DNA from: Gracilariopsis chorda
Lineage: Eukaryota > Rhodophyta > Florideophyceae > Gracilariales > Gracilariaceae
DNA length: 64,000 bases
Assembly (NCBI GenBank): GCA_003194525.1
Contig: NBIV01000026.1
Span: 1-64,000 of the forward strand
Direction of reading: 5' to 3'
The translations under genes were made by a program, and so were the position numbers. Below the pieces are notes generated by a model, which saw nothing but the letters and a program-made list of their open reading frames with translations, did not search any database and was not told where the DNA came from. Shown in pieces: positions 1 through 64,000 of this stretch. Within the stretch, counting starts at the first letter, position 1. Every line of letters begins with the position of its first letter.

Positions 1-1019
1 AACTCTGTAAGAGGTTCGTCTCGCCTCTGAAGGAGGGGTCACCTGTTGGCCCGAAGCCGTTCAGTATTTACTCCGCTCGTACGCGACAGGAACCGCAATA
101 CAGGAAGCTATCCTGGCCCTACGCGATACTAAGCAACGCCCAAAGGAAACGGAGACCGAATACTCAGTCAGACTGAACAAGGCCTTCACCGATGTGGCAA
201 TGTTTATTCCGCTAGCGAGCGTTGTACAATGTTTATCGACGGATTGGATCCGGCTATTCGCACCCTTGTTGCCCAACGTCGGGAAGACAGGAGGAAAGTT
301 ACCTACTTAGAAATTGGTACAGTACGCGAAGGCGGAAGGAGATGCCCTACGTGCCCGCTCCGGAAGCCGAGTCAGATCTCAGGCCCTACACATGGAGGCC
401 GCCCCGTCATCAGTTTCACTGTTGCCCCAGGAATACTCTCGACGTGAGGTTGACAATGTTTACTTTACTCAGCATGATCTGGTTTCCATACCCACAACGG
501 AGCTCCCGTCCACAACGGAACCTTCGGTGGAACTGGTAGCTTATGCAATCGCCAACGCGTTCGCGGCCCACAAGTTCCGTATGCTAACGGTAATCGTTAC
601 CAGAGACCTGGTTGGGTGGATACGCGCGCGTCAGCGGTGAAGTTTCAGGACAACCGAAATATCGGGAGACATCAGACGTTGATCTGCTACCTTTGTTACG
701 ACCATGGACACACGGCCCCACAGTGTATCATGACTCTGAGGGACATGCCCAAAGTGGTTTTAACTTTGAAGCCCTGACCCCGGAAGAACAGGCATCAGTG
801 CCTGTCACCGCATACTTGCGTGCGAAGACCGAGTTTCCTCGTAAGTTTACACCAGTTCAATCTGAAGCGGTACCCAGCACTGGTTCTTCCTTGGCCACCG
901 CTTCTGCGAATCAAGCCGCTTCGGCGGATGTTTCTGTTTCTCGGCAACCGGCTCCGCAAACCGCTTCATTGCCGCGGAATACTGTTCCCGTGAAAACGGA
1001 TGCCGCTCAGGAAAACTGA
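1..1019 (+). pseudogene. gag remnant of element A
   Basis: Three plus-strand frames must be combined. From about 53 the frame gives a Retrotrans_gag-type helical stretch (repeated leucine/arginine pattern, TKQRPKETETEYSVRLNK), and after a shift near 195 it continues as CTMFIDGLDPAIRTLV. The same stretch occurs in element B at 23150-23440, which confirms the joins. A zinc knuckle CYLCYDHGHTAPQC (pattern CX2CX4HX4C) lies at about 685-726. A Ser/Ala-rich tail ends at the stop at 1017-1019. Gag would form the particle and bind element RNA. The frameshifts make this copy a pseudogene. Confidence 0.85.
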
Positions 1020-1149
1020 GTGGGGAGTCTCTTTTAGAGAGGCGCCTGAGTCGAGGTCATCGGCGCCGAGGCGTCAAAGCCTCGCTCCCCGGTCAAGATC
1101 CTTTCAAGGCAGTTGTTGACCACCACAGACGTGGACTCGGCCCACCTCG

Positions 1150-3500
1150 GTGAGTTACGTCGCCCGTGGATACGGTAAGAATCATCGGTCACCGGATAGA
1201 GTCATGGTTATGGCCAAGCGAAACTACAAAGTTTTCGCTGACTTTGGCCTTTCCGCCCAGTATATGGTGCGTCATCTGTCTATTCTGGATATACAGGTGC
1301 CGGCCCCAATTTCATTGTCGAATCTCTCTTACCGCCTGAAGTGCGTTCTCGTGTTAGACAAGGACCCGTCATGGACGTTGCTGATGCCAATAACAACCCG
1401 TTGAAGACGGCTGGTACGGTTTCTCTGATGATCAGGATTGGTAACTGTTCGATGCAGCTCGAATTCTGTAAGACGCTAGCGGCCCCCGTTATCTTGGGAT
1501 GTGACTTCTGCGATCGTTTCGTAGAGTCAATTCGTCCGCGTGCGCGAGAAGTTGAACTAGAAGATGGTTCCATCATTCCGATAGTTCGTCGTTCATTACG
1601 GCGTGCCTCATCCAAGTTGGTTCCTCTTCCGGCCCCCTCGCAGGATTCGTCACCTCCAAAGGAGTCGCCCAAGCTACGTGTCGCACGACCAATCTCCATA
1701 CCGCCCGAATCACAGGCGTGGGTATCGGTTACTGCCGCTCCAAGAGGATTGCGTGTTGTTCAACCGCTCACCTCGCTGTACGAGAAGTATCAATTGGCCC
1801 TGGCTAACGGTGTCGTTCAGGTTTCAAATGAACACCCCTTTCAGGTCTTGATAGCCAACTTTGGCAAGAAGCCGCAGTATCTGGCGAAGAACCAAGTAGT
1901 TGGTACTGTACTTCCGCATCCAACGGCTTTAATCCCTACAAAGGTGTGCGCAGCCGATGTACTCGGATTAGTTCAAAAACCAGATGATACGCCTCATGCT
2001 AAGGAGGGGGAGGGATCCCACTCTTCTGTGGAGTCGCTCAGCACGAAAGATTCGGAAAAGAAGGCCGTTCCTACGAGTTACGATAAGTTGGACCCTGTGA
2101 AGGAGTTAAAAGATCTGGATCTCGGACATGTACCGGATTCACACCGCGAGAAGTTGCGAAAAATGTTGCGAGAGTTCACCTCAATGTGGGATGGATCCCT
2201 CGGGGAGGTGTCGGCCACGGAACACCGGATTGACTTGTTACCGGACACCAGGCCGATTGCTCAACACCCCTATAGGGCAGGCCCCAAAGCAAGGGAGGAA
2301 GAACAGTTCCATGTGGATAAAATGCTCCGCGAAGGCGTGATAGAACCGGCTCAATCACCGTGGCATCCCCAGTGGTACTGGCTCCGAAACCCGATGGGAC
2401 TTGGCGTTTTTGCATCGACTACCGTCGCCTTCATGCCGCCACTGTGAAAGACGTGTACCCCATACCGCGAATGGACGAGTATATTGACTCTCTCGGTGAG
2501 GCGACTGTCTTCTCCACATTGGATGCGAACTGGGGATACTGGCAAGTACCAGTAAGACCGGAAGACCGTGATAAGACCGCTTTCGTCTGTCATTCAGGTT
2601 TGTACCGCTTTAAGCGTATGCCGTTTGGGTTAACAAACGCTCCCGCTACTTTCCAGCGTGCGTTAGATATCCTCTTGGCCCGCTTCAAATGGCGATCGTG
2701 CCTCGTCTACCTTGACGATATCATAGTCTTCTCCAACAACTTGGATGATCATTTAGAACACGTTCGTGAAATCATGACCACGTTACGTGATGCTGGAGTA
2801 ACCCTCAAGCTGAGGAAGTGCGAATTCTTTACCGAATCGGTTAAGTACCTGGGCACGTTATTCGCCTGGGCGCTTGCCGATACAGGAAGCTCGGGTCAAA
2901 TCTCTCAAAGAGGCCAAGCACCCGAGAACTCAAACAGAACTCCGCTCCTTTCTAGGGTTATGTAACGTGTATAGACGGTTCATCCCAAGCTTCGCAAAGA
3001 TTGCGGGACCCTTAATGATCTTCTTCGAAAAGGACAACCGCCAAAACTGGGCCCCCTTAACCCTGCACAGGTGGAAGCTTTCAACTCTCTGAAGGAGGCT
3101 GTCACCTCTGCACCGATATTATCGTTGCCTAAGGACGGGTTACCTTATACCGTGGATACGGATGCGAGTGATTACCAAATTGGTTGTGCGTTATTCCAAA
3201 CGACTCCCGATGGGGAACGGAAACCAATCGGTTTTTGGTCCAGAACACTCAACGTCCACGAACGGAACTACTCAGTCCCTGAAAAGGAATGCCTCGCCAT
3301 GGTATGGGCTCTGCAAACACTCAGACCATATCTGATGGGCACACGCTTCACCGTTAATACGGACCACTCCGCTTTGCGTTGGTTAATGTCGTCACGGAAC
3401 CATCGGCCGCTTGATGCGTTGGAGACTGTGCCTCGCTGAGTTCGATTATGAAGTCGCTATAAAAAGGGTTCCCTTAATACACAGGCTGATGCTTTGTCTC
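1150..3500 (+). pseudogene. pol of element A: retropepsin, reverse transcriptase, RNase H
   Basis: Protease: a DTGA active site followed by GPNFI lies at 1288-1317, but two extra bases at 1291-1292 break the frame; ILGCDFCDRF near 1495 is the conserved second half. Reverse transcriptase: IDLLPDTRPIAQHPYR near 2230, FCIDYRR near 2420, the catalytic YLDDIIVFS at 2708-2734 and LRSFLGLCNVYRRF near 2935. RNase H: TDASDYQIGCALF near 3155, NYSVPEKECLAMVWAL near 3268 and NTDHSALRWL near 3357. Frames change near 1290, 2362, 2870, 3060, 3405 and 3470. Each join restores continuous similarity to element B, so these are indels rather than separate genes. In-frame stops are few, suggesting decay mainly by small indels or some consensus errors. 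Confidence 0.93.
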
Positions 3501-4790
3501 GTTTGGGAATGGAGGCGGAAACCCTTTCCGTCGATGACGATGATATCCCTTGTTTCCTTCTTGAAGAGAAGTTACGTTATGATCTGGTTTCAGATGATAT
3601 TGCTGATGATCTGCTCGTCGCTGACGGTGACGAACCGGATACCGGATCCTTCGCACCGATCACTCCCGAAGAGATGATCCGCGAACAGTATGGAGACCCG
3701 TTTTGTACGAAGATACGCGCCCAACTCAATGGAGGTGCTAACATTCCTTTCGGAGTCGACTCACAAGGTACTTGGTAAGGACTGTGTGTTCTTCGTCACA
3801 AATAGTGGTTCCCCATTCCCTCCAGTCGAGAGTATTACATCTCTCGCACTTTTCGAAGTTAGCTGCACACCCTGGTGGAAGGAGGCTATACACGACGTTA
3901 CGTCGGCATTTCTACTGGCCCGCCCTTGCGTTGGATTGCTACGCGATTGTTCGGTCTTGTACCCATTGTGCTCGTGAGCAAGTCAAGCTACGCCGCTATG
4001 CGAAGAAATTGACCCTGTTCCCGGCACGGGCTCCGCTAGAATTTGTCGCCATCGATATACTCGGTGAGTTCCTTCACACTGCACGTGGTAACAAGTTTCT
4101 ACTCGTAATAACGGATAGGTTCTCGAAGCTCGTCCGGACTGTAACGTTGAAGAAGATTACCGCACGATCCGTGGCAGAAGCATTTGTCCGTCGCTGGGTT
4201 CTCGTCTACGGTCCACCGGTTAATCTCTTATCCGATAACGGACCGCAGTTCGCCGCGCGTTTCTTCCAAGATGTTTGTAGAATACTTGAAATCAGAAATC
4301 TGTTTACAACGACATACCATCCCCAAGCAAATGGGCAGGTGGAACGGTTTAACCGAACGTTGTTGTCCGCTTTACGTGCGTATGCAGTTGAGCACCCCGT
4401 ACAGGGGATTTGTACACAGACACCGTGACGTACGCGTACAATACGCAGGTACACAGAGTAACTGGCTTATCACCCTTCGAGCTGGTGCTCTCACGTCCCC
4501 ACCGCCTGTGGCGATTGAGTCGCAGCCAACGCAGGACAAGTACCCGTCAACGGTTGATCATTACCTTCGATGGAAGAGTTGGCTCACACGGATGGTCCCG
4601 GTCGCGAAATCGTCAATGAACGCGAGCGCAACGAGCGTATCAACGAAATTTCGATGCCCGAGTCCGTCGGCCCCTTCCCTCACTGGAAGCAGGACAGTTC
4701 GTCTTCGTCAGGAAGGAATACTACAACCCTGAGAAGGAGAAACGCCACAAACTCTGGCCCATTGCGGATGGCCCCTACAAGGTCATTTCA
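3501..4790 (+). pseudogene. integrase of element A
   Basis: The HHCC zinc-binding module is visible at about 3835-3972: HLSHFSKLAAHPGGRR, then HFYWPALALDCYAIV, then CTHC. The catalytic core has Asp in VAIDILGEF (about 4045), Asp in LLSDNGPQF (about 4225) and Glu in GQVERFNRT (about 4338), i.e. the D,D35E triad spacing of retroviral-type integrases. Frameshifts lie near 3770 (just before HHCC) and about 4400, after which the TYAYNTQVHRVTGLSPFELV block continues in another frame. Integrase would join element cDNA to the chromosome; this copy is broken. Confidence 0.93.
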
Positions 4791-6323
4791 GTGAGCCGAG
4801 ACACAGTTGTACTGGAAGTTGGCGATTCTCATGAACGGTTCAGCCGCGATCGCTTCGTACAAGCCCCTAACCCGCATTCGGAAGTTGTACTGGCTCCCGG
4901 AATCCCGGACGCTCGACTGATGCCCACTGCAGAAGCACGTTCCTCGCACGCGCAATTAGCGTTGCGCGCCCATCGAGAGGTCTCTCGGACATACCGATTC
5001 TGTCGCAGCAATCTTCGGAATCTCCGGTACACGTTCGCTCGCGCTTTACGCCGCGTGTCGAACCACCGTCAGACGTTGTTTTCAGCCCCCGTCGCCGCCC
5101 CGGCTAAGGAGGGGGAGGAGGCCAGTCAATCCCGCTTTTTCAGCGAAGTCTACACCGCCGTCGCGAGCTCCTGTAAACTCTCGTGAGGCACGGCAACCTG
5201 AAGTAGGGACACCGCACGCTACCGCCGCACGCGTGGAACTACCTCAGCAGACTGGAAGGACCGGCCCCGCCGATGGAAAGCCTCGTGAGCACGCTACGCA
5301 GTCACCTCCGTTAAGGGAGCATACTGCCAACCGCACTCGCGAGACGCTGCAAAGAAAAACCGGACACAGACACTGTGCTGTCATCTCCCGTTGGAGGAAT
5401 GAACACAGGAAGCCTGGCTCGGAACCCGGACGCTCCGTTGGCCCCTACTCACCGGCTCCCGTCGAGAAAGTTGTAAGGACCCCGCCGCTGCAGCGCAGAC
5501 TAAGCAAGTCACGGCAGATCCCTGTGTATGGAACCCTGATGTACAGGACGCTTCGACACCCTCGCAAGTGGATGCGCAAGGTCCCACAAATGGGTTATCT
5601 GAAATTGAATCGTCTCTCATTAGAGGAAGTCTCTCTGGTACTGTACCAAGCAGCTCAGATCATCTGAATTCAGCTCACAGTATTGAAAGACTGGTTGCGT
5701 CAACCCCAGCAGGGATGGCCCACACCGCATATGCAGGAGAGCCTGATCGCCACGTGTTGCGAGATGTGCACCACACACCCATTCACGGTGACACAGCTCT
5801 GCAGTACAGGACGACGACAGCCAACCATTTGGATACGCCTCGCCAACCGGCACCCGCCGTGGCACATGAACCGCCTCCCCGTCACCAACCGTTGGAAATG
5901 GGACGAGGAAGCCTTCGCAGACTAGCGGTACGATCTCCCGAATCCGATGGGGTAGTGTCAACCTCAACGAGGAATTCAGTCGACCCTCATCAGGAAATCA
6001 CATGGTCAACGCCGCAAGCGAACGCCACGAACCGTTGGACGGACTCATCACCGGCTTTGCCGTCGGAAACAGCCGTTTTACGGACTGCAACCGGAACCGC
6101 GAAGCGTGACGTTTACTCGAAGGAGTTCATTATCGACCGTATCGTCGGGCACAGTTACAACCCAGAGGGATATATTCAGTACCAGGTGCGCTGGTATGGG
6201 TACCCGCCGTCCCATAACACGGACGAACCGGTAGAGAACTTGCCCCGATCGAAAATCGTGCAGTATCACCACCGTACCAGAACGGGAATACCAGGCACGA
6301 TTGACCGAGCGCTCGTTGGATAA
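4791..6323 (+). pseudogene. pol C-terminal tail and chromodomain of element A
   Basis: Downstream of integrase the reading frame runs through a low-complexity, Pro/Arg/Thr-rich linker (about 4870-6080, with frame changes) into a chromodomain at about 6109-6290: VYSKEFIIDRIVGHSYN, YIQYQVRWYGYPPS, VENLPRSKIVQYHH. The aromatic cage pattern and NLP motif match chromodomains of chromoviruses, which direct integration to marked chromatin. The same domain occurs in element B at 29230-29400. The stop is TAA at 6321-6323. The tail between integrase and chromodomain, about 1.5 kb, is long. Confidence 0.85.
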
Positions 6324-6616
6324 TCCACTGACTTGGTCAGGTGAGCCGTGAGCCCGGTTTTCCGGTGTGAAGATGGATGCCTTGAGAATGCGAGAAGATG
6401 GAAACCTCATGGAAGAGAAGATGAAGCTGGCTCATGAAGAGAAGAAGAAGACCCTGGATAGGAAGAAGCAAGGAAGAAAAAGAAGAAAAAGACACAAGCC
6501 CCACGAGGGAAGTTAAGCGTTTATTCGTTAACACGTAATTGCCCTCGCCTACCACTACCACGACCCCAACTATCAGGGATGGTGGACGCCAACCGTGGGA
6601 ACATCACTTCGCTCCC
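6324..6616. other. purine-rich spacer between convergent ORFs of element A
   Basis: This 293-bp stretch separates the pol stop (6323) from the stop codon of the minus-strand ORF (6617). About 6390-6500 is strongly A/G biased on the plus strand (runs such as GAAGAAGAAGAAAAAGACAC-like sequence). Element B has an equivalent GA-rich tract at 29620-29730 in the same place. It may act in termination of the two convergent transcripts or as an extra plus-strand primer region; neither is shown. Confidence 0.6.
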
Positions 6617-8479
6617 TCAAGAGGATGGACCACCACTCTGATGAGGATGGCCTGGCTGCGCCAGCAGCGCTAGCATGGCCGCCCGCATTTGCGCGATGTC
6701 ACCGGAAGCTCCCGAGGTATCCATTCTTAGTTCGCCAAGGAATTGGGCAATGATGGCCGCACGGTCCTGACCGGTCACACTCACCGATGGCGTGCCACTT
6801 CCAACCGGAGCGGTATGGAAGGGACCACCACCGACGTGAGGAATGGTCCAAGACGGAACCTGACTCGGCCCAGCCGGAGGAGCCACGGAGGGACCCGGAG
6901 TAGAGTACGCCGGCACCCTGAGGCCCTCAGCTGAGGGAAGGCCACCGCCACCGTTTGCGCCCACCCCAGTCGCGGGAGGATCATTGTCCATCATTGGATC
7001 GGCCTCCTCATAGGGTTGGAAGTATCCGTCAGTGACGATGTAGCCCGTCGGATGACCCGGTGGAACAACTCGCTCGCGATCGCTGAGTGCCAATGCCTCC
7101 GGCTCGGAGATGAAGCGACGCTCTACGGGATCGTAGTAGACGTAATCACCCGCCAACGGAGTTCGGCGCCCCGGAGACCGTTCGGCTGGATTGGTACCTT
7201 GATGACGGCGACTCCATTGGATGGGCACACTGTTCCAGTCAACCTGGTCCATCGCGTCTAACAGGGAGATAGCCTCATTATAGTTGCCGGCACCGCCGAG
7301 GACGAGGGAGAGATCCAATGAACGGATGCCACTACGCACTCGCGGAGGGAGATACCACAGTCTGAACTGGTCGTAAACCTCGAAGACGAGATACGCCGCT
7401 GCGCGGGCGACCCACTCAGTGAGGACAACGGACCACCACCCGGAGAACGGATTGCTGCATAGTCGACTACAGATGTAGGTGATGCATGGCGGAAGCTCGA
7501 TGTAGCAACCCCTGCAAGCCTCGTGGGCAGCCCACATCCTCGGTAGGGGAACGTAACGGCCTCGCATGTACTGCGGTCGGATGCGCTCAGCTTCAACGTT
7601 CTGATACGGTATCATGTAACCGAAACGGGATGGGGAACGACGTTCAAAACGGATCATCTGGAGGAAGTTAGACCGCGGATTATGGCGAAGATAACGGAAC
7701 TCAGCACGAAGTATCGGCCTTGCCCAACACAGGTAGTTCTGTTGAACAGATGCCGCTGGACCCCGCTCTGGGATGGACGGAGCCAACGCTGCTAAGCGGT
7801 CCCCATACCTCATTTCACCCTGGGTGCGGTAGAAGGCAATATCAAACTGATATTCTTCTGGGACCGGGAATTCCGATGGAGTCCGATACAACCGCTGATA
7901 CGCGAGCTGAATCATCGCGATACGCGCTTGCGCCCCACTCTCACCACGACGGTGGACCAAGACGTGCGTCGGCACGGCGACCCGGTTACGCCAGTCGAAG
8001 CTGAGAGTCATCCATACGTGGAGATCGCCCGGAAGGAGTCCGCTACCATCAGCATACTGCTCGATGAGATCTTCATTTTGCACCAACGTTGGGTGGAACC
8101 AAGGCGCACCGCTGTAGCGAGAAGGCTGCTCGGCCGGATCAACGGATACCAGCTCGTCGTACGACGGTAGTGCGCTCGCCGCAGGCGACGGAACCGACAT
8201 ACTCGGAGTGGCAGGTGTACCGCCCGAGGCGTTGCTTGGATGACCCGCAGAGGACAGAAGCGGTGCAGTCGGAAGACCGGAAAAGAAACCCGATGGCGGA
8301 AGATTGTTCCCGCCATGCGGGTCGTTGTTGCTGGGATTCATCGCTGAACGCGCGGAAGGTAAAGCAGGTCGTCGCAGGATAGGCGGAGAATTGCTGACGT
8401 CGAGTTGTTCTTGGTGGATATCCACTTGAGTGAAGACCAAACCCGAGCCGGATACGGTACCATCACTTGACGCGGACAT
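6617..8479 (-). CDS. antisense ORF of element A, conserved protein of unknown function
   Basis: An uninterrupted minus-strand ORF facing pol. I choose the ATG at 8479 (620 aa), because element B has an ATG at the equivalent place (31609) and only this start keeps the gene outside the LTR; an upstream in-frame ATG at 8593 would give 658 aa but lies inside the LTR. Residues 1-125 are Ser/Pro/Gly-rich. About 125-500 look globular, with LCWARP (250-255), GYMIPY (287-292), GRYVPLP (307-313), SGWWS and TEWVARA (346-360), EVYDQFR (367-373), QVDWN (412-416) and YVYYDP (446-451). About 500-570 is Gly/Pro-rich, and 572-608 looks helical. No signal peptide, zinc knuckle or catalytic motif is evident. 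I do not recognise the family. Coding status is supported by protein-level conservation in B. Confidence 0.82.
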   Translation of the reverse strand: MSASSDGTVSGSGLVFTQVDIHQEQLDVSNSPPILRRPALPSARSAMNPSNNDPHGGNNLPPSGFFSGLPTAPLLSSAGHPSNASGGTPATPSMSVPSPAASALPSYDELVSVDPAEQPSRYSGAPWFHPTLVQNEDLIEQYADGSGLLPGDLHVWMTLSFDWRNRVAVPTHVLVHRRGESGAQARIAMIQLAYQRLYRTPSEFPVPEEYQFDIAFYRTQGEMRYGDRLAALAPSIPERGPAASVQQNYLCWARPILRAEFRYLRHNPRSNFLQMIRFERRSPSRFGYMIPYQNVEAERIRPQYMRGRYVPLPRMWAAHEACRGCYIELPPCITYICSRLCSNPFSGWWSVVLTEWVARAAAYLVFEVYDQFRLWYLPPRVRSGIRSLDLSLVLGGAGNYNEAISLLDAMDQVDWNSVPIQWSRRHQGTNPAERSPGRRTPLAGDYVYYDPVERRFISEPEALALSDRERVVPPGHPTGYIVTDGYFQPYEEADPMMDNDPPATGVGANGGGGLPSAEGLRVPAYSTPGPSVAPPAGPSQVPSWTIPHVGGGPFHTAPVGSGTPSVSVTGQDRAAIIAQFLGELRMDTSGASGDIAQMRAAMLALLAQPGHPHQSGGPSS

Positions 8480-8536
8480 ACTTACGCACAACGCGCTGTC
8501 GCGGCGAACGCTCACCGAATGTGGTTCTTGCTCCTT

Positions 8537-8549
8537 AAGGAGGAGGAGA
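8537..8549 (+). promoter_or_regulatory. polypurine tract of element A
   Basis: AAGGAGGAGGAGA lies directly before the LTR start TGAAGTGCAACGC. Element B has AAGGAGGGGAAGA in the same position before TGTGGTGCAACGC. This is the expected primer site for plus-strand DNA synthesis and fixes the left LTR border. Confidence 0.85.
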
Positions 8550-9324
8550 TGAAGTGCAACGCTCCTAGCGGTATCAGCACGTCGTGCGCTCATATTCTGC
8601 TCTGGCGATGCTCACCACTTTGCCGTGAAGTATGAGTGTTACACCGGTAATCTGTTTCCGTTGGAAGGGCCCCAATTTGGTTGACAAGTGTAGTACACAG
8701 CATTGCTGGCTTGTGCCACACGTGTGTAGTGTTTTGCACCCCCGTAGGGACATTATTAGTTATTATTAGTTAATTACTACTGTACTGTCAGGGCGCGGAC
8801 CACCACTACTTATGTGTGTGAGCTCCGGCTGCCCGGGTCAAAGTAAACGCAACAAGCGAGTGTCTGGCTCTAACTCAGGTTCCCTGGTGATTGTCCACCT
8901 CCGTCTGGAGAGACGCCATCCTGTGAAGGCCTAGTTACCCACCTCGTGGAGCTCAGCACATTCTTACCACTATTGTGTTTGTTTTTGTGCACGCTTTTAC
9001 AGCGATTGTTATTCTTTGCCCCGTATACAGGTGTTGCTTCACTAGCAACTACCGGTGATTACCGTTGCTGTTTTCGCCACCGCCCCACTCGTGTGGACAC
9101 CGTGCCGCTCTTGCGCGTCGCCCACCACTCGTGTGTCGCTGCATTTTCCGCTTTCCCACTCCGTGGTCTGTCTTTGTCTCTACACCTGTACGCCAGTCGT
9201 GACGGTGGGTCCCGGTCTTACACCCGGCTCCGTGTACTCACCACAGGTGGTTCTGTCGCTGCGCTACCCTGCTGAGGAGGACGTCGAACACCCTCGTGTG
9301 TCTGTCCCATCTTGGGGTATTGCA
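8550..9324 (+). repeat. 3' LTR of element A
   Basis: The LTR starts with TG right after the polypurine tract and ends with GGGGTATTGCA at 9324; element B LTRs start and end with related sequence (TGTGGTGCAACGC ... GGGTTTTGCA). It is 775 bp. The matching 5' LTR lies outside the window, so the length cannot be checked against it. Beyond the two ends it shares little obvious sequence with the B LTR, so A and B are separate families of one lineage. No gene is expected inside; small ORFs here look incidental. Confidence 0.8.
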
Positions 9325-10472
9325 CCACAGGTACAGTATAGAATTAGCTTTCGTTCTCTGCGTTCTTCATAAAAGAGTCGATCCTTAATTCTGCGGAATG
9401 AGCCTTGAAAAGCCCTCATACCCCACTCCGACGCTTGTCTTGCAGAAGTTGCTTGTCTCAACAGAACGACTTCGGCCGCACCATCTGCTCTAGTTTCATC
9501 TTGAGCGGATTTGATGAGAAACGGATAGTCTCCTTTTGAAAAGGCAGAATCTACCACACATCGGCCCCCGTAAGTCCTGTAGCAATCTCCAATTTTTTTG
9601 TATACTCCGCCCCATTCTGCTATTTTTGAGTCATGCATACATCCAGGTGCATTTATTGCGCATGATACGATAGTCCCCGACGGTGCAAAAACAAAGACGT
9701 TACCAATGTAGTGGTCATGACTCCAGCCGTTGTAAAACATTTTTTGAATTACGAAGTCCCCAGACTGCTCTGAGTACAGCTTGAGGCCATCCGCTACAGC
9801 GTATAAATTTTGTAGAGACATGTACCTAGTGGGAAAGGCAGTCTTATACTGTTCCATCTCGTGCTGATCCGGCATCCGTACTTTTGCCCGGCTGTCCCTT
9901 GAATTTACACGAAGTAGAAGCTTTCTCCCGAAGCGAATGAAAATTGAACACACAGACGATGTAATGCCAAAGAGCATGCATAACGTAAACATCGATCCGC
10001 GTGTTCTGTGCCATGCAAGAACCAACCCCAAACACTGAGTCGCGGACATACTTCTCGGCCTCCCCCTTGTGCGATTCGTTAAGGCAATGATTCTGATGAC
10101 TCCATCTTCCGAGTAGGGAGTAAATCTGCGATATAGTGGAGCAAACTGCTGTAGTATAGCAACAAACTTGTAATGGTCAAAGCCGGTCACCGGTATCAAA
10201 GATTGTTCGCAAATTGACTGAAGCAGCACCATAAATGGGGAAAAGGCAGGACTTTGTAAAGCCCGGCGAGTTACTCTGCGGTTTCGACGTCTTCTTCCTG
10301 CAATCGTTAATCGATTTCGTAAGCCGATCCGTGGCATCTGGCGCTGACGGTGCGCCAGCATCGCGAGCAAGAGTGCAGATATAGAAGGCATAGGGACGCT
10401 CGTACTCGGTGTCGTACTCGCACACAATTGTGTGCGAGAGTTGCCGAATTGGTACGGACTTTTCGTGCCCAT
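9325..10472 (-). pseudogene. Harbinger/HARBI1-type DDE transposase, C-terminus cut off by element A
   Basis: The frame opens further upstream, but the first ATG is at 10472. The protein carries a DDE_Tnp_4 (PIF/Harbinger) nuclease: first Asp in AVADGLKLY, second in GCMHDSKIAEWG, a third acidic region VVDSAF, and the likely catalytic Glu in ASEWGMRAFQGSFRRIK. The residues before this, Arg-rich at about 45-75, may bind DNA. The coding frame runs without a break into the LTR of element A at 9324 and stops there at 9264, so the last residues are LTR-derived. The normal C-terminus (usually tens of residues after the Glu helix) should lie left of element A, outside the window. It may be a mobile transposase or a domesticated gene. 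Confidence 0.85.
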
Positions 10473-10834
10473 TTCAGTCGTATCAAATCTGTCAATACGT
10501 ATTTTGATATTTGAGTGCTGGTACAAATTTGTGTTTTTCGGAGCGACCCATTATTGTTTCGCGATTTTGCATGTGCTGTGTGCACCGCGTGCCCACCAGT
10601 GCTTGTGAGCCGTAATCACCCTGCACAACAGTTGTACAACGCTGAAACCTCTCATTTTTGCTCCAATCTGAGCAAACGCCGCCCGGTCGTCAGCTTGCAT
10701 CTCCCATGACCAACTTGCGCTCTTTTGCCATTTGAAGCCGCACGATATCAAGCTGAGTACGTCCATACACACCCGGCCCATCGCCGATCACCCTGCCTTG
10801 CTCGCCGTCCCTATACTTACTTCCATTTCGAGCC
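10473..10834. promoter_or_regulatory. divergent intergenic region, transposase / FGAM synthase
   Basis: This 362-bp gap lies between two divergently read genes and must hold the promoter of the FGAM synthase gene. I see no clear TATA box or repeated operator-like element. A pyrimidine-rich stretch (about 10760-10830) precedes the ATG at 10835. Confidence 0.4.
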
Positions 10835-13800
10835 ATGACAAATCCAGCCTTCACCACTCCTGCAACTCTCCCGAACACCAAGCCGTCCACGTCATCAACA
10901 CTATCTATCAACACTGGTTTTGTCCCAGAACTGCATCCACGAGTCCCTCTTTCGCATCCTCGCTGTCGTCCGCCCCGCTCTTGTCCCACTGCGCCCATTG
11001 CCTCAAATCCACTCCCCACTTCTGTCTCCGCTACCGTCATCCCATCTTCCACGGTTTTGCACTTCTATCGCTATCATGAACAAGTTCCACCTGCCACTCT
11101 GCGAATCGCAACCCAGATCTTTCAAGACCAACCACTAATCATCAATCAGGAAACTGTGTTCAACATCCGTTTAACCAAATCGCTGGATCCTCATCAGCTG
11201 CAAATCCTCCGTTGGCTCCTGTCAGAAACATTCGCTCCACAGCTTTTGAAAAGCTCATCTTCTCTAAACGAACCAGCCATTCATGTTGGACCACGCCTAA
11301 ACTTCCAGACCGCTTGGTCCTCCAATGCCGTATCAATCTGCCATGCATGTGGTATTCAAGCAATTGATCGACTGGAGCGCTCTCGGCGTTACACACTGCA
11401 GTATCCGGATGGATCCTTTCCTGCTCAGCATCTCGTAGAACAGTTTCAAGCCGCCGTCTTCGATCGCATGACCGAAACCGTCTACCCCAAAGTGCTTGCT
11501 TCTTTCGATACACCCATTCAACCGCAGAAGGCGTTCACCATCGACATTCTCGGGCACGGAGAGAATGCTCTTCGTGATTTCAACAACACCGATGGGCTTG
11601 CGTTCGATGAGGATGATATTGCGTATTACTCCAAACTCTTCCGTCAGCTGCATCGGAACCCTACCAACGTCGAGCTATACGATCTTGCTCAGAGCAACTC
11701 TGAACATTCCCGTCACTGGTTCTTTAAGGGGCAGCTCATAGTTGATGGGCAGCAAATCGATGATCATTTGCTTAATATCGTTCGGGAGCCCCTTCGTGTA
11801 AACCCATCCAATTCTGTTATCGCGTTTGCCGACAATTCATCCACGATGCGTTCCGGCCCAGTTCCACTGCTCATGCCGCGCACACCAGGTTTGTCTTCCC
11901 CGCTGATTGCGAAAGAAATTGATACTGATATCCTGTTTACTGCTGAAACGCACAACTTTCCGAGCGGAGTGGCGCCCTTCCCTGGAGCTGAAACAGGTAC
12001 AGGTGGGCGCATAAGAGACACGGCAGCTACGGGAGTTGGTAGCTTAGTCGGAGTGGCCACAGCTGGATATTCAGTCGGGAATCTTCATATTCCAGACTTC
12101 CCTTTGCCGTGGGAAGACCCCACCTTTGAGTATCCGAACAACCTGGCGTCTCCACTCGATATTCTCATCCAAGCAAGCAACGGCGCAAGCGATTACGGAA
12201 ACAAGTTTGGAGAACCTGTAATTAACGGCTTCGCGAGGACGTATGGTATCAAGTTGCAGAATGGACAGCGTCGAGAGTATGTCAAACCCATTATGTTCTC
12301 TGGCGGAATGGGTCAAATGCATCACCAACATGCGAGAAAAGGACAACCGGAAACAGGTCTCCTGGTTGTAAAAGTGGGTGGGCCGGCATACCGCATCGGA
12401 ATGGGTGGCGGCGCCGCATCTAGTATGATGCAGGGTGATAACAAAGCAGATCTCGACTTCAATGCTGTTCAGAGAGGTGATGCAGAGATGGCCCAGAGGG
12501 TCTACCGAGTTTTGCGTGCGTGCGTCGAAATGGGAGGTGATAATCCAATTGTCTCAATTCACGATCAGGGCGCTGGTGGGAACTGCAATGTCGTGAAAGA
12601 GCTCATATACCCATCTGGTGCAAAGATACACATTAGAAATGTCCTTGTGGGCGATAATACTTTATCGGCGCTTGAAATATGGGTTGCTGAGTATCAAGAG
12701 CAGTTCGGATTGCTGCTGCGTCCAACTCATGAACCGATGTTCCGCAAAATGTGTGCAAGAGAGAATGTCGAACCTGCTGTTCTTGGTTCTATTGACGGGT
12801 CTGGACGTATAGTATTGTGGGATGATCAGGAGAAACAAGCTGTTGTTGACATGGACCTAGAAGCAGTTCTAGGGGATCTTCCGCAGAAATCTTTCACAGA
12901 CTACAGGGTCGCATTCCATGGAGTCCCGCTATACATACCCACAGATACGAGTGTCGCTGAAATGCTTCGCCGAGTATTATCATTGATGAGCGTAGGTTCT
13001 AAGAGGTTTTTGACAACAAAAGTTGACCGCAGCGTGACGGGTCTCATTGCTCAGCAACAGTGCGTTGGACCATTACAGCTTCCGTTATCAGATTATGCTG
13101 TATCAACTCAGTCTTACTTTGCGTTACGAGGATCAGCAACAGCAATAGGCGAACGACCTACAATAACAGCCTTATCGCCCCAAGCAATGGCTAGAATGAG
13201 TGTAGGAGAAATGATGACCAACTTATGTGGGGCGAAGGTGACGTCAAGGGACCACATCAAATGTGAAGGAAATTGGATGTGGGCGGCAAAACTACCAGGA
13301 GATTGTGCATCTTTGTACGACGCAGCTGCGTCAACTCGAGATGTCATGATTGAGCTCGGTATAGCCATTGATGGCGGAAAGGACTCATTGTCGATGGCTG
13401 CTCGTTGTCCGACGAAGGATGGTTCCATGGAAACCGTCCGAGCCCCTGGAACATTGGTGATCAGTGGGTATTGTACGATGGAGAATGTCCAAGAGAAACT
13501 TACTCCAGATCTTAAAGCTCCAGGTGAGAGTTCGTTGCTTTTGATTGATATCGCTAAAGGTAAGAGACGAACTGGAGGAAGCGCACTTGCCCAGGTTTTC
13601 TCTCAAGTAGGGGAACGTCCACCTGATCTTGATGAGCCATCTCTTTTAGCAAAAGCTTTCGACACCGTGCAACAGCTCATAGGACACAATGGTGTTCTTT
13701 CTTGCCACGATGTCAGCGACGGTGGGTTGATAACAACATTACTAGAAATGGGATTCGCCGGAAACTGCGGAATTGATGTGTCTATGAACTCCAAAGATAT

Positions 13801-14971
13801 GGAGTATGACATTGTACAAGCTCTATTCGCAGAAGAACTGGGAATTGTCATCGAGGTTTCTTCGCAGTCTGAGCAGGACGTCTGCGAGGTTCTTCGTCGA
13901 GATGGATTGCCCTATCAGAGAGTCGGACAAACAAGAAGGGATCATGAAGTTCGCATACTAAATGGGTCAAACGAATTGTTAGTTGATGACATTCGGGATT
14001 TGAGAGATATCTGGGAGAGTACATCTTTTGCACTGGATAGGCAACAAGCGAACACGCAGTGCGTAGATGTAGAGCAAAAGAACTTGAGGAGCAAACAAGG
14101 GCCCCAATACAGAGTCACATTCAAAGCAAGAGAAACTCCACGAATGGTCATAGAGCAACTTGCAAAGCCAAAAGTGGCAATAATCAGGGAGGAAGGGTCG
14201 AACGGAGACAGGGAAATGAGTGCAGCCTTCCACATGAGTGGGTTTGAAACATGGGACGTATCTGTTCGGGACATCGCAAGCAAGAGCATTAGTCTATCAG
14301 ATTTCAAAGGCATCGCGTTCGTTGGTGGATTTTCTTACGCTGATGTGTTAGATTCAGCAAAGGGATGGGCCGGAGTAATACGCTTCAGCGATCTTGTTCG
14401 TTCAGAGTTTGACAGATTCTACGCGCGCACTGATACGTTCTCCTTGGGTGTATGCAACGGATGCCAACTCATGGCTCTGTTAGGAAGAATACCTTTCTCA
14501 TCCGATGTTCTGGACGAGAAGTCACAGCCCCGCTTCATCCACAACGAATCTGGGCGATACGAATCAAGATTCTCCACAGTGAAGATCTCGGAAGATAGTC
14601 CGGCGATAATGCTTCGCGGCATGGGCAGTTCTCAACTGGGAGTTTGGGTTGCGCACGGTGAAGGAAGAGCCTATTTCGCCGATGAAGAAATTTTGAAAAA
14701 GGTAGAACAGATGAACTTGGCCCCGTTGCGTTATGTCGGTGAAGATGGAGAAGTGACAATGATGTACCCGGACAACCCAAATGGATCAATGAACGGCATT
14801 GCGGGTATCTGCTCAAAAGACGGACGCCACCTCGCAATGATGCCTCACCCCGAACGCACTGTTCTCAAGTGGCAGTGGGGGTACCTTCCGAGGGAGATTG
14901 AAGCGCTTGATGCGTCGCCGTGGCTCAAAATGTTTCAGAATGCCTATGAGTGGGTGGTGAATGGTGATTAA
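10835..14971 (+). CDS. PFAS: phosphoribosylformylglycinamidine synthase (FGAM synthase)
   Basis: This enzyme converts FGAR, glutamine and ATP to FGAM, a step of de novo purine synthesis. The single exon encodes 1378 aa, against about 1300-1340 for the large one-chain form of proteobacteria and eukaryotes. Residues 1 to about 70 are Ser/Thr/Pro/Arg-rich with no similarity to the family and could be an organelle transit peptide. The PurS-like and linker regions follow, then the synthetase core with FTAETHNFPSG and GAETGTGGRIRD, a second AIR-synthase-like half (IDGGKDSLSMAA, SCHDVSDGG), and a C-terminal class I glutaminase with Cys1207 in LGVCNGCQLMALLG and His1338/Glu1340 in MMPHPERTV. All key motifs are present with no frameshift. 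The ATG at 10835 is the first in frame; start sites nearer residue 70 cannot be excluded. Confidence 0.97.
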   Translation: MTNPAFTTPATLPNTKPSTSSTLSINTGFVPELHPRVPLSHPRCRPPRSCPTAPIASNPLPTSVSATVIPSSTVLHFYRYHEQVPPATLRIATQIFQDQPLIINQETVFNIRLTKSLDPHQLQILRWLLSETFAPQLLKSSSSLNEPAIHVGPRLNFQTAWSSNAVSICHACGIQAIDRLERSRRYTLQYPDGSFPAQHLVEQFQAAVFDRMTETVYPKVLASFDTPIQPQKAFTIDILGHGENALRDFNNTDGLAFDEDDIAYYSKLFRQLHRNPTNVELYDLAQSNSEHSRHWFFKGQLIVDGQQIDDHLLNIVREPLRVNPSNSVIAFADNSSTMRSGPVPLLMPRTPGLSSPLIAKEIDTDILFTAETHNFPSGVAPFPGAETGTGGRIRDTAATGVGSLVGVATAGYSVGNLHIPDFPLPWEDPTFEYPNNLASPLDILIQASNGASDYGNKFGEPVINGFARTYGIKLQNGQRREYVKPIMFSGGMGQMHHQHARKGQPETGLLVVKVGGPAYRIGMGGGAASSMMQGDNKADLDFNAVQRGDAEMAQRVYRVLRACVEMGGDNPIVSIHDQGAGGNCNVVKELIYPSGAKIHIRNVLVGDNTLSALEIWVAEYQEQFGLLLRPTHEPMFRKMCARENVEPAVLGSIDGSGRIVLWDDQEKQAVVDMDLEAVLGDLPQKSFTDYRVAFHGVPLYIPTDTSVAEMLRRVLSLMSVGSKRFLTTKVDRSVTGLIAQQQCVGPLQLPLSDYAVSTQSYFALRGSATAIGERPTITALSPQAMARMSVGEMMTNLCGAKVTSRDHIKCEGNWMWAAKLPGDCASLYDAAASTRDVMIELGIAIDGGKDSLSMAARCPTKDGSMETVRAPGTLVISGYCTMENVQEKLTPDLKAPGESSLLLIDIAKGKRRTGGSALAQVFSQVGERPPDLDEPSLLAKAFDTVQQLIGHNGVLSCHDVSDGGLITTLLEMGFAGNCGIDVSMNSKDMEYDIVQALFAEELGIVIEVSSQSEQDVCEVLRRDGLPYQRVGQTRRDHEVRILNGSNELLVDDIRDLRDIWESTSFALDRQQANTQCVDVEQKNLRSKQGPQYRVTFKARETPRMVIEQLAKPKVAIIREEGSNGDREMSAAFHMSGFETWDVSVRDIASKSISLSDFKGIAFVGGFSYADVLDSAKGWAGVIRFSDLVRSEFDRFYARTDTFSLGVCNGCQLMALLGRIPFSSDVLDEKSQPRFIHNESGRYESRFSTVKISEDSPAIMLRGMGSSQLGVWVAHGEGRAYFADEEILKKVEQMNLAPLRYVGEDGEVTMMYPDNPNGSMNGIAGICSKDGRHLAMMPHPERTVLKWQWGYLPREIEALDASPWLKMFQNAYEWVVNGD

Positions 14972-16068
14972 TAAGGATTCCTTGACAAATTGACAGAACC
15001 TCTATCCTTCTAGCTAGTGGGAGGCCTCAGGATCCCTCCGTCTGTGGGTTGTAATGTTACTCATTGTAGAAACTAGAAACATATAGCGTTGCAGTTGCCA
15101 TGGAACAGAATATGCTTCGTTCTTGGCTTTGCTGGAACCTCAGTTTATTCGGACCTGGACTCCGTACACTTCGTAGAAGCTGAACCACGGCAACGGAGGG
15201 TTCCGTCCGAACAGATCCTTAAGATGGTGCTTGTCTAACTGCATTTGGAATATAATCTTGACGCCAGCAGCCAGGATAAGAAGCAGGCTGAGAGTTTTCT
15301 TGGTTGGGCTTGAAGAGGAAACGTTTGAGATTGCATCTCGTATAGGATAATGAATACCCTTTCACTTGCTAACAGGCGTGTGACTTTTAGAATGCGCCAC
15401 TTGCTCCTTTTAGGGTTTCCAAACGCAATGGACAGAACTGGCGGATTGACTGTCCAGTTCACCGACTTCCAAACGAACTGCAACGCTGCCATTCCATGAG
15501 TTGACTGCACCTCGATCCTGAGGTTTACTGTACGATGCCATACACATCTTTCAGAAGAGGATGCGCCGTGGACGATGCGAGGTCGGTCATGGTGCACTAA
15601 AACGCTGGTACAGTTGCTGTTCTGCGGTTTTCGCAGCATTATAAAAAAGAGCTCAGATTGTTCAAATTCAAATGGATGAATGCTTCGGGGTTATTGCCGT
15701 TCATTGCCCAAACAAAACGTCCCCGTTCGGCATAACCATCGGTAACACGAGTCACTCCTTGCGTTGTTAGACATGAACGTCTCTGTAACAATGCCGTCAT
15801 ACCCAGCTTTTCGTCCGTTCAAATCGTATTCAAACTTCCCTCCCCATCTGCCCGTGTGTAGTGTCAAAGCTGTCTGCTCTTACTAGCGTCTCCTTGTGCC
15901 CTCACTCATTGCCCATCAGATCCTTCTCCCCTCCCCTTCTAGCCCATGATGTCATTACCTGTGTCCCCATAAACGCACCCCAACCAGCTTAGACCAAGTC
16001 GAAGAAGCATAATCGAGCGCAGTTGTCGAATTGACTACAATATCCAATACCTGTATCCCGCATTAAGA
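14972..16068. other. intergenic region after FGAM synthase, no supported gene
   Basis: About 1.1 kb without a recognisable gene. A 134-codon minus-strand ORF (15235-15639) has an ATG but an unusual composition rich in Cys, Trp and Ser and no motif I recognise, so I do not call it. The part near 15880-16000 is pyrimidine-rich, as are sequences upstream of other genes here, and could be the promoter of the small locus that follows. Confidence 0.4.
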
Positions 16069-16551
16069 ATGTCTAGTCGTCTCAATGAACGATTCGCCAC
16101 CGGATCTAAGCTTCCAGCATCTCGAACAATTCCATCAATCTTTCGTCGACGATCGCGAAGTTATCAAACGAATCACACACCGCCCTCGCTCCCTCAACCA
16201 CCGTCACCATCTTCAAACGAGATCACTGACTTCATGGCACAACGCGCCTCTAAATGTCTATATGCACCATGGCGTACAAGATCGAATCCTTTGAGGCCAT
16301 CAAATACTATCAGAAAGCAATCCACTCGTGCCCAACGTGCTAAGTTTTTAAACGCCGTCGTTTCACGGTTACGCCATACGCAACTCAATAGGATATCCAC
16401 CAGCACCACCGAAAACCGTCTATCTCTTACTCATGCCCAAGGAGCTCCGTATTCGTCAACTAAACGTCGCCTGGTCCGGAACGCAAAAGAAGGAAGTGTG
16501 GCAGAAGAGGATCTGCATAGGCAAGTCTGAGATGAGCTAAACCAGCTGATT
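16069..16551 (+). other. possible small gene or decayed gene, frames unresolved
   Basis: A 153-codon ORF starts with ATG at 16069, but its product is Ser/Arg/Thr-rich and looks like an out-of-frame reading. A second frame starting with ATG at 16085 gives a more protein-like product (HLEQFHQSFVDDREVIKRI), meets two stops near 16290-16350 and then resumes in the same frame with GYPPAPPKTVYLLLMPKEL and WSGTQKKEVWQKR until a stop near 16539. Either an intron removes the stops or this is a decayed gene. I do not recognise the product. Confidence 0.35.
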
Positions 16552-16634
16552 TACGAACCGATGGCTGTCTGGCAGTGTGATGTAGTAGGTCAAAAATACG
16601 TTAACTGACGATCCGCATTATTCAACTTGTCGTA

Positions 16635-17489
16635 TCAACGAGATGGTCTGCTAGCCTTCCGAATTCCCTTCAAAGACAAATCTGCGGCACCTCCCTCTCT
16701 TTGGGCTCTGGCGCCGTTTTTGTTACCCCGAACCCGTGTGGGTCGCGATGATTTTGTCCTTTGGGCGCGAGTTTCGAGCTGCGCCTGTCGTTCAATCTTG
16801 TCGCACCATGCCTCGAAGTGCTCTTTCCCCCGCTGAGAGCGTTTTTGGATTAAGGTAGCGAGATCGCTGATATCGGCCTCATCTCGAGCGGCAGCTCTCT
16901 TGCCGCGCTTCTTCGAAGTGGAAGTATTCTTCTGTACATATAACTGCGCCTGCTTCAAAAGCGATTTTCGTGCCCTACGCCATTGCGGTGTGTTACTCAG
17001 TTTTCCGTCTTGAACACTCTCATCCCAGAATGAAACGAAGCGCTCCAAATCACGTTCCTCGCTGTATGGAATGTATTGCAGGACATTGACGACGTTGCCT
17101 TCAAACCTTTCAAAATGAGAGAGGAGATCCTCCCTTTCGTCCTGTCCGTTGCGATATTTTGACTCATAGGCAGCGATATCCTCCTTTGATAACCGGCTGG
17201 TATACCTGGCGAGGAACTCCGCGAGTGCATCGGCGTCCATGCCGTCATCATCGGCGTGCGGATTCGAAGCCGGGCCAAACTGATCGTACTGAGCTCGGCG
17301 GTCAGGGTCAGCAAGAATATCAAAGATGGCTTTCAGATGCTGGAAGGCGTTAGTGGCATCCGGCGAGTCCTTGTTGCGGTCGGGATGCAGCTGAAGAGCC
17401 TTGAGGCGGAATGCTTTCCGGATGTGAGCCTGCGAAGCATCAGGATTGACGCCTAAGAGCTCATAGTACGAAGTATCCACCGGAGCCAT
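16635..17489 (-). CDS. DnaJ-domain protein, DNAJC9-like
   Basis: The 284-aa protein starts with a J domain at residues 6-72, with YYELLGV and the HPD motif at 35-37 that stimulates Hsp70 ATPase. Residues about 85-160 match the DNAJC9 pattern: an acidic stretch, then KYRNGQDEREDLLSHFERFEG and a helical region ending in FWDESVQDGKL. The C-terminal third is Lys/Arg-rich with coiled-coil character and ends in a basic tail, suggesting a nuclear protein. Human DNAJC9 is about 260 aa, a J-domain co-chaperone that binds histones H3-H4. The histone role here is inferred from the family. The ATG at 17489 directly precedes the J domain. The gene is divergent from the Mrs2-like gene. Confidence 0.9.
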   Translation of the reverse strand: MAPVDTSYYELLGVNPDASQAHIRKAFRLKALQLHPDRNKDSPDATNAFQHLKAIFDILADPDRRAQYDQFGPASNPHADDDGMDADALAEFLARYTSRLSKEDIAAYESKYRNGQDEREDLLSHFERFEGNVVNVLQYIPYSEERDLERFVSFWDESVQDGKLSNTPQWRRARKSLLKQAQLYVQKNTSTSKKRGKRAAARDEADISDLATLIQKRSQRGKEHFEAWCDKIERQAQLETRAQRTKSSRPTRVRGNKNGARAQREGGAADLSLKGIRKASRPSR

Positions 17490-18155
17490 ACGTAGCAGCG
17501 CGCGCGGAGACGCTAAGGGAAAGGCGAACGATCGCTCGTCGCCTCGGACGGCCAGCGGAGATGGTGCTGATGACCTTCAAGCTTTTTGGTGGGAACCAAC
17601 TCGTTGCGGTGGCGAAGGCCTCAGGAATGACACTTACCAACAGCATGGTTATTACCGTTGAGGCGTCCGCTACAGCCTTTTGGCGCCAAATCAGTGCTGG
17701 ACAGGACGGAGAGGGTTATGTCCTTATTTGAACTCCTATCATAAACTTGAGATGGTTAGCCTTGTACCTTTTGGTAACCTACCTCCAGGGCAAGAGCGTA
17801 CACCGAAGAGACGTGGCCCCCTGCCCAGTGCTCTGTACTACGGACTAGACGGACCTTTCAATGGCACTGAAGTCCGCATCACAACATCCCGTGACGTGTC
17901 GGGAGCGAAGCAACGACCCACCTGGGAATTGACTCCTTTGTCGACTCTCGAACCATCAGCGGGCGGTACAACCTCCCGCCACCGTCTCCTTTTCGACTTC
18001 GAACCACCAGTGTGAATTTCGTGAGCAATCCCTCTCCTCCGTTGGTTCTCGCTTCTTGATCACAAATCCCGCTCCGCCTCCAACCCATATCTGACTGTAG
18101 CAAGAACCTATACCTTTCTCCTCCCCACTTGTTCCTCTCGCTTTTGATACATACA
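17490..18155. promoter_or_regulatory. divergent intergenic region, DnaJ / Mrs2-like
   Basis: A 666-bp gap between two divergently transcribed genes, presumably holding both promoters. A pyrimidine-rich stretch (about 18020-18150) precedes the Mrs2-like ATG. A plus-strand open frame at 17680-18015 begins with TTG and shows no motif; I see no support for it as a gene. Confidence 0.4.
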
Positions 18156-19886
18156 ATGCCTCGCGTCACGTCCGACTCTCACTTCTCCGTTCCCACGCCG
18201 GAGACACCTCATATATGTATCCCATCCGTCGCTAACGCCCCCGTATCGCATATGATAGAGGATGCAGAAGCCTACCATATCACCCTTCCCAACTCCCCTC
18301 GACCGTCCCCACCAATGTCCCCATCCCGCTCTCCTCGGCGCCGCGCTTCACCTCTTCCCACACCCCGCCCCTCACCTTCGTTTAATCCGGAGCCCGCCAC
18401 CACCGTTTCATTCAGCGAGTACGTCGCCTCAGAACTAGCCCGTGATCAAACAGCCCAGCTGGACTTAGGGGTCTCTTTCGCGCCTGCTGCCCGTTTGGAA
18501 CGCACTCCCATCTCAACTGCGCAGCGACCAGCCCCAGACCCTTTTGACTCAGATTCTGACGGTGCCGTACCACCAACTCTCGTTGAACCCGCCGCCGACA
18601 TACCTCGCTCAGAAACAGAACCAAATCTCCACATACAAAAACATTCAACCGAGTCTGAGACAAGCACTCCGTCAGCTCCACAGTATTCAGCACCGACTGG
18701 CATTCCGGCTATAGGCTACTCTAATGCTCCGAGCAAGAGCCGTTACGCTGAACTGGACTGCATTCAGATCGATGCTCAAGGAAATGTGACAGAACGAAAA
18801 ATGAAACGCGCTGATATTCTCTATGAGGCTCGCTCATCTCTGCCCGGATCCCAGCCCTCTCGTTATATCGTTAATAAGTGGCTGAACAATGCCACTCAAG
18901 CTCCGCCTTCTCCTGAACTCAAACAGTTCTCAAGTCTCTTTGAGACCGATGCCGTGACAAGCCGGAAGAGCGCCCAGAAAGCACTGCGAGATTACCTTCG
19001 AAATTCGCTTCAAGCCCGAGATATTCGCCAAGTTGACCCGGCTTTCGCCGCAAAACCGGCCTTGTGGGTACGCCACTCAGCTATTGTGGTGTCACTTGAA
19101 GGTCTTCGTGCCATTATTCTACACAACAAAATGTTTTTGTTCGACCCTTCAAAGGAGAAAACCAAGCACTTGGAATACACAGCCAGGCAATCAATCAAGG
19201 CTCGCCCCGATGCCGAAAACCCGCAACCATTTGAGTTCCGCGCTCTGGAAGGAATACTCATCTACCTTGCTATTAGTTTGGAAACTGAGTTCAGCAAAAT
19301 TAAGCTCCAAATCGAGAAGTATGTGAATCAAATGCCGAATGAGCTCACAACTAAAATGCTGGAGGAGCTGCGCTTAAAGAAGCAGCAGCTTAACCAATTC
19401 CACTCTAGAGCGAACAGCGTGCGCACCGTCCTGGAGAACTTGCTGGACGAAGACGATGAGATGGCGAGCATGTACCTCACGGAGAAGCACATATCGCAGA
19501 ATTACGCGAGAAGTGCACTAGATCACAGTGAAGTCGAAACATTGCTGGAGGCCTACTTGCAGGCAATTGACTTGCATGTCAATCAAGCGTCGTTGCTCAA
19601 CGACGCTATTGAGGATACAGAAGATCTAATCATGATTCACTTAGACACCCTGCGAAACAGGCTCCTATCTGTTGAACTCGCGATGAGCGTAGTAAGCATG
19701 ATGTTCGGATTCGGAGGTGTGGTGGCGGGAGTTTTCGGGATGAACATAACAATTCCGCTCTTTGAATCTACAGCCAGTCGATATTGGTTTCTAGTGATAG
19801 TCGTTATTATAACCATAACCGTTGTGTCTGTTTCATGGTTGGTTTTGGTGATCCTGCGGCGACGTGGGCTGTACAGTTTCTACTAG
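18156..19886 (+). CDS. CorA/Mrs2-type magnesium transporter
   Basis: The protein is 576 aa from the ATG at 18156; the frame is open nine codons further upstream but only from a TTG. Residues 1 to about 200 are Ser/Pro-rich and probably disordered. The CorA-like cytosolic domain follows, including AIILHNKMFLFDP, a typical Mrs2 beta strand pattern, then FEFRALEGILIYLA and long helices with LENLLDEDDEMASMYLTEK. Two C-terminal membrane segments surround the signature GMN at 528-530: the first about 500-527, the second about 542-566. Mrs2/CorA proteins form pentameric Mg2+ channels. No clear mitochondrial presequence is seen, and the long N-terminus leaves the membrane (mitochondrial, vacuolar or plasma) open. 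Confidence 0.93.
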   Translation: MPRVTSDSHFSVPTPETPHICIPSVANAPVSHMIEDAEAYHITLPNSPRPSPPMSPSRSPRRRASPLPTPRPSPSFNPEPATTVSFSEYVASELARDQTAQLDLGVSFAPAARLERTPISTAQRPAPDPFDSDSDGAVPPTLVEPAADIPRSETEPNLHIQKHSTESETSTPSAPQYSAPTGIPAIGYSNAPSKSRYAELDCIQIDAQGNVTERKMKRADILYEARSSLPGSQPSRYIVNKWLNNATQAPPSPELKQFSSLFETDAVTSRKSAQKALRDYLRNSLQARDIRQVDPAFAAKPALWVRHSAIVVSLEGLRAIILHNKMFLFDPSKEKTKHLEYTARQSIKARPDAENPQPFEFRALEGILIYLAISLETEFSKIKLQIEKYVNQMPNELTTKMLEELRLKKQQLNQFHSRANSVRTVLENLLDEDDEMASMYLTEKHISQNYARSALDHSEVETLLEAYLQAIDLHVNQASLLNDAIEDTEDLIMIHLDTLRNRLLSVELAMSVVSMMFGFGGVVAGVFGMNITIPLFESTASRYWFLVIVVIITITVVSVSWLVLVILRRRGLYSFY

Positions 19887-20849
19887 CGCAATGTGGTTTC
19901 CATGATCAAGAAGCCGCGAAATCTAAGATCAGATGAGCGCAAAATCTGCTACGTCTTGATGACTAAATGATCCTCCGATGACTGGTCTACAGTCCGCGAA
20001 ACAACATTAAATACACACAGCACTCTTGGGCCGTTCTATGACTTTATTTACCCGGAAACAGAAAACGCGAAATTTGACGACGTCCAGTAAAAGGCAAGCA
20101 CGTAGCAAAACATGCTTGCCAAATTTCGTTTCCGTCTGCAGCCCACAAGTTTCAGCAGTCATGTGAACAACTTAACTCATCTGCATACCCTTGCTTGTTG
20201 AATGACCTCCTGCCAATCAAGATTTTACAAGAAGATGGACACAAGCGCAGTTTATGCCATCGGCTCGAACACGTCACAACACCATAAGCAGCATACCTAT
20301 TTTTCCAACATGGAGAGATTATCGACTAGCCAGCATTATGAAACCCAATAAGACACTATTCAAGCGTCCCAGACAGTCAAGGAAGCTTAATGTTTGATCA
20401 AACCCATTTCCCTCTATAATCAGAATTTTAATGCAATTATCAAAAGGATAAAGATGACAGGCGCACATAACGCTCTTTTATCAACAAAACATCTCTTGTT
20501 AGCACATAATGAGGTGTAAAGATCAATTATTATGTACCAAATTAAGACAGTAATTACTGACCAGCTAACTTCTAACCACAAAAATAATTTGACACAGCAA
20601 ATTGCATCAACTACGGTAAGAATTGTACGCACAGAAAATGGCGATAAAAAAATTCAAAACGTCAGACGACAAATACCCGTTTTTAGAAATGGAGTTACAG
20701 CTGCAGATATCTCAAACAATATATCTTAAGAACGAAACGTAACTCAGGGTGGTGACAGAACCCCTGATTTTGAACCAGTAGAGTATTTTTGTTTACTTTA
20801 TGTACTGGTAGATAGTTAAATGACAGCTACAAGACCTACATTCATGGAA
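19887..20849. other. AT-rich region between Mrs2-like gene and element B
   Basis: About 960 bp with no recognised gene. The right half (20400-20740) is clearly AT-rich; a 65-codon frame at 20532-20729 starts with TTG and has no motif. It forms the left flank of element B insertion. Confidence 0.45.
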
Positions 20850-21781
20850 TGTGTGTTGCAACGCAAAATGCATAGCAACCGCGATTATGGTACTCATAGA
20901 AGTGCGACTTTGTTACCGTGATGGCTCTACCGTATATGATTTGGAACCGTATGAGTTGATGCCAATGGGATGGTGTACTGTGTTAATGTTCACCAAGAAA
21001 GGTAAGAATCTAGAATGGATTGCAAGATGAGTGGACGCCTGTGTGCATGTGCGACAGCACCATGCTATATTGTTATGTTTTTCTTGAATTGATCCCTCAG
21101 TATGCCTGACACTGGCCTATCCATCTGTGTGGACCTGAGTAGGTGTGCACCATTATAGTTAATTATTATAGTTTATTATGGTAGTATACGTACTTAGGTG
21201 AGCGCCACTTCGTCGTCGCGAGCACTTAGAAATGTTAACCCGAGACTTCGGTCATTCATAACTGTTCCGTTTGGCCAGAGGTACCCGGCTCTTGATTGTG
21301 ACGTCGTTGCGGCTTACTAATCCTTGCGGAGAATCACTGCATTTGGTTCGCTTAAGTCAACCGCTTGGTAAACATACAGATATTCTGTGTTATAATTCTC
21401 GTGTGACATTTATCTACCGTGTTGTACTGGTATCGCCCCTGTATTGGGTAATTTTTCCGATACATCCCGTGCATTTGCACCCTCCTTCTGGTCTGTTTCC
21501 GCTTTACGCACGACCCGCTGGGTGGTTTTTCCCTGTCTTGGGAAGGCACCCTTCACCTCGTATATTCTAAACCACCGCATAGCGTGGCACACTGGTCTCT
21601 GGTTTTACCGTCTTTCTGGCTCCGTTTCACATTTCTTTATCCACATCTGGGGTCAATCCGAAATACCTACGTAGTTACGCCCGTATTACAGGTATACAGA
21701 GGGCACTGTCACTGGGTCTGCCTCCACAGGGAGCGAGGCCCTGGACAACTTGATTGTGATACCTAACCTTTGGGTTTTGCA
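20850..21781 (+). repeat. 5' LTR of element B
   Basis: It begins TGTGTGTTGCAACGC and ends GGGTTTTGCA, 932 bp, and aligns along its length with the 3' LTR at 31691-32672. Differences are scattered substitutions, small indels and a microsatellite expanded only in the 3' copy. Many substitutions show that insertion is old. An AT-rich block near 21155-21195 (TTATGGTAGTATACGTACTTAGG, shared by both LTRs) is a candidate promoter region. Confidence 0.88.
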
Positions 21782-21788
21782 CTACTAG

Positions 21789-21806
21789 TGGTCTCCCGAC
21801 CTAGAA
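21789..21806 (+). other. candidate primer binding site of element B
   Basis: TGGTCTCCCGACCTAG begins 7 bp after the LTR end and starts with TGG, as needed to pair with the CCA end of a tRNA primer. I could not name the tRNA. The 7-bp gap is somewhat larger than usual, so the LTR end may be a few bases further right. Confidence 0.5.
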
Positions 21807-22529
21807 AGGTTGAACTCTGCGTGTTTACTTCAACGTAATAACCATAATTGATTCACTTCGAAGAAGGAAGACTCACGTGAAAGTCGAAGAACTGGTGATC
21901 ATTTGGACCATCGTGTGGTGTTCGAGTGGTCTCGCTGAAGATATGTTTTGTATTTTGTGCTCCGTTCTTCAAATATCTCGTAATTGAGCTCTTCACTACT
22001 CTCAGTGGATGGGCTGGCCAATTGAGAAATGCCATCACCCTCTCAGGGTTCTTGTGCAGAATCTTCAGGCATTCCTCAGTCTGCTGCACCGCGTTCGCGT
22101 GGTTCCACCGTCCAGAATTCAACTACTTATGAGTTCGTTCCGGATGTTCGGGGAGCAACCCATGTTGCTTCAGGTCCGCGAGAAGTCGCAATGGTTATTC
22201 AATCTGTGGTCGAGACACCGTCAGCGGTTGTTCCGGGTCGCAATTTTGCTTTGTAGTTGTCTCGGCTCGAGTCTCGCCTGGACATCGCTGCTGCGACACA
22301 TGTGGAACTCTTGCAGATTGTAACCGAGCTTAGGTGTAAGGTTGAAAACGTCCAGGTTCGGGATGTCTCTAACGATCTACGTCGTTTGAGACAGAACTTG
22401 AATTTCATTTTGGAACATCTTAGTACACCCTAGTCTTTTATGAAGGGCTATCAGATATTTAACGATCAAGTTCGTGAAGCGACAGTTCAAATCCTCTCGC
22501 GTCTAGATATTCTTTAAGAAACAATCCGT
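21807..22529 (+). other. leader between LTR and gag of element B
   Basis: About 720 bp with no gene call. Short frames show gag-like hydrophilic sequence near 22030-22430 with frame breaks, so the true gag start may lie as early as 22020 (for example a TAYEFVPDVRGATHVA-like stretch near 22130). This cannot be settled here. Confidence 0.4.
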
Positions 22530-24030
22530 ATGGATGAAGCCGTGGACGCACGTGCTCAAAAAGATGCATCGTTTGGTTCGATTCACCACTCGTGCAAACG
22601 AAGTCAGCTTAAATCCAAAAAGGGAGTTCGCGTGCATTCGGATTCAACAGGTTCGGACTCTCAAAGTCACTCGAGTGATTCCTTTTCGGACTCATCGATT
22701 TCCGATATCAATCATTGGAGATCTCGCGTGACACGTTTTAAGGCCACGTACTACACTCATGAATTTATTCGCTCTTGCGAGAAGGGACGGCGCCACCTTA
22801 CGCTTAAAAAGCTGAAGCCGACGAATCCTCTTTTCATGGAACTGTTATCGTATCGATATTATCGCCTTAACGATTCATTGAATGATCGATCGTCACGAGG
22901 AACCGGAAAAGTCAGGGAATATATCAAAAGAATGAGTATCGCCTTACGGAATCGCTTAACTGGTGAAGACCCAATCTTGGTTCTAGACATCCTCGAAGTT
23001 CGTTCAGGAGTTTGATATACTCGGGATGAGTGAAGCACAAGCGCATGTCATTCTACCATACTTTCTGGCCGGTATGGCTGAAGATCAGTTCAATTCCGTT
23101 CGTAGATCTTCCCGTGCTTCAGAGGGTGAGGTAACCTGTTAGCCAGAAGCGGTTCAATACCTGCTCAGGTCCTGCACAACTGGTAATGCTATACAGGATG
23201 CGATACTCACTTCGCACGATACAAAGCAGAAGCCTGGAGTGACCGAAACGGTTTATTCGACGAGTTTGAATAAGTCGTTTCACCGTTGTGGTGATTTGTA
23301 CTCCGCCCACGAACGCTGCACCATGTTTGTTGATGGTTTTGATGCTGCTACCAGAGCTTTGGTTGCTCGCCGTCACGAAGAGAAACGGAGAGTTACCTAC
23401 CTCGAATTGGATCAATTTGCCCAAGCCGAGTGAGATACTTATCATGCTCGACATCCGTCGAGAAGTCGACCGTCGAGAGCCCTTCATTTAGAAGTATCAA
23501 CCTCTTTATCGCTACTGCGTGGTAGAACCGCAACCAGTGATAACGACAACATGCATTTAGCTGGATGTGACCCAGGCTCGTTGGGAACTACGGATCTCCC
23601 GTCAACATCGACTCCGATCGCTGATGGAGACCCTGCGTGTTATGGAGGCGTTCGAGTTCAGGCAGCTCCTCTCGCTTATGCGAACAACGGTAGTGTCACA
23701 CCCGTCCGGGTTGGAAGGGCACAACACAACTTCGGGTGGAAAATCGACCATCCGATGCCTCAGCACAGCTGATATGTTTTATCTGCTACATACATGGCCA
23801 TGTTGCACTAAAATGCACATTCCCCATGAGGGAAGGGTTGAAGATCATCGCACAGTACGAAGCCCTCACGCCTGAGGAGAAGACTCGTGTTAGGAGTTCG
23901 TCATACGAACAGCAGAAGTTCCTGCAAGCATACCTGCATCAGGTGTCAGCAGACGATGCCGTTCGAGCACCTAACCTTGGTAACAAGGTTGAAGACGGAG
24001 TACCTGCGAGTGGGGTTCAATCGTAATCTC
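22530..24030 (+). pseudogene. gag remnant of element B
   Basis: The ATG at 22530 opens a 161-codon frame with a Ser/Asp-rich segment and then a basic helical region. After a shift near 23000 it continues with MSEAQAHVILPYFLAGM and, past a stop at 23140, with EAVQYLLRSCTTGNAIQDA, the stretch shared with element A. A zinc knuckle CFICYIHGHVALKC (CX2CX4HX4C) lies at about 23775-23815, followed by MREGLKIIAQYEALTPEEK, also matching A. Frames change at least four times. Confidence 0.85.
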
Positions 24031-24124
24031 CCAAAGTGGTACATCTACCAACTCCGATGCAACTTGCTTCGAAAAACTAATCCCGGGAGTTTCCACTTCG
24101 AGAGCGACGTCTGTTGAGCAGAAG

Positions 24125-26575
24125 TTGAAGACGCCCGAGGTGGAACAGCTTCACTCCCCAGCTGTTAAAATCCTTACAAGGATGATGGCGGAGACAGAAG
24201 TTGACTCAGACCAGTTATTGGTTCTACGTGGACTGTGGGTACGTTCGCATAATCTCCGTATTCCGAATAGAGTCATGGTGATGGCCAAGAGAAATTACAA
24301 ATTTTTTGCAGACCTTGGCCTCTCCAACCATTTCATGGTTCGACAGTTGTCTGTTCTTGATAATGCAGCAGCACCCAACTTGATCCACGCAGATATGGTA
24401 CCACCGACACTTTGCGGTAACATTCGCTCTGAACCCACGATGGATATCGCCGATGCGAATAAAAATCCGCTGAAGACCTGTGGGTATATATCACTTCTGG
24501 TGAGATTAGGAACCTTTCTGGTACAACTGAACTTCGTTATATGTGAAAAGCTCGCAGCACCGGTAATAATCGGTTGTGATTTCTGTGATCTCTTTGTGGA
24601 AGCTATTTTTTCACGTGCGAAAACAGTGGAGATTGAGAACGGATCCACCATGCCGATTGTACGGAAACCGTTGAAACGCGCTACGCGTAAGCGCGTTCCG
24701 ATACCCGTCGCACAGTAGGCTACCGATATGAATCCGGTTTCCACGAAGCTTCTTATTTGCAAGTCCGTTGCAATACAATCGGAGTCACAGACTTGAGTGT
24801 CAGTTGTTACCAAACAGCATGGTATGCAATTCATTAAAGCGTTACCTTCACTTTACGACAATCGTCAATCCGCACTTGCGAATGGTGTTGTCTCAGTTGA
24901 ACTATACAAACCTTTTCAGGTCTTGGTTGCTAACTATGGCCAAACCACCCAGTGTTTAGTCAAAAACCAAGTACTTCGTTCCGTTCTTCCGCACCCGGGA
25001 GCAATCGTTCCGACGAAGTTACCTGTTGCTGAGGTTCTCCGTATTGCAGAACTTAAGGAGTGGGAGAGTGCTGGCGAAGCCAAAATCGTGTAAGCGAATA
25101 CCGAATACTCGGACTCAGTACCAATGGAACCCAGAAAGGCTATTGTACCGCCCAGTTGTGAACAGAAGGACGCTGTCAAGGAGTTGGAAAAATTGGATTT
25201 GAATCATGTTTCTAAGACATATCGCGAAAGCTTGCGAGATACGCTGCGGGAGTTTACCTACATGTGGGATGGCTCCCTTGGAAAAATAGGATTAACGGAA
25301 CACCGCATTGATCTCCTTCCAGATACAAGGCCAATCGCACAACACCCATATCTGACCGGGCCGGAAGCTCGGAAAGAAGAGAAACATCAAGTCGAGAAAA
25401 TGCGACGCGCTGGCGCGATAGAGCCCGCTCAATCTTCATCGGCTTCACCAGTCGTGTTGGTTCTGAAACCCAAAGGATCTTGGCGCTTCTGTATTTGTTA
25501 CTGACGTCTTAATGCAGTTACCGTCAAATACGTTACTCCAATTATTTGGATGGGCGAATATCTCGACTCACTTGGGAATGCTACGCTGTTCACCGCCTTA
25601 GACGCCAACTGGGGTTATTGGCAGGTTCCAATCCGAGAGGCTGATCGCGATGAAACCGCATTTGTGTGTCATCAAGGATTGTTTTGGTACGCACGGATGC
25701 CGTTCGGGCCTACTAATGCTTTCGCTACGTTCCAACGTGCTATCGTTATGTTCTTAGCTCGATTCAAGTGGAAACCCTGCTTGGTATACCTGGACAATAT
25801 CATCGTATTCTCGGACACCGCGGATGACCACTTAACTCATGTATGCCACGTCATGTGTGTACTGCGCGATGCAGGAATAACTCTTAAGTTGAAGAATTGC
25901 GAGTTCTTTACAGATTCTGTGAAATAACTTGGACATATCGTTCGTTCTCGTCAACTCTCTGTGAATGAAGTTCGAGTTAAATCGCTTAAGAATGCGAAGC
26001 ATCCGGTAACGCAGAGGGAACTAAGATCCTTCCTTGGATTTTGTAACGTATATCGACTTTTCGTACCAAGTTTTGCGGACATCACAGCTCCCCTTGGCAG
26101 GCTCCTAACCAAGGGACAACCAGTGAACTTGGTACCTTTTGTTGACGCAGAATCTACTGCTTTCTCCAAGCTTGTGGATGCTGCTACCTCACCACCAATC
26201 TTGGCTCTTCCTAAACTTGGGCTCCCCTATGAAGTAGAAACTGGTCCCAGTGATAACCAGGTTCGTTTTGCACTATCGCAGGTCACAGAAGACGGTGTGA
26301 GAACTCCCATCGTATACTGGTCAAGATGTTTAAACGTGCACGAAAGTAACTACTCGGTTTCTGAGAAAGAATTTCTTGCCGTTGTATGGGCATTGACAAC
26401 GCTCCGACCCTATCTTATGGGTACTCACTTTAAGGTATGTACGTATCACGCGTGTATCCGTTGGCTTTTGGAGATCACTGAACCTTCTGGTCGCTTGATG
26501 CGTTGGCGCTTACGCCTATGGGAGTTCGATTTCGATATCCTATAAAACAAAGGATCCTTTAATGCTCACGACGAT
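24125..26575 (+). pseudogene. pol of element B: retropepsin, RT, RNase H
   Basis: Protease: the site equivalent to DTGA in element A reads DNAA, followed by APNLIHADMVPP (about 24359-24400), and IIGCDFCDLF follows near 24570. RT: ELEKLDLNHVSKTYRE, then IDLLPDTRPIAQHPY near 25305, WRFCICY near 25480 and the active site as YLDN at 25786-25797 instead of YLDD. RNase H: GPSDNQVRFALSQ near 26245 and NYSVSEKEFLAVVWAL near 26345. Stops or shifts lie near 24718, 25095, 25505, 25927 and 26545. The loss of the second catalytic Asp alone would abolish polymerisation. Confidence 0.93.
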
Positions 26576-27534
26576 GTGTTATCCCGACTGGTAACTAATG
26601 CGGAAGCAGAACCAACAGGGGACCTGTATATACCATGCGTCATGGTTGGAGACCTACATGGAAGTGCTGAAATCCTTTTGGATTATGTATGTGACGACAT
26701 GTTGTCTACCCAAAGCTCGGAACCACTAGCTGGTTCATTTGTAACTATTGCTCCGGAGGAGATGATCCGTGATCAACACTTGGATTCTTCCCGCACGCAG
26801 ATTCGAGGACGCCTTAACGGAGGAGATCGAATACTGTCCGTGGTGAATGATGAAGGATATCTGGTTAGATTGGTCCAATCTACACCACAAATTGTGGTAC
26901 TGCACTCATTGCAACAGCGATTCTTACATATATCCCACTATGTGAAGTTAGGAGCTCACCCTGGAGGTCGATAGTGATACTTAACCCTCAGAAGGAACTT
27001 CTACTGGCCCGGTATGACACTTGACTGCTATTCAGTTCGCCGTTCTTGTACGGAGTGTGCTAAGAATAACGTGAAGCTACGTAATTACTCTAAGAAGTTA
27101 ACGTTATTCCCAGCTCAGGCACCACCGGAATTCGTCGCCATCGATATACTTGGAGAGCTTATCCAAACACCTCGAGGACACAAGTTCTTACTTGTCATAA
27201 CCGATCGATTTTCCAAACTGGAACGGACAATGCCGTTGAAGCGGGTTACTGCTAGTGCAGTGGTGCAAGCTTTGTCACTTACTGGGTCTTCGTATACTTT
27301 CCACCCGTGAACCTGCTCTCAGATAATGGAGGCCAGTTCACTTCTAACTTTTTCCAGGATGTCTGTCGAATCTTGACGATCGAGAACTCGTTCACAACGA
27401 CCTATTACCCCCAAAGCAATGGAAAGGTAGAACGATTTAGTCGTACAATGATTAATGCAATAAGATCTTATGTGGCGGATCACCACAAAGAATGGGGTTT
27501 ATACACCGATGCCATCATGTATGCCTAAAATACC
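26576..27534 (+). pseudogene. integrase of element B
   Basis: The HHCC module is seen as HISHYVKLGAHPGGR (about 26930), then after a shift FYWPGMTLDCYSVRRSCTEC (about 27000-27060). Core residues: Asp in VAIDILGEL (about 27140), Asp in LLSDNGGQF (about 27320) and Glu in GKVERFSRTM (about 27425). The frame breaks near 26975 and 27300 and meets a stop after MYA near 27528. Confidence 0.9.
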
Positions 27535-29440
27535 CAGGTTCATCGGGTTACTTCACTTTCCACTTTTGAGCTCGTCTTATCCCCTATCCCACCACCCGTG
27601 GATATCAAGGCACAACCGATTCTCTCGAAGTACCCTTCGCCAGTCTTATACCATGAATCGTCGAAAAGATGACTAAGAACGATAGTACCGATGGCTCTGA
27701 ACGCTATGACGAAAGCTCAGGACGCTTAAAAGCGTAATTTTGATAGAAAAGTTCGTACACCTCTTCCAAAGGTTTCTACAAACGACTTTGTATTCGTACG
27801 CAAAGAGTACTATAATCATGAGAAGGAACGCCGTCACACGCTCTCCGCAATTGTGGATGGACAATATCGAGTGTCATCTACTGATTCGAACACAGTTGTG
27901 TTGGATATTAACAATCAACACGAACGAATATCACGCGATCGCTTCACCCACGCTCCTAAACCTAACCTGGAAGTGGTTATCGCTCCTGCGACGCTTTGAA
28001 AGGTATCCAAATCGGATGAACCGTGGCGTACGGATTGTACTTCCTTGCGCCCTGCGATTCTTCCCACACCCGATCGGGGTTTAGTCGATCTACCTTTGCA
28101 ATCGGATTCTCAAACCGTTGAGTCTCGTGGTACAAAACGGAATAATCCGCAAGTATACACTCCAGTAACACCTCATCTGAGGTTCCTTCCACTCCCCCAG
28201 CTCCGACTACGGGGGGGGAGGGTGCTGGTGAAATCACTGTAGATGTATCGCCGCCACTAGGAAATCCGCTCGCTGAATCTCATCGCACCGCTGCGTTATC
28301 TCGGGAGTGAGGAATATCTACTAAGGAACCAAACCTTTGAGGTATAAGAGATGTTACGCCTCAACTCAAAGACAGTAACGTCAGTAAAGATCAGACTACC
28401 CCCTTACGGGAAGACACTACTGGTAACACCAATGCTGTGGTTCAACCGTCATCTTCAACTAAGAAGCAAAATTGCACTCGCGAAGTTGTGAAACCCACCA
28501 AGAAGACGGTCTCTGCAGACCCATATAAGGTTTTCTAAGGCGATTTCAACCTAAGTTCGTCGATTTCGTGGTGTAGAGAAGAAAAAAGCTCTTTGAAATT
28601 ACTGAAATCAATTCTGGGGATTGTTGGGCACAAGTCATACTGTCATTGGTGAAATTGGACGCAATGGCGTACGCCGTGACAGCCTTGCTGTTGGCAAATA
28701 CGGAGAACCGGATTACAGTGCCAGAGAACTCCGACACGTGTGCACACGCTCCGTGGCGACCGTTCAAAAACGCAACACCATTTGGTGACGCACAGTAATC
28801 GTATTTCTCTTGTGGACTTGACCCAAACCAATCAGATGGTGGAAAAAGCAAAGTGTTCGGTGAACCGCCACCTTGGTGCAGTGAGTGCAGTGTGTGAGTG
28901 TCACCGTCGCAACGGTACATCCACGTTGATAAGGAGAATTTTTCGAATCTCCGAGGCCACCGTTATGCGGGTATTCGCTCATGATGAACGTTCTTTAGCT
29001 CGTTGTACTCGTGAGAGAGAATAATTTCAAAAGAACTTCCCGGATTGCCGTTTAGACGTCTATGACATAAGTTGTCATATCTTCGCCGCCACGATATAAG
29101 ACGAAGTCGTGAAGCTTTCACCGCTCCCCAAGAGGATTAGTATCGCCCCTGACAGTGCTCCGAGCCCTAATTTGGGTTGCACAAGAGACATTGGCCCACG
29201 GTACGCGTCATGGTGATGGAGAACACAGAAGTGTATTCACGGGAGTTCGTCGTGGAATGTATCGTACATCATGAAACTTGTGATGGAGTACTGCAGTATC
29301 TCATCCTTTGGTGTGGATATACACCCGAGAAGGGTACATGGAAACCTATAGAGCACCTCCCAAGGTCCAAGATTATATCTTATCATCGTAGTACCCGGTC
29401 GGCTCTCCCATCCACCTTCGATGATGTGCAAGTTGGATAA
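27535..29440 (+). pseudogene. pol C-terminal tail and chromodomain of element B
   Basis: After integrase the tail is broken into short frames (27535-29170), rich in Pro, Ser and Arg as in element A. A chromodomain is kept in one frame at about 29230-29395: VYSREFVVECIVHHETC, VLQYLILWCGYTPEKGTW, IEHLPRSKIISYH. It aligns with element A. The stop is at 29438-29440. Confidence 0.85.
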
Positions 29441-29599
29441 CCAAAATTGATGAGACCGCGGTGGACGTTGATACTACCACGACGCAGTATGTGAAGGGAC
29501 TCGAGGAGAGTGATAAGTTGAGAACTCTAATAGGAGTGGAGGTTCCAGGATTATTCCCCTTTACTCCCCGAAATAACGGTTTCACCGAATTAATGGTTT

Positions 29600-29735
29600 A
29601 CGAGGATATGCATCAGGGTTAAGAAGTTAGAAGAAGAAGAAGAAGAAGTGTGAAGTAAGAAGAAGAACCAAGAAGTACACGAGGAAAACGTGTGAAGTAA
29701 GAAGTAAGAAGAAGAGGAAGAAGTATGAAGGCACA
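29600..29735. repeat. GA-rich spacer of element B
   Basis: A run of GAA/GAAG repeats on the plus strand lies between the chromodomain and the minus-strand ORF, exactly where element A has its purine-rich spacer. It is simple-sequence DNA and may have expanded by slippage. Confidence 0.75.
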
Positions 29736-29829
29736 AGTTTGTTTACTCTGTGTTCAGAAGATCTGTCACTAGGTAATCAAGTACTGCTAAGTTGCTACAC
29801 TCCTGATGAGGGACCGGCACCACCCTGGT

Positions 29830-31609
29830 TTGACGCTCCTGGCGTGTGCTGCGCTGCGAATGCTAGCAACTGGGTCACGTCCTTCATACCAGGCGGACCT
29901 GGGATACCCAGATTCAACAGGTTAGGTCATAATGCTGCGACTTCTTCGGATACCGCAGTTGGTGGTGGAGCACTCTGCTGAGTTTCCAGATTCCAAACTG
30001 ATAGTGCTACGGCTCCTGTAGCGCATGCTTCGACAACGCCGCCTTCCAAAGGGTTCACGCCCACCATGGGGTCGGCGCCACCAAACGCGTTCGCTTCATC
30101 ATCCAACATCGGATCTTTGAGTACAACCGGAGCATGTTTATCGTCACTGAAGACGAACCCAGTGGTGTGATCTTCAGGAATCACGCGTGGGGTGTTGCTT
30201 AACACTAACGTTTGAGCACGCGACGTCTCACATCCTTCGTAAGGGTTGTAATAGATGAAAATCCCAGCTCTTGGATACCAACGACGCCGAAACCGGTCAT
30301 AGGGAGAACGGTTACCCATCGCACGATTACCGTACGACACGGTGTTCCATTTAACCTGATTAACCACATCTAGGATGTAATACAGTTCATCCACGTTTTC
30401 TCTCTTACCGAAAACGGTGTGGAGATGCAGTGTTCGCATTACCTGTCAGAGGTACGGAGGTAGGCACAAAACCCTATACTGGTCATATGCTTCCCAAAGG
30501 GTGAAACCCCCAACATGGGCAGCCCACTCGGCGATTAATAACGACCAGTATCCAGACATCGAATTGATGAGCATGCGGGACGCCACATTCGTAAAACCAT
30601 GAGGGAGTTACGGTTAACACCCTTTGGGTACTTCAATACGAGACCACCAAGTTGGTAAGGGCACGAATCGCCCATCGAAAGCCTGTAACTGGTATCGTTC
30701 TGTTTCGATGTTCACGTATGGGATCAAGTATCCGTGACAGGATCGTTTCTTCCACTCAAACCGGATTTAAATCGCGAGCCTGTCGACTGTAATTGCTCGC
30801 CGTAGGTATCTTAACTCCGCTCGAAGGAGGGGCCGTGCCCAGCAGAGCATATCGGGTTCGATACGAACGATAATCCCGTTAAACACCGAGGGGTCGAATG
30901 CAGCCAGTCGGACTCAGTACGAGATTTCACTGTAGGTTCGTTATCTCGATACGTCAAATCTATACCGGTACGGTACTGGGCTCGCTTTCCACGCACGGCC
31001 TAGCCGTTTATACGCAAGCTTCTCTATCTCTTCATGGGCCTTATCTAAGGCTTCACCCTTGTGGTCATGGATCCTCAAAAGATGAGGGTCCATCGCTATG
31101 CGACCGATCCAATCGGGGAACTCGGCTATGTCAACAGGTCACACACCGGATAATAGACCTTTGGTAAGGTACGAAAAGACCAGCACGTTGTTTTTAACCG
31201 CTTCGGGGTGAAACCGTGGTGCTCTCTAGAAGTGATAACTATCCTGCAGTCCATTGCGTACGCGGAGCATATCCATTGACACCCAACCAGAAGCATTGGT
31301 CTTCACTGGCGTAGGTATTTCTGAATTCCAGGCCACAGCCAATGAATTCAATGTAAGACCTGTCGGGTGTTGCGGCAATGGAGCCGTAGGAAAACAGTCA
31401 TCTGGTGCACGCTCACTCATCGGCGGAGGTTGAGAAGGGCCAGCAGAGCTGAAGGCATCCGGGAGAGGGTTGAATGGAAGGTTCGTTGGCATCCTCGGAG
31501 GAGTTGGTAGTTGGTACTCCACAGTATTACTCGAGTTCGAGTTTGAAACTTCGGATATCTGGCGTGTATCGCCTGATTTCCGAGGGAAAGAAATGACGGA
31601 GGAACTCAT
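29830..31609 (-). pseudogene. antisense ORF of element B, decayed homologue of the A protein
   Basis: The minus-strand ATG at 31609 starts MSSSVISFPRK, like MSASSDGTV in A, and a Ser/Pro-rich N-terminus follows to about 31226. After frameshifts the protein continues as LCWARPLLRAELRYLRR, GYLIPYVNIETER and GRFVPLP (about 30840-30650), then SGYWSLLIAEWAAH and EAYDQYRVLCLPP (about 30560-30440), then QVKWNTV, FIYYNP, TTGFVFSDD and DPMLDDE (about 30360-30105), and after another shift a helical C-terminus near 29910-29835. All are in the order found in A. In one ungapped 34-residue block I count 15 identities. This shows that the antisense frame was once a protein gene. Confidence 0.85.
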
Positions 31610-31677
31610 CGTGAGTCTGTTACTTAAGCACTTCGCCCCATTCGAGTTCCGCTCGAAGAACACGGGACCCCTCAGCT

Positions 31678-31690
31678 AAGGAGGGGAAGA
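31678..31690 (+). promoter_or_regulatory. polypurine tract of element B
   Basis: AAGGAGGGGAAGA sits flush with the LTR start at 31691 and matches the tract of element A at 8537-8549. Confidence 0.85.
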
Positions 31691-32672
31691 TGTGGTGCAA
31701 CGCGAAATGCTTGGATATCGCGATGATGCTACTCATAAGAGTGCAACGTGCTTACCGTGACAGCTCTAATGAATATGAGCTGGAACCGTACGAGTTGAGG
31801 CCAATAGGATGGTTACTGTGTTAAGTTTTACCAAGGAAGGTAAGAATCTATAATAGATTACAGGATGCGTGGAAGCGCGTGCGCGTGTGCACTTGTGCGC
31901 GTGTGCGCGTGTGCGCGTGTGCGCGTGTGCGCGTGTGCGACAGCACCATGCTATAGTTTTATGTTTTCCTTGGTGTGACCCCTCAGGGTGCGTGACACTG
32001 GCCTGGCCACGTGTATGGACCAGACGAGGTGTACACTATTGTATTTAATTATTATAATCTATTATGGTAGTATACGTACTTAGGTTTTAGGGTTTTTTTG
32101 TCGTCGCGAGCACTAAGTAAAGTTAACCCGAGACTTTGGTCACTCATAACTGTTCAGTTTGGCCAGAGGTATCCGGCTCTGAATTTTGACTTTGTTGCGC
32201 CGTTTATTACTCCTCACGAACGGTCATTGCATTTGGTTCGCTCAATTCAACCGCTCGGTAAACATACAGATATTCTGTGTTTTTTTTGTCATGTGATATT
32301 TATCTACCGTGTGGTACTGATATCGCCCCTGTATTGGGTAATTTGTCCCCTACATCCCGTGCATGTGCACCCTCGGTCGGGTCTGTTTCCGATTTCCGCA
32401 CGGCCCGCCGGGTGGTCTTTCCCTGTGTTCGGAGGGCACACTTCGCTTGGTATATTCTAAACCACCGCATCGCGTTGAAAACCCGGTCTCTGGTTTTACC
32501 GTTTTTGTGGCTCCGTTTCACCTTTCTTTACCTCACTCTGGGGTCAATTCGAAATACCTACGGAGTTACGCCCGTATTACAGGTATACACAGGGTTCTGT
32601 CACTGTCTCTGCCTCCACAGGGAGCGAGGCTCCAGACAACTTGAGTGTGATACCCCACCTTCGGGTTTTGCA
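31691..32672 (+). repeat. 3' LTR of element B
   Basis: It starts TGTGGTGCAACGC after the polypurine tract and ends GGGTTTTGCA, 982 bp. It aligns with the 5' LTR but is about 50 bp longer because of a GTGTGCGC microsatellite at 31880-31940. Confidence 0.88.
31880..31942 (+). repeat. (GTGTGCGC)n microsatellite in the 3' LTR
   Basis: About seven imperfect copies of an 8-bp alternating purine-pyrimidine unit. The 5' LTR at the same place (about 21030-21050) has only CTGTGTGCATGTGCG. The expansion therefore arose after insertion. Confidence 0.9.
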
Positions 32673-32683
32673 CTGTACAATTC

Positions 32684-33428
32684 ATGTCTCGGGAGCAAAT
32701 GGATCAGCAACACGATGACCCATGGTCCTTTAAAACTGCCCCGCTATTCAATGATGAAATATTCAAACCAAAGGCAAACATCCTTCTCTCTGGAGGGTTT
32801 ACGCTGGATGATATCCTCGCAATTTACCCAGCCAAACATCCGCATACATGGGATGGTGGAGTATTGAAGCGGGAGTTTGGGGAGTTTAAAAGTGTTTACA
32901 GAACATTTGTTTCTCATTTTGAAGCATAAGGACAAGGAGTTTCCCATGCATTTGCATAGTTATGCTGACGGGAAATAATATATTATGTACGCATACTTTT
33001 ACTTAAAATTGAATCCTATTCTGCAGCCATTGGCTGCTCATGTGCTGAGCACAGATGTGCAAAGAGAAGAGAGCTTGGGTGAAAGTGTGTTTCTGTATGG
33101 GTACGGTGGGCGTCAGGTTTTGCATCATTCTCAGAAACGACGTCAGACAGATTCGCGGGGAGCTAATATCGTTGGATTGGAAAGTTTTATATCCGCTCTG
33201 CGTTCTAACGAGGAAAACGTAGACGACGATTGTAAACACTCCGAAAAGAGAAAACTCTCGTTTGAGGAAATGGATGCGGTATCATGGGCTTCTAACTCAA
33301 CTTTTCAGGCTTTGAGTGAAGCAAAGCAGATGCATGCAAAAGCGAATGCACAAGAAGAGAGAAATCTTCTGCAGGGAATGATAGACAAACTTCTAATTCA
33401 GCTCGCAAAGGCAGAGGCTGGCATGTGA
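32684..33428 (+). pseudogene. unrecognised decayed ORFs right of element B
   Basis: An ATG at 32684 opens 81 codons with HTWDGGVLKREFGEF, followed after a break by a frame at 32985-33428 (147 codons) ending in a helical, probably coiled-coil tail (NLLQGMIDKLLIQLAKAEA). The Trp-containing first part loosely recalls Myb/SANT-like DNA-binding domains that accompany Harbinger transposons, but the match is weak. They start only 12 bp after the LTR border, so element B may have inserted into this gene. Confidence 0.3.
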
Positions 33429-35769
33429 CTTTTAACTTGAGCAGCATTGTGGTTTATGCGCAACGCCTGAGATATGGGGCACGAGAGGCAATAGCAAGTT
33501 TGTGATACATCTGAATCGTTTCCTGAGTCTTGTTCTTTATTCTTAAAATTCTCTTCGATGCTCTTCTGTCGGATGAAAGATATATACATCTGGCAACTGC
33601 CTTTGTCCCTACCGAATACCATGTCCAAAGAAAGCCCTGGGTTTATAGCAAGCCATTCGAAGAACTTAATCGTTACATCACGTGCAAATCATCCGAGCTC
33701 CTCCGTTACCGATGAATGCTTCCCGGTTCAATGCTGGGTTGCGTTCAACATAATCTCCATGTTGTCTTACCGTAGTTGTGTCTCGAGAGAAAACGTAGCC
33801 AAAATATTCTCGGAGCGCCTTGTGATTCAGTTTCGATTTGTTTAGTAGCGACTTGCATGTGTCTGAAGCCACCAGATGATCAAACGCATCCAGAATTTCA
33901 TTATAGGCTGAATCATCACATCCAAACAGCCAGACTTCGGTAAATGTTTCTCCAAAGCCTCACAAAAACGTCTTGAATACTTGCTCTTGTTTTAAGCAAG
34001 GGAATCAGCCGAGAGCCAGCCATTTGAGGGGTATCTCCGTTAGCAGTCTGGCTTTGGCAACAATCAAGCAGGTCTTCGTTGTGCCTATCCCACGAACTAT
34101 TTCCCCAAGTTGGAGTTCGTTACTGTTACCAACACCAAGCAAATGCCAGGGAGTGTAACGAAACAACAGGTTGCGTGACTGCGTTTCAACCATTCTGGTC
34201 CTAGAAGATGCAGGTGTACTGGGTTTCTCCTGGAGAATAGTTGACAGGCTGCAAAAGCTGCCCACAGCAGGTGGTCTTCAGTAGCATGACTCTCTCTTCT
34301 CCTCTGAAAAAATTCGATGCTTAGCTTATCAGGTGTTGCTACCTTTAGTGTTGTGAGCACGGCTTCGCAAGACGTCGGAGACATACAAGTGAGCGAATGC
34401 AAGTTGGCGGCCACTGAGAATGTCCATTCGATTTATAGAGATCCGTTCTCTTCTTTAGGAGGCAGAAGAAAGGATATGATGCGGAGAAGGACGTCGAAGG
34501 AAAGTGCATCCAATGAAATATGCTTCGCTCGAGGACTCTGTGTTTTGTTCTTCGTGTCTGGTTCAACGATTGTCAATTGCTTCATTGATGACGTGGTCTA
34601 AGCGGGATTGTAAGCTCAAGATTGTCCGCAGTTCAGCGTTAATCATGAGAATGGAATGTTACAATCAGGAAGGATCGAACTCTTAGGAAACGGAAAGGTA
34701 AGAGCAAAACAGTGATCTTTCCTGGACTAGATCATTGTTTCGCGTCTGTAAGCGCACAATAAAGCGGCCGCCGAGTTCTTTTAAAAAGGTTACAGGCTGG
34801 TCTGACTCTGATTCTGACATATGCACCTCCGTATTTGTCCTGCATTCAGAAACCCAAAAGATGCAAAGAGTAAGGTTGTATTGATGCCTTACAAAAGCAA
34901 AGAATTGGACCCTGACAGATTAATTTCAATATCGCTCGCCTTGCACCTTACACCATCAAGATCGTCTGGTGCGCCAAACGTAGATAGTTCACTTATCGAA
35001 GAGTACCGTTTACTAACGGCATGCTCGTCATGTGACGCAATCTCCATGGAAGATGATGCGCAGATGCGCACAACTTTCGTCTTCGTAAAGTTGCCGGCGC
35101 CCATTCACAAGACGGTATGCAGCGTACAGCCCGTCGATTTATGATAAGCTTCTTCGAAAAGCGGCTAGCCTCCATGAGACCCGAATGCATAGGCATTTCC
35201 GTCCATTTAGCGGCTGATTGGTGTTAGACATAATACAAGAAGGTGAGTAGCGTATACTCGCAGCTTAACTTCTTGGCTCTAATCAGTGAAAGTAAAAGCC
35301 TCAATGCCTTTGCCACCGAGTTTTACGACATAATTTCTAGTTGAAAGTACTATGGTACTTGGTCAACCGTTTCAAGAAGCTTTGTCGGAGTTTGATGGAT
35401 ACTAAGGATGCAGCCTGAGCGTAGAATTCCATTTCCCATCTGGCTTTAACAAGCGCTCGAGATCTCTGACATCTACATACAATCTATTTACTCATCTCAG
35501 AAGGAACTTCGAACTTCTGGAGGAAAGGGGATACTAACGGTACTGGGAGGCTACATTATTCTTCCCGCCTTTGAGTCACGCCTCTTTTTTGTGAAGTCGT
35601 CCGAAGCAGCTCATGCCAAGTGCCCTTCTGCCACGGTACGAAACAGCATCCGGTACTGTCAATACTATTGCGCAAATTGAATGAAGCACATTGATGGTTA
35701 AGACGGTTCTGATCACGCATGTCGCGCATCTGAGAGGCTCCAAATTGCCATTGAGATGTCGTACGTATG
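33429..35769. other. decayed sequence without a supported gene
   Basis: Several overlapping short frames exist on both strands. On the minus strand at about 34400-33480 fragments such as FGYVFSRDTTTVRQHGDYV suggest an old, frameshifted gene, but I do not recognise it. The plus-strand frame 34821-35144 (107 codons, ATG) has two Cys pairs but no known motif. Confidence 0.3.
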
Positions 35770-36445
35770 TCACAACTTTCGAGCGAGCAATATTCCTTCT
35801 GTGACCATGAGCATAACCTGCTAAACCCTGGGATCGTTTCGAACGAAACTGAGCAAATTGATGCAAAATATCTCGACACCCGTCTCGTAGAGAAGGCAAC
35901 ACAGGGCCTTGTCAGCCATAGTTAATGCTCTGTCATTCAACATTGTAAGTCCTGCCTCGTATTATTGTCGATATTATATCTGGTCGGCATTATTAAAAAC
36001 AATGTCAAAGCGCTCTTCACGTTTTACCATTCTCTCTACTTCGACTCTGGTATCACAATCTACCATTTTCACACGATCACCGACAGCAGCCTTTGTAAAT
36101 ACCTTTCCCGCTACTTGTGCTGCCCTCTGTTCTGCTTCAAGTGTGATAACTTCATCTCCTCCTCCCACGCCCTCTGCAAACGAAAGCGCTGAATACCCAG
36201 TGAGTGTGCCGATGTCAAGCACTCTCTTTGTACCAATCAATGCAGTGAGCATCTCCAAAAACTAACCTTCAACGCCAACGACCATACAGGGAGAGAAAAG
36301 GCCTTCGCGATCGATATCTTCCGCTATGAACCTGAAATGTTCTGTGGGGGCGCTGGTCATATCAGAAGCGTGTTCTTCAGCACCTGGGTTACGCAGAGTT
36401 GGACATGGAATGGTGAAGTCGTCGACAAATCTTTTGAACTCTCCC
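35770..36445 (-). pseudogene. class III SAM-dependent O-methyltransferase (CCoAOMT-like) pseudogene
   Basis: Read on the minus strand: a leader EHFRFIAEDIDREGLFSP, then after one in-frame stop FLEMLTALIGTKRVLDIGTLTGYSAL, the SAM-binding motif I of caffeoyl-CoA O-methyltransferase-type enzymes. It continues with VITLEAEQRAAQVA, a decayed FIDADK-like site (FNNADQ), YEAGLTMLND and MADKALCCLLYE, then in another frame RDILHQFAQF, and finishes with VTEGILLARKL and a stop at 35770-35772. The order matches the family throughout. At least one stop near the start, stops after NNADQ, and two or more frameshifts make it non-functional. The N-terminal border is uncertain. Confidence 0.78.
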
Positions 36446-38999
36446 GGATCATGTCAGCAGCTCAAGATGAGGATGATCCGCGCTCAGCTTGGCTCCTCTG
36501 TCGATCAAGTCATTGGTTATACACGTCAATGTTGGACAGTTCAGGCGATTGCGTGCTTGCTCTTGGCAGAACTCGAAGTTCTGCAACTGCTCGCTGGCTT
36601 GCCAGTGAAATTACCCAGCTTTTGAACACGGTTGCAAGTCTTCCTGAGGAATTAAGGGGAAGTTTTGAATGAAAAGCTGGGACATACATCTTCGCACAGA
36701 ACTCCTTCTGTGTTCTCGTCTGCGTTGCCGACCAAGCTCTGCCAATAGTTTCTTCTCACTGCATCCTTCTCTGTGAGAAAAAAGCACTGTTCCTTACCAT
36801 TCTCATTGCCTTTCTTTCCTGGCTTCAGTGGGGCCCACACAACAAAGCGTCTCGCAAGTCAGCACAGTTCTTCTTTTGCAATTGCTTCGCTTGCAGCCTC
36901 AAGTGCCAGCTCTTATCGCATTCCACGTTCATAGAGCGCTTGGTATGAATATGATGCTTACACTTTATATTCGATCCCAAGATACTTCGTAGGCCACCAT
37001 GTCAATGTCAGACCAAACCGCTAATTGCGGTACTCGTGCGCAGACCAGGCCAGACCGTACCAGAGTATTATCCTCAGGCCATCGGGTTTCACGGAGACTG
37101 CCTTCGTCTTCTGGCATAAGAACCAGTTGCTGTGCATATGTGTGACCCATCAGTCAGCCACGTTTTCGCCCTGGCCCACGAAATTGAGGTGGTAGAGCCT
37201 TTCAAAGTGTAAAATATTCCCATTTCTTCCCATCCTTCCACATCTATGACAGTTTCCGCTACTTGGTCCATTCCACCTCCCGCGTCGGACACCCCCAAGA
37301 CCATTAGGATGGCTTTCGAAAAACGTGTGCGCGTCTGTTGCCATCCTTTACTATACTGGTATAGTGGAGGCTGTGCGTGCCGCACTATCATGGGTGCGCC
37401 GGGCCTCAAAGTATCATTCATTGGTTCAACCTAAACATGATATCAAGGACGCGTTGCCTACCACCCTCGAAGAGAACTAGAGGGTTCTGTCTGAGGGTGT
37501 CACTATGGACCTCGACAACCTCGTGAGCCTTAACACTTCTGAAACAGATTCCGCTGATGTTGCGAATTCCTTATCTAATCCAGCCAAACACGCCGCCCAC
37601 AAGGGTTTCTGCAGGGGTCCCCATCTCATCCTATCATATCGTCTAGGTGGTCTTTACTTTGGTTAGGACTTTTTCGCAAACCTGATTGCCTACGTGTGAC
37701 CCTCTTGGCTTCGTATCCTCCATGCTACATCTGTCCCTCCAGCGAAATTCTGGTACCAACGGGTCATTTCTGAAAAACATCTCTGTAGTTTTCCACGCTT
37801 TCCATTGCAGGAGAATGATCATTGTGCAAATCGGGTGATGTGAAAGAACCAGGGCCCTGAGCTGACAGACGCAGGATCATTGCTGGCTCGTCTACTCCAC
37901 GTGGTAGAATTGGGTGGCAGGTGAAAAAGATACCAGGAGACCTGCCGAGTGCCAAGGTACCGTGATCCCGGGTTTATTTATGTAATCCTTTTAATTTATT
38001 TTTAGGGTAGTTCCCAGAGCTCAGAGCGCTTAGTCGACCATATAGGTTGGATTGAGTACCGCTGTCCTCCGAAGAGTAAAGAAAAGAACCATCGCAGTAT
38101 TCTTGAGACCGTATGCCGCTAGTTGATGCTAAAGACCTCCAAGCCATCGCTACCATTTTCCCGACCTGTAGTGACTTGAGATAGCCCCCGCCCATAGCGT
38201 CTCGCTGCCAGTTGATGCCCGCGTCACCAGCATAGATATTGGACTGTCATTCCAGTGCCTGGCTCTCTGCCGCTACTACCCTTCATTAGAATACTACCTT
38301 AGTTGGGCAAAGGACGTATTCGTCCACTAGAACTGGTCTCCTAACGTAGACGCTTACAGGAATAGCCGTTTTGGACCCTAAGGAAAGTATCGTACAGCCT
38401 ATGATTTCTACCATTGGACTACCAGTCCACGTAACTGCCTCAAAAGCAACACTGAACGTATGGAAATCCATCAACCCAACCCCAGAACGAAGAAAGACAA
38501 GGAACCTCAGGTGCAGCCGTACCTCTCGCAGACGTTGTCCCCCCGCTGAATGTCTGAGCGAACATTAACAGTGATCACAGGAGTACCCGCAGCCACTCCG
38601 GTGGACGCGTCATAGACCCTTTGGACAGTTCGGAAAGGATACCCAGAGATGCGCCATTGGCCACTTGCCTCCGTGAGACGCTGAACAAGTTAAATCTTCC
38701 TCAAGGCTCAAGGAATGATGCATAACAGCCTCAGTACTTAGCTGCCACTGCAGCCACCCCCCGTATGGTAGACGATGTCGCCGCTCTTCTATTGCCGCAA
38801 ATCTGCTCTTGGTTTGAGAACAAATTCGAGCAATTCCTCAGGCACCAACTGGATAGAGTATAACGGGAGTGCCTCTTCTCTCTGGCAGACCACTGGATCC
38901 CTCGTTTGTGCAGTCAGAATTCTTCGTTGAGTCTATTGCCATGAACATTCAAGGGGAAATTACCGGCCAGGCAGGCACACTCCGCAGCCCTCGGGCTGT
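36446..38999. other. decayed sequence without a supported gene
   Basis: Short frames only. A minus-strand frame at 37089-37421 reads as a plausible protein (KAILMVLGVSDAGGGMDQVAE) and recalls a Rossmann-type Gly-rich loop, but its ATG and context do not support a gene and I do not name it. The segment 37450-39000 may be the 5' region of the gypsy remnant that follows. Confidence 0.3.
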
Positions 39000-41900
39000 T
39001 TCTTGAGGTTTACCATTGCACTCCTATCAGTCAAACAAAACCGAACCTCAGAGATCAGCTAGAAGCGTACCTCCTCGCCTGGGTGCATCACGGGAAGGCC
39101 CAATGGGTTACATACCGCCAGGCGAAGAGGGCTTCTTGAGGCAGAGAGGCCGCGTGGGGGATAAGAAAAATGGACAGCACGGCATTCGATACGCCGACGA
39201 GTACCTCCAGGACGATGAACAGCTCGCCAAAACAGACCTCGTAGACACGGAGACCCTAGGAAGAAAAGGATTAATCTAAGGCAGAAGTCGAGGACGAACC
39301 ATCGGAAGATGCAAGATTCGGACTCGAGCGATGACCATTTGGATTCGTGGGATTCTAGGGGCACTGATATAGATGAGGCGGATGTTCGGCGCCTCGAACC
39401 ATTGGTCACAACTAATGAGATTTTCCGGAAGGTCTCAGACATGAAATATTGCCGCTTCCTGCATCGCCCCATGCGTTACACCTATTCGGCTGCCAGAATT
39501 ATAGACGGATGATCAAAGATAGTGCAACTGACCGTCCCGGCCAACTTCTACGACAAGGATCCTATTACGGTATTTAAGGTTCAAGAATTGTTCCAAGTGG
39601 CCTGCGACCAGAATGGAGTCCACGAAGGAGCTGCACTTTATTGTTTTCAGTTTTCCCTGAATGGACAAGCGAAAGGCCATGTGGTCCCCAAGATCTCCAG
39701 CTCGGCTAACCCTATGGATGCCCGGGATCGGGAGCTCTTGCGGACGTACCCAGAGGTTATTCATTACTTGTTGGAAACGTATGCAACTGACAACCACATA
39801 ATGGATGCCTACCAGGGCGTATTCGGTTACCACCAGAGATCCAACATGTCCGAGATGGATTTGGCGGACCAATTATGAACCAAAGCCTGCAGGTGCGGGA
39901 ATTTGTTCTGTTATGGTCGTCGTAAGTGGCATTTTATTGCGGGGTTACTTCCAGAGATAAGTATGGATGTCCGAAACCACCACATTGGCCACCCGAACTT
40001 AATGCTGCGTCAATTGGTGTGGTATGGAAAGATATACGGCAAGACCTATACGAATCCCCGTCGCCCAGGTGACCTAGATACCAGTGGTCGTGCAAGCCCC
40101 CTAGCTGGAGGAGGGAAAGCCCACATGGTAGAGTCCCCGTCAGAATCACATTCGGCCTTTGGAAATTCAGAAATCGGAGAAGTTCTCGCTGTGAGCTTCT
40201 CCTCAGCTCCTTCAGGAGAAACATTGGTCCCCTGGTTAAGAACGACAACCCCATCTGCCCCAGCGATGCCTAAGTACGCCTTGGTTTCCCCCAGGAAGGA
40301 AGCCATTAAAAAGTCCAATGAGGCCTGTTATGTTTGCCTTTCTACGGCACGCCCATGTGACTGCGTAAAGTACATGCCTGACGACATCTGCTAGGGAATT
40401 ATGGGCACGGGGAGGAGCATTATCAGGTGCGGTGAGCTCAGGGTTGTTTTTCGTACAACTTTTTCTCCGAGGGCCACTGGAACGCCAGATAGCTCCAAGT
40501 ACGTGAACCCCCTGACTACACCGGTGGTGTTACCTCAGATCAACAGGATCGAAGACCCACGAGATACCTTCCAGCCCCTGGGTGGACACGGCGATCCTGT
40601 AGTGCCAGCGCCGCAGGAAAACGACCAGAGGGATGCATAGAGGCGTGTCGTCTCTCTCAAAATTGCAGCCTCAACTCACTGGACTCGCGGACCACAGGGC
40701 AGAAGGAAGGAAAGGAACCAAGGGAAGACCTGACGACCGACTCGGGTGTATTGTACGCTGCGGACTAATGGGCGGACCTAGACGACGCTTTCGTATCCCC
40801 AGGAAGGACTACTACAAAATACACAGAACTTTGGGAATGCATTCGAACACCACGAGGAAATTTACGGCAGTTTTGGGCACCGGTGAATGTCCCAGCTTCG
40901 TACACCCAAAAGTCTTGCCAGCCTCTGGGAAAGGATGATACATTAAAGGAAATGACGATGAGTAACGCATCCATCCCGTCGACCAATGGACATTCGTGAA
41001 GTACTCTTGCTCTATGTCCATCTGGGTAACCTGAAGGTGAGGACCTGGTTTTTGGTATGTCTGAGCCTGGCAGCAAAAGGAATCCTAGGGAAAAGCTCGA
41101 TTGATAGATATGTAAAAGAAATCTATCCTGGTCAGAAGAGTGTCGCTGTTTATTGGGTCGCTTTTCATCTACCGTTGGAAATTGTTGCCTCACGCCCTTG
41201 ACCCAAAGCTGCCCACCTAAAGTCAAGTTTCCCACAAGGAGCGTATACACTGTCACAATGGCCAAGGCGATAGCCCTTCATTCTATAACTCAAGTGGCCA
41301 CGGCAGCTGTATGCAAGTCCTTGGGCCTTGTTTTGTTGCAAAACCATCCCAAGTTGGTAACCAAACACCTAGCATTCATGGCCAATAAAGTTCTGAACGT
41401 GGAACCCAAACAGCCCTTTGCAGTCACCATGAGCATCTTCCCTGATAAGGCTACGGGGTTTCCTAAGCGCTCAGTGATGAGACTATCTATGCCTGCCCCT
41501 GTGACCATTATGGAGATTGTCCCAGGGAATAGCCGCTTGGGAGTGTCACCCAGGCCAATTGGGAAAAGGACGTCAACCTTGGCAAGGGCTTTGCGCCCTA
41601 TAGGGCACAAGTCCTTGACTTCCTCAATGACTTCGCTGCCATGTGGAGTCAAAGATTGGGAGATATTGATTCTACAAAACATCTAATTGACCTTAAGCCC
41701 CAATATCAGCACCCGTACCGAACAGGTCTAAAAGAACGCGCGGTAGTAGTCAGGGAGGTGGAAAAAATGAAGACCCCAGGGGTGATCGAATGTGCTCCAC
41801 CCAACGAAGCGGAATGGGCAAGCTCATTCGTCCTTGTGGCTAAGAAGGGTCGGGAACGTACCGTTTTGTCTTGATCACAGCAAAGTAAATGCGGTGACCA

Positions 41901-43060
41901 ACAGGGATACCTACCGTATCCCCCGTATTGACGGCTGACTAGATTACCTCGGGGATGCACAGATTTTCACCACCTTGGATGCCAATTGTAGATAATGGCA
42001 AGTACTCCTAGTACACAACGCTACGTCGCTAACTACCTTCACGACCGATGAGGGTCTGTTCCTGTCTATGCAGATGCCCATTGGTTTCATGAGTGCACCA
42101 GCGTTTTTCCAACGGGCAATGGAGATCATTCTGTCCAGGGTTAAATAGAAGCTCGCCTTGGTCTATTCAGAATGTGTAATCATCTTTTCCAGGTCTATTT
42201 GAGAGCATTTCACCTATGTGAAGTCAGTCTTTACGTTATTCTAACAGGCGGGCATCACGTTGAAACTGAAGAACTGTTTCTTCTTTTGGGCCCCTGTGGA
42301 CTATCTTGGCCATGAGGTCCTACTGGGAAAGCTCCAGGTGGCCAAGACCACGACTAAGGCTATATGCGAAGCGCGGCTCTTGAGTACTCATACGGAATTT
42401 TGCTCCTTCTTGGGCCTGTGTAACGTTTACCATAGGTTTGTCCCTTTTTTGCAAACATAGCAGCCCTTTTAACGAGATGCTAGAGAAAGTAATCCCATCA
42501 GAGTTTGATGACCTTGTGGACGAGCGGTATAATGCCTACCAAAACCTCAAGGATATTTTGGTTAGTCAGCCAGTCTTGGCGCTACCCAAGGCCAATAAGC
42601 CGTATATATAATAGATATGGACGCATCTGCAACCCAAGTGGGCTGCAGGCTTCTCCGAGAGCAGGAATCTCCTACGGACTACCACCCAGTGGGTTACTGG
42701 AGTAGGTCCCTGACCAAGGCCAAAAGAAACTACACCACGACGGAGAAGGAGTGTCTGGCCATTGTGTGGTCAGTGCTCCACCTTCGGCCGTACTAGAAAG
42801 AAACCCGCTTTAACTTTAGGACAGATCACCACTCTGTCCTTTGGCTACTCAAAATGAAAGATGCATCGTCTTGCCTTGACCGATGGAGATTACGCGTGGC
42901 CGAATTTGATTATGAAGTAAGCTTTAGACCAGGACTGAAACATCAAGCCGCAGATGCGTTTTCACGCATTGTGACCGAACCAAAGCCCAGAATACGACGA
43001 GATTCCCACCATCTGGAATGAACCAAAGGGCATAGAGGACGAGGGCGAAGGCCTCCTGCT
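39000..43060 (+). pseudogene. third Ty3/gypsy remnant (different lineage), gag-pol
   Basis: Upstream part: unassigned gag-like frames (39016-40640). RT begins near 41620: MWSQRLGDIDSTKHLIDLK, QYQHPYRTGLKERAVV, then in a second frame FCLDHSKVNAVTNRDTYRI, LDANC, MQMPIGFMSAPAFFQRAME and LVYSECVIIFSR in place of YxDD (about 42160), then YLGHEVLLGKLQVAK and FCSFLGLCNVYHRFV. RNase H: DMDASATQVGCRLL (about 42615), NYTTTEKECLAIVWSVLHL (about 42730), RTDHHSVLWLLK and HQAADAFSR (about 42945). Stops replace several codons. Sequence ends near 43060 with no integrase. It differs clearly from A, B and the right-hand element. Confidence 0.85.
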
Positions 43061-43149
43061 GGTGGAAGTGAGGTTGACCGAATGCACAGACGGACAAGGT
43101 GAAGTGTACTTATGCGCAATAAACTGGAAATATCCACCGTTGAACGTCC

Positions 43150-43330
43150 ATCGATTGAAAGGATACGTTAAAAGAAGAAATATAACAACCGCTTATGTTA
43201 GCACCGCCAGTTATGCAGTAATGTGTAAGTCGAAGAAGCAAACCACTGTTGCACTCTCTTCTGCTGAGGGTGAGTATATCTCTTTCTTTACTTTTGCAAA
43301 AGATAGGTGACAAATCAGAAAATGCTTTTG
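43150..43330 (+). pseudogene. Ty1/copia RNase H fragment
   Basis: The frame reads SKKQTTVALSSAEGEYI, the well-known copia RNase H signature (SKKQ..VALSS.EAEY). It follows directly on the gypsy RNase H remnant and is preceded by YVSTASYAVM. It differs from the copia element at 57-59 kb, whose equivalent site reads RRVTRSVSAAKCIAL, so it belongs to another lineage. Confidence 0.8.
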
Positions 43331-43439
43331 AGAATTTGCATACCAGCAGCGTTGGATCAAGAATATGTGGTATGAAGCTATGATGTTCAGAGTGAATACA
43401 TTGCCTGTTTTTTCACTTACCTTCAAGCCCAGAATCTCA

Positions 43440-44450
43440 AAACCCCAACCTTAAGCTTTTCCATGCTTATGAAGGGGGTGTTCTTGACTGGTGAGAGGCG
43501 TTGCGCCACAAAACCGCTTTGAACGCCCATAATGACGGGTAGTGCCAGCCAGTTACAGAGAGCGACGTGTCACACTTTCCCATCATTTTCTGGCACTGCA
43601 GTCAATTTCGGCACCTACAAAAAAAGCCTTACTGCGCCGGGTACTCTACATTCCGCGGCACTCCAGGGGTTCTACGAGCGCTATTGCGAGCGTTAGCGAG
43701 TAAAAAGCTCGAAGAGCCTCCGGAGGCTACTAAATCAACAAAGCTCCAAAAATGACGCTGCGCGCAGCACAGCGCGTGGCTGAACATCCCTTCTACTTGT
43801 TTCAACATCCCACTCTTAAGCATTTACAGACCTATGAGGGGTGTTTTGTTGATTGAATGGAGGCGGTGCGCTAATAAACCGCCCTGTATGCCCCTCTAAG
43901 CGCATGCAAAACAGTCATCTGGCGCAATGCCTCCCTACCATTTAAGGAATTCAGGGGCCGTGGCACCAGAAACAGGAAGGCTGGCTGCTTAGTGGGTGGC
44001 ACTCCCATCATGACTGCGGTGCCAGCAAGTTCCAGAGAGAAACGCGTCGCGCTTTCCTCTCAGTGGCTGGCACTGCAGACAATTAAGGCACCTACACATA
44101 AAACTCCACAGCACCAGATAATCTAAGCGCGGCGGCGCCCTAGGGTTCTACGAACGCTATTGCGAGCGTAGGCGAGCAAAGTGTTCAGGAAGCCTCCGAA
44201 CGGCCCTGAAGCAACAAAGCTACAGAAATTACGCGGCGTGCAGCGCAGTCCGCGGCCGAAGGCCTCTTCTGCTTGCTTCAACACCCCACTCTTAAGCATT
44301 TACATGCATTAGGGGAGCTTTGCTAACTGATGGGAGGCGATGCGCCACAAACTCGCTTTTTATGCCCACGTTTGCGCATAAAAAACGTCCATTTGCTGCA
44401 ACGCCTCCCTACCATATAACAAATTCAGAAGCGGCAGCAAAGCGTTCGGT
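43440..44450. repeat. about 2.5 tandem copies of a ~480-bp repeat
   Basis: CACTCTTAAGCATTTACA occurs at 43811 and 44287 (476 bp apart), with a diverged version near 43447. TTCTACGAGCGCTATTGCGAGCGT near 43670 and TTCTACGAACGCTATTGCGAGCGT near 44149 keep the same spacing, as do GGCACTGCAG and TGCGCCACAAA blocks. The first unit lacks about 110 bp present in the second. No coding potential is seen. Confidence 0.85.
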
Positions 44451-45315
44451 TTAGTAGCTGCTGCTGTTAAATGGTGGCTGTGCAATGGCTGCTGAATGGC
44501 TCGCAATACCATAACATTGCAGTGCCAGCCACCCAGCAGCAAAACCCGGCTGGTCATTGCGACAAGTGGCAGATTGCACTGCACCGGTGCAGTACATGCT
44601 GAATTTTCATGGAGTACATGCCTGCAACAGACGTATATACTGCACTGACGAAGTGCCAAAAGCATCTCCTTTGCTGCCCCTAACCACTATTTTCACCTCC
44701 CGTTTCAGGCTTAGCCGACAGTGCAGTGTCGTAACCATGTGGTAGTTCGCGCACTGTTGCTGGCATGGAACCTAGGCAAGGCCGAGCGCGTTTGCAGGTC
44801 ACCACATGAGTAACCCATTGACTACCACGGATCTGGGGAGGTTCAGGTGCTCCTCTGTGGTATGCTGGTCGATTGAAGGCGGTAAAGGAAATCTGAGGGT
44901 TCCCTGGACCTAATAAGAGCTTCCTGTACATGGTCCCGGGCGGTCGCCGTGTCATACCTCTTGAGCCCGGAAAGCACACTGTGGTGTGTGAGTAAAGGCA
45001 GACCAAGTCTTACAACCGGATGTGGGTTAAACATCAAACGGCTTAAAAAACATCTGGGCGCACTCCGCCTATCATATTCCAACTGAAGTGTGTCGAGAAT
45101 CCCTGTGCTGCGCCCAACTGCATCGGGTAAATATAAGTCTTGAAGCATTTGTTTTTAATTTCTCATGCAACTAGGCCCGGTGGGTGCAACGCAACAAACT
45201 GCAACCTGTTTTTCAAGTTTACGTTTGTATTATATTGGAAATTATTGTGGAACTCTGGCAAATTTTGTAGCGGATTAAAAAAATTGAAGTGCTGTTTTCT
45301 TCTTTTGTAAATTAA
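44451..45315. other. non-coding region between tandem repeat and Helitron remnant
   Basis: About 860 bp. Short CTGCTG-type repeats occur near 44455-44535. A minus-strand frame at 44843-45148 has no recognisable motif. No gene is supported. Confidence 0.4.
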
Positions 45316-48222
45316 AATGACAAGAGGAGGGCGACGTCCGAACGTGGTGGGGTCCCATGTAACTCTGGAGATGCCAGAGTCAATTCTAGAGGGGTCAGGT
45401 TGAACGCAGGCGGTGCAAGGCAAAATGCAGGTGGTCATCGCGTCGGCAATAGTGGAGCACTGGCAAGAGCTGGACAACCCCGACTAGTACCAGCTCCTCT
45501 AGCTCCAGATGAGTTGGGAGTAAATGAGAGCGGATGGTACGTTCAAGTACCTATGGTTCCAGTGGTAGAAGAAGACGAAATTACTCCTGCCCCTACTCCG
45601 GTTGCAGCTGCAGATAGCACAATCGCCGCTGGAGGCAGTGGGTCCATTGCCACAGGTGTACCAACTTTGCTCACAATAACTGTACTTTTGGATATTGTGA
45701 GAGTCCTTCCAAGTCACACTTCTCTGCCTCCGATACCTTTCCTTCTCCCATGGACGCCTGCAGAATAGATGCTCGTTGCGATGGAAGTGAAAGAGGATAA
45801 GATCACCCCGGCTCCCTCACACCCGCCGCTGCAGCCTGCACTGCTACAATCTGAACAGGAAGAACAAAAGATGCCCATTCAGGTGGAGGTGGAAGAGGAT
45901 GGGATCACACCAGCTCCCTCACACCCGCTGCAGAAGCGGCCACAGCAACAGCTTGATACGACGGTCATGCAGTGTGCTGCACGTCCTGATCGGGGACTCT
46001 ATTGCTTCAACTATGCATGGGATCCGGTAGCAGCTCAGGCAAGGTATGATCTGGCCATCCGTGCAAGCGTGCCGGAGTTGGAAACGCTTCCTACTGCAGG
46101 TCAAAGGTGATTCGGAAGGTATGGCGAATTCCTACACACGCTCTCCTCCTGCTTGTACCCGCACTGGACATTGAAAATGCATAGCTGCAAGTATTGCAGT
46201 TGTGTTTTCCTTGTCATAGAGACCACTGTAGTGTGCTGTGGAATGAGAAGAATATCAGGATAGGGCGCCACGTTCCCCAGAAGGTAAAGCAGCGAGTTGG
46301 TTCGCAGTTTATATAGTCTCAGATCCTTTCACAGCCATTTCCTCAACTTTAATACGCTCTTCGCGATGACGCAAACGTTCATGGATATGTTGAAAGGGAC
46401 GGAATGGGGTCCCTCCTTTCTCAGAGTTGAGTGAAAGGCAGCTCTTGCTGTGCCCACGCAGAACCAGTACAACACGCGCTACAGGTTTTTGTGGGGTACT
46501 GGTCCGCCTTCCTTGGACCCATTTCACTATGTGCGTGCCAATGTTCGTGCGTTCATTAAATACATCAACGTAAGAGAACTCGTACCCAAGGTAAACGATG
46601 TGATCTAGCCCAAGCCCGACATGATGCGTGAGCTGTATCGATCCATGCTTAGCACCCAAGCACAAGAACAAAATCCAGAGACCGCCGTCGATATCAGCAT
46701 GCAGGCAGCAGAAGAGGGAGTAGTCGTACGCGGACAGGAAGGAACCCCAAGTGCCACAGTGGGTGCTTTTCATTCAGGTGCTTGCACTCTACCTGAAGAT
46801 GCTTGTAATGGGGCACCAACCATGATGAGAACACTCATCGTGGATCCGGCTGGCTTGTACCGAGTGCAGTCTCAAGTACCGCCCTTGGTAGAAGGAACTG
46901 TAACAGAAATGCAAGCCGTAGTGAGGGCTGCTCCCGCTACTGTTGCTGGATATGGGGCGGCTTCGAATGCTGAAAACAATGCGCAAGTGCGGTACAGACT
47001 TCTGAAACCCACATCCAAACTTGCAGAGAAAGGCACTTTCCCTCTTCTCTACCCGTATGACGATCAGCACGAACAGTTTGACATCAGCATGTTATTTAAT
47101 GCAGGAAAATCCACACAACAGAGCTAAGGTCATATTTTCAAGGATTGGGAACTCCGAAAACTCACCTGGGCTGAGAACGCGAAGAGAAGACTGTACTCAG
47201 ACAACATCCTTCTGAACAGTGGACCGTTGATGCAGATGTTGATGCTTCGCACCCACAAAACCATTGAGGACATGCGACTGTTTTTCCTGGAAAGAAACCA
47301 ACATGCAGAGATTGTACAAAAGCAAGAAATCCAGCAAGCGCAACAGCACACTGGCCACGTGACACCATCACAGTCTACACAAATTGGACGCATATTTCTG
47401 GCTGATGACTTGGTCAACTCAGCAGCGTACTGGAATAACAAGCGCATGGATTTACAGACGATCGTGGCGCGGAGAGGACTGCCTTCTCTTTTCAATCAAT
47501 CACCGTAAGCATCTGGCGAGAGAACATCCAGTGCCTTGGGATGCACACCACTAATAGTGGCGCATTTACGGCACAGAGTAACCATCCTCGACTATTTGAC
47601 CAACCAAATCTGATTGCAAGGGTTTACTTACAGTACGACAATGAATTTATGAAGGAGTTGGAAAAGACCTCAGAGCACATCTTATAAATGAAGTGCTTGA
47701 GGCTCTCATCAAAGCTTAAATTTCAAGAACGCAAAGTGCCCCATCACCACATGGTCTTGTGGCTCGAGGGGGGGTGTGATTTAAGACGTTGACGTGATCA
47801 CAGAGCCGTTTTGTGCAGAAGAGGTTCTTTTCGGTGAAGACGGTGCGTTGCGTGCCCTCATTCGTTCCATTCATAGGCACTGCCACTTCTTCTAATGCCG
47901 GAATCGCGCTGGCCGGTGAAATTTTGAATACGACAGCAACATGATTGTGCCGGAGACGTAGATTGGAGAAGGCACGAATCGCGTGATCAACCGCAGAAGA
48001 AAGCAAGAATACCTCAAGATTGTGTCTTACAACCTATCTCTGATTAAGACGTTAAGACGTACCGCTCACGTAGAACGGGGCATTACGTTCAAACATAGTA
48101 TCTGTCCGCATGTTAGTTCGACAGAAATCCCCATATTGACAAGCTTCTTGTTCCAATTTTCACGATTCTTGCTCATAAGGAAAAAAGATTGCATCATCGA
48201 AGTAGCCTATCTCGTACTGTGA
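45316..48222 (+). pseudogene. Helitron Rep/helicase-like protein remnant (HUH endonuclease part)
   Basis: Rolling-circle transposon protein, N-terminal part. It starts perhaps at ATG 45316 (MTRGGRRPNVV). Helitron_like_N features in order: GTFPLLYPYDD (about 47033), a frame shift, TWAENAKRRLYSDN, MLRTHKTIEDMRLFF, the block YWNNKRMDLQTIVARRGLPSLF (about 47430-47495), then after further shifts PHHHMVLWL (about 47741-47767), which corresponds to the HUH metal-binding motif, and IVSYNLSLIKTLRRTAHVERG (about 48013-48075), the usual VPYNPYLL..Y..HINVE block. I see no helicase domain downstream; a pogo-like remnant follows. At least five frame breaks. Confidence 0.78.
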
Positions 48223-48417
48223 CCTATGTATTCTTCAGTTATGCGTAATAAAGAAATATTCAAAAAGCGAGCGCTTTCTTCTTTCAAACACTATATATTG
48301 CAGCCATCGGCCCTACAATATTTGTCAACAACGCATTGAACACTGTTCTAACACGAAGCGATTGAACCTCATTATTCGATACTGCAATCAGCTGTCTTTG
48401 AATGGTTTCCGAATGGC

Positions 48418-49993
48418 ATGTCTTCGGAAGCTTTATCAGGCAAAAACAAAGTGAATATGGGAGTATTAAGACGTGCGTACCCCTCTTGGGTAAGGACGTA
48501 TCCTGAATCTCAACCAAAACAGGTGATTGATATTCATTTGAACCTTTTCACAAGAAAACGACCACCAGTAATCACCTCAGACAAAGAAGATATTATTGTT
48601 CAATTTGTGCTGTACGATGCCGAGAACAACATACAGCTAACCCGACAGGGCATTCTTGATATTTTTAAAGACTATGTTTCAAAGCTACCGCAAGAAAGAC
48701 AAGATCAAATAGGATTTCGTGAGAACCGTCCGTCTAACAACTGTGTATCAAGATATTTGAAGCGCAATGATCTGCACGTGCAGCATGTTTAAATGATGAA
48801 GAACAAAAGATTCAACACTGTCACACCAGAGGACCTTACTTGGCATATATCTTGAGTCAAAGTGGCAATCAAACCCCACAACATCACAGACCCTAGGTAT
48901 ATCTTCAATACGGATCGCTCCGGTGCTTCATTTGAAAAAATGGAAGGGTGAAGTCTTCGAAACTGAGTTGGAGCAAACATTTCGCCACTGGTGAAAAAGC
49001 TTTAACGACAAAAGGCAGCCTTGATAGAGTAACCATCATGTCAGTTGTCTCTGTAGTGGAGAAACCTACAAGCCACTGATTTTATTTCCGGGAAAACTTG
49101 CGCAATATTGAAAATTTAGAGGGCGTATTTATTCGCGGCACTGGATATTGCTTTCGTGTTATCTTTTCCAGAGCACGCCGCCAGGCGTCAAAAAATAGAT
49201 TGTTTTCAATTCGACAAAAGGGGTTCTGGAAGAGACGAAGGTCCTGTGAAAGAACTAACAGCGCTTGCTTCTTCCATTGGACATATACGGAGCCCATGTT
49301 CAGTACAAAACACTGAAACTGTTCAAAGATAAGGACATGATTTTCATCGCTCTTCTGGCGCCTCACGGTACGCAGCCACTAGACGTTACCGTTTCCAATT
49401 CGTACAAATCAATTTTGCAGGATGAATTGCATAAAGCAGTAAGACAGAAGCAGTAACTGAACATATTGGACATCGAGCAGTGTATCAGTAACGCGTATGC
49501 AAGTCCCCATACCACAAAAAACATTCGCTTAGGCTTCCACAATACTGGGATTTGAGACATAGAGTTAATGGAGTCAAACTGTACCCCGTTGAAAACATAA
49601 ATGATGGATACACGCGGAAAGATGTTACGTCGGGTCAAAGTGGACTAAAGTCTCGCCAAGTTTGAGAAAATGCATGAAACGCTGCTTCGAGATGCTGTGG
49701 TTGACAAAAACGGCTACATGCCCATTAAAATCACCAAAGGCGCTCATTTAACCTCTAACGTAGTTGTGGAGGTGAAACAGCGAAAGTCGGCTCAAGAAGG
49801 GAGGTGCAGAGAGGCTGAAAAGCGTGAACTCGCAGCGGCATGTAAAAAGTCAGGAGCAGAAATCAGGCATTCAGTGCACCTTGCACCAGTTGGCAGAACT
49901 CAGCGCCATCGTCTTGCTCAGCCTTGCAAGGCGCGGAGGCAGCTGCGCCGAGCAAAAGCGCGCGTGGAAAAGCTCTCTTATGGTGGGGGGTAG
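48418..49993 (+). pseudogene. pogo/Tc5-like DDE transposase pseudogene
   Basis: The first 124 codons form an HTH region like CENP-B/pogo transposases (LTRQGILDIFKDYVSKLP, RENRPSNNCVSRYLKRN). The DDE nuclease follows in several frames: first Asp in IFNTDRSGASFE (about 48900), second in PLDIYGAHVQYKTLKLF (about 49268, normally LDGHxSH), then IALLAPHGTQPLDVTVSNSYKS (about 49350-49415), the classic pogo block, and a C-terminal basic tail (49670-49993) with a coiled, Lys/Arg-rich end. Stops and shifts are frequent. No terminal repeats were found. Confidence 0.85.
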
Positions 49994-50001
49994 GGGCCCA
50001 A

Positions 50002-50241
50002 TCGACAAGACGTCACTGTAGTAAAACTGGCTGCCAATCAGAATCGTAGGCTCATGCAATCATACACGCCACGATGAACCCCTCAGGGTCAACCTTCTCT
50101 CTGCCATTAGCTCCCTCGTATTCGCCCTCTTGCCGTATCACACTTTTAGCCTCACCCATAAAAGCCTTCCCACCCAATAGCCCCCGTCCATTTCATCGCT
50201 TGTGTCGTTGATGGGGCTACACCAATGCTCGTCGCGTCATG
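50002..50241 (+). repeat. left terminal inverted repeat of the MULE
   Basis: Blocks such as CAGAATCGTAGGCTCATGCA, TAGCTCCCTCGTATTCG and CATAAAAGCCTTCC recur in reverse complement at 56212-56455 in the same order and spacing. The last clear match, GCGTCATG, ends at 50241. The outermost 15-20 bp align less well. Confidence 0.9.
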
Positions 50242-50445
50242 TCACGATAAATGCCGCCAAAGCGTGACCTTGACGAACAAGAATGCTTGGGAATGTCACG
50301 GCAACCACCGAAAGAGCGCGAACTTGATGAATTTGATGGTAGTTCTCTCTGATAAAATTCATCACTGTGACCGACGACGTTCGCCATAGCTCTATTCCCA
50401 ACACTTTTTGCCATCCCTTGTCCATTTTCTCTTGCAAGTACTTTG

Positions 50446-51385
50446 ATGGCTGCTGTTTTACGTAAGCTCAGTACAGAATTTACAAATAATACCTTCGATG
50501 GTTTGCTTGTATTGAATACAGACAAGAAACTATCTAATACATGCCGAAAACTCTACAAGGATCTTGAACGGTACGGACGAATAAAGTTGACGGATGACAT
50601 AAACAGATGTACAATAGTCCAAAATCATGTGTACAACATCGTGAAAGCTGAAGAGCGTAAAATAACACCAATATAGTTTGTACACAGTTCTAGGCCGGAA
50701 GTCTACATCTGTTCTGATCTCACAACTGCGGGCAGTAATGGAAATGAAACCTCTCCCTGGCGTCTGTTTCTGTATTTTTGATATGGGAGCCACTTCATTC
50801 TCGTACGCGAAGCGAGTGAAAACCGAGCCACAGCAGAGCCAATCTCTCTTGGACGAGCTTAAAAAGGTTTTGACAGTGAATGTCACGGGTGATGCAAAAC
50901 CGATTGACAGTGTCTTTGTTTCCATTAATTTAGACAGCATTCACTGTAGAGTTCTTATCGAAAGGCAGTTTACTGGCCCACAACGTGCGCTTAGAGAAGA
51001 GCCAACAATTTATTTCTCGGATAGTTATGGGTGGAAATGTCCAGAATATCCCGTTGCGTTCTTCAAAGAGGCATTCGAATATAGTTTTCTCGATACAAAC
51101 GCTCTAGCTACATATTCAAGACGAAACTATATGATAGACGTTTTGGTGTACCGAAAGCAATCTGACGGGTACAGTTGCGGTTGTTATGTTATAACCAGCG
51201 CTACACATATGGCTGCAGATTGTGATTTTGCCCCAAAGAAAGCAAAGATAACTGGTATGAGCTACCATCTGTCGGTAATATACAGATGGATGGCACTCAA
51301 AGCCCGTGTTCTGCAAATTATGATGGTGTCACAATCCATAAAACCGATTATTTTCATGAAACGATGGTATCTAATTACCGGCTGA
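50446..51385 (+). pseudogene. Ulp1-type cysteine protease (C48) of the MULE
   Basis: The ATG at 50446 opens 77 codons; a frame change near 50677 leads to the main frame (to 51385). The protease fold is visible: VFVSINLDSIHCRVLIE (catalytic His; the usual His-Trp is His-Cys here), IYFSDSYGW (Asp) and RKQSDGYSCGCYVI (Gln of the oxyanion hole and catalytic Cys). Ulp1 proteases cleave SUMO-like proteins; their role in MULEs is unknown. The catalytic residues remain although the frame is broken once. Confidence 0.82.
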
Positions 51386-52891
51386 ACCATCGTGATGACT
51401 ATTTCCGGTGTCGTGAAGAAGGTAAAAGGCGTCTCAAAAAGATGCGTAATCCGGTACTGAAGAGTAGTGGCATGAGGATGCAGAGCCTTAAGCAGACTTT
51501 TGACGTTTTAAAACAAGCCAAAAGAACCAAGTCTTTGGAATTGATGGCATCAAAGCATAGTTTGTGGAGTAATAGAATTACCATAGAGCATAATGTAACG
51601 ATGTCAGGGTCGAATGAGGCGATATCGATAAAGAAGTTGGAAGATAATGTTGGAAGTGAGGTCCAGATGCCTGATTTGCGTGCTACGTCTTTGAATGATT
51701 TCTCTGCTGTCTATGGAGACAATGGGATCCACGAATCTGATGGAGAGAAGCAGACTATTCTGCAATATTTGTCGCATAGAAAAGCAAAATTGAAGCATCT
51801 AAACGCTAATCTGTCCTTCTATAGTGGACGTATATCAGACAGAAAGGTTTGGTTCTGCGACAGTATATCGTTCCGACTATATGATATTACAGAACCGAAT
51901 CTCGTGGTATCTCTATTGTTAATGATATCATCGAAGTGGCTGTGGGGGAATCATAACGAAAGGTCTCCAAGACAGGGTGGGGATGGAGTCACAGTAGCTA
52001 GCAGGAGCCATGATTTGACCTATACAAGTCTTAGTATCGAAGGAAGTAAGCCTGCTGCGTCATTGATTGCAGACGTCGTCATCGAAGCAGCTATTGCGCT
52101 GCATTACTCTGATGCAGCGTATCGAATCGAGCGCGGTGGTAGAGCAATGACAGAGATAATTCCTATAAGACATCTGAAGGACTGGTCATGCTCAGGTGCG
52201 AATTTTATATGTGGGGAGGTTCCTGATATTCTGGGTCTTCTGGTTTCAATTGCGCTCTCGCAAGGGCACCTGTACCCTCTTCCTTGCCTCCGGTATGTTC
52301 ACTTTCTGAAGAAAGGATCCCAAAGGCTTATTCATGCACGCTTCAGGTGATTACGGCACAGCAGGTCGCCAATTCCTGCCCTCCCAGCATGATCATGCAT
52401 TTGAAGATCATGACATCGAATTGGACAGCATCTTTGAACATGAAAAACTCGAATGACGTCGTGCTTCCCATCGAGGAGTGTGTTCAGAAAAGACTTGAAG
52501 CGATAAAAGAGGCCATGAGAAAAGGGTTATCAGAATGGAAGAAGAAAGATCGTCAAAAAACGGAGAGCTTTTGGCTTTCTCTATTCGAAAGTGCTTTCCT
52601 GGAGACTACGAAGTATCAAGAGTAGAGCAGATATGTGACGGAATAGTTCAGAGGCATGCTGTCGTTGTAGTACAGAATTGCATTTGGCCAGGGTTCTCCA
52701 GAACTGCTCCCGTCCTGCAACACACCCATTCTGAACATAATGTACATATCCAAGTTCCTTCGACAGAAGACCTGGCGCCAACCTCGAACACACCATCTTC
52801 ATTTCACCCATTAGTTAAGCCCGACATAGCGGGATTTATGCGCATGCAGGACCAAACAAACATCCCTTGCTCCGAAGATATGGGTAAATGA
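51386..52891 (+). pseudogene. central MULE frames, C-terminal to the Ulp1 domain
   Basis: A 354-codon frame (51286-52350) continues the Ulp1 protein after a probable frameshift (RDDYFRCREEGKRRLKK), hydrophilic and mostly without known motif. Two shorter frames (52284-52625 and 52535-52891) follow, the first with a charged helix (KRLEAIKEAMRKGLSEWKKK). I do not recognise a domain. They may form the long C-terminal region typical of Ulp1 proteins in MULEs. Confidence 0.5.
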
Positions 52892-52921
52892 GGCAATGGC
52901 TTACGAGGTGGCATCGCTGAT

Positions 52922-55377
52922 GTGCAAAGCATGAAAGGGATGGACATCACCGAAGTCTGTAGTACCTCGATTATCATTTGCTCCAGTATTCTCTCGGCTC
53001 TTTTTGGAAATCAGGATACTTTGGACTCGAAGCTTGACTTGCAGTTCAGCTCTGTCGAACTGCAGACTGTTAATTGCAATCTTTCCGACATCGAAAAGGA
53101 CGAGAGTGCTATGGAGGCACTCCTTGACGTGGAACTCGGTGGAGATGGCACCTTTGACGAGACTACCAAACTAATTGAATAATTTTTGTTCTTTGATGAT
53201 GACGAACAAATACCCGCTGCTCTCATACGTACGCCCACTGAGGAAGAAAAAATTGGCTACAGGGTGAGAATGGCAATGAAAGCGGTGTGGACAGCGACAA
53301 ACGTAATGAAACCATCAAAGCAAAGGGAAGTTATGAAGAGAATTCCGTGAATGATTACTTTAAGGCGACTGCCATCGCTTACTTTGGGAACTTACCAGTT
53401 AATACACCGGGTCAGAAAGTAATAAATGAAGTCAAAGTTATTGCTGCATTAATGGGGTACAGCCTGAAGTGCCGGACCTCCATATTTCTAGGGCAGAAGA
53501 AAGTGGAACGGAACAGTGGGACTGTCAAAGACAAGCGGGTACTCAAGAATTATATACTTGAGTGCAGAAAGAAAGACGAAGGGGAGACATGTGGGTTTTC
53601 ATTGAAAACCAAGACGCTGACGCCCAAGGACAGAGACGAAGGGAATTCAAATGTTGGAGATTTTCGGGAAGCTACACATAATCATCCTCCATCGCGATCT
53701 GGTGCTAAAATTAGACATCTGCCTCCAAAGATGTGGAGGGAAGCTATATACATGACAATTAAGCTGCAATTCAGTCTCATAGATACAGTCAAATACCTTC
53801 AAGATAAGTATGAAATAACTATAAACCCAAGCTCTATTCGAAAGATGCTTGGATACAACCATGGAATAGGTAATCCAAAAGATTTGGAATGTACCAACCT
53901 TTTAAAGAGCTAGTGGCGTTGCACGAACAAGGTGTCGAGAACAGGTACTTTATCTCTGATGATGAAGAGGGAAGAATGATATCGGCTGGTTAGGTTCTCG
54001 CTGAATCGATTAAAGACTACAAAATCTACGGAATTGTGCCTGGTGTATCAGTCGATTGTACAGAAGTTGCTAATCGCCACGGTCTACCGTTTATAACCAT
54101 TAAAAGAAGAGGTAACGACGGGTTTGTCATTACGTTCTTTTTTAGATTTATTTGCGGCAAGTATGAAGAAGAGTTCTTATATGTACTATCCCAGTTTAAG
54201 GCTATGATTCCGATTTTTCTAGCTATGATATCCATGGGGCAGAGCGCAACCTGTATAGCCGCAACCGAAAAAGTGATTTACACGTCTTTTATAGTGCTCG
54301 ACTAGTGGCATCTTAGAAACAGGCAGATTAAGAACGTAACTGCGTGTTGTTATCATATCGGGCGGGGCAACTGGTGCGAAAACATGTCCAAAGATCTATG
54401 TGATCTTCGTAGAGAAAAGACGTTCGCAAATATTCACGGACCGTTGGCATCATTTAATGGAGACGGACTTCAAGCCTTTCGCCGATAAACTGCCGGTGTG
54501 GTTTGCGTATTTGTACGTGCACAGACCGCAGTTACTCGTTCCATGCTTCCAAATCATTTCCATCCCTAGGAAATACCTATTTCAAGGGACAGGATACACG
54601 GAGTCCTCTAATGCAGGTTATCGCGCTTACGTGTTATCCATGAAAATTCGCTTCAGCGACATCCGAAAGCAAATGCGAGAAATGACTCGAAAACGAGCGG
54701 CCGATCGCAGGGAGGCCCAAATACGGTCCGTGACTCCTCACATTTCCAATTTTCGTTCTATAAGGAACGATATGTTGCCTTTTCCTCCAGACATTCTGGA
54801 TGCGCTTAAATCAGAACATACCAGTGATTCACTCACCAAGTTCATGAAAATCAGTATTGATCCGTCAAGAAATTATGCTGATCGGCGTGCATATGTAACC
54901 AGTCTCGAAGAGAATCACTGGCCAGAGCTGCATTTACAGGATGGGGAAAGCGTTAGCGATATCGCATGCTTCGGGCTCACATGCATATTACAATTTGTCT
55001 GAAAGCTTGAAGCTTCTATGGCTCTCGCCTTAGCAGCAGTCTTACCGCTAATTCCACCACGAGAACCTCTGATGGTTCTTTTCGCTCGCAACGAAATAAA
55101 GAGCGACGACGGTGGAGAGATCGCGTTAATGGCACGGTATGATTGTGACAACACTGAACCCATGGAATTTCCTTGTCGGCATCATGTCAAGTGTGCATTT
55201 GCATATAACGAATACGTCCTCCACCAGCCGGTTTGGAAAGAGATATTGGGTGGCCATATTGAAATGGAATCATTCTTCGAAAGATATTGGAGTGTCATTC
55301 CTGACATGTATACTTTCGAAGATGTTTGCAATGCTTGCAAACTGTGTTGCGTCATTGGCATCGTTTATGTGAACTGA
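52922..55377 (+). pseudogene. FAR1/MURA-like transposase of the MULE
   Basis: N-terminal acidic region 52922-53182, then after a shift the zinc finger of the FAR1/WRKY-GCM1 type (YILECRKKDEGETCGFSLK, then FREATHNHPPS; Cys-Cys-His-His ligands, about 53545-53695). The MULE nuclease begins after a stop near 53912: GVSVDCTEVANRHGLPFI (first Asp, about 54037) and EEEFLYVLSQFKAMIP (about 54170), then a second acidic site in another frame. A SWIM-like PCRHHVKCAF lies at about 55170. There is no ATG at the start of the long frame (it opens with GTG), so the true start is in the upstream frame. Several frameshifts and stops. Confidence 0.85.
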
Positions 55378-55380
55378 CGA

Positions 55381-55962
55381 ATGGAATCAGTTTCCACAAG
55401 CGCAGGTAAAACGGCTTCGGATGTAGACCTTGTTCTCCACAAGACCACTGAAAACGAAGTAAGAAAGCATGTCAAATGGTCGGATAATCATGTTATATTT
55501 AACCAGGTTCATACGTTGGTAAGATTTATAGGTCCTGCGGAAGTTGAGGACTTTATGGAGCTCTTGAAAGAGCTGCAACGCCGGTTGAACCGAGTAAAAA
55601 TGGTCACAAAGAACATGTTAGATGAGTTTCATACTGTCATGGAGCAGTATCCCAGGGAAAAGAACAGAGTCACCATTAGAGATGTAGATGGCCAGACTGC
55701 GATGACTTCTTTGCTCCCTCCGAATCGTGCAAATTCGAAGCTTACAAAAAGAAAAAAGAGCTTCACTGAACGATTACATGCAAAGAAACATAAACTAATT
55801 GAAAAGCATGATAATGAAAACGGGTTTGGCAAGAGGATTAGAAAACTTCCAACGTCTCCACAAGAGTCTAGTACAAGATTTCATCGTACGCTGACAAGGG
55901 AACAAGTCGCAAAATCTATTTCAAAGGCTGTCAACATCATTGAAAGCTTTCATCGTCAGTAA
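55381..55962 (+). CDS. C-terminal MULE ORF, unknown function
   Basis: A 193-codon frame begins at an ATG at 55381, just after a stop at 55375-55377, so it is either a separate gene or the read-through C-terminus of the transposase. It has a helical region (FMELLKELQRRLNRVK), a basic middle (KLTKRKKSFTERLHAKKHK) that may be a nuclear signal, and a helical end. No known domain. Confidence 0.45.
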   Translation: MESVSTSAGKTASDVDLVLHKTTENEVRKHVKWSDNHVIFNQVHTLVRFIGPAEVEDFMELLKELQRRLNRVKMVTKNMLDEFHTVMEQYPREKNRVTIRDVDGQTAMTSLLPPNRANSKLTKRKKSFTERLHAKKHKLIEKHDNENGFGKRIRKLPTSPQESSTRFHRTLTREQVAKSISKAVNIIESFHRQ

Positions 55963-56211
55963 CGTGTTTGTTATATTACAGCAGCAAATGGATGTACTTC
56001 ACTTACGATAGGAGAGTATAAATGCGTCAGACAAAAGGAAACAACTGACAAATGTCTCGATTGTGTAATGGAGAACTAATTTAGGCCCGACGAGAAACAA
56101 TTAGGCGCAGCGATGAAGGAAGATGGGAGCCATCTCTTCTCTTGGAACGCCCATGATCATGTTATCTCCCACATCTGTCATGCTCACACTGAAATGGGAC
56201 AAGTGCCCAAT

Positions 56212-56455
56212 CATGACGTTGTCGAGCATTCTTGTAACCCCATCACTAACAAAAGCATATACATGGACGACAGCTATTGTTTGGGAAGGCTTTTATGTAT
56301 GAGCCTCGCAGTGAAATAGGGCAAGACGCCGAATACGAGGGAGCTAGTGGCAGAGAGAAGATCAGCCCTGAGGGGGTCATCGTGGCAGATATGAATGCAT
56401 GAGCCTACGCTTCTGATCGGTAGCCAGTTCTACTTTGGGGAGTTTCGTCGTTTTT
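56212..56455 (-). repeat. right terminal inverted repeat of the MULE
   Basis: Reverse complement of the left TIR with scattered substitutions; ATGAGCCTACGCTTCTGATCGG near 56398 pairs with the left block at about 50035-50055. Confidence 0.9.
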
Positions 56456-56486
56456 GTCAGCCCAAAGCGGGTGGACAACCAACTGG

Positions 56487-56749
56487 TGTAGGTTAGAGAA
56501 CAACCTGTGAGGACGTCAGGGAGCAATCCCCAACTCGCAATAGCACACAAGCAATTTTGTAGACTTTATTGCTGTTCATCTTGGTTATGTTGTTCTTTTT
56601 CGAAGTTGTAGAGTAGCTACTCTAAAGCTAGCACTAAGTAGTAAACTAAGACCAGATAGCGGACTGCGTGGCAAATCCCGCACAGTAGCGAGCGGCCCGA
56701 ATTTTCTCATTGGCCAATAGTATACAATATAATGGACGTAGTGTCAACA
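56487..56749 (-). repeat. 3' LTR of the copia element
   Basis: On the minus strand it begins TGTTGACACTACG at 56749, directly after a polypurine tract, and ends near 56487 at ...ACCTACA. It is short, about 263 bp, as usual for copia elements. It contains an AATAAA-like ACAGCAATAAAGTC sequence near 56570. The right LTR was not found, so the length rests on one copy. Confidence 0.7.
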
Positions 56750-56761
56750 CTCCCCCTGTTC
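56750..56761 (-). promoter_or_regulatory. polypurine tract of the copia element
   Basis: GAACAGGGGGAG on the minus strand abuts the LTR start TGTTG. It marks the element orientation as minus, in agreement with its pol. Confidence 0.8.
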
Positions 56762-57238
56762 GCGACGCAGATGGTCTAAAAAACATGACCAGGCATGGTA
56801 AAATTCGGAACATAGCGAGCTAGGTAGGTTCATTCCAAGAGTTGCAAAACATGTCTTACAAGGTACCATTAGGTCCAGGAGCGGTATTCAAACCTGGGAC
56901 TAGCAAGTTGCACACGGGCGCATTTGACCTGTCAGGTATAAATACCAAAACCATTGGTGAATACTGACCTGTATTAACAGACGTGGGGGTGGACGTGCTT
57001 AGCTGTGGCCCGTTAAGGGTGCGGCTATGCTCTCCCGACGGTAGACAGAATTGAGGGGCCGAAAGCTGAGAGGGGATTTCCAGACGATGTGCCGTACGCC
57101 TCTGTATTGGCTTTTGCTCCCTATACCGTAAATGGTTTTACAGCTTTTCCCATGCTGGTCAAGCATTGCTTCTAAGTCCCTCGCAGTAACATCTTCTTCC
57201 AAATTAGCCCCCCGTCCACATTTTATTAGAAGACCAAC
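56762..57238. other. 3' untranslated part of the copia element
   Basis: About 480 bp between pol and PPT with no gene; a minus-strand frame at 56999-57202 is short and without motif. Confidence 0.4.
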
Positions 57239-58812
57239 TTAATTATTGATACCCTTGGGGTTCCGTACAATCCATTGTTCACGTAACATATTCCACATGC
57301 AGGATATAAAAATGTTCCGTAGTTCGCCAGACGTAGACCTTTTGCTGACATGATCTGCAATGTTAATACCTGAACGGACGAGGCACATATCAGATATTTC
57401 TCCTGTGCAATAAGCTTCGCGAGTGGCAGAGATATCCACCATAAGACGATTCTCCGAAGTGCGTGAACCTTTCGATATAATATTGAAGAGGGATTTAGAG
57501 ACAGTGAACAACCTAACAAGTAACCTTTCTCCTTTGGTTGGAAAACCAATTTCGGTAGCCATAGTGAATGATGCGTCAAAGCAATCGAAGAGCGCTATAC
57601 ATTTTGCGGCAGATACCGATCGGGTAACCCTTCTGACCTTGTACGATGTGAATATCAATGGGTTTAGAAGGTGGTTGCAATCCGAAAGAAACAAAAAGTA
57701 GCGTACGTGAGATGTACAATCTTCTTTGGTAGCAAACGAAGCATCCGAAACTCCAATGATGCACAGGGTAGCCAATTTCAATTTAGGAAATGATGGAAAC
57801 ATTGGGTACTCCTTGCATAGTTGAACAACCGTGTTGATAGATCTTACTAAAGGTTTGCGTTCTTCCTGAAATCTTTCAGTCGTCACTTGCGTAAAATGGG
57901 ATACCTCGTAGGTAATGTCGGGTCGGGAATGCGTGAGCAGTGCAAGGCGCAGTGAAGAAAAATCCTTGTACATGCAATCGGTCGGCACTTGACGTAACTC
58001 CCCTATTTATTCCCGCTGATCAGTAGTGAGTGTACCATCTGGTGTCCAAGCAATCCCGAAGCCCGTATAGAAACATGGAATCTTTCCTTTCTCGGACAAT
58101 TTGTACTTTAATGCGGTAGCATGTGACATGTTCTTGAAGTTCTGATCACCAATACGGATCACATTATCAACGTAGGATCCTGATAACATGACAGGTGTCC
58201 CTTATCAAAACGATAGTAAAGTGCTGGTTCGGACCTTAATGGTTTCATCTTCAAATCTTCCCTGTAGGGTTTGTCAAACGTTGCAAACCATAAGTCTCCT
58301 GACTCGCATAGACCGTAAAGTGGTTTGGTAAGTCGTACACACTCATCTTCCTTAAGGTCATACTCTGGGCTTGCATCTACAATGTATATTTTGGGACCAA
58401 TGGGTTCGCATGATTGCAGGTATGCCTGCCAGACATCACTAGTACAAATCTCAAAGTTATTGAGAGAGGCAAGTGAAAGTAACACCCGTACCGATGGTGG
58501 TTCCAGGGTTTGCGAAGTATAAACCATGAGGCGTTTGAGGTTTTCCTTGTGTCCACCTGCGGCTTAGCGGGTGCGGTAGATTTTGGAGCCTTTACCTATG
58601 CCTTTGATAGTAAGGACAACCCTTCCTGAAAGGACGTTAGCACCTTCTGGTAACTCAGATTTCTTCACAACCTTAAAGGTTCCACGAGCCATTAGGTCTC
58701 GAACTTCTTCTTCTCGAGCTACAGTCATGCGGTCGGAATGGGCATGTGGGTCGGTAGGTTCAATGATCTCTGCCAGAAAATTATCATATGAAAAATATGA
58801 AACCACTGCCAT
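57239..58812 (-). pseudogene. Ty1/copia pol remnant: RT and RNase H
   Basis: Minus-strand frames in order: RDLMARGTFKVVKKSELPEG (58700), SVRVLLSLASLNNFEICTSD (first RT Asp, about 58460), QAYLQS, KPLYGLCESGDLWF, then after a shift YVDNVIRIGD (about 58185-58155; the usual YVDD reads YVDN), then RNase H with HSRPDITYEVSHFTQVTTE, GVSDASFATKEDCTS, FTSYKVRRVTRSVSAAKCIAL and INIADHVSKRS. The stop of RNase H is at about 57239. Integrase is not recognised upstream. The RNase H motifs resemble GalEa/PyRE-type copia elements of red algae and animals, which I infer from memory of the family. Confidence 0.88.
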
Positions 58813-60060
58813 TCAGTATTGAACACATTCTATGCTCATGACTGCTGACTGCACCACTTTTTTGCAGCAAAGGAATGAAAGGGGCGTTATGAAGGTCATT
58901 TATCAATAACGCAACAAGATAGGAAACAACCCAAGCCTTTCCAAAAACTTCACGTGGTGTTCGCACGAAGCATTCCGCAATCTTCTGCCACAATTTCAGG
59001 GACAACAATGGCTGCAAAATCATCTATTGGTCAGGGCGATGATTGAAAGGCCTTATAACGAGACAGAACTCTTGAAAAAGAACAGGTACTGCAGGAAATG
59101 AACGAACTACCTATGGCATACATGGTACTATGGTACTGTCCTGGAGCGTTTACGCTAACGGATGCCATGAGAACTACTCCGGCACATCTAATCCATGCTA
59201 AAGTTCAATAATTTTGCAACAGGTGGAGAGGAGTTTTCAAGGACGTGCATCATCGGCTGACTTCAAATGACTGTCAGCGAGCATTTTTGTCTTTTCGCCA
59301 TGGCGGCCTGAGTGTTGGCAGTTTCTGCATATATAAGTTCCGTTTGCACATGCTGCTCTCCCATAGAAAGTGCCATCACGAACATCATCCACAGTTTCGG
59401 CGTGCCACCGATGCACAAGCGTGCCCTACCTCTCACTGTAAACGAAATGTTTCTGATCATGCCACTTCCCGCTCAGTTTCACTCTGAAAACTTACTAGGA
59501 CTATCAACTTTCCGAGGATATATTGTACATTTGCAGCATCAGTATGCAAACATCGTGGCTGAAAAACTCGCAAGAAGTGAGATTCTTACTGTGAAATTAA
59601 CGGCAAGGGAAAAGAAATTGAAATAGATAGGAAGTCGATCAGCGACCACAACGGAAGCCTCTTTGCAGTTCACGTACTTCGCATGCAACCGAACGAGTCT
59701 ATGTTGCGTTCTAGCGGTTTGGATCATCCTCGATCATAGGTGACTTGTAGAAAGACTCTTTCTAGCCAATTTGTTTGTCACAGAACTTTCAAACTGTTTC
59801 CGCATATACCGCTCACGTTTACCATTTATCCGCGTGCCCTGTAGGTTCCGAAGCTAGAAGAAGAGACAATTTGCTTTCCAATTGTACTTTAGTCCTGTTT
59901 AAAAGACCACCTGCTTGTGGGCATGTTTACTGAGAGCATTCTCTTCCAGCAGACGTTTATTCACCTCGCAACGAACAAATGCGACTAGATTAGATTATTC
60001 ATGACATAAGGTACAGTGAAAGAACCATTTACATCAACTTTATTGTTATTAACACGTACA
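58813..60060. other. decayed region between copia and chromovirus remnants
   Basis: Several short frames on both strands. The plus-strand frame at 59312-59626 has 104 codons and a protein-like end (NLLGLSTFRGYIVHLQHQ), without a family I recognise. The stretch 59880-60060 may contain the 3' LTR of the minus-strand chromovirus, but its borders are not visible. Confidence 0.35.
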
Positions 60061-60121
60061 AAGTTTCATGCATCCTTTTTGCGGCTTCCAGGTTAGCCAG
60101 ACCCACTTCAAAATGAAAGGT

Positions 60122-60433
60122 TTACAGTGGGAGAAACTTACGCAGATTTATCATGCAAGAACATTGAAGTGCTTTGCAGCTCTTGAGGTCTCTTTCTTTC
60201 ATCCAAGTGTTCTCATCACTTGGGTATCCAGGCCATTTGACAAGAAATTCAAATCGTCTGGCCCGTTTTCTGTGGTTGATAATACATTCTATTTCATATT
60301 TTTCTGTCCCATCCTTCAATGTTACCGGGGTGGGATGATCTGGCTCGGGAAGAATAGATTTGTCCTCTCTGCAAGGCTTGAGAACACTAGCGAGGAACAC
60401 ATCATGAATTTTTGACTTCAGTGTGTGACTCAA
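60122..60433 (-). pseudogene. chromodomain end of element D pol
   Basis: The frame reads VFLASVLKPCRED, then a chromodomain YEIECIINHRKRARRFEFLV and KWPGYPSDENTW, with the aromatic cage intact, ending KERDLKSCKAL. It would bind methylated histone tails and guide integration. The upstream linker to integrase (60434-60790) is broken by stops and frameshifts. Confidence 0.88.
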
Positions 60434-60793
60434 GTCTAGACAAAATGTTACTGGACCAAGTTTTTCTGTGATCCTGAACGTTCCACAGTATCATATACGT
60501 AGTTCAGACGTCTTTCGCATGTGGTCCGCATTGAGGTTTTTTTGTGGACAACATGACTTTCTGTCCCACTTGTAATGTGCAGGGGGACCGATTCTTATCG
60601 GTGTATGACTTGGACTACGGTTCTGTTTTTCGATCTGTGTTCTTGCTTCAATAGTTGCTTGCTTCATGGTTTCTATGAAGTTCAGAGGTGAATAATTTTC
60701 TGAAATGATAGTATCGAGGGATAGTACTCTTTGGTGGTCCTCATACGTTAAGAAGAAGGACGTAAACTTTGTAGTTGAGTTCTCTGACGAGTT

Positions 60794-61286
60794 TTATTCA
60801 ACTTCGAATTCTATGAGGTGTTCATCCCAGTTAGATTGCTTAATGTTGACGTATGCTCTAATCATTTCTTCAATTTTTTTGTTCATTACCTCGGTTTGAA
60901 CATCTGTCTGTGGGTGATATTGTGTTGATGTCCTTATCTTAGTACCGACGAGACAGAATGGTTCTTTCCAAAAGTTGCTCATAAAAATCGTGTCTCTGTC
61001 GGAGATAATTATTTCGGAGACGCCATGATGTCTGTTTACGTATTTGAAATAGAGTTCTGCAGTGTGGACTGCAGTGACATCTGATGTTGTGGGGATAATT
61101 CTGATCAACTTGGATATGCGGTCTACTACGACTGACAATGCAGTATTCCCATGTTTCGTTTTGGGAAGCGGTGTGATGAAGTCCATTATAATATGGGCTC
61201 ACTCCTTTCTCGGATGAGGTAGTGGCTGTACTTGACCCTTGACCGGTTTCTTGCTTCCTGATTTCGTTTCTTGACACTTCAGACAT
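60794..61286 (-). pseudogene. integrase core of element D
   Basis: Two overlapping frames. One reads MDFITPLPKTKHGNTALSVV (first catalytic Asp), then EIIISDRDTIFMSNFW (second Asp) and STQYHPQTDVQTEVMNKKIE (Glu). The HHCC zinc region lies near 61290-61430 in broken frames (CLKCQETKSGSKKPVKGQ-like). A stop near the 61190 start separates it from the upstream part. Confidence 0.88.
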
Positions 61287-61429
61287 GATTTGACGTATTC
61301 CTTAATCGTTTGGCGTAACGATTTCCAGTAGTATAGTCTCCGAATCTTTTCATATGTTTTGTAAATGCTAAATGAGCTGATATAGGTTGATCATGGTAGT
61401 CTCGTAGTATCTTCGGTCTTAAATCTCCT

Positions 61430-63007
61430 TTTGGTAGGCAGAGTCGTCCTTCCCTTTACAAAAATCCGTTTTGTTTGTAGAATGGGCCCTGTGGAGATTT
61501 GCATAGGTTTCTGAATTCCTTGTAGTTCGCATATCCGTTGATGAATGCGCGCGTATCCGTTTTGGATATTTCAACAAGCTGGGATATACCATTGACATTG
61601 GAGGTTCTGAGAATTTCTCCCTGATGTAGTGACCGGTTAATTACTTCAGGGTTCTCAGCGTGTTTTGCGTGTCTTGAAAGAGCATCTGCGAGAACGTTGG
61701 ACTTCTCTTTTATCGGCAGAAAACAGAAATCAAACTCAAAGATTTTTTCCAGCCAGTGTACCTGTCTTTGAGACAGGTTCGGTCGAGACTATAGATACTT
61801 CAAAGGGTAGTGGTCAGTGTAAACTGTAAACTTTTGGCCATGAAGGTACACTCTCCATGTCCTCAACGTGTCTACTACGCCCAAGCGTTCTCTTTCGTGG
61901 GCTGCGTAACGTTGTTCGGCGGCGTTTAATGTTCTTGATGAAAATGCTTCAGGTCATTTAACATTGTTTTCAACCTGTTCCATAACGGCTCCAATGGCAT
62001 ATTGAGAAGCGTCAGTAGTAACGATGATGGGAAATTTGGGTCAAATTGCCTTACTACTGGGGTTCTCGTGATAGCTTTCTCCAAGGAATCAAAGCTTTGA
62101 GCTTGTTCTTATTTCCATTCAAATTCAGAATTTTTGCATAGTTCGGTTAAGGGTTTCGATATTTTGGAACAGTTCTTGGTAGAACTTCGGTAGTAGTTTA
62201 ATAATCCCAAGAATGCCTGGAAGTCGGTCATGGTTTTAGGTGTACTCCAATTCAGGATTGAATCAACCTTCTGCACTTCGACGGATATACCTTCTGCACT
62301 CACAATATGTCCAAGATACTCAAATTTCTGCTTCATGAATCCACACTTTGAAAGCTTCCCATAAAGCTTGTGCTGGCGAAGTTTGTTGAGTACACATCTG
62401 AGATGCTTCCGATGTTCTTCTTTGTCCTTACTATAAATAAGAATGTCATCCAGATATACCAAGACGAACACTTCTATGTATTCTCTCAGTACCGTATCCA
62501 TCAGGCTCATAAATGAAGCGAGTTTGTTGGTAAGACCAAAAGGAAGTACGAGGAAATCAAATTGACCTTATCTTGTACGTAAAGCTGTTCCCGGGATTGA
62601 CTGTTCGGAAAGTGTTATTTGATGATATCCTGAACGGAGATCTATTTTTGAAAACATTCTAGGGCCACTTAGCTGATCGAATATGTCATCAATCCGGGGT
62701 ATGGGGTAACTATTCTTCACCGTTAGTTTGTTTAATCCTCGGTAGTCAATGCATAGTCTCAATGCTCCATCGTTCTTGGCGACGAATAGTACGGGTGCAC
62801 CCCAAGGGCTTGAACTTGGTCTGATGAAACCGTGTTAAAGTAGTTCATCGAGCTGTTTAAATTGTTCTGTAAGTTCTTCATCTGACATTCGATATATTGC
62901 TTTCTTGAGTGGCAAAGAGCCTGGCAGCAGGTAGATATGAAAGTTTCGGTCTCACTTCGGGGGTAGTCGTTTTGGGAGTTGGTCTGGAACGACATCTTCA
63001 AATTCAC
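61430..63007 (-). pseudogene. RT and RNase H of element D
   Basis: RT: after RMSDEELTEQFKQLDELL-type sequence near 62870, [20 protein letters not shown] (about 62800), [20 protein letters not shown] (first Asp, about 62670), YHQI, LPFGLTN and LVYLDDILIYSKDKEEHRKH (intact YLDD, about 62450). GISVEVQKVDSILNWSTP follows, then RNase H from about 62100 to 61700 in broken frames (ASQYAIGAVMEQ and ERERLGVVDTLRTW regions; HYPLKYL near 61800). Stops separate the pieces. Confidence 0.9.
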
Positions 63008-63570
63008 CTAACAATGACTTTAGGTTGGGGTTTTGTACCTCTGTATTTTCTGGTTCATTTTGGGGGCGTACAAGAAGCGCAAATACTGATAAACTCTTCT
63101 GTATGCATTTTTTGATAGTGTTGGTTGTTTTCATGTTTTTCCTTCGTTTCCACGTAGCATTAATGACAACTCGTTTATTTTTGTCGGGAAATGAGATGAC
63201 GTTGGTTCGGTGGTTGACATAGAGGTTGTACTGGTAATGCTAGTCTTTTCCAAGGATTGCGTCATATCAGTACAATGGGCAGATGGCGAACCGTCTCTTC
63301 TCTTTGAGGTGTCCTATTCCAATGTAACACCATCTTTATTAGCCTCTTCTAGAATGGTAGTTGATCCATTCGCGATCTCTGCTTGGTAGTTCGTTTTGAA
63401 TGTTGTAATTTCCACGCATTTAACGAAAGCCTTTGAAAGGTAGCTGATTTCGGATCCGTTATCGAACAACACTTCACAGATTTTTCCGTTTACGCGTACT
63501 TGCGCAAGTAACAGTCCCGGAGCTGTGGTTTCATATGGTGATGCAAGGTTTGAAGTTAAAAGTCTGTATT
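63008..63570 (-). pseudogene. retropepsin of element D
   Basis: The active site reads LFDNGSEISYLSKAFVK at about 63480-63430, where DSGS or DTGA is usual. The usual end of the domain, YDAILGKDWHYQYNLYV, is found at about 63270-63220 and is followed by NVISFPDKNKRVVINATWK. Several frame changes. Confidence 0.75.
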
Positions 63571-63715
63571 TCTGGTGGTCTAATTTGGTATTTGCACTCA
63601 GTTGTTCCGTGCGTTTTTTGACCTTGACATACGTCGTGGAGATCTTGGTTGTTTCTGTGGGTACGGTGGTTTCAACTGGAACTGACGAAATTTTGAGTCA
63701 GTTCTTCTGAGAGGT

Positions 63716-63943
63716 TTAGGGGCAGCGCTGGTCATTCGCTCTGTGCCCTGGTCCTCTGAAACGGAAACAAAGTCTGTTCTTGCGGCAGTGTGCTCCGGCT
63801 TTTGCAGTAAGCTTCTCTAAATTCACGTTTCCAATTTCAATTATTACGGGTCCATTATTATGCCGGTGGCCACCTGCTCCTCTGCCACATCTACTGGAAC
63901 CCCCTCTTATGTACGCTGACTCGATTCTTTCCGCATCTTTCAT
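63716..63943 (-). pseudogene. gag C-terminus with degenerate zinc knuckle, element D
   Basis: The end of the frame reads LCFRFRGPGHRANDQRCP, like a CCHC knuckle but with Phe at the second Cys and altered spacing before the last Cys. A Gly/Arg-rich segment (GGSSRCGRGAGGHRH) precedes it. The start at 63943 is a frame break, not a gene start. Confidence 0.7.
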
Positions 63944-64000
63944 CGGGTCTGTGACAGAGTTGTATTCCTTGGTACAAAGCTCTTTCCAAATAAAGCTCTT

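Follow-up and report, generated by a model that had tools for sequence, protein, structure and literature searches.

Additional open reading frames (ORFs) located between pol and the 3′ long terminal repeat (LTR), on the antisense strand, are known from plant retrotransposons and from the fungal element Boty, and two sources call the function of LTR-retrotransposon antisense genes unknown (PMC7264820, PMC11963269). For Grande gene23, nuclear localization and expression from an independent promoter are reported (PMC7264820). Both sources describe HBZ and APH-2 of HTLV as antisense genes with a promoter inside the 3′ LTR (PMC7264820, PMC11963269). The Retand lineage, which carries antisense ORFs with TRP28 (PF04195), is described as non-chromoviral.

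We analyzed a window of 64,000 nucleotides (the whole stretch of DNA considered here) from the red alga Gracilariopsis chorda (Gracilariaceae); an earlier reading, made from the letters alone, had correctly judged the host to be algal. An unbroken 620-codon ORF occupies positions 6617-8479 on the minus strand, starting from an ATG at 8479, between pol and the 3′ LTR of a Ty3/gypsy element. By position and orientation it matches the antisense additional ORFs classed as aORF-3R. Grande gene23, RIRE2, PvRetro13, and Boty (aORF-3R) are alike in position, opposite strand, and many conserved copies (PMC7264820). The present case differs from these four in its red algal host, the absence of a recognized domain, and a lysine-free protein, with homology compared through Pfam only. 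Unlike Retand, the window element has a chromodomain, and Transposase_28 (PF04195) gave no match with 10 family members at E ≤ 1. Antisense additional ORFs are already known (Grande, RIRE2, Retand, and Boty); new are the protein family, the phylum, and the lysine depletion. Among the matches listed in open-licence titles and abstract openings for red algae, Gracilaria, and Gracilariopsis, no description of the ORF was found. The range of antisense genes thereby grows to include red algae, where the protein family is apparently unrelated; the system offers many stop-free copies and measurable selection fitting the element rather than the host.

The Ty3 element and its antisense frame

The element comprises the following features, in window coordinates.

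23-1016, plus strand: 3′ part of gag in a broken frame; a CCHC zinc knuckle, ICYLCYDHGHTAPQC, lies near 682-729 (tblastn, sister-copy gag)
866-6323, plus strand: pol, split into several frames in the window copy (ORFs, Pfam, tblastn)
2321-2965, plus strand: reverse transcriptase (RT) frame (RVT_1, E 1.4e-37)
2975-3439, plus strand: RNase H frame (RT_RNaseH_2, E 1.3e-33)
3742-4428, plus strand: integrase frame (H2C2 zinc-binding and rve core)
6126-6272, plus strand: chromodomain at the end of pol (PF00385, E 8.4e-10)
6324-6616, no strand: intergenic stretch between two converging frames, partly purine-rich on the plus strand (by eye)
6617-8479, minus strand: antisense additional ORF, lysine-free, 620 codons from Met 8479 (frame, genome matches, composition)
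6617-8341, minus strand: the antisense ORF from a more widely common Met, 574 aa (comparison of copies)
6983-8179, minus strand: conserved core, 399 aa (alignment with six other cores, 42-93% identical)
8537-8549, plus strand: polypurine tract AAGGAGGAGGAGA, adjoining the 3′ LTR (comparison of copies)
8550-9329, plus strand: 3′ LTR, 780 bp, TG...CA (comparison of copies with both LTRs)

The earlier reading had placed the ORF in a Ty3/gypsy context, between pol and the 3′ LTR and facing pol. Both points held: RT, RNase H, integrase, chromodomain, and LTR surround the ORF, with pol ending at 6323 and the LTR beginning at 8550. The 5′ LTR is missing: the window begins at the first base of its contig, which itself starts within the element. 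LTR ends were set by comparing copies that retain both LTRs, and the window 3′ LTR has TGAAGTGCAACG as its first bases at 8550 and GCACCACA as its last bases at 9329. LTR pairs were found in all five copies compared (C205, C83, C9, C246, and C160). The LTRs start with TGAAGTGCAA in five copies and with TGAAATGCAA in one LTR of C160, and they end with CACCACA or CACTACA in the five copies; the first TG of one LTR of C9 is mutated. A 5-bp target duplication was present in four of the five (C205, C83, C9, and C246), and none was recognized in C160. We also detected a putative primer binding site, TGGTCTCCCGACC, approximately 3 nt past the 5′ LTR (exact in 3/5 copies; C205 and C160 differ at one or two positions), and a purine tract directly before the 3′ LTR in the copies compared. 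Identity within the five LTR pairs was 97.3-99.5%, implying that these insertions are fairly young.

Gag and pol of the window copy are interrupted by frame changes, and the sister copy C83 has an open gag of 754 codons and a pol of 1824 codons, in different frames. The LTRs with duplication, the zinc-knuckle gag, the RT-RNase H-integrase order, the chromodomain, and the primer binding site and polypurine tract assign the element to Ty3/gypsy; it is of chromovirus type by Pfam assignment, the chromodomain having been scanned in the window's element. Next to it, a DDE_Tnp_4 transposase frame (9264-10550, minus strand), which we take to be Harbinger-type, extends by its last codons into the end of the 3′ LTR. 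Insertion of the Ty3 element seems to have occurred beside or into this frame.

The stop-to-stop span of the antisense frame is 664 codons (6617-8611). Dinucleotide shuffling of 6324-8611, repeated 500 times, never gave a frame longer than 368 codons on either strand, and the intact minus-strand ORF of 620 codons reported earlier is indeed open. Its start codon, 8479 or 8341, is uncertain from the comparison of eight copies, namely seven of the window's subfamily and the sister C9. Met 8479 is absent from two of them (C69 and C38), and Met 8341 was found in seven, the search pattern having missed the eighth, C83. Other families also have a Met near the 8341 position (by eye). The codons between 8479 and 8341 gave a dN/dS ratio (ω) of 0.23-0.29 between subfamilies; they look constrained, and 8479 may therefore also serve as a start. 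We considered an intron between 8479 and 8341 and dropped it, as the acceptor-like CAG before Met 8341 is absent in C9 and C246 (by eye). A donor-like GTAAGT was seen by eye in this region in the window and C246, and GTAAAT in C9.

The antisense start lies approximately 70 bp (Met 8479) or 210 bp (Met 8341) from the 3′ LTR. Because of this proximity, a putative antisense promoter should sit in the LTR or in the stretch between the LTR and the ORF. The gene is antisense, like HBZ and APH-2, and the counterpart of their 3′ LTR promoter is putative here.

Copies of the antisense frame in the genome

Genome searches started from five different family members, with the best candidates scored, identified at least 260 loci of the antisense ORF in G. 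chorda (union of the five, a lower bound); among the matches listed, the main matches per query numbered 71, 77, 75, 78, and 71. Overlapping same-strand hits were merged before ORF and RT loci were counted, and fragments (5, 1, and 11 matches from three of the ORF searches) were kept out of the counts. Three RT searches with 150 matches each yielded at least 265 RT loci. Among the matches listed, a related RT was located within 7 kb (a limit of our choice) on the 3′ side at 137 of the 260 ORF loci. The RT strand was opposite to the ORF in 137/137 such loci, at a distance of 3163-4746 bp, and a same-strand RT on that side occurred in 0/137 (among the matches listed). With a 15-kb limit and smaller lists, the RT was opposite in 79/79, with four beyond 10 kb (among the matches listed). 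Only four loci had an RT 5′ of the ORF, one on the same strand and three on the opposite strand, again among the matches listed. Seen from the RT, a facing ORF accompanied 137 of 265 loci; the other 128 RT loci and 123 ORF loci had no partner among the matches listed.

One genome search returned a stop-free match in 62 of 75 cases among the matches listed. In the C246 subfamily, most listed matches contain at least one TAA; in many C246-type copies it apparently lies close to the C-terminal end of the antisense protein, and it may be an earlier stop that was inherited. Sequences were read from seven families or subfamilies (window, C9, C246, C36, C305, C50, and C127). Core identity was 42-55% between families, and the six other cores were 42-93% identical to the window core. 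Homologues are present in other Ty3 families of the genome, as the sequence-only reading had proposed to check. The comparison of copies thus showed that several element families carry the antisense ORF at the same place and in the same orientation, and this shared placement argues for one old acquisition. Trees of RT and ORF displayed no supported conflict for six sequences; the deep nodes of the RT tree are weak (support 35 and 54), so the trees are compatible with co-descent of RT and ORF but do not establish it.

The window contains a second, older Ty3 element with a decayed relative of the ORF at the corresponding place.

20846-21783, plus strand: 5′ LTR of the second element (79.7% identity between its two LTRs)
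22266-28149, plus strand: gag and pol matches (tblastn)
29228-29437, plus strand: match to the chromodomain end of pol (tblastn)
30017-31393, minus strand: decayed antisense-ORF relative, 37% identity, 8 stops within the match
31685-32674, plus strand: 3′ LTR (LTR comparison)

The closest relative of the dead antisense copy at 30017-31393 is C36. More Ty3-like pol remnants, 25-42% identical to the element's pol, were observed at 41566-42979 (plus strand) and 60749-62936 (minus strand).

Selection and lysine content

Comparison of the window copy with C9 over the whole frame gave dN 0.076, dS 0.32, and ω 0.24, and the core (slightly shorter than 6983-8179) gave ω 0.10. Third positions accounted for 133 of the 237 changes between subfamilies. 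Little constraint was observed, in the same window-C9 comparison, for the linker (ω 0.57) and for a short C-terminal piece (8 nonsynonymous versus 1 synonymous change), and the stretch before 8479 showed ω of 1.3-1.8 against C9 and 1.0 against C160. In a six-frame comparison, the open antisense frame yielded ω 0.23-0.24; the five alternative frames contained 11-31 stops, with ω 1.2-2.3 in four of them. One sense frame gave ω 0.34 despite 30 stops, with third positions common to it and the gene. For pol of C83 versus C9 (973 codons), ω was 0.27. Five pairs of sister copies within subfamilies, with few changes each, gave ω 0.69-1.24.

These codon comparisons showed that the antisense frame is under purifying selection between subfamilies, not between the sister copies compared. 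Constraint between subfamilies and none between sisters indicates that selection acts during element replication, followed by drift once a copy is inserted. As judged from the substitutions, this pattern fits an element gene, not a host-domesticated gene. For the more distant families, where synonymous sites approach or reach saturation, we relied on protein conservation. For C83 and C9, dS was 0.13 in pol versus 0.32 in the antisense ORF; because these values differ, the two halves may have different histories, and template switching between subfamilies may explain the mismatch. The LTR divergence of the C83/C9 copies (L033, L041, and L042) is 12%.

The window protein contains no lysine and 49 arginines in 620 residues. 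We derived expected numbers of lysine codons (AAR) from position-specific base frequencies; for the 574-codon frame, 0 were observed versus 9.8 expected. The observed/expected values were 0/9.8 for the window, 0/10.3 for C9, 1/12.0 for C246, 4/9.2 for C36, 5/8.8 for C305, 2/13.0 for C50, and 4/9.9 for C127, with a total of 16/73.0. Lysine was thus below expectation in 7/7 families or subfamilies; the Poisson tail was strong in four (P 3e-5 to 2e-4) and weak in three (P 0.03-0.13), and, as the seven share ancestry, the counts are not independent. No deficit was found in gag (27 versus 19.4 expected) or pol (74 versus 52.3) of C83, in pol of C160 (85 versus 55.8), or in a host gene resembling FGAM synthase (66 versus 58.9). 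The latter, a long unbroken frame at 10836-14971 on the plus strand, identified by eye, served as the host control for lysine content.

Among individual copies, lysine is absent from all 12 stop-free loci of at least 96% identity, a set that counts the window's locus and three loci of fewer than 574 residues; the stop-free copy L025, 94% identical, has one. Of the 451 residues of the dead copy at 30 kb, 14 are lysines; two other much decayed copies have 6 and 3. Copies with 1-4 stops hold 0-4 lysines, with none in L019 (4 stops). Lysine regain in decaying copies is a weak test here: C36, the nearest relative of the dead copy, already carries 4 lysines, and no more than 0-4 are found where a copy has 1-4 stops. 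The cores of the distant relatives P0007 and P0008 contain 13/391 and 9/396 lysines.

We regard as doubtful, though by no means negligible, the explanation that the depletion is a base-composition effect of a coding strand poor in A and has no meaning. The AT skew of +0.17 on the plus strand over 6001-8000 makes the coding strand T-rich, and the depletion is only mild in 3/7 families or subfamilies; however, position-specific base frequencies are already built into the expected counts, and Glu, Gln, and Asn of the window protein are not below expectation. Furthermore, AAR codons are at expectation in the two remaining frames of the coding strand (8 versus 8.3 and 6 versus 5.6), indicating that the lysine deficit is not simple base composition.

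Lysine-free or lysine-poor stretches occur in the ubiquitin system and in some viral proteins, and avoidance of ubiquitylation has been proposed in PMC10169902, which lists lysine deserts with arginine kept in UBQLN2 (521 residues) and BAG6 (950 residues). The antisense protein resembles the lysine-desert proteins named there (UBQLN1/2, BAG6, San1, and some viral proteins) in its long lysine-free stretch with arginine retained. It differs from UBQLN1/2, BAG6, and San1 in that a whole 620-residue retrotransposon protein is lysine-free and no ubiquitin-system domain was found in it. A broad literature search on retrotransposon antisense proteins and lysine gave no report among the matches listed. 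We infer that lysine is avoided since the protein contacts, or must outlast, the ubiquitin system; the desert suggests that the antisense protein must persist near ubiquitin ligases. Lysine avoidance at the protein level is thus a specific, testable hint toward this system.

Possible roles of the antisense protein

With modest confidence, we lean towards an accessory gene of a Ty3/gypsy clan, encoded opposite gag-pol and expressed through an antisense mRNA of its own, which encodes a regulatory or accessory, lysine-avoiding protein. A promoter in or beside the 3′ LTR would generate the separate mRNA, and the protein translated from it would support element replication as a regulatory or accessory factor. 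Its role may be likened to that of antisense retroviral proteins such as HBZ, and of Grande gene23. The element probably uses the protein to aid its own spread.

The protein gave no significant Pfam match (10 members, E ≤ 1), with two chance-level hits from 1/10 members each. NCBIfam and a PDB sequence search with the family profile gave no match, and PHROGs returned a single hit with E 0.31, in keeping with the earlier claim that no domain is recognizable. The bZIP domain, a hallmark of HBZ, was not detected in the window protein (no significant Pfam match), and no sequence relation is claimed. AlphaFold2 modelled the 574-aa form poorly (pLDDT 47.7) and gave a middling, mostly helical model of the core (pLDDT 67.3, pTM 0.66; best of five models, the others 45-51). 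Foldseek and VIA searches with the predicted models yielded no significant match. The ends are poorly conserved and of low confidence in the model and the core is kept, as expected from the proposed conserved core with disordered ends. The accompanying suggestion of a structural or nucleic-acid binding protein is unsupported: neither domain nor fold searches matched significantly, and the core has a nearly neutral rather than a basic pI (5.7-6.8, with Arg 10-12% and 11-18 Trp in six cores).

A structural protein (capsid-like, envelope-like, or movement-type) packed with the element, in place of a regulator, is unlikely. The helical core rich in Arg and Trp and the poorly modelled ends would suit it, and of the two Foldseek hits obtained with the first, poor model, neither of them significant, the second was a HERV-K capsid (E 9.4), but this hit was not repeated with the better core model. 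Moreover, a structural protein made from the antisense strand would no longer be tied to the dosage of Gag-Pol.

Antisense orientation also fits a captured host gene, or a second element (e.g., another element's gag) nested in reverse; we consider this origin decidedly unlikely. An RT on the ORF's own strand was found in 0/137 ORF loci with a 3′-side RT (among the matches listed), the sense strand already has a gag with a zinc knuckle, and neither Retrotrans_gag nor any other Pfam family matched significantly. Its constant placement across several families points to a single old acquisition. Three protein searches, with approximately 8,000 candidates scored in each, returned family members only, so the unrelated host protein that the earlier reading had named as counter-evidence did not appear. 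Two annotated G. chorda proteins are among the relatives, and each matches several loci.

Lentiviral Vif and Vpx remove host restriction factors via the ubiquitin machinery. By analogy, the nearly or wholly lysine-free protein of the clan might act in counter-defence at this machinery, for instance as an adaptor that removes a silencing or restriction factor and is itself immune to ubiquitylation; we regard this specific role as quite improbable. Very improbable is a scheme in which the antisense transcript matters and not the protein, pairing with genomic RNA for dsRNA regulation and leaving the frame as a by-product: the convergent arrangement of ORF and pol would allow it, and the review PMC7264820 raises dsRNA-type regulation for plant elements, but a by-product frame would lack the amino-acid constraint seen in the open frame against five stop-laden ones, and the core identity between families persists although synonymous sites are near or at saturation. 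Purifying selection strongly opposes the transcript as the sole function; an additional transcript role could accompany the accessory protein that we favor.

Beyond the G. chorda genome, a partial relative, P0006, was identified in Agarophyton chilense, of the same algal family (Gracilariaceae), and no relatives were found in viral contigs, prokaryote genomes, or plasmids. Further protein relatives are P0001, P0002, P0004, P0007, and P0008. Gaps in the gene models P0003 and P0005 are likely artefacts, the stretches being open in genomic copies (by eye). P0007 represents 33 member sequences, perhaps a repeated element in another host too. In both P0007 and P0008 the core is followed by a long tail; that of P0007 holds 22 of its 35 lysines. 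Lys/Arg clusters were observed by eye in the tails of both proteins.
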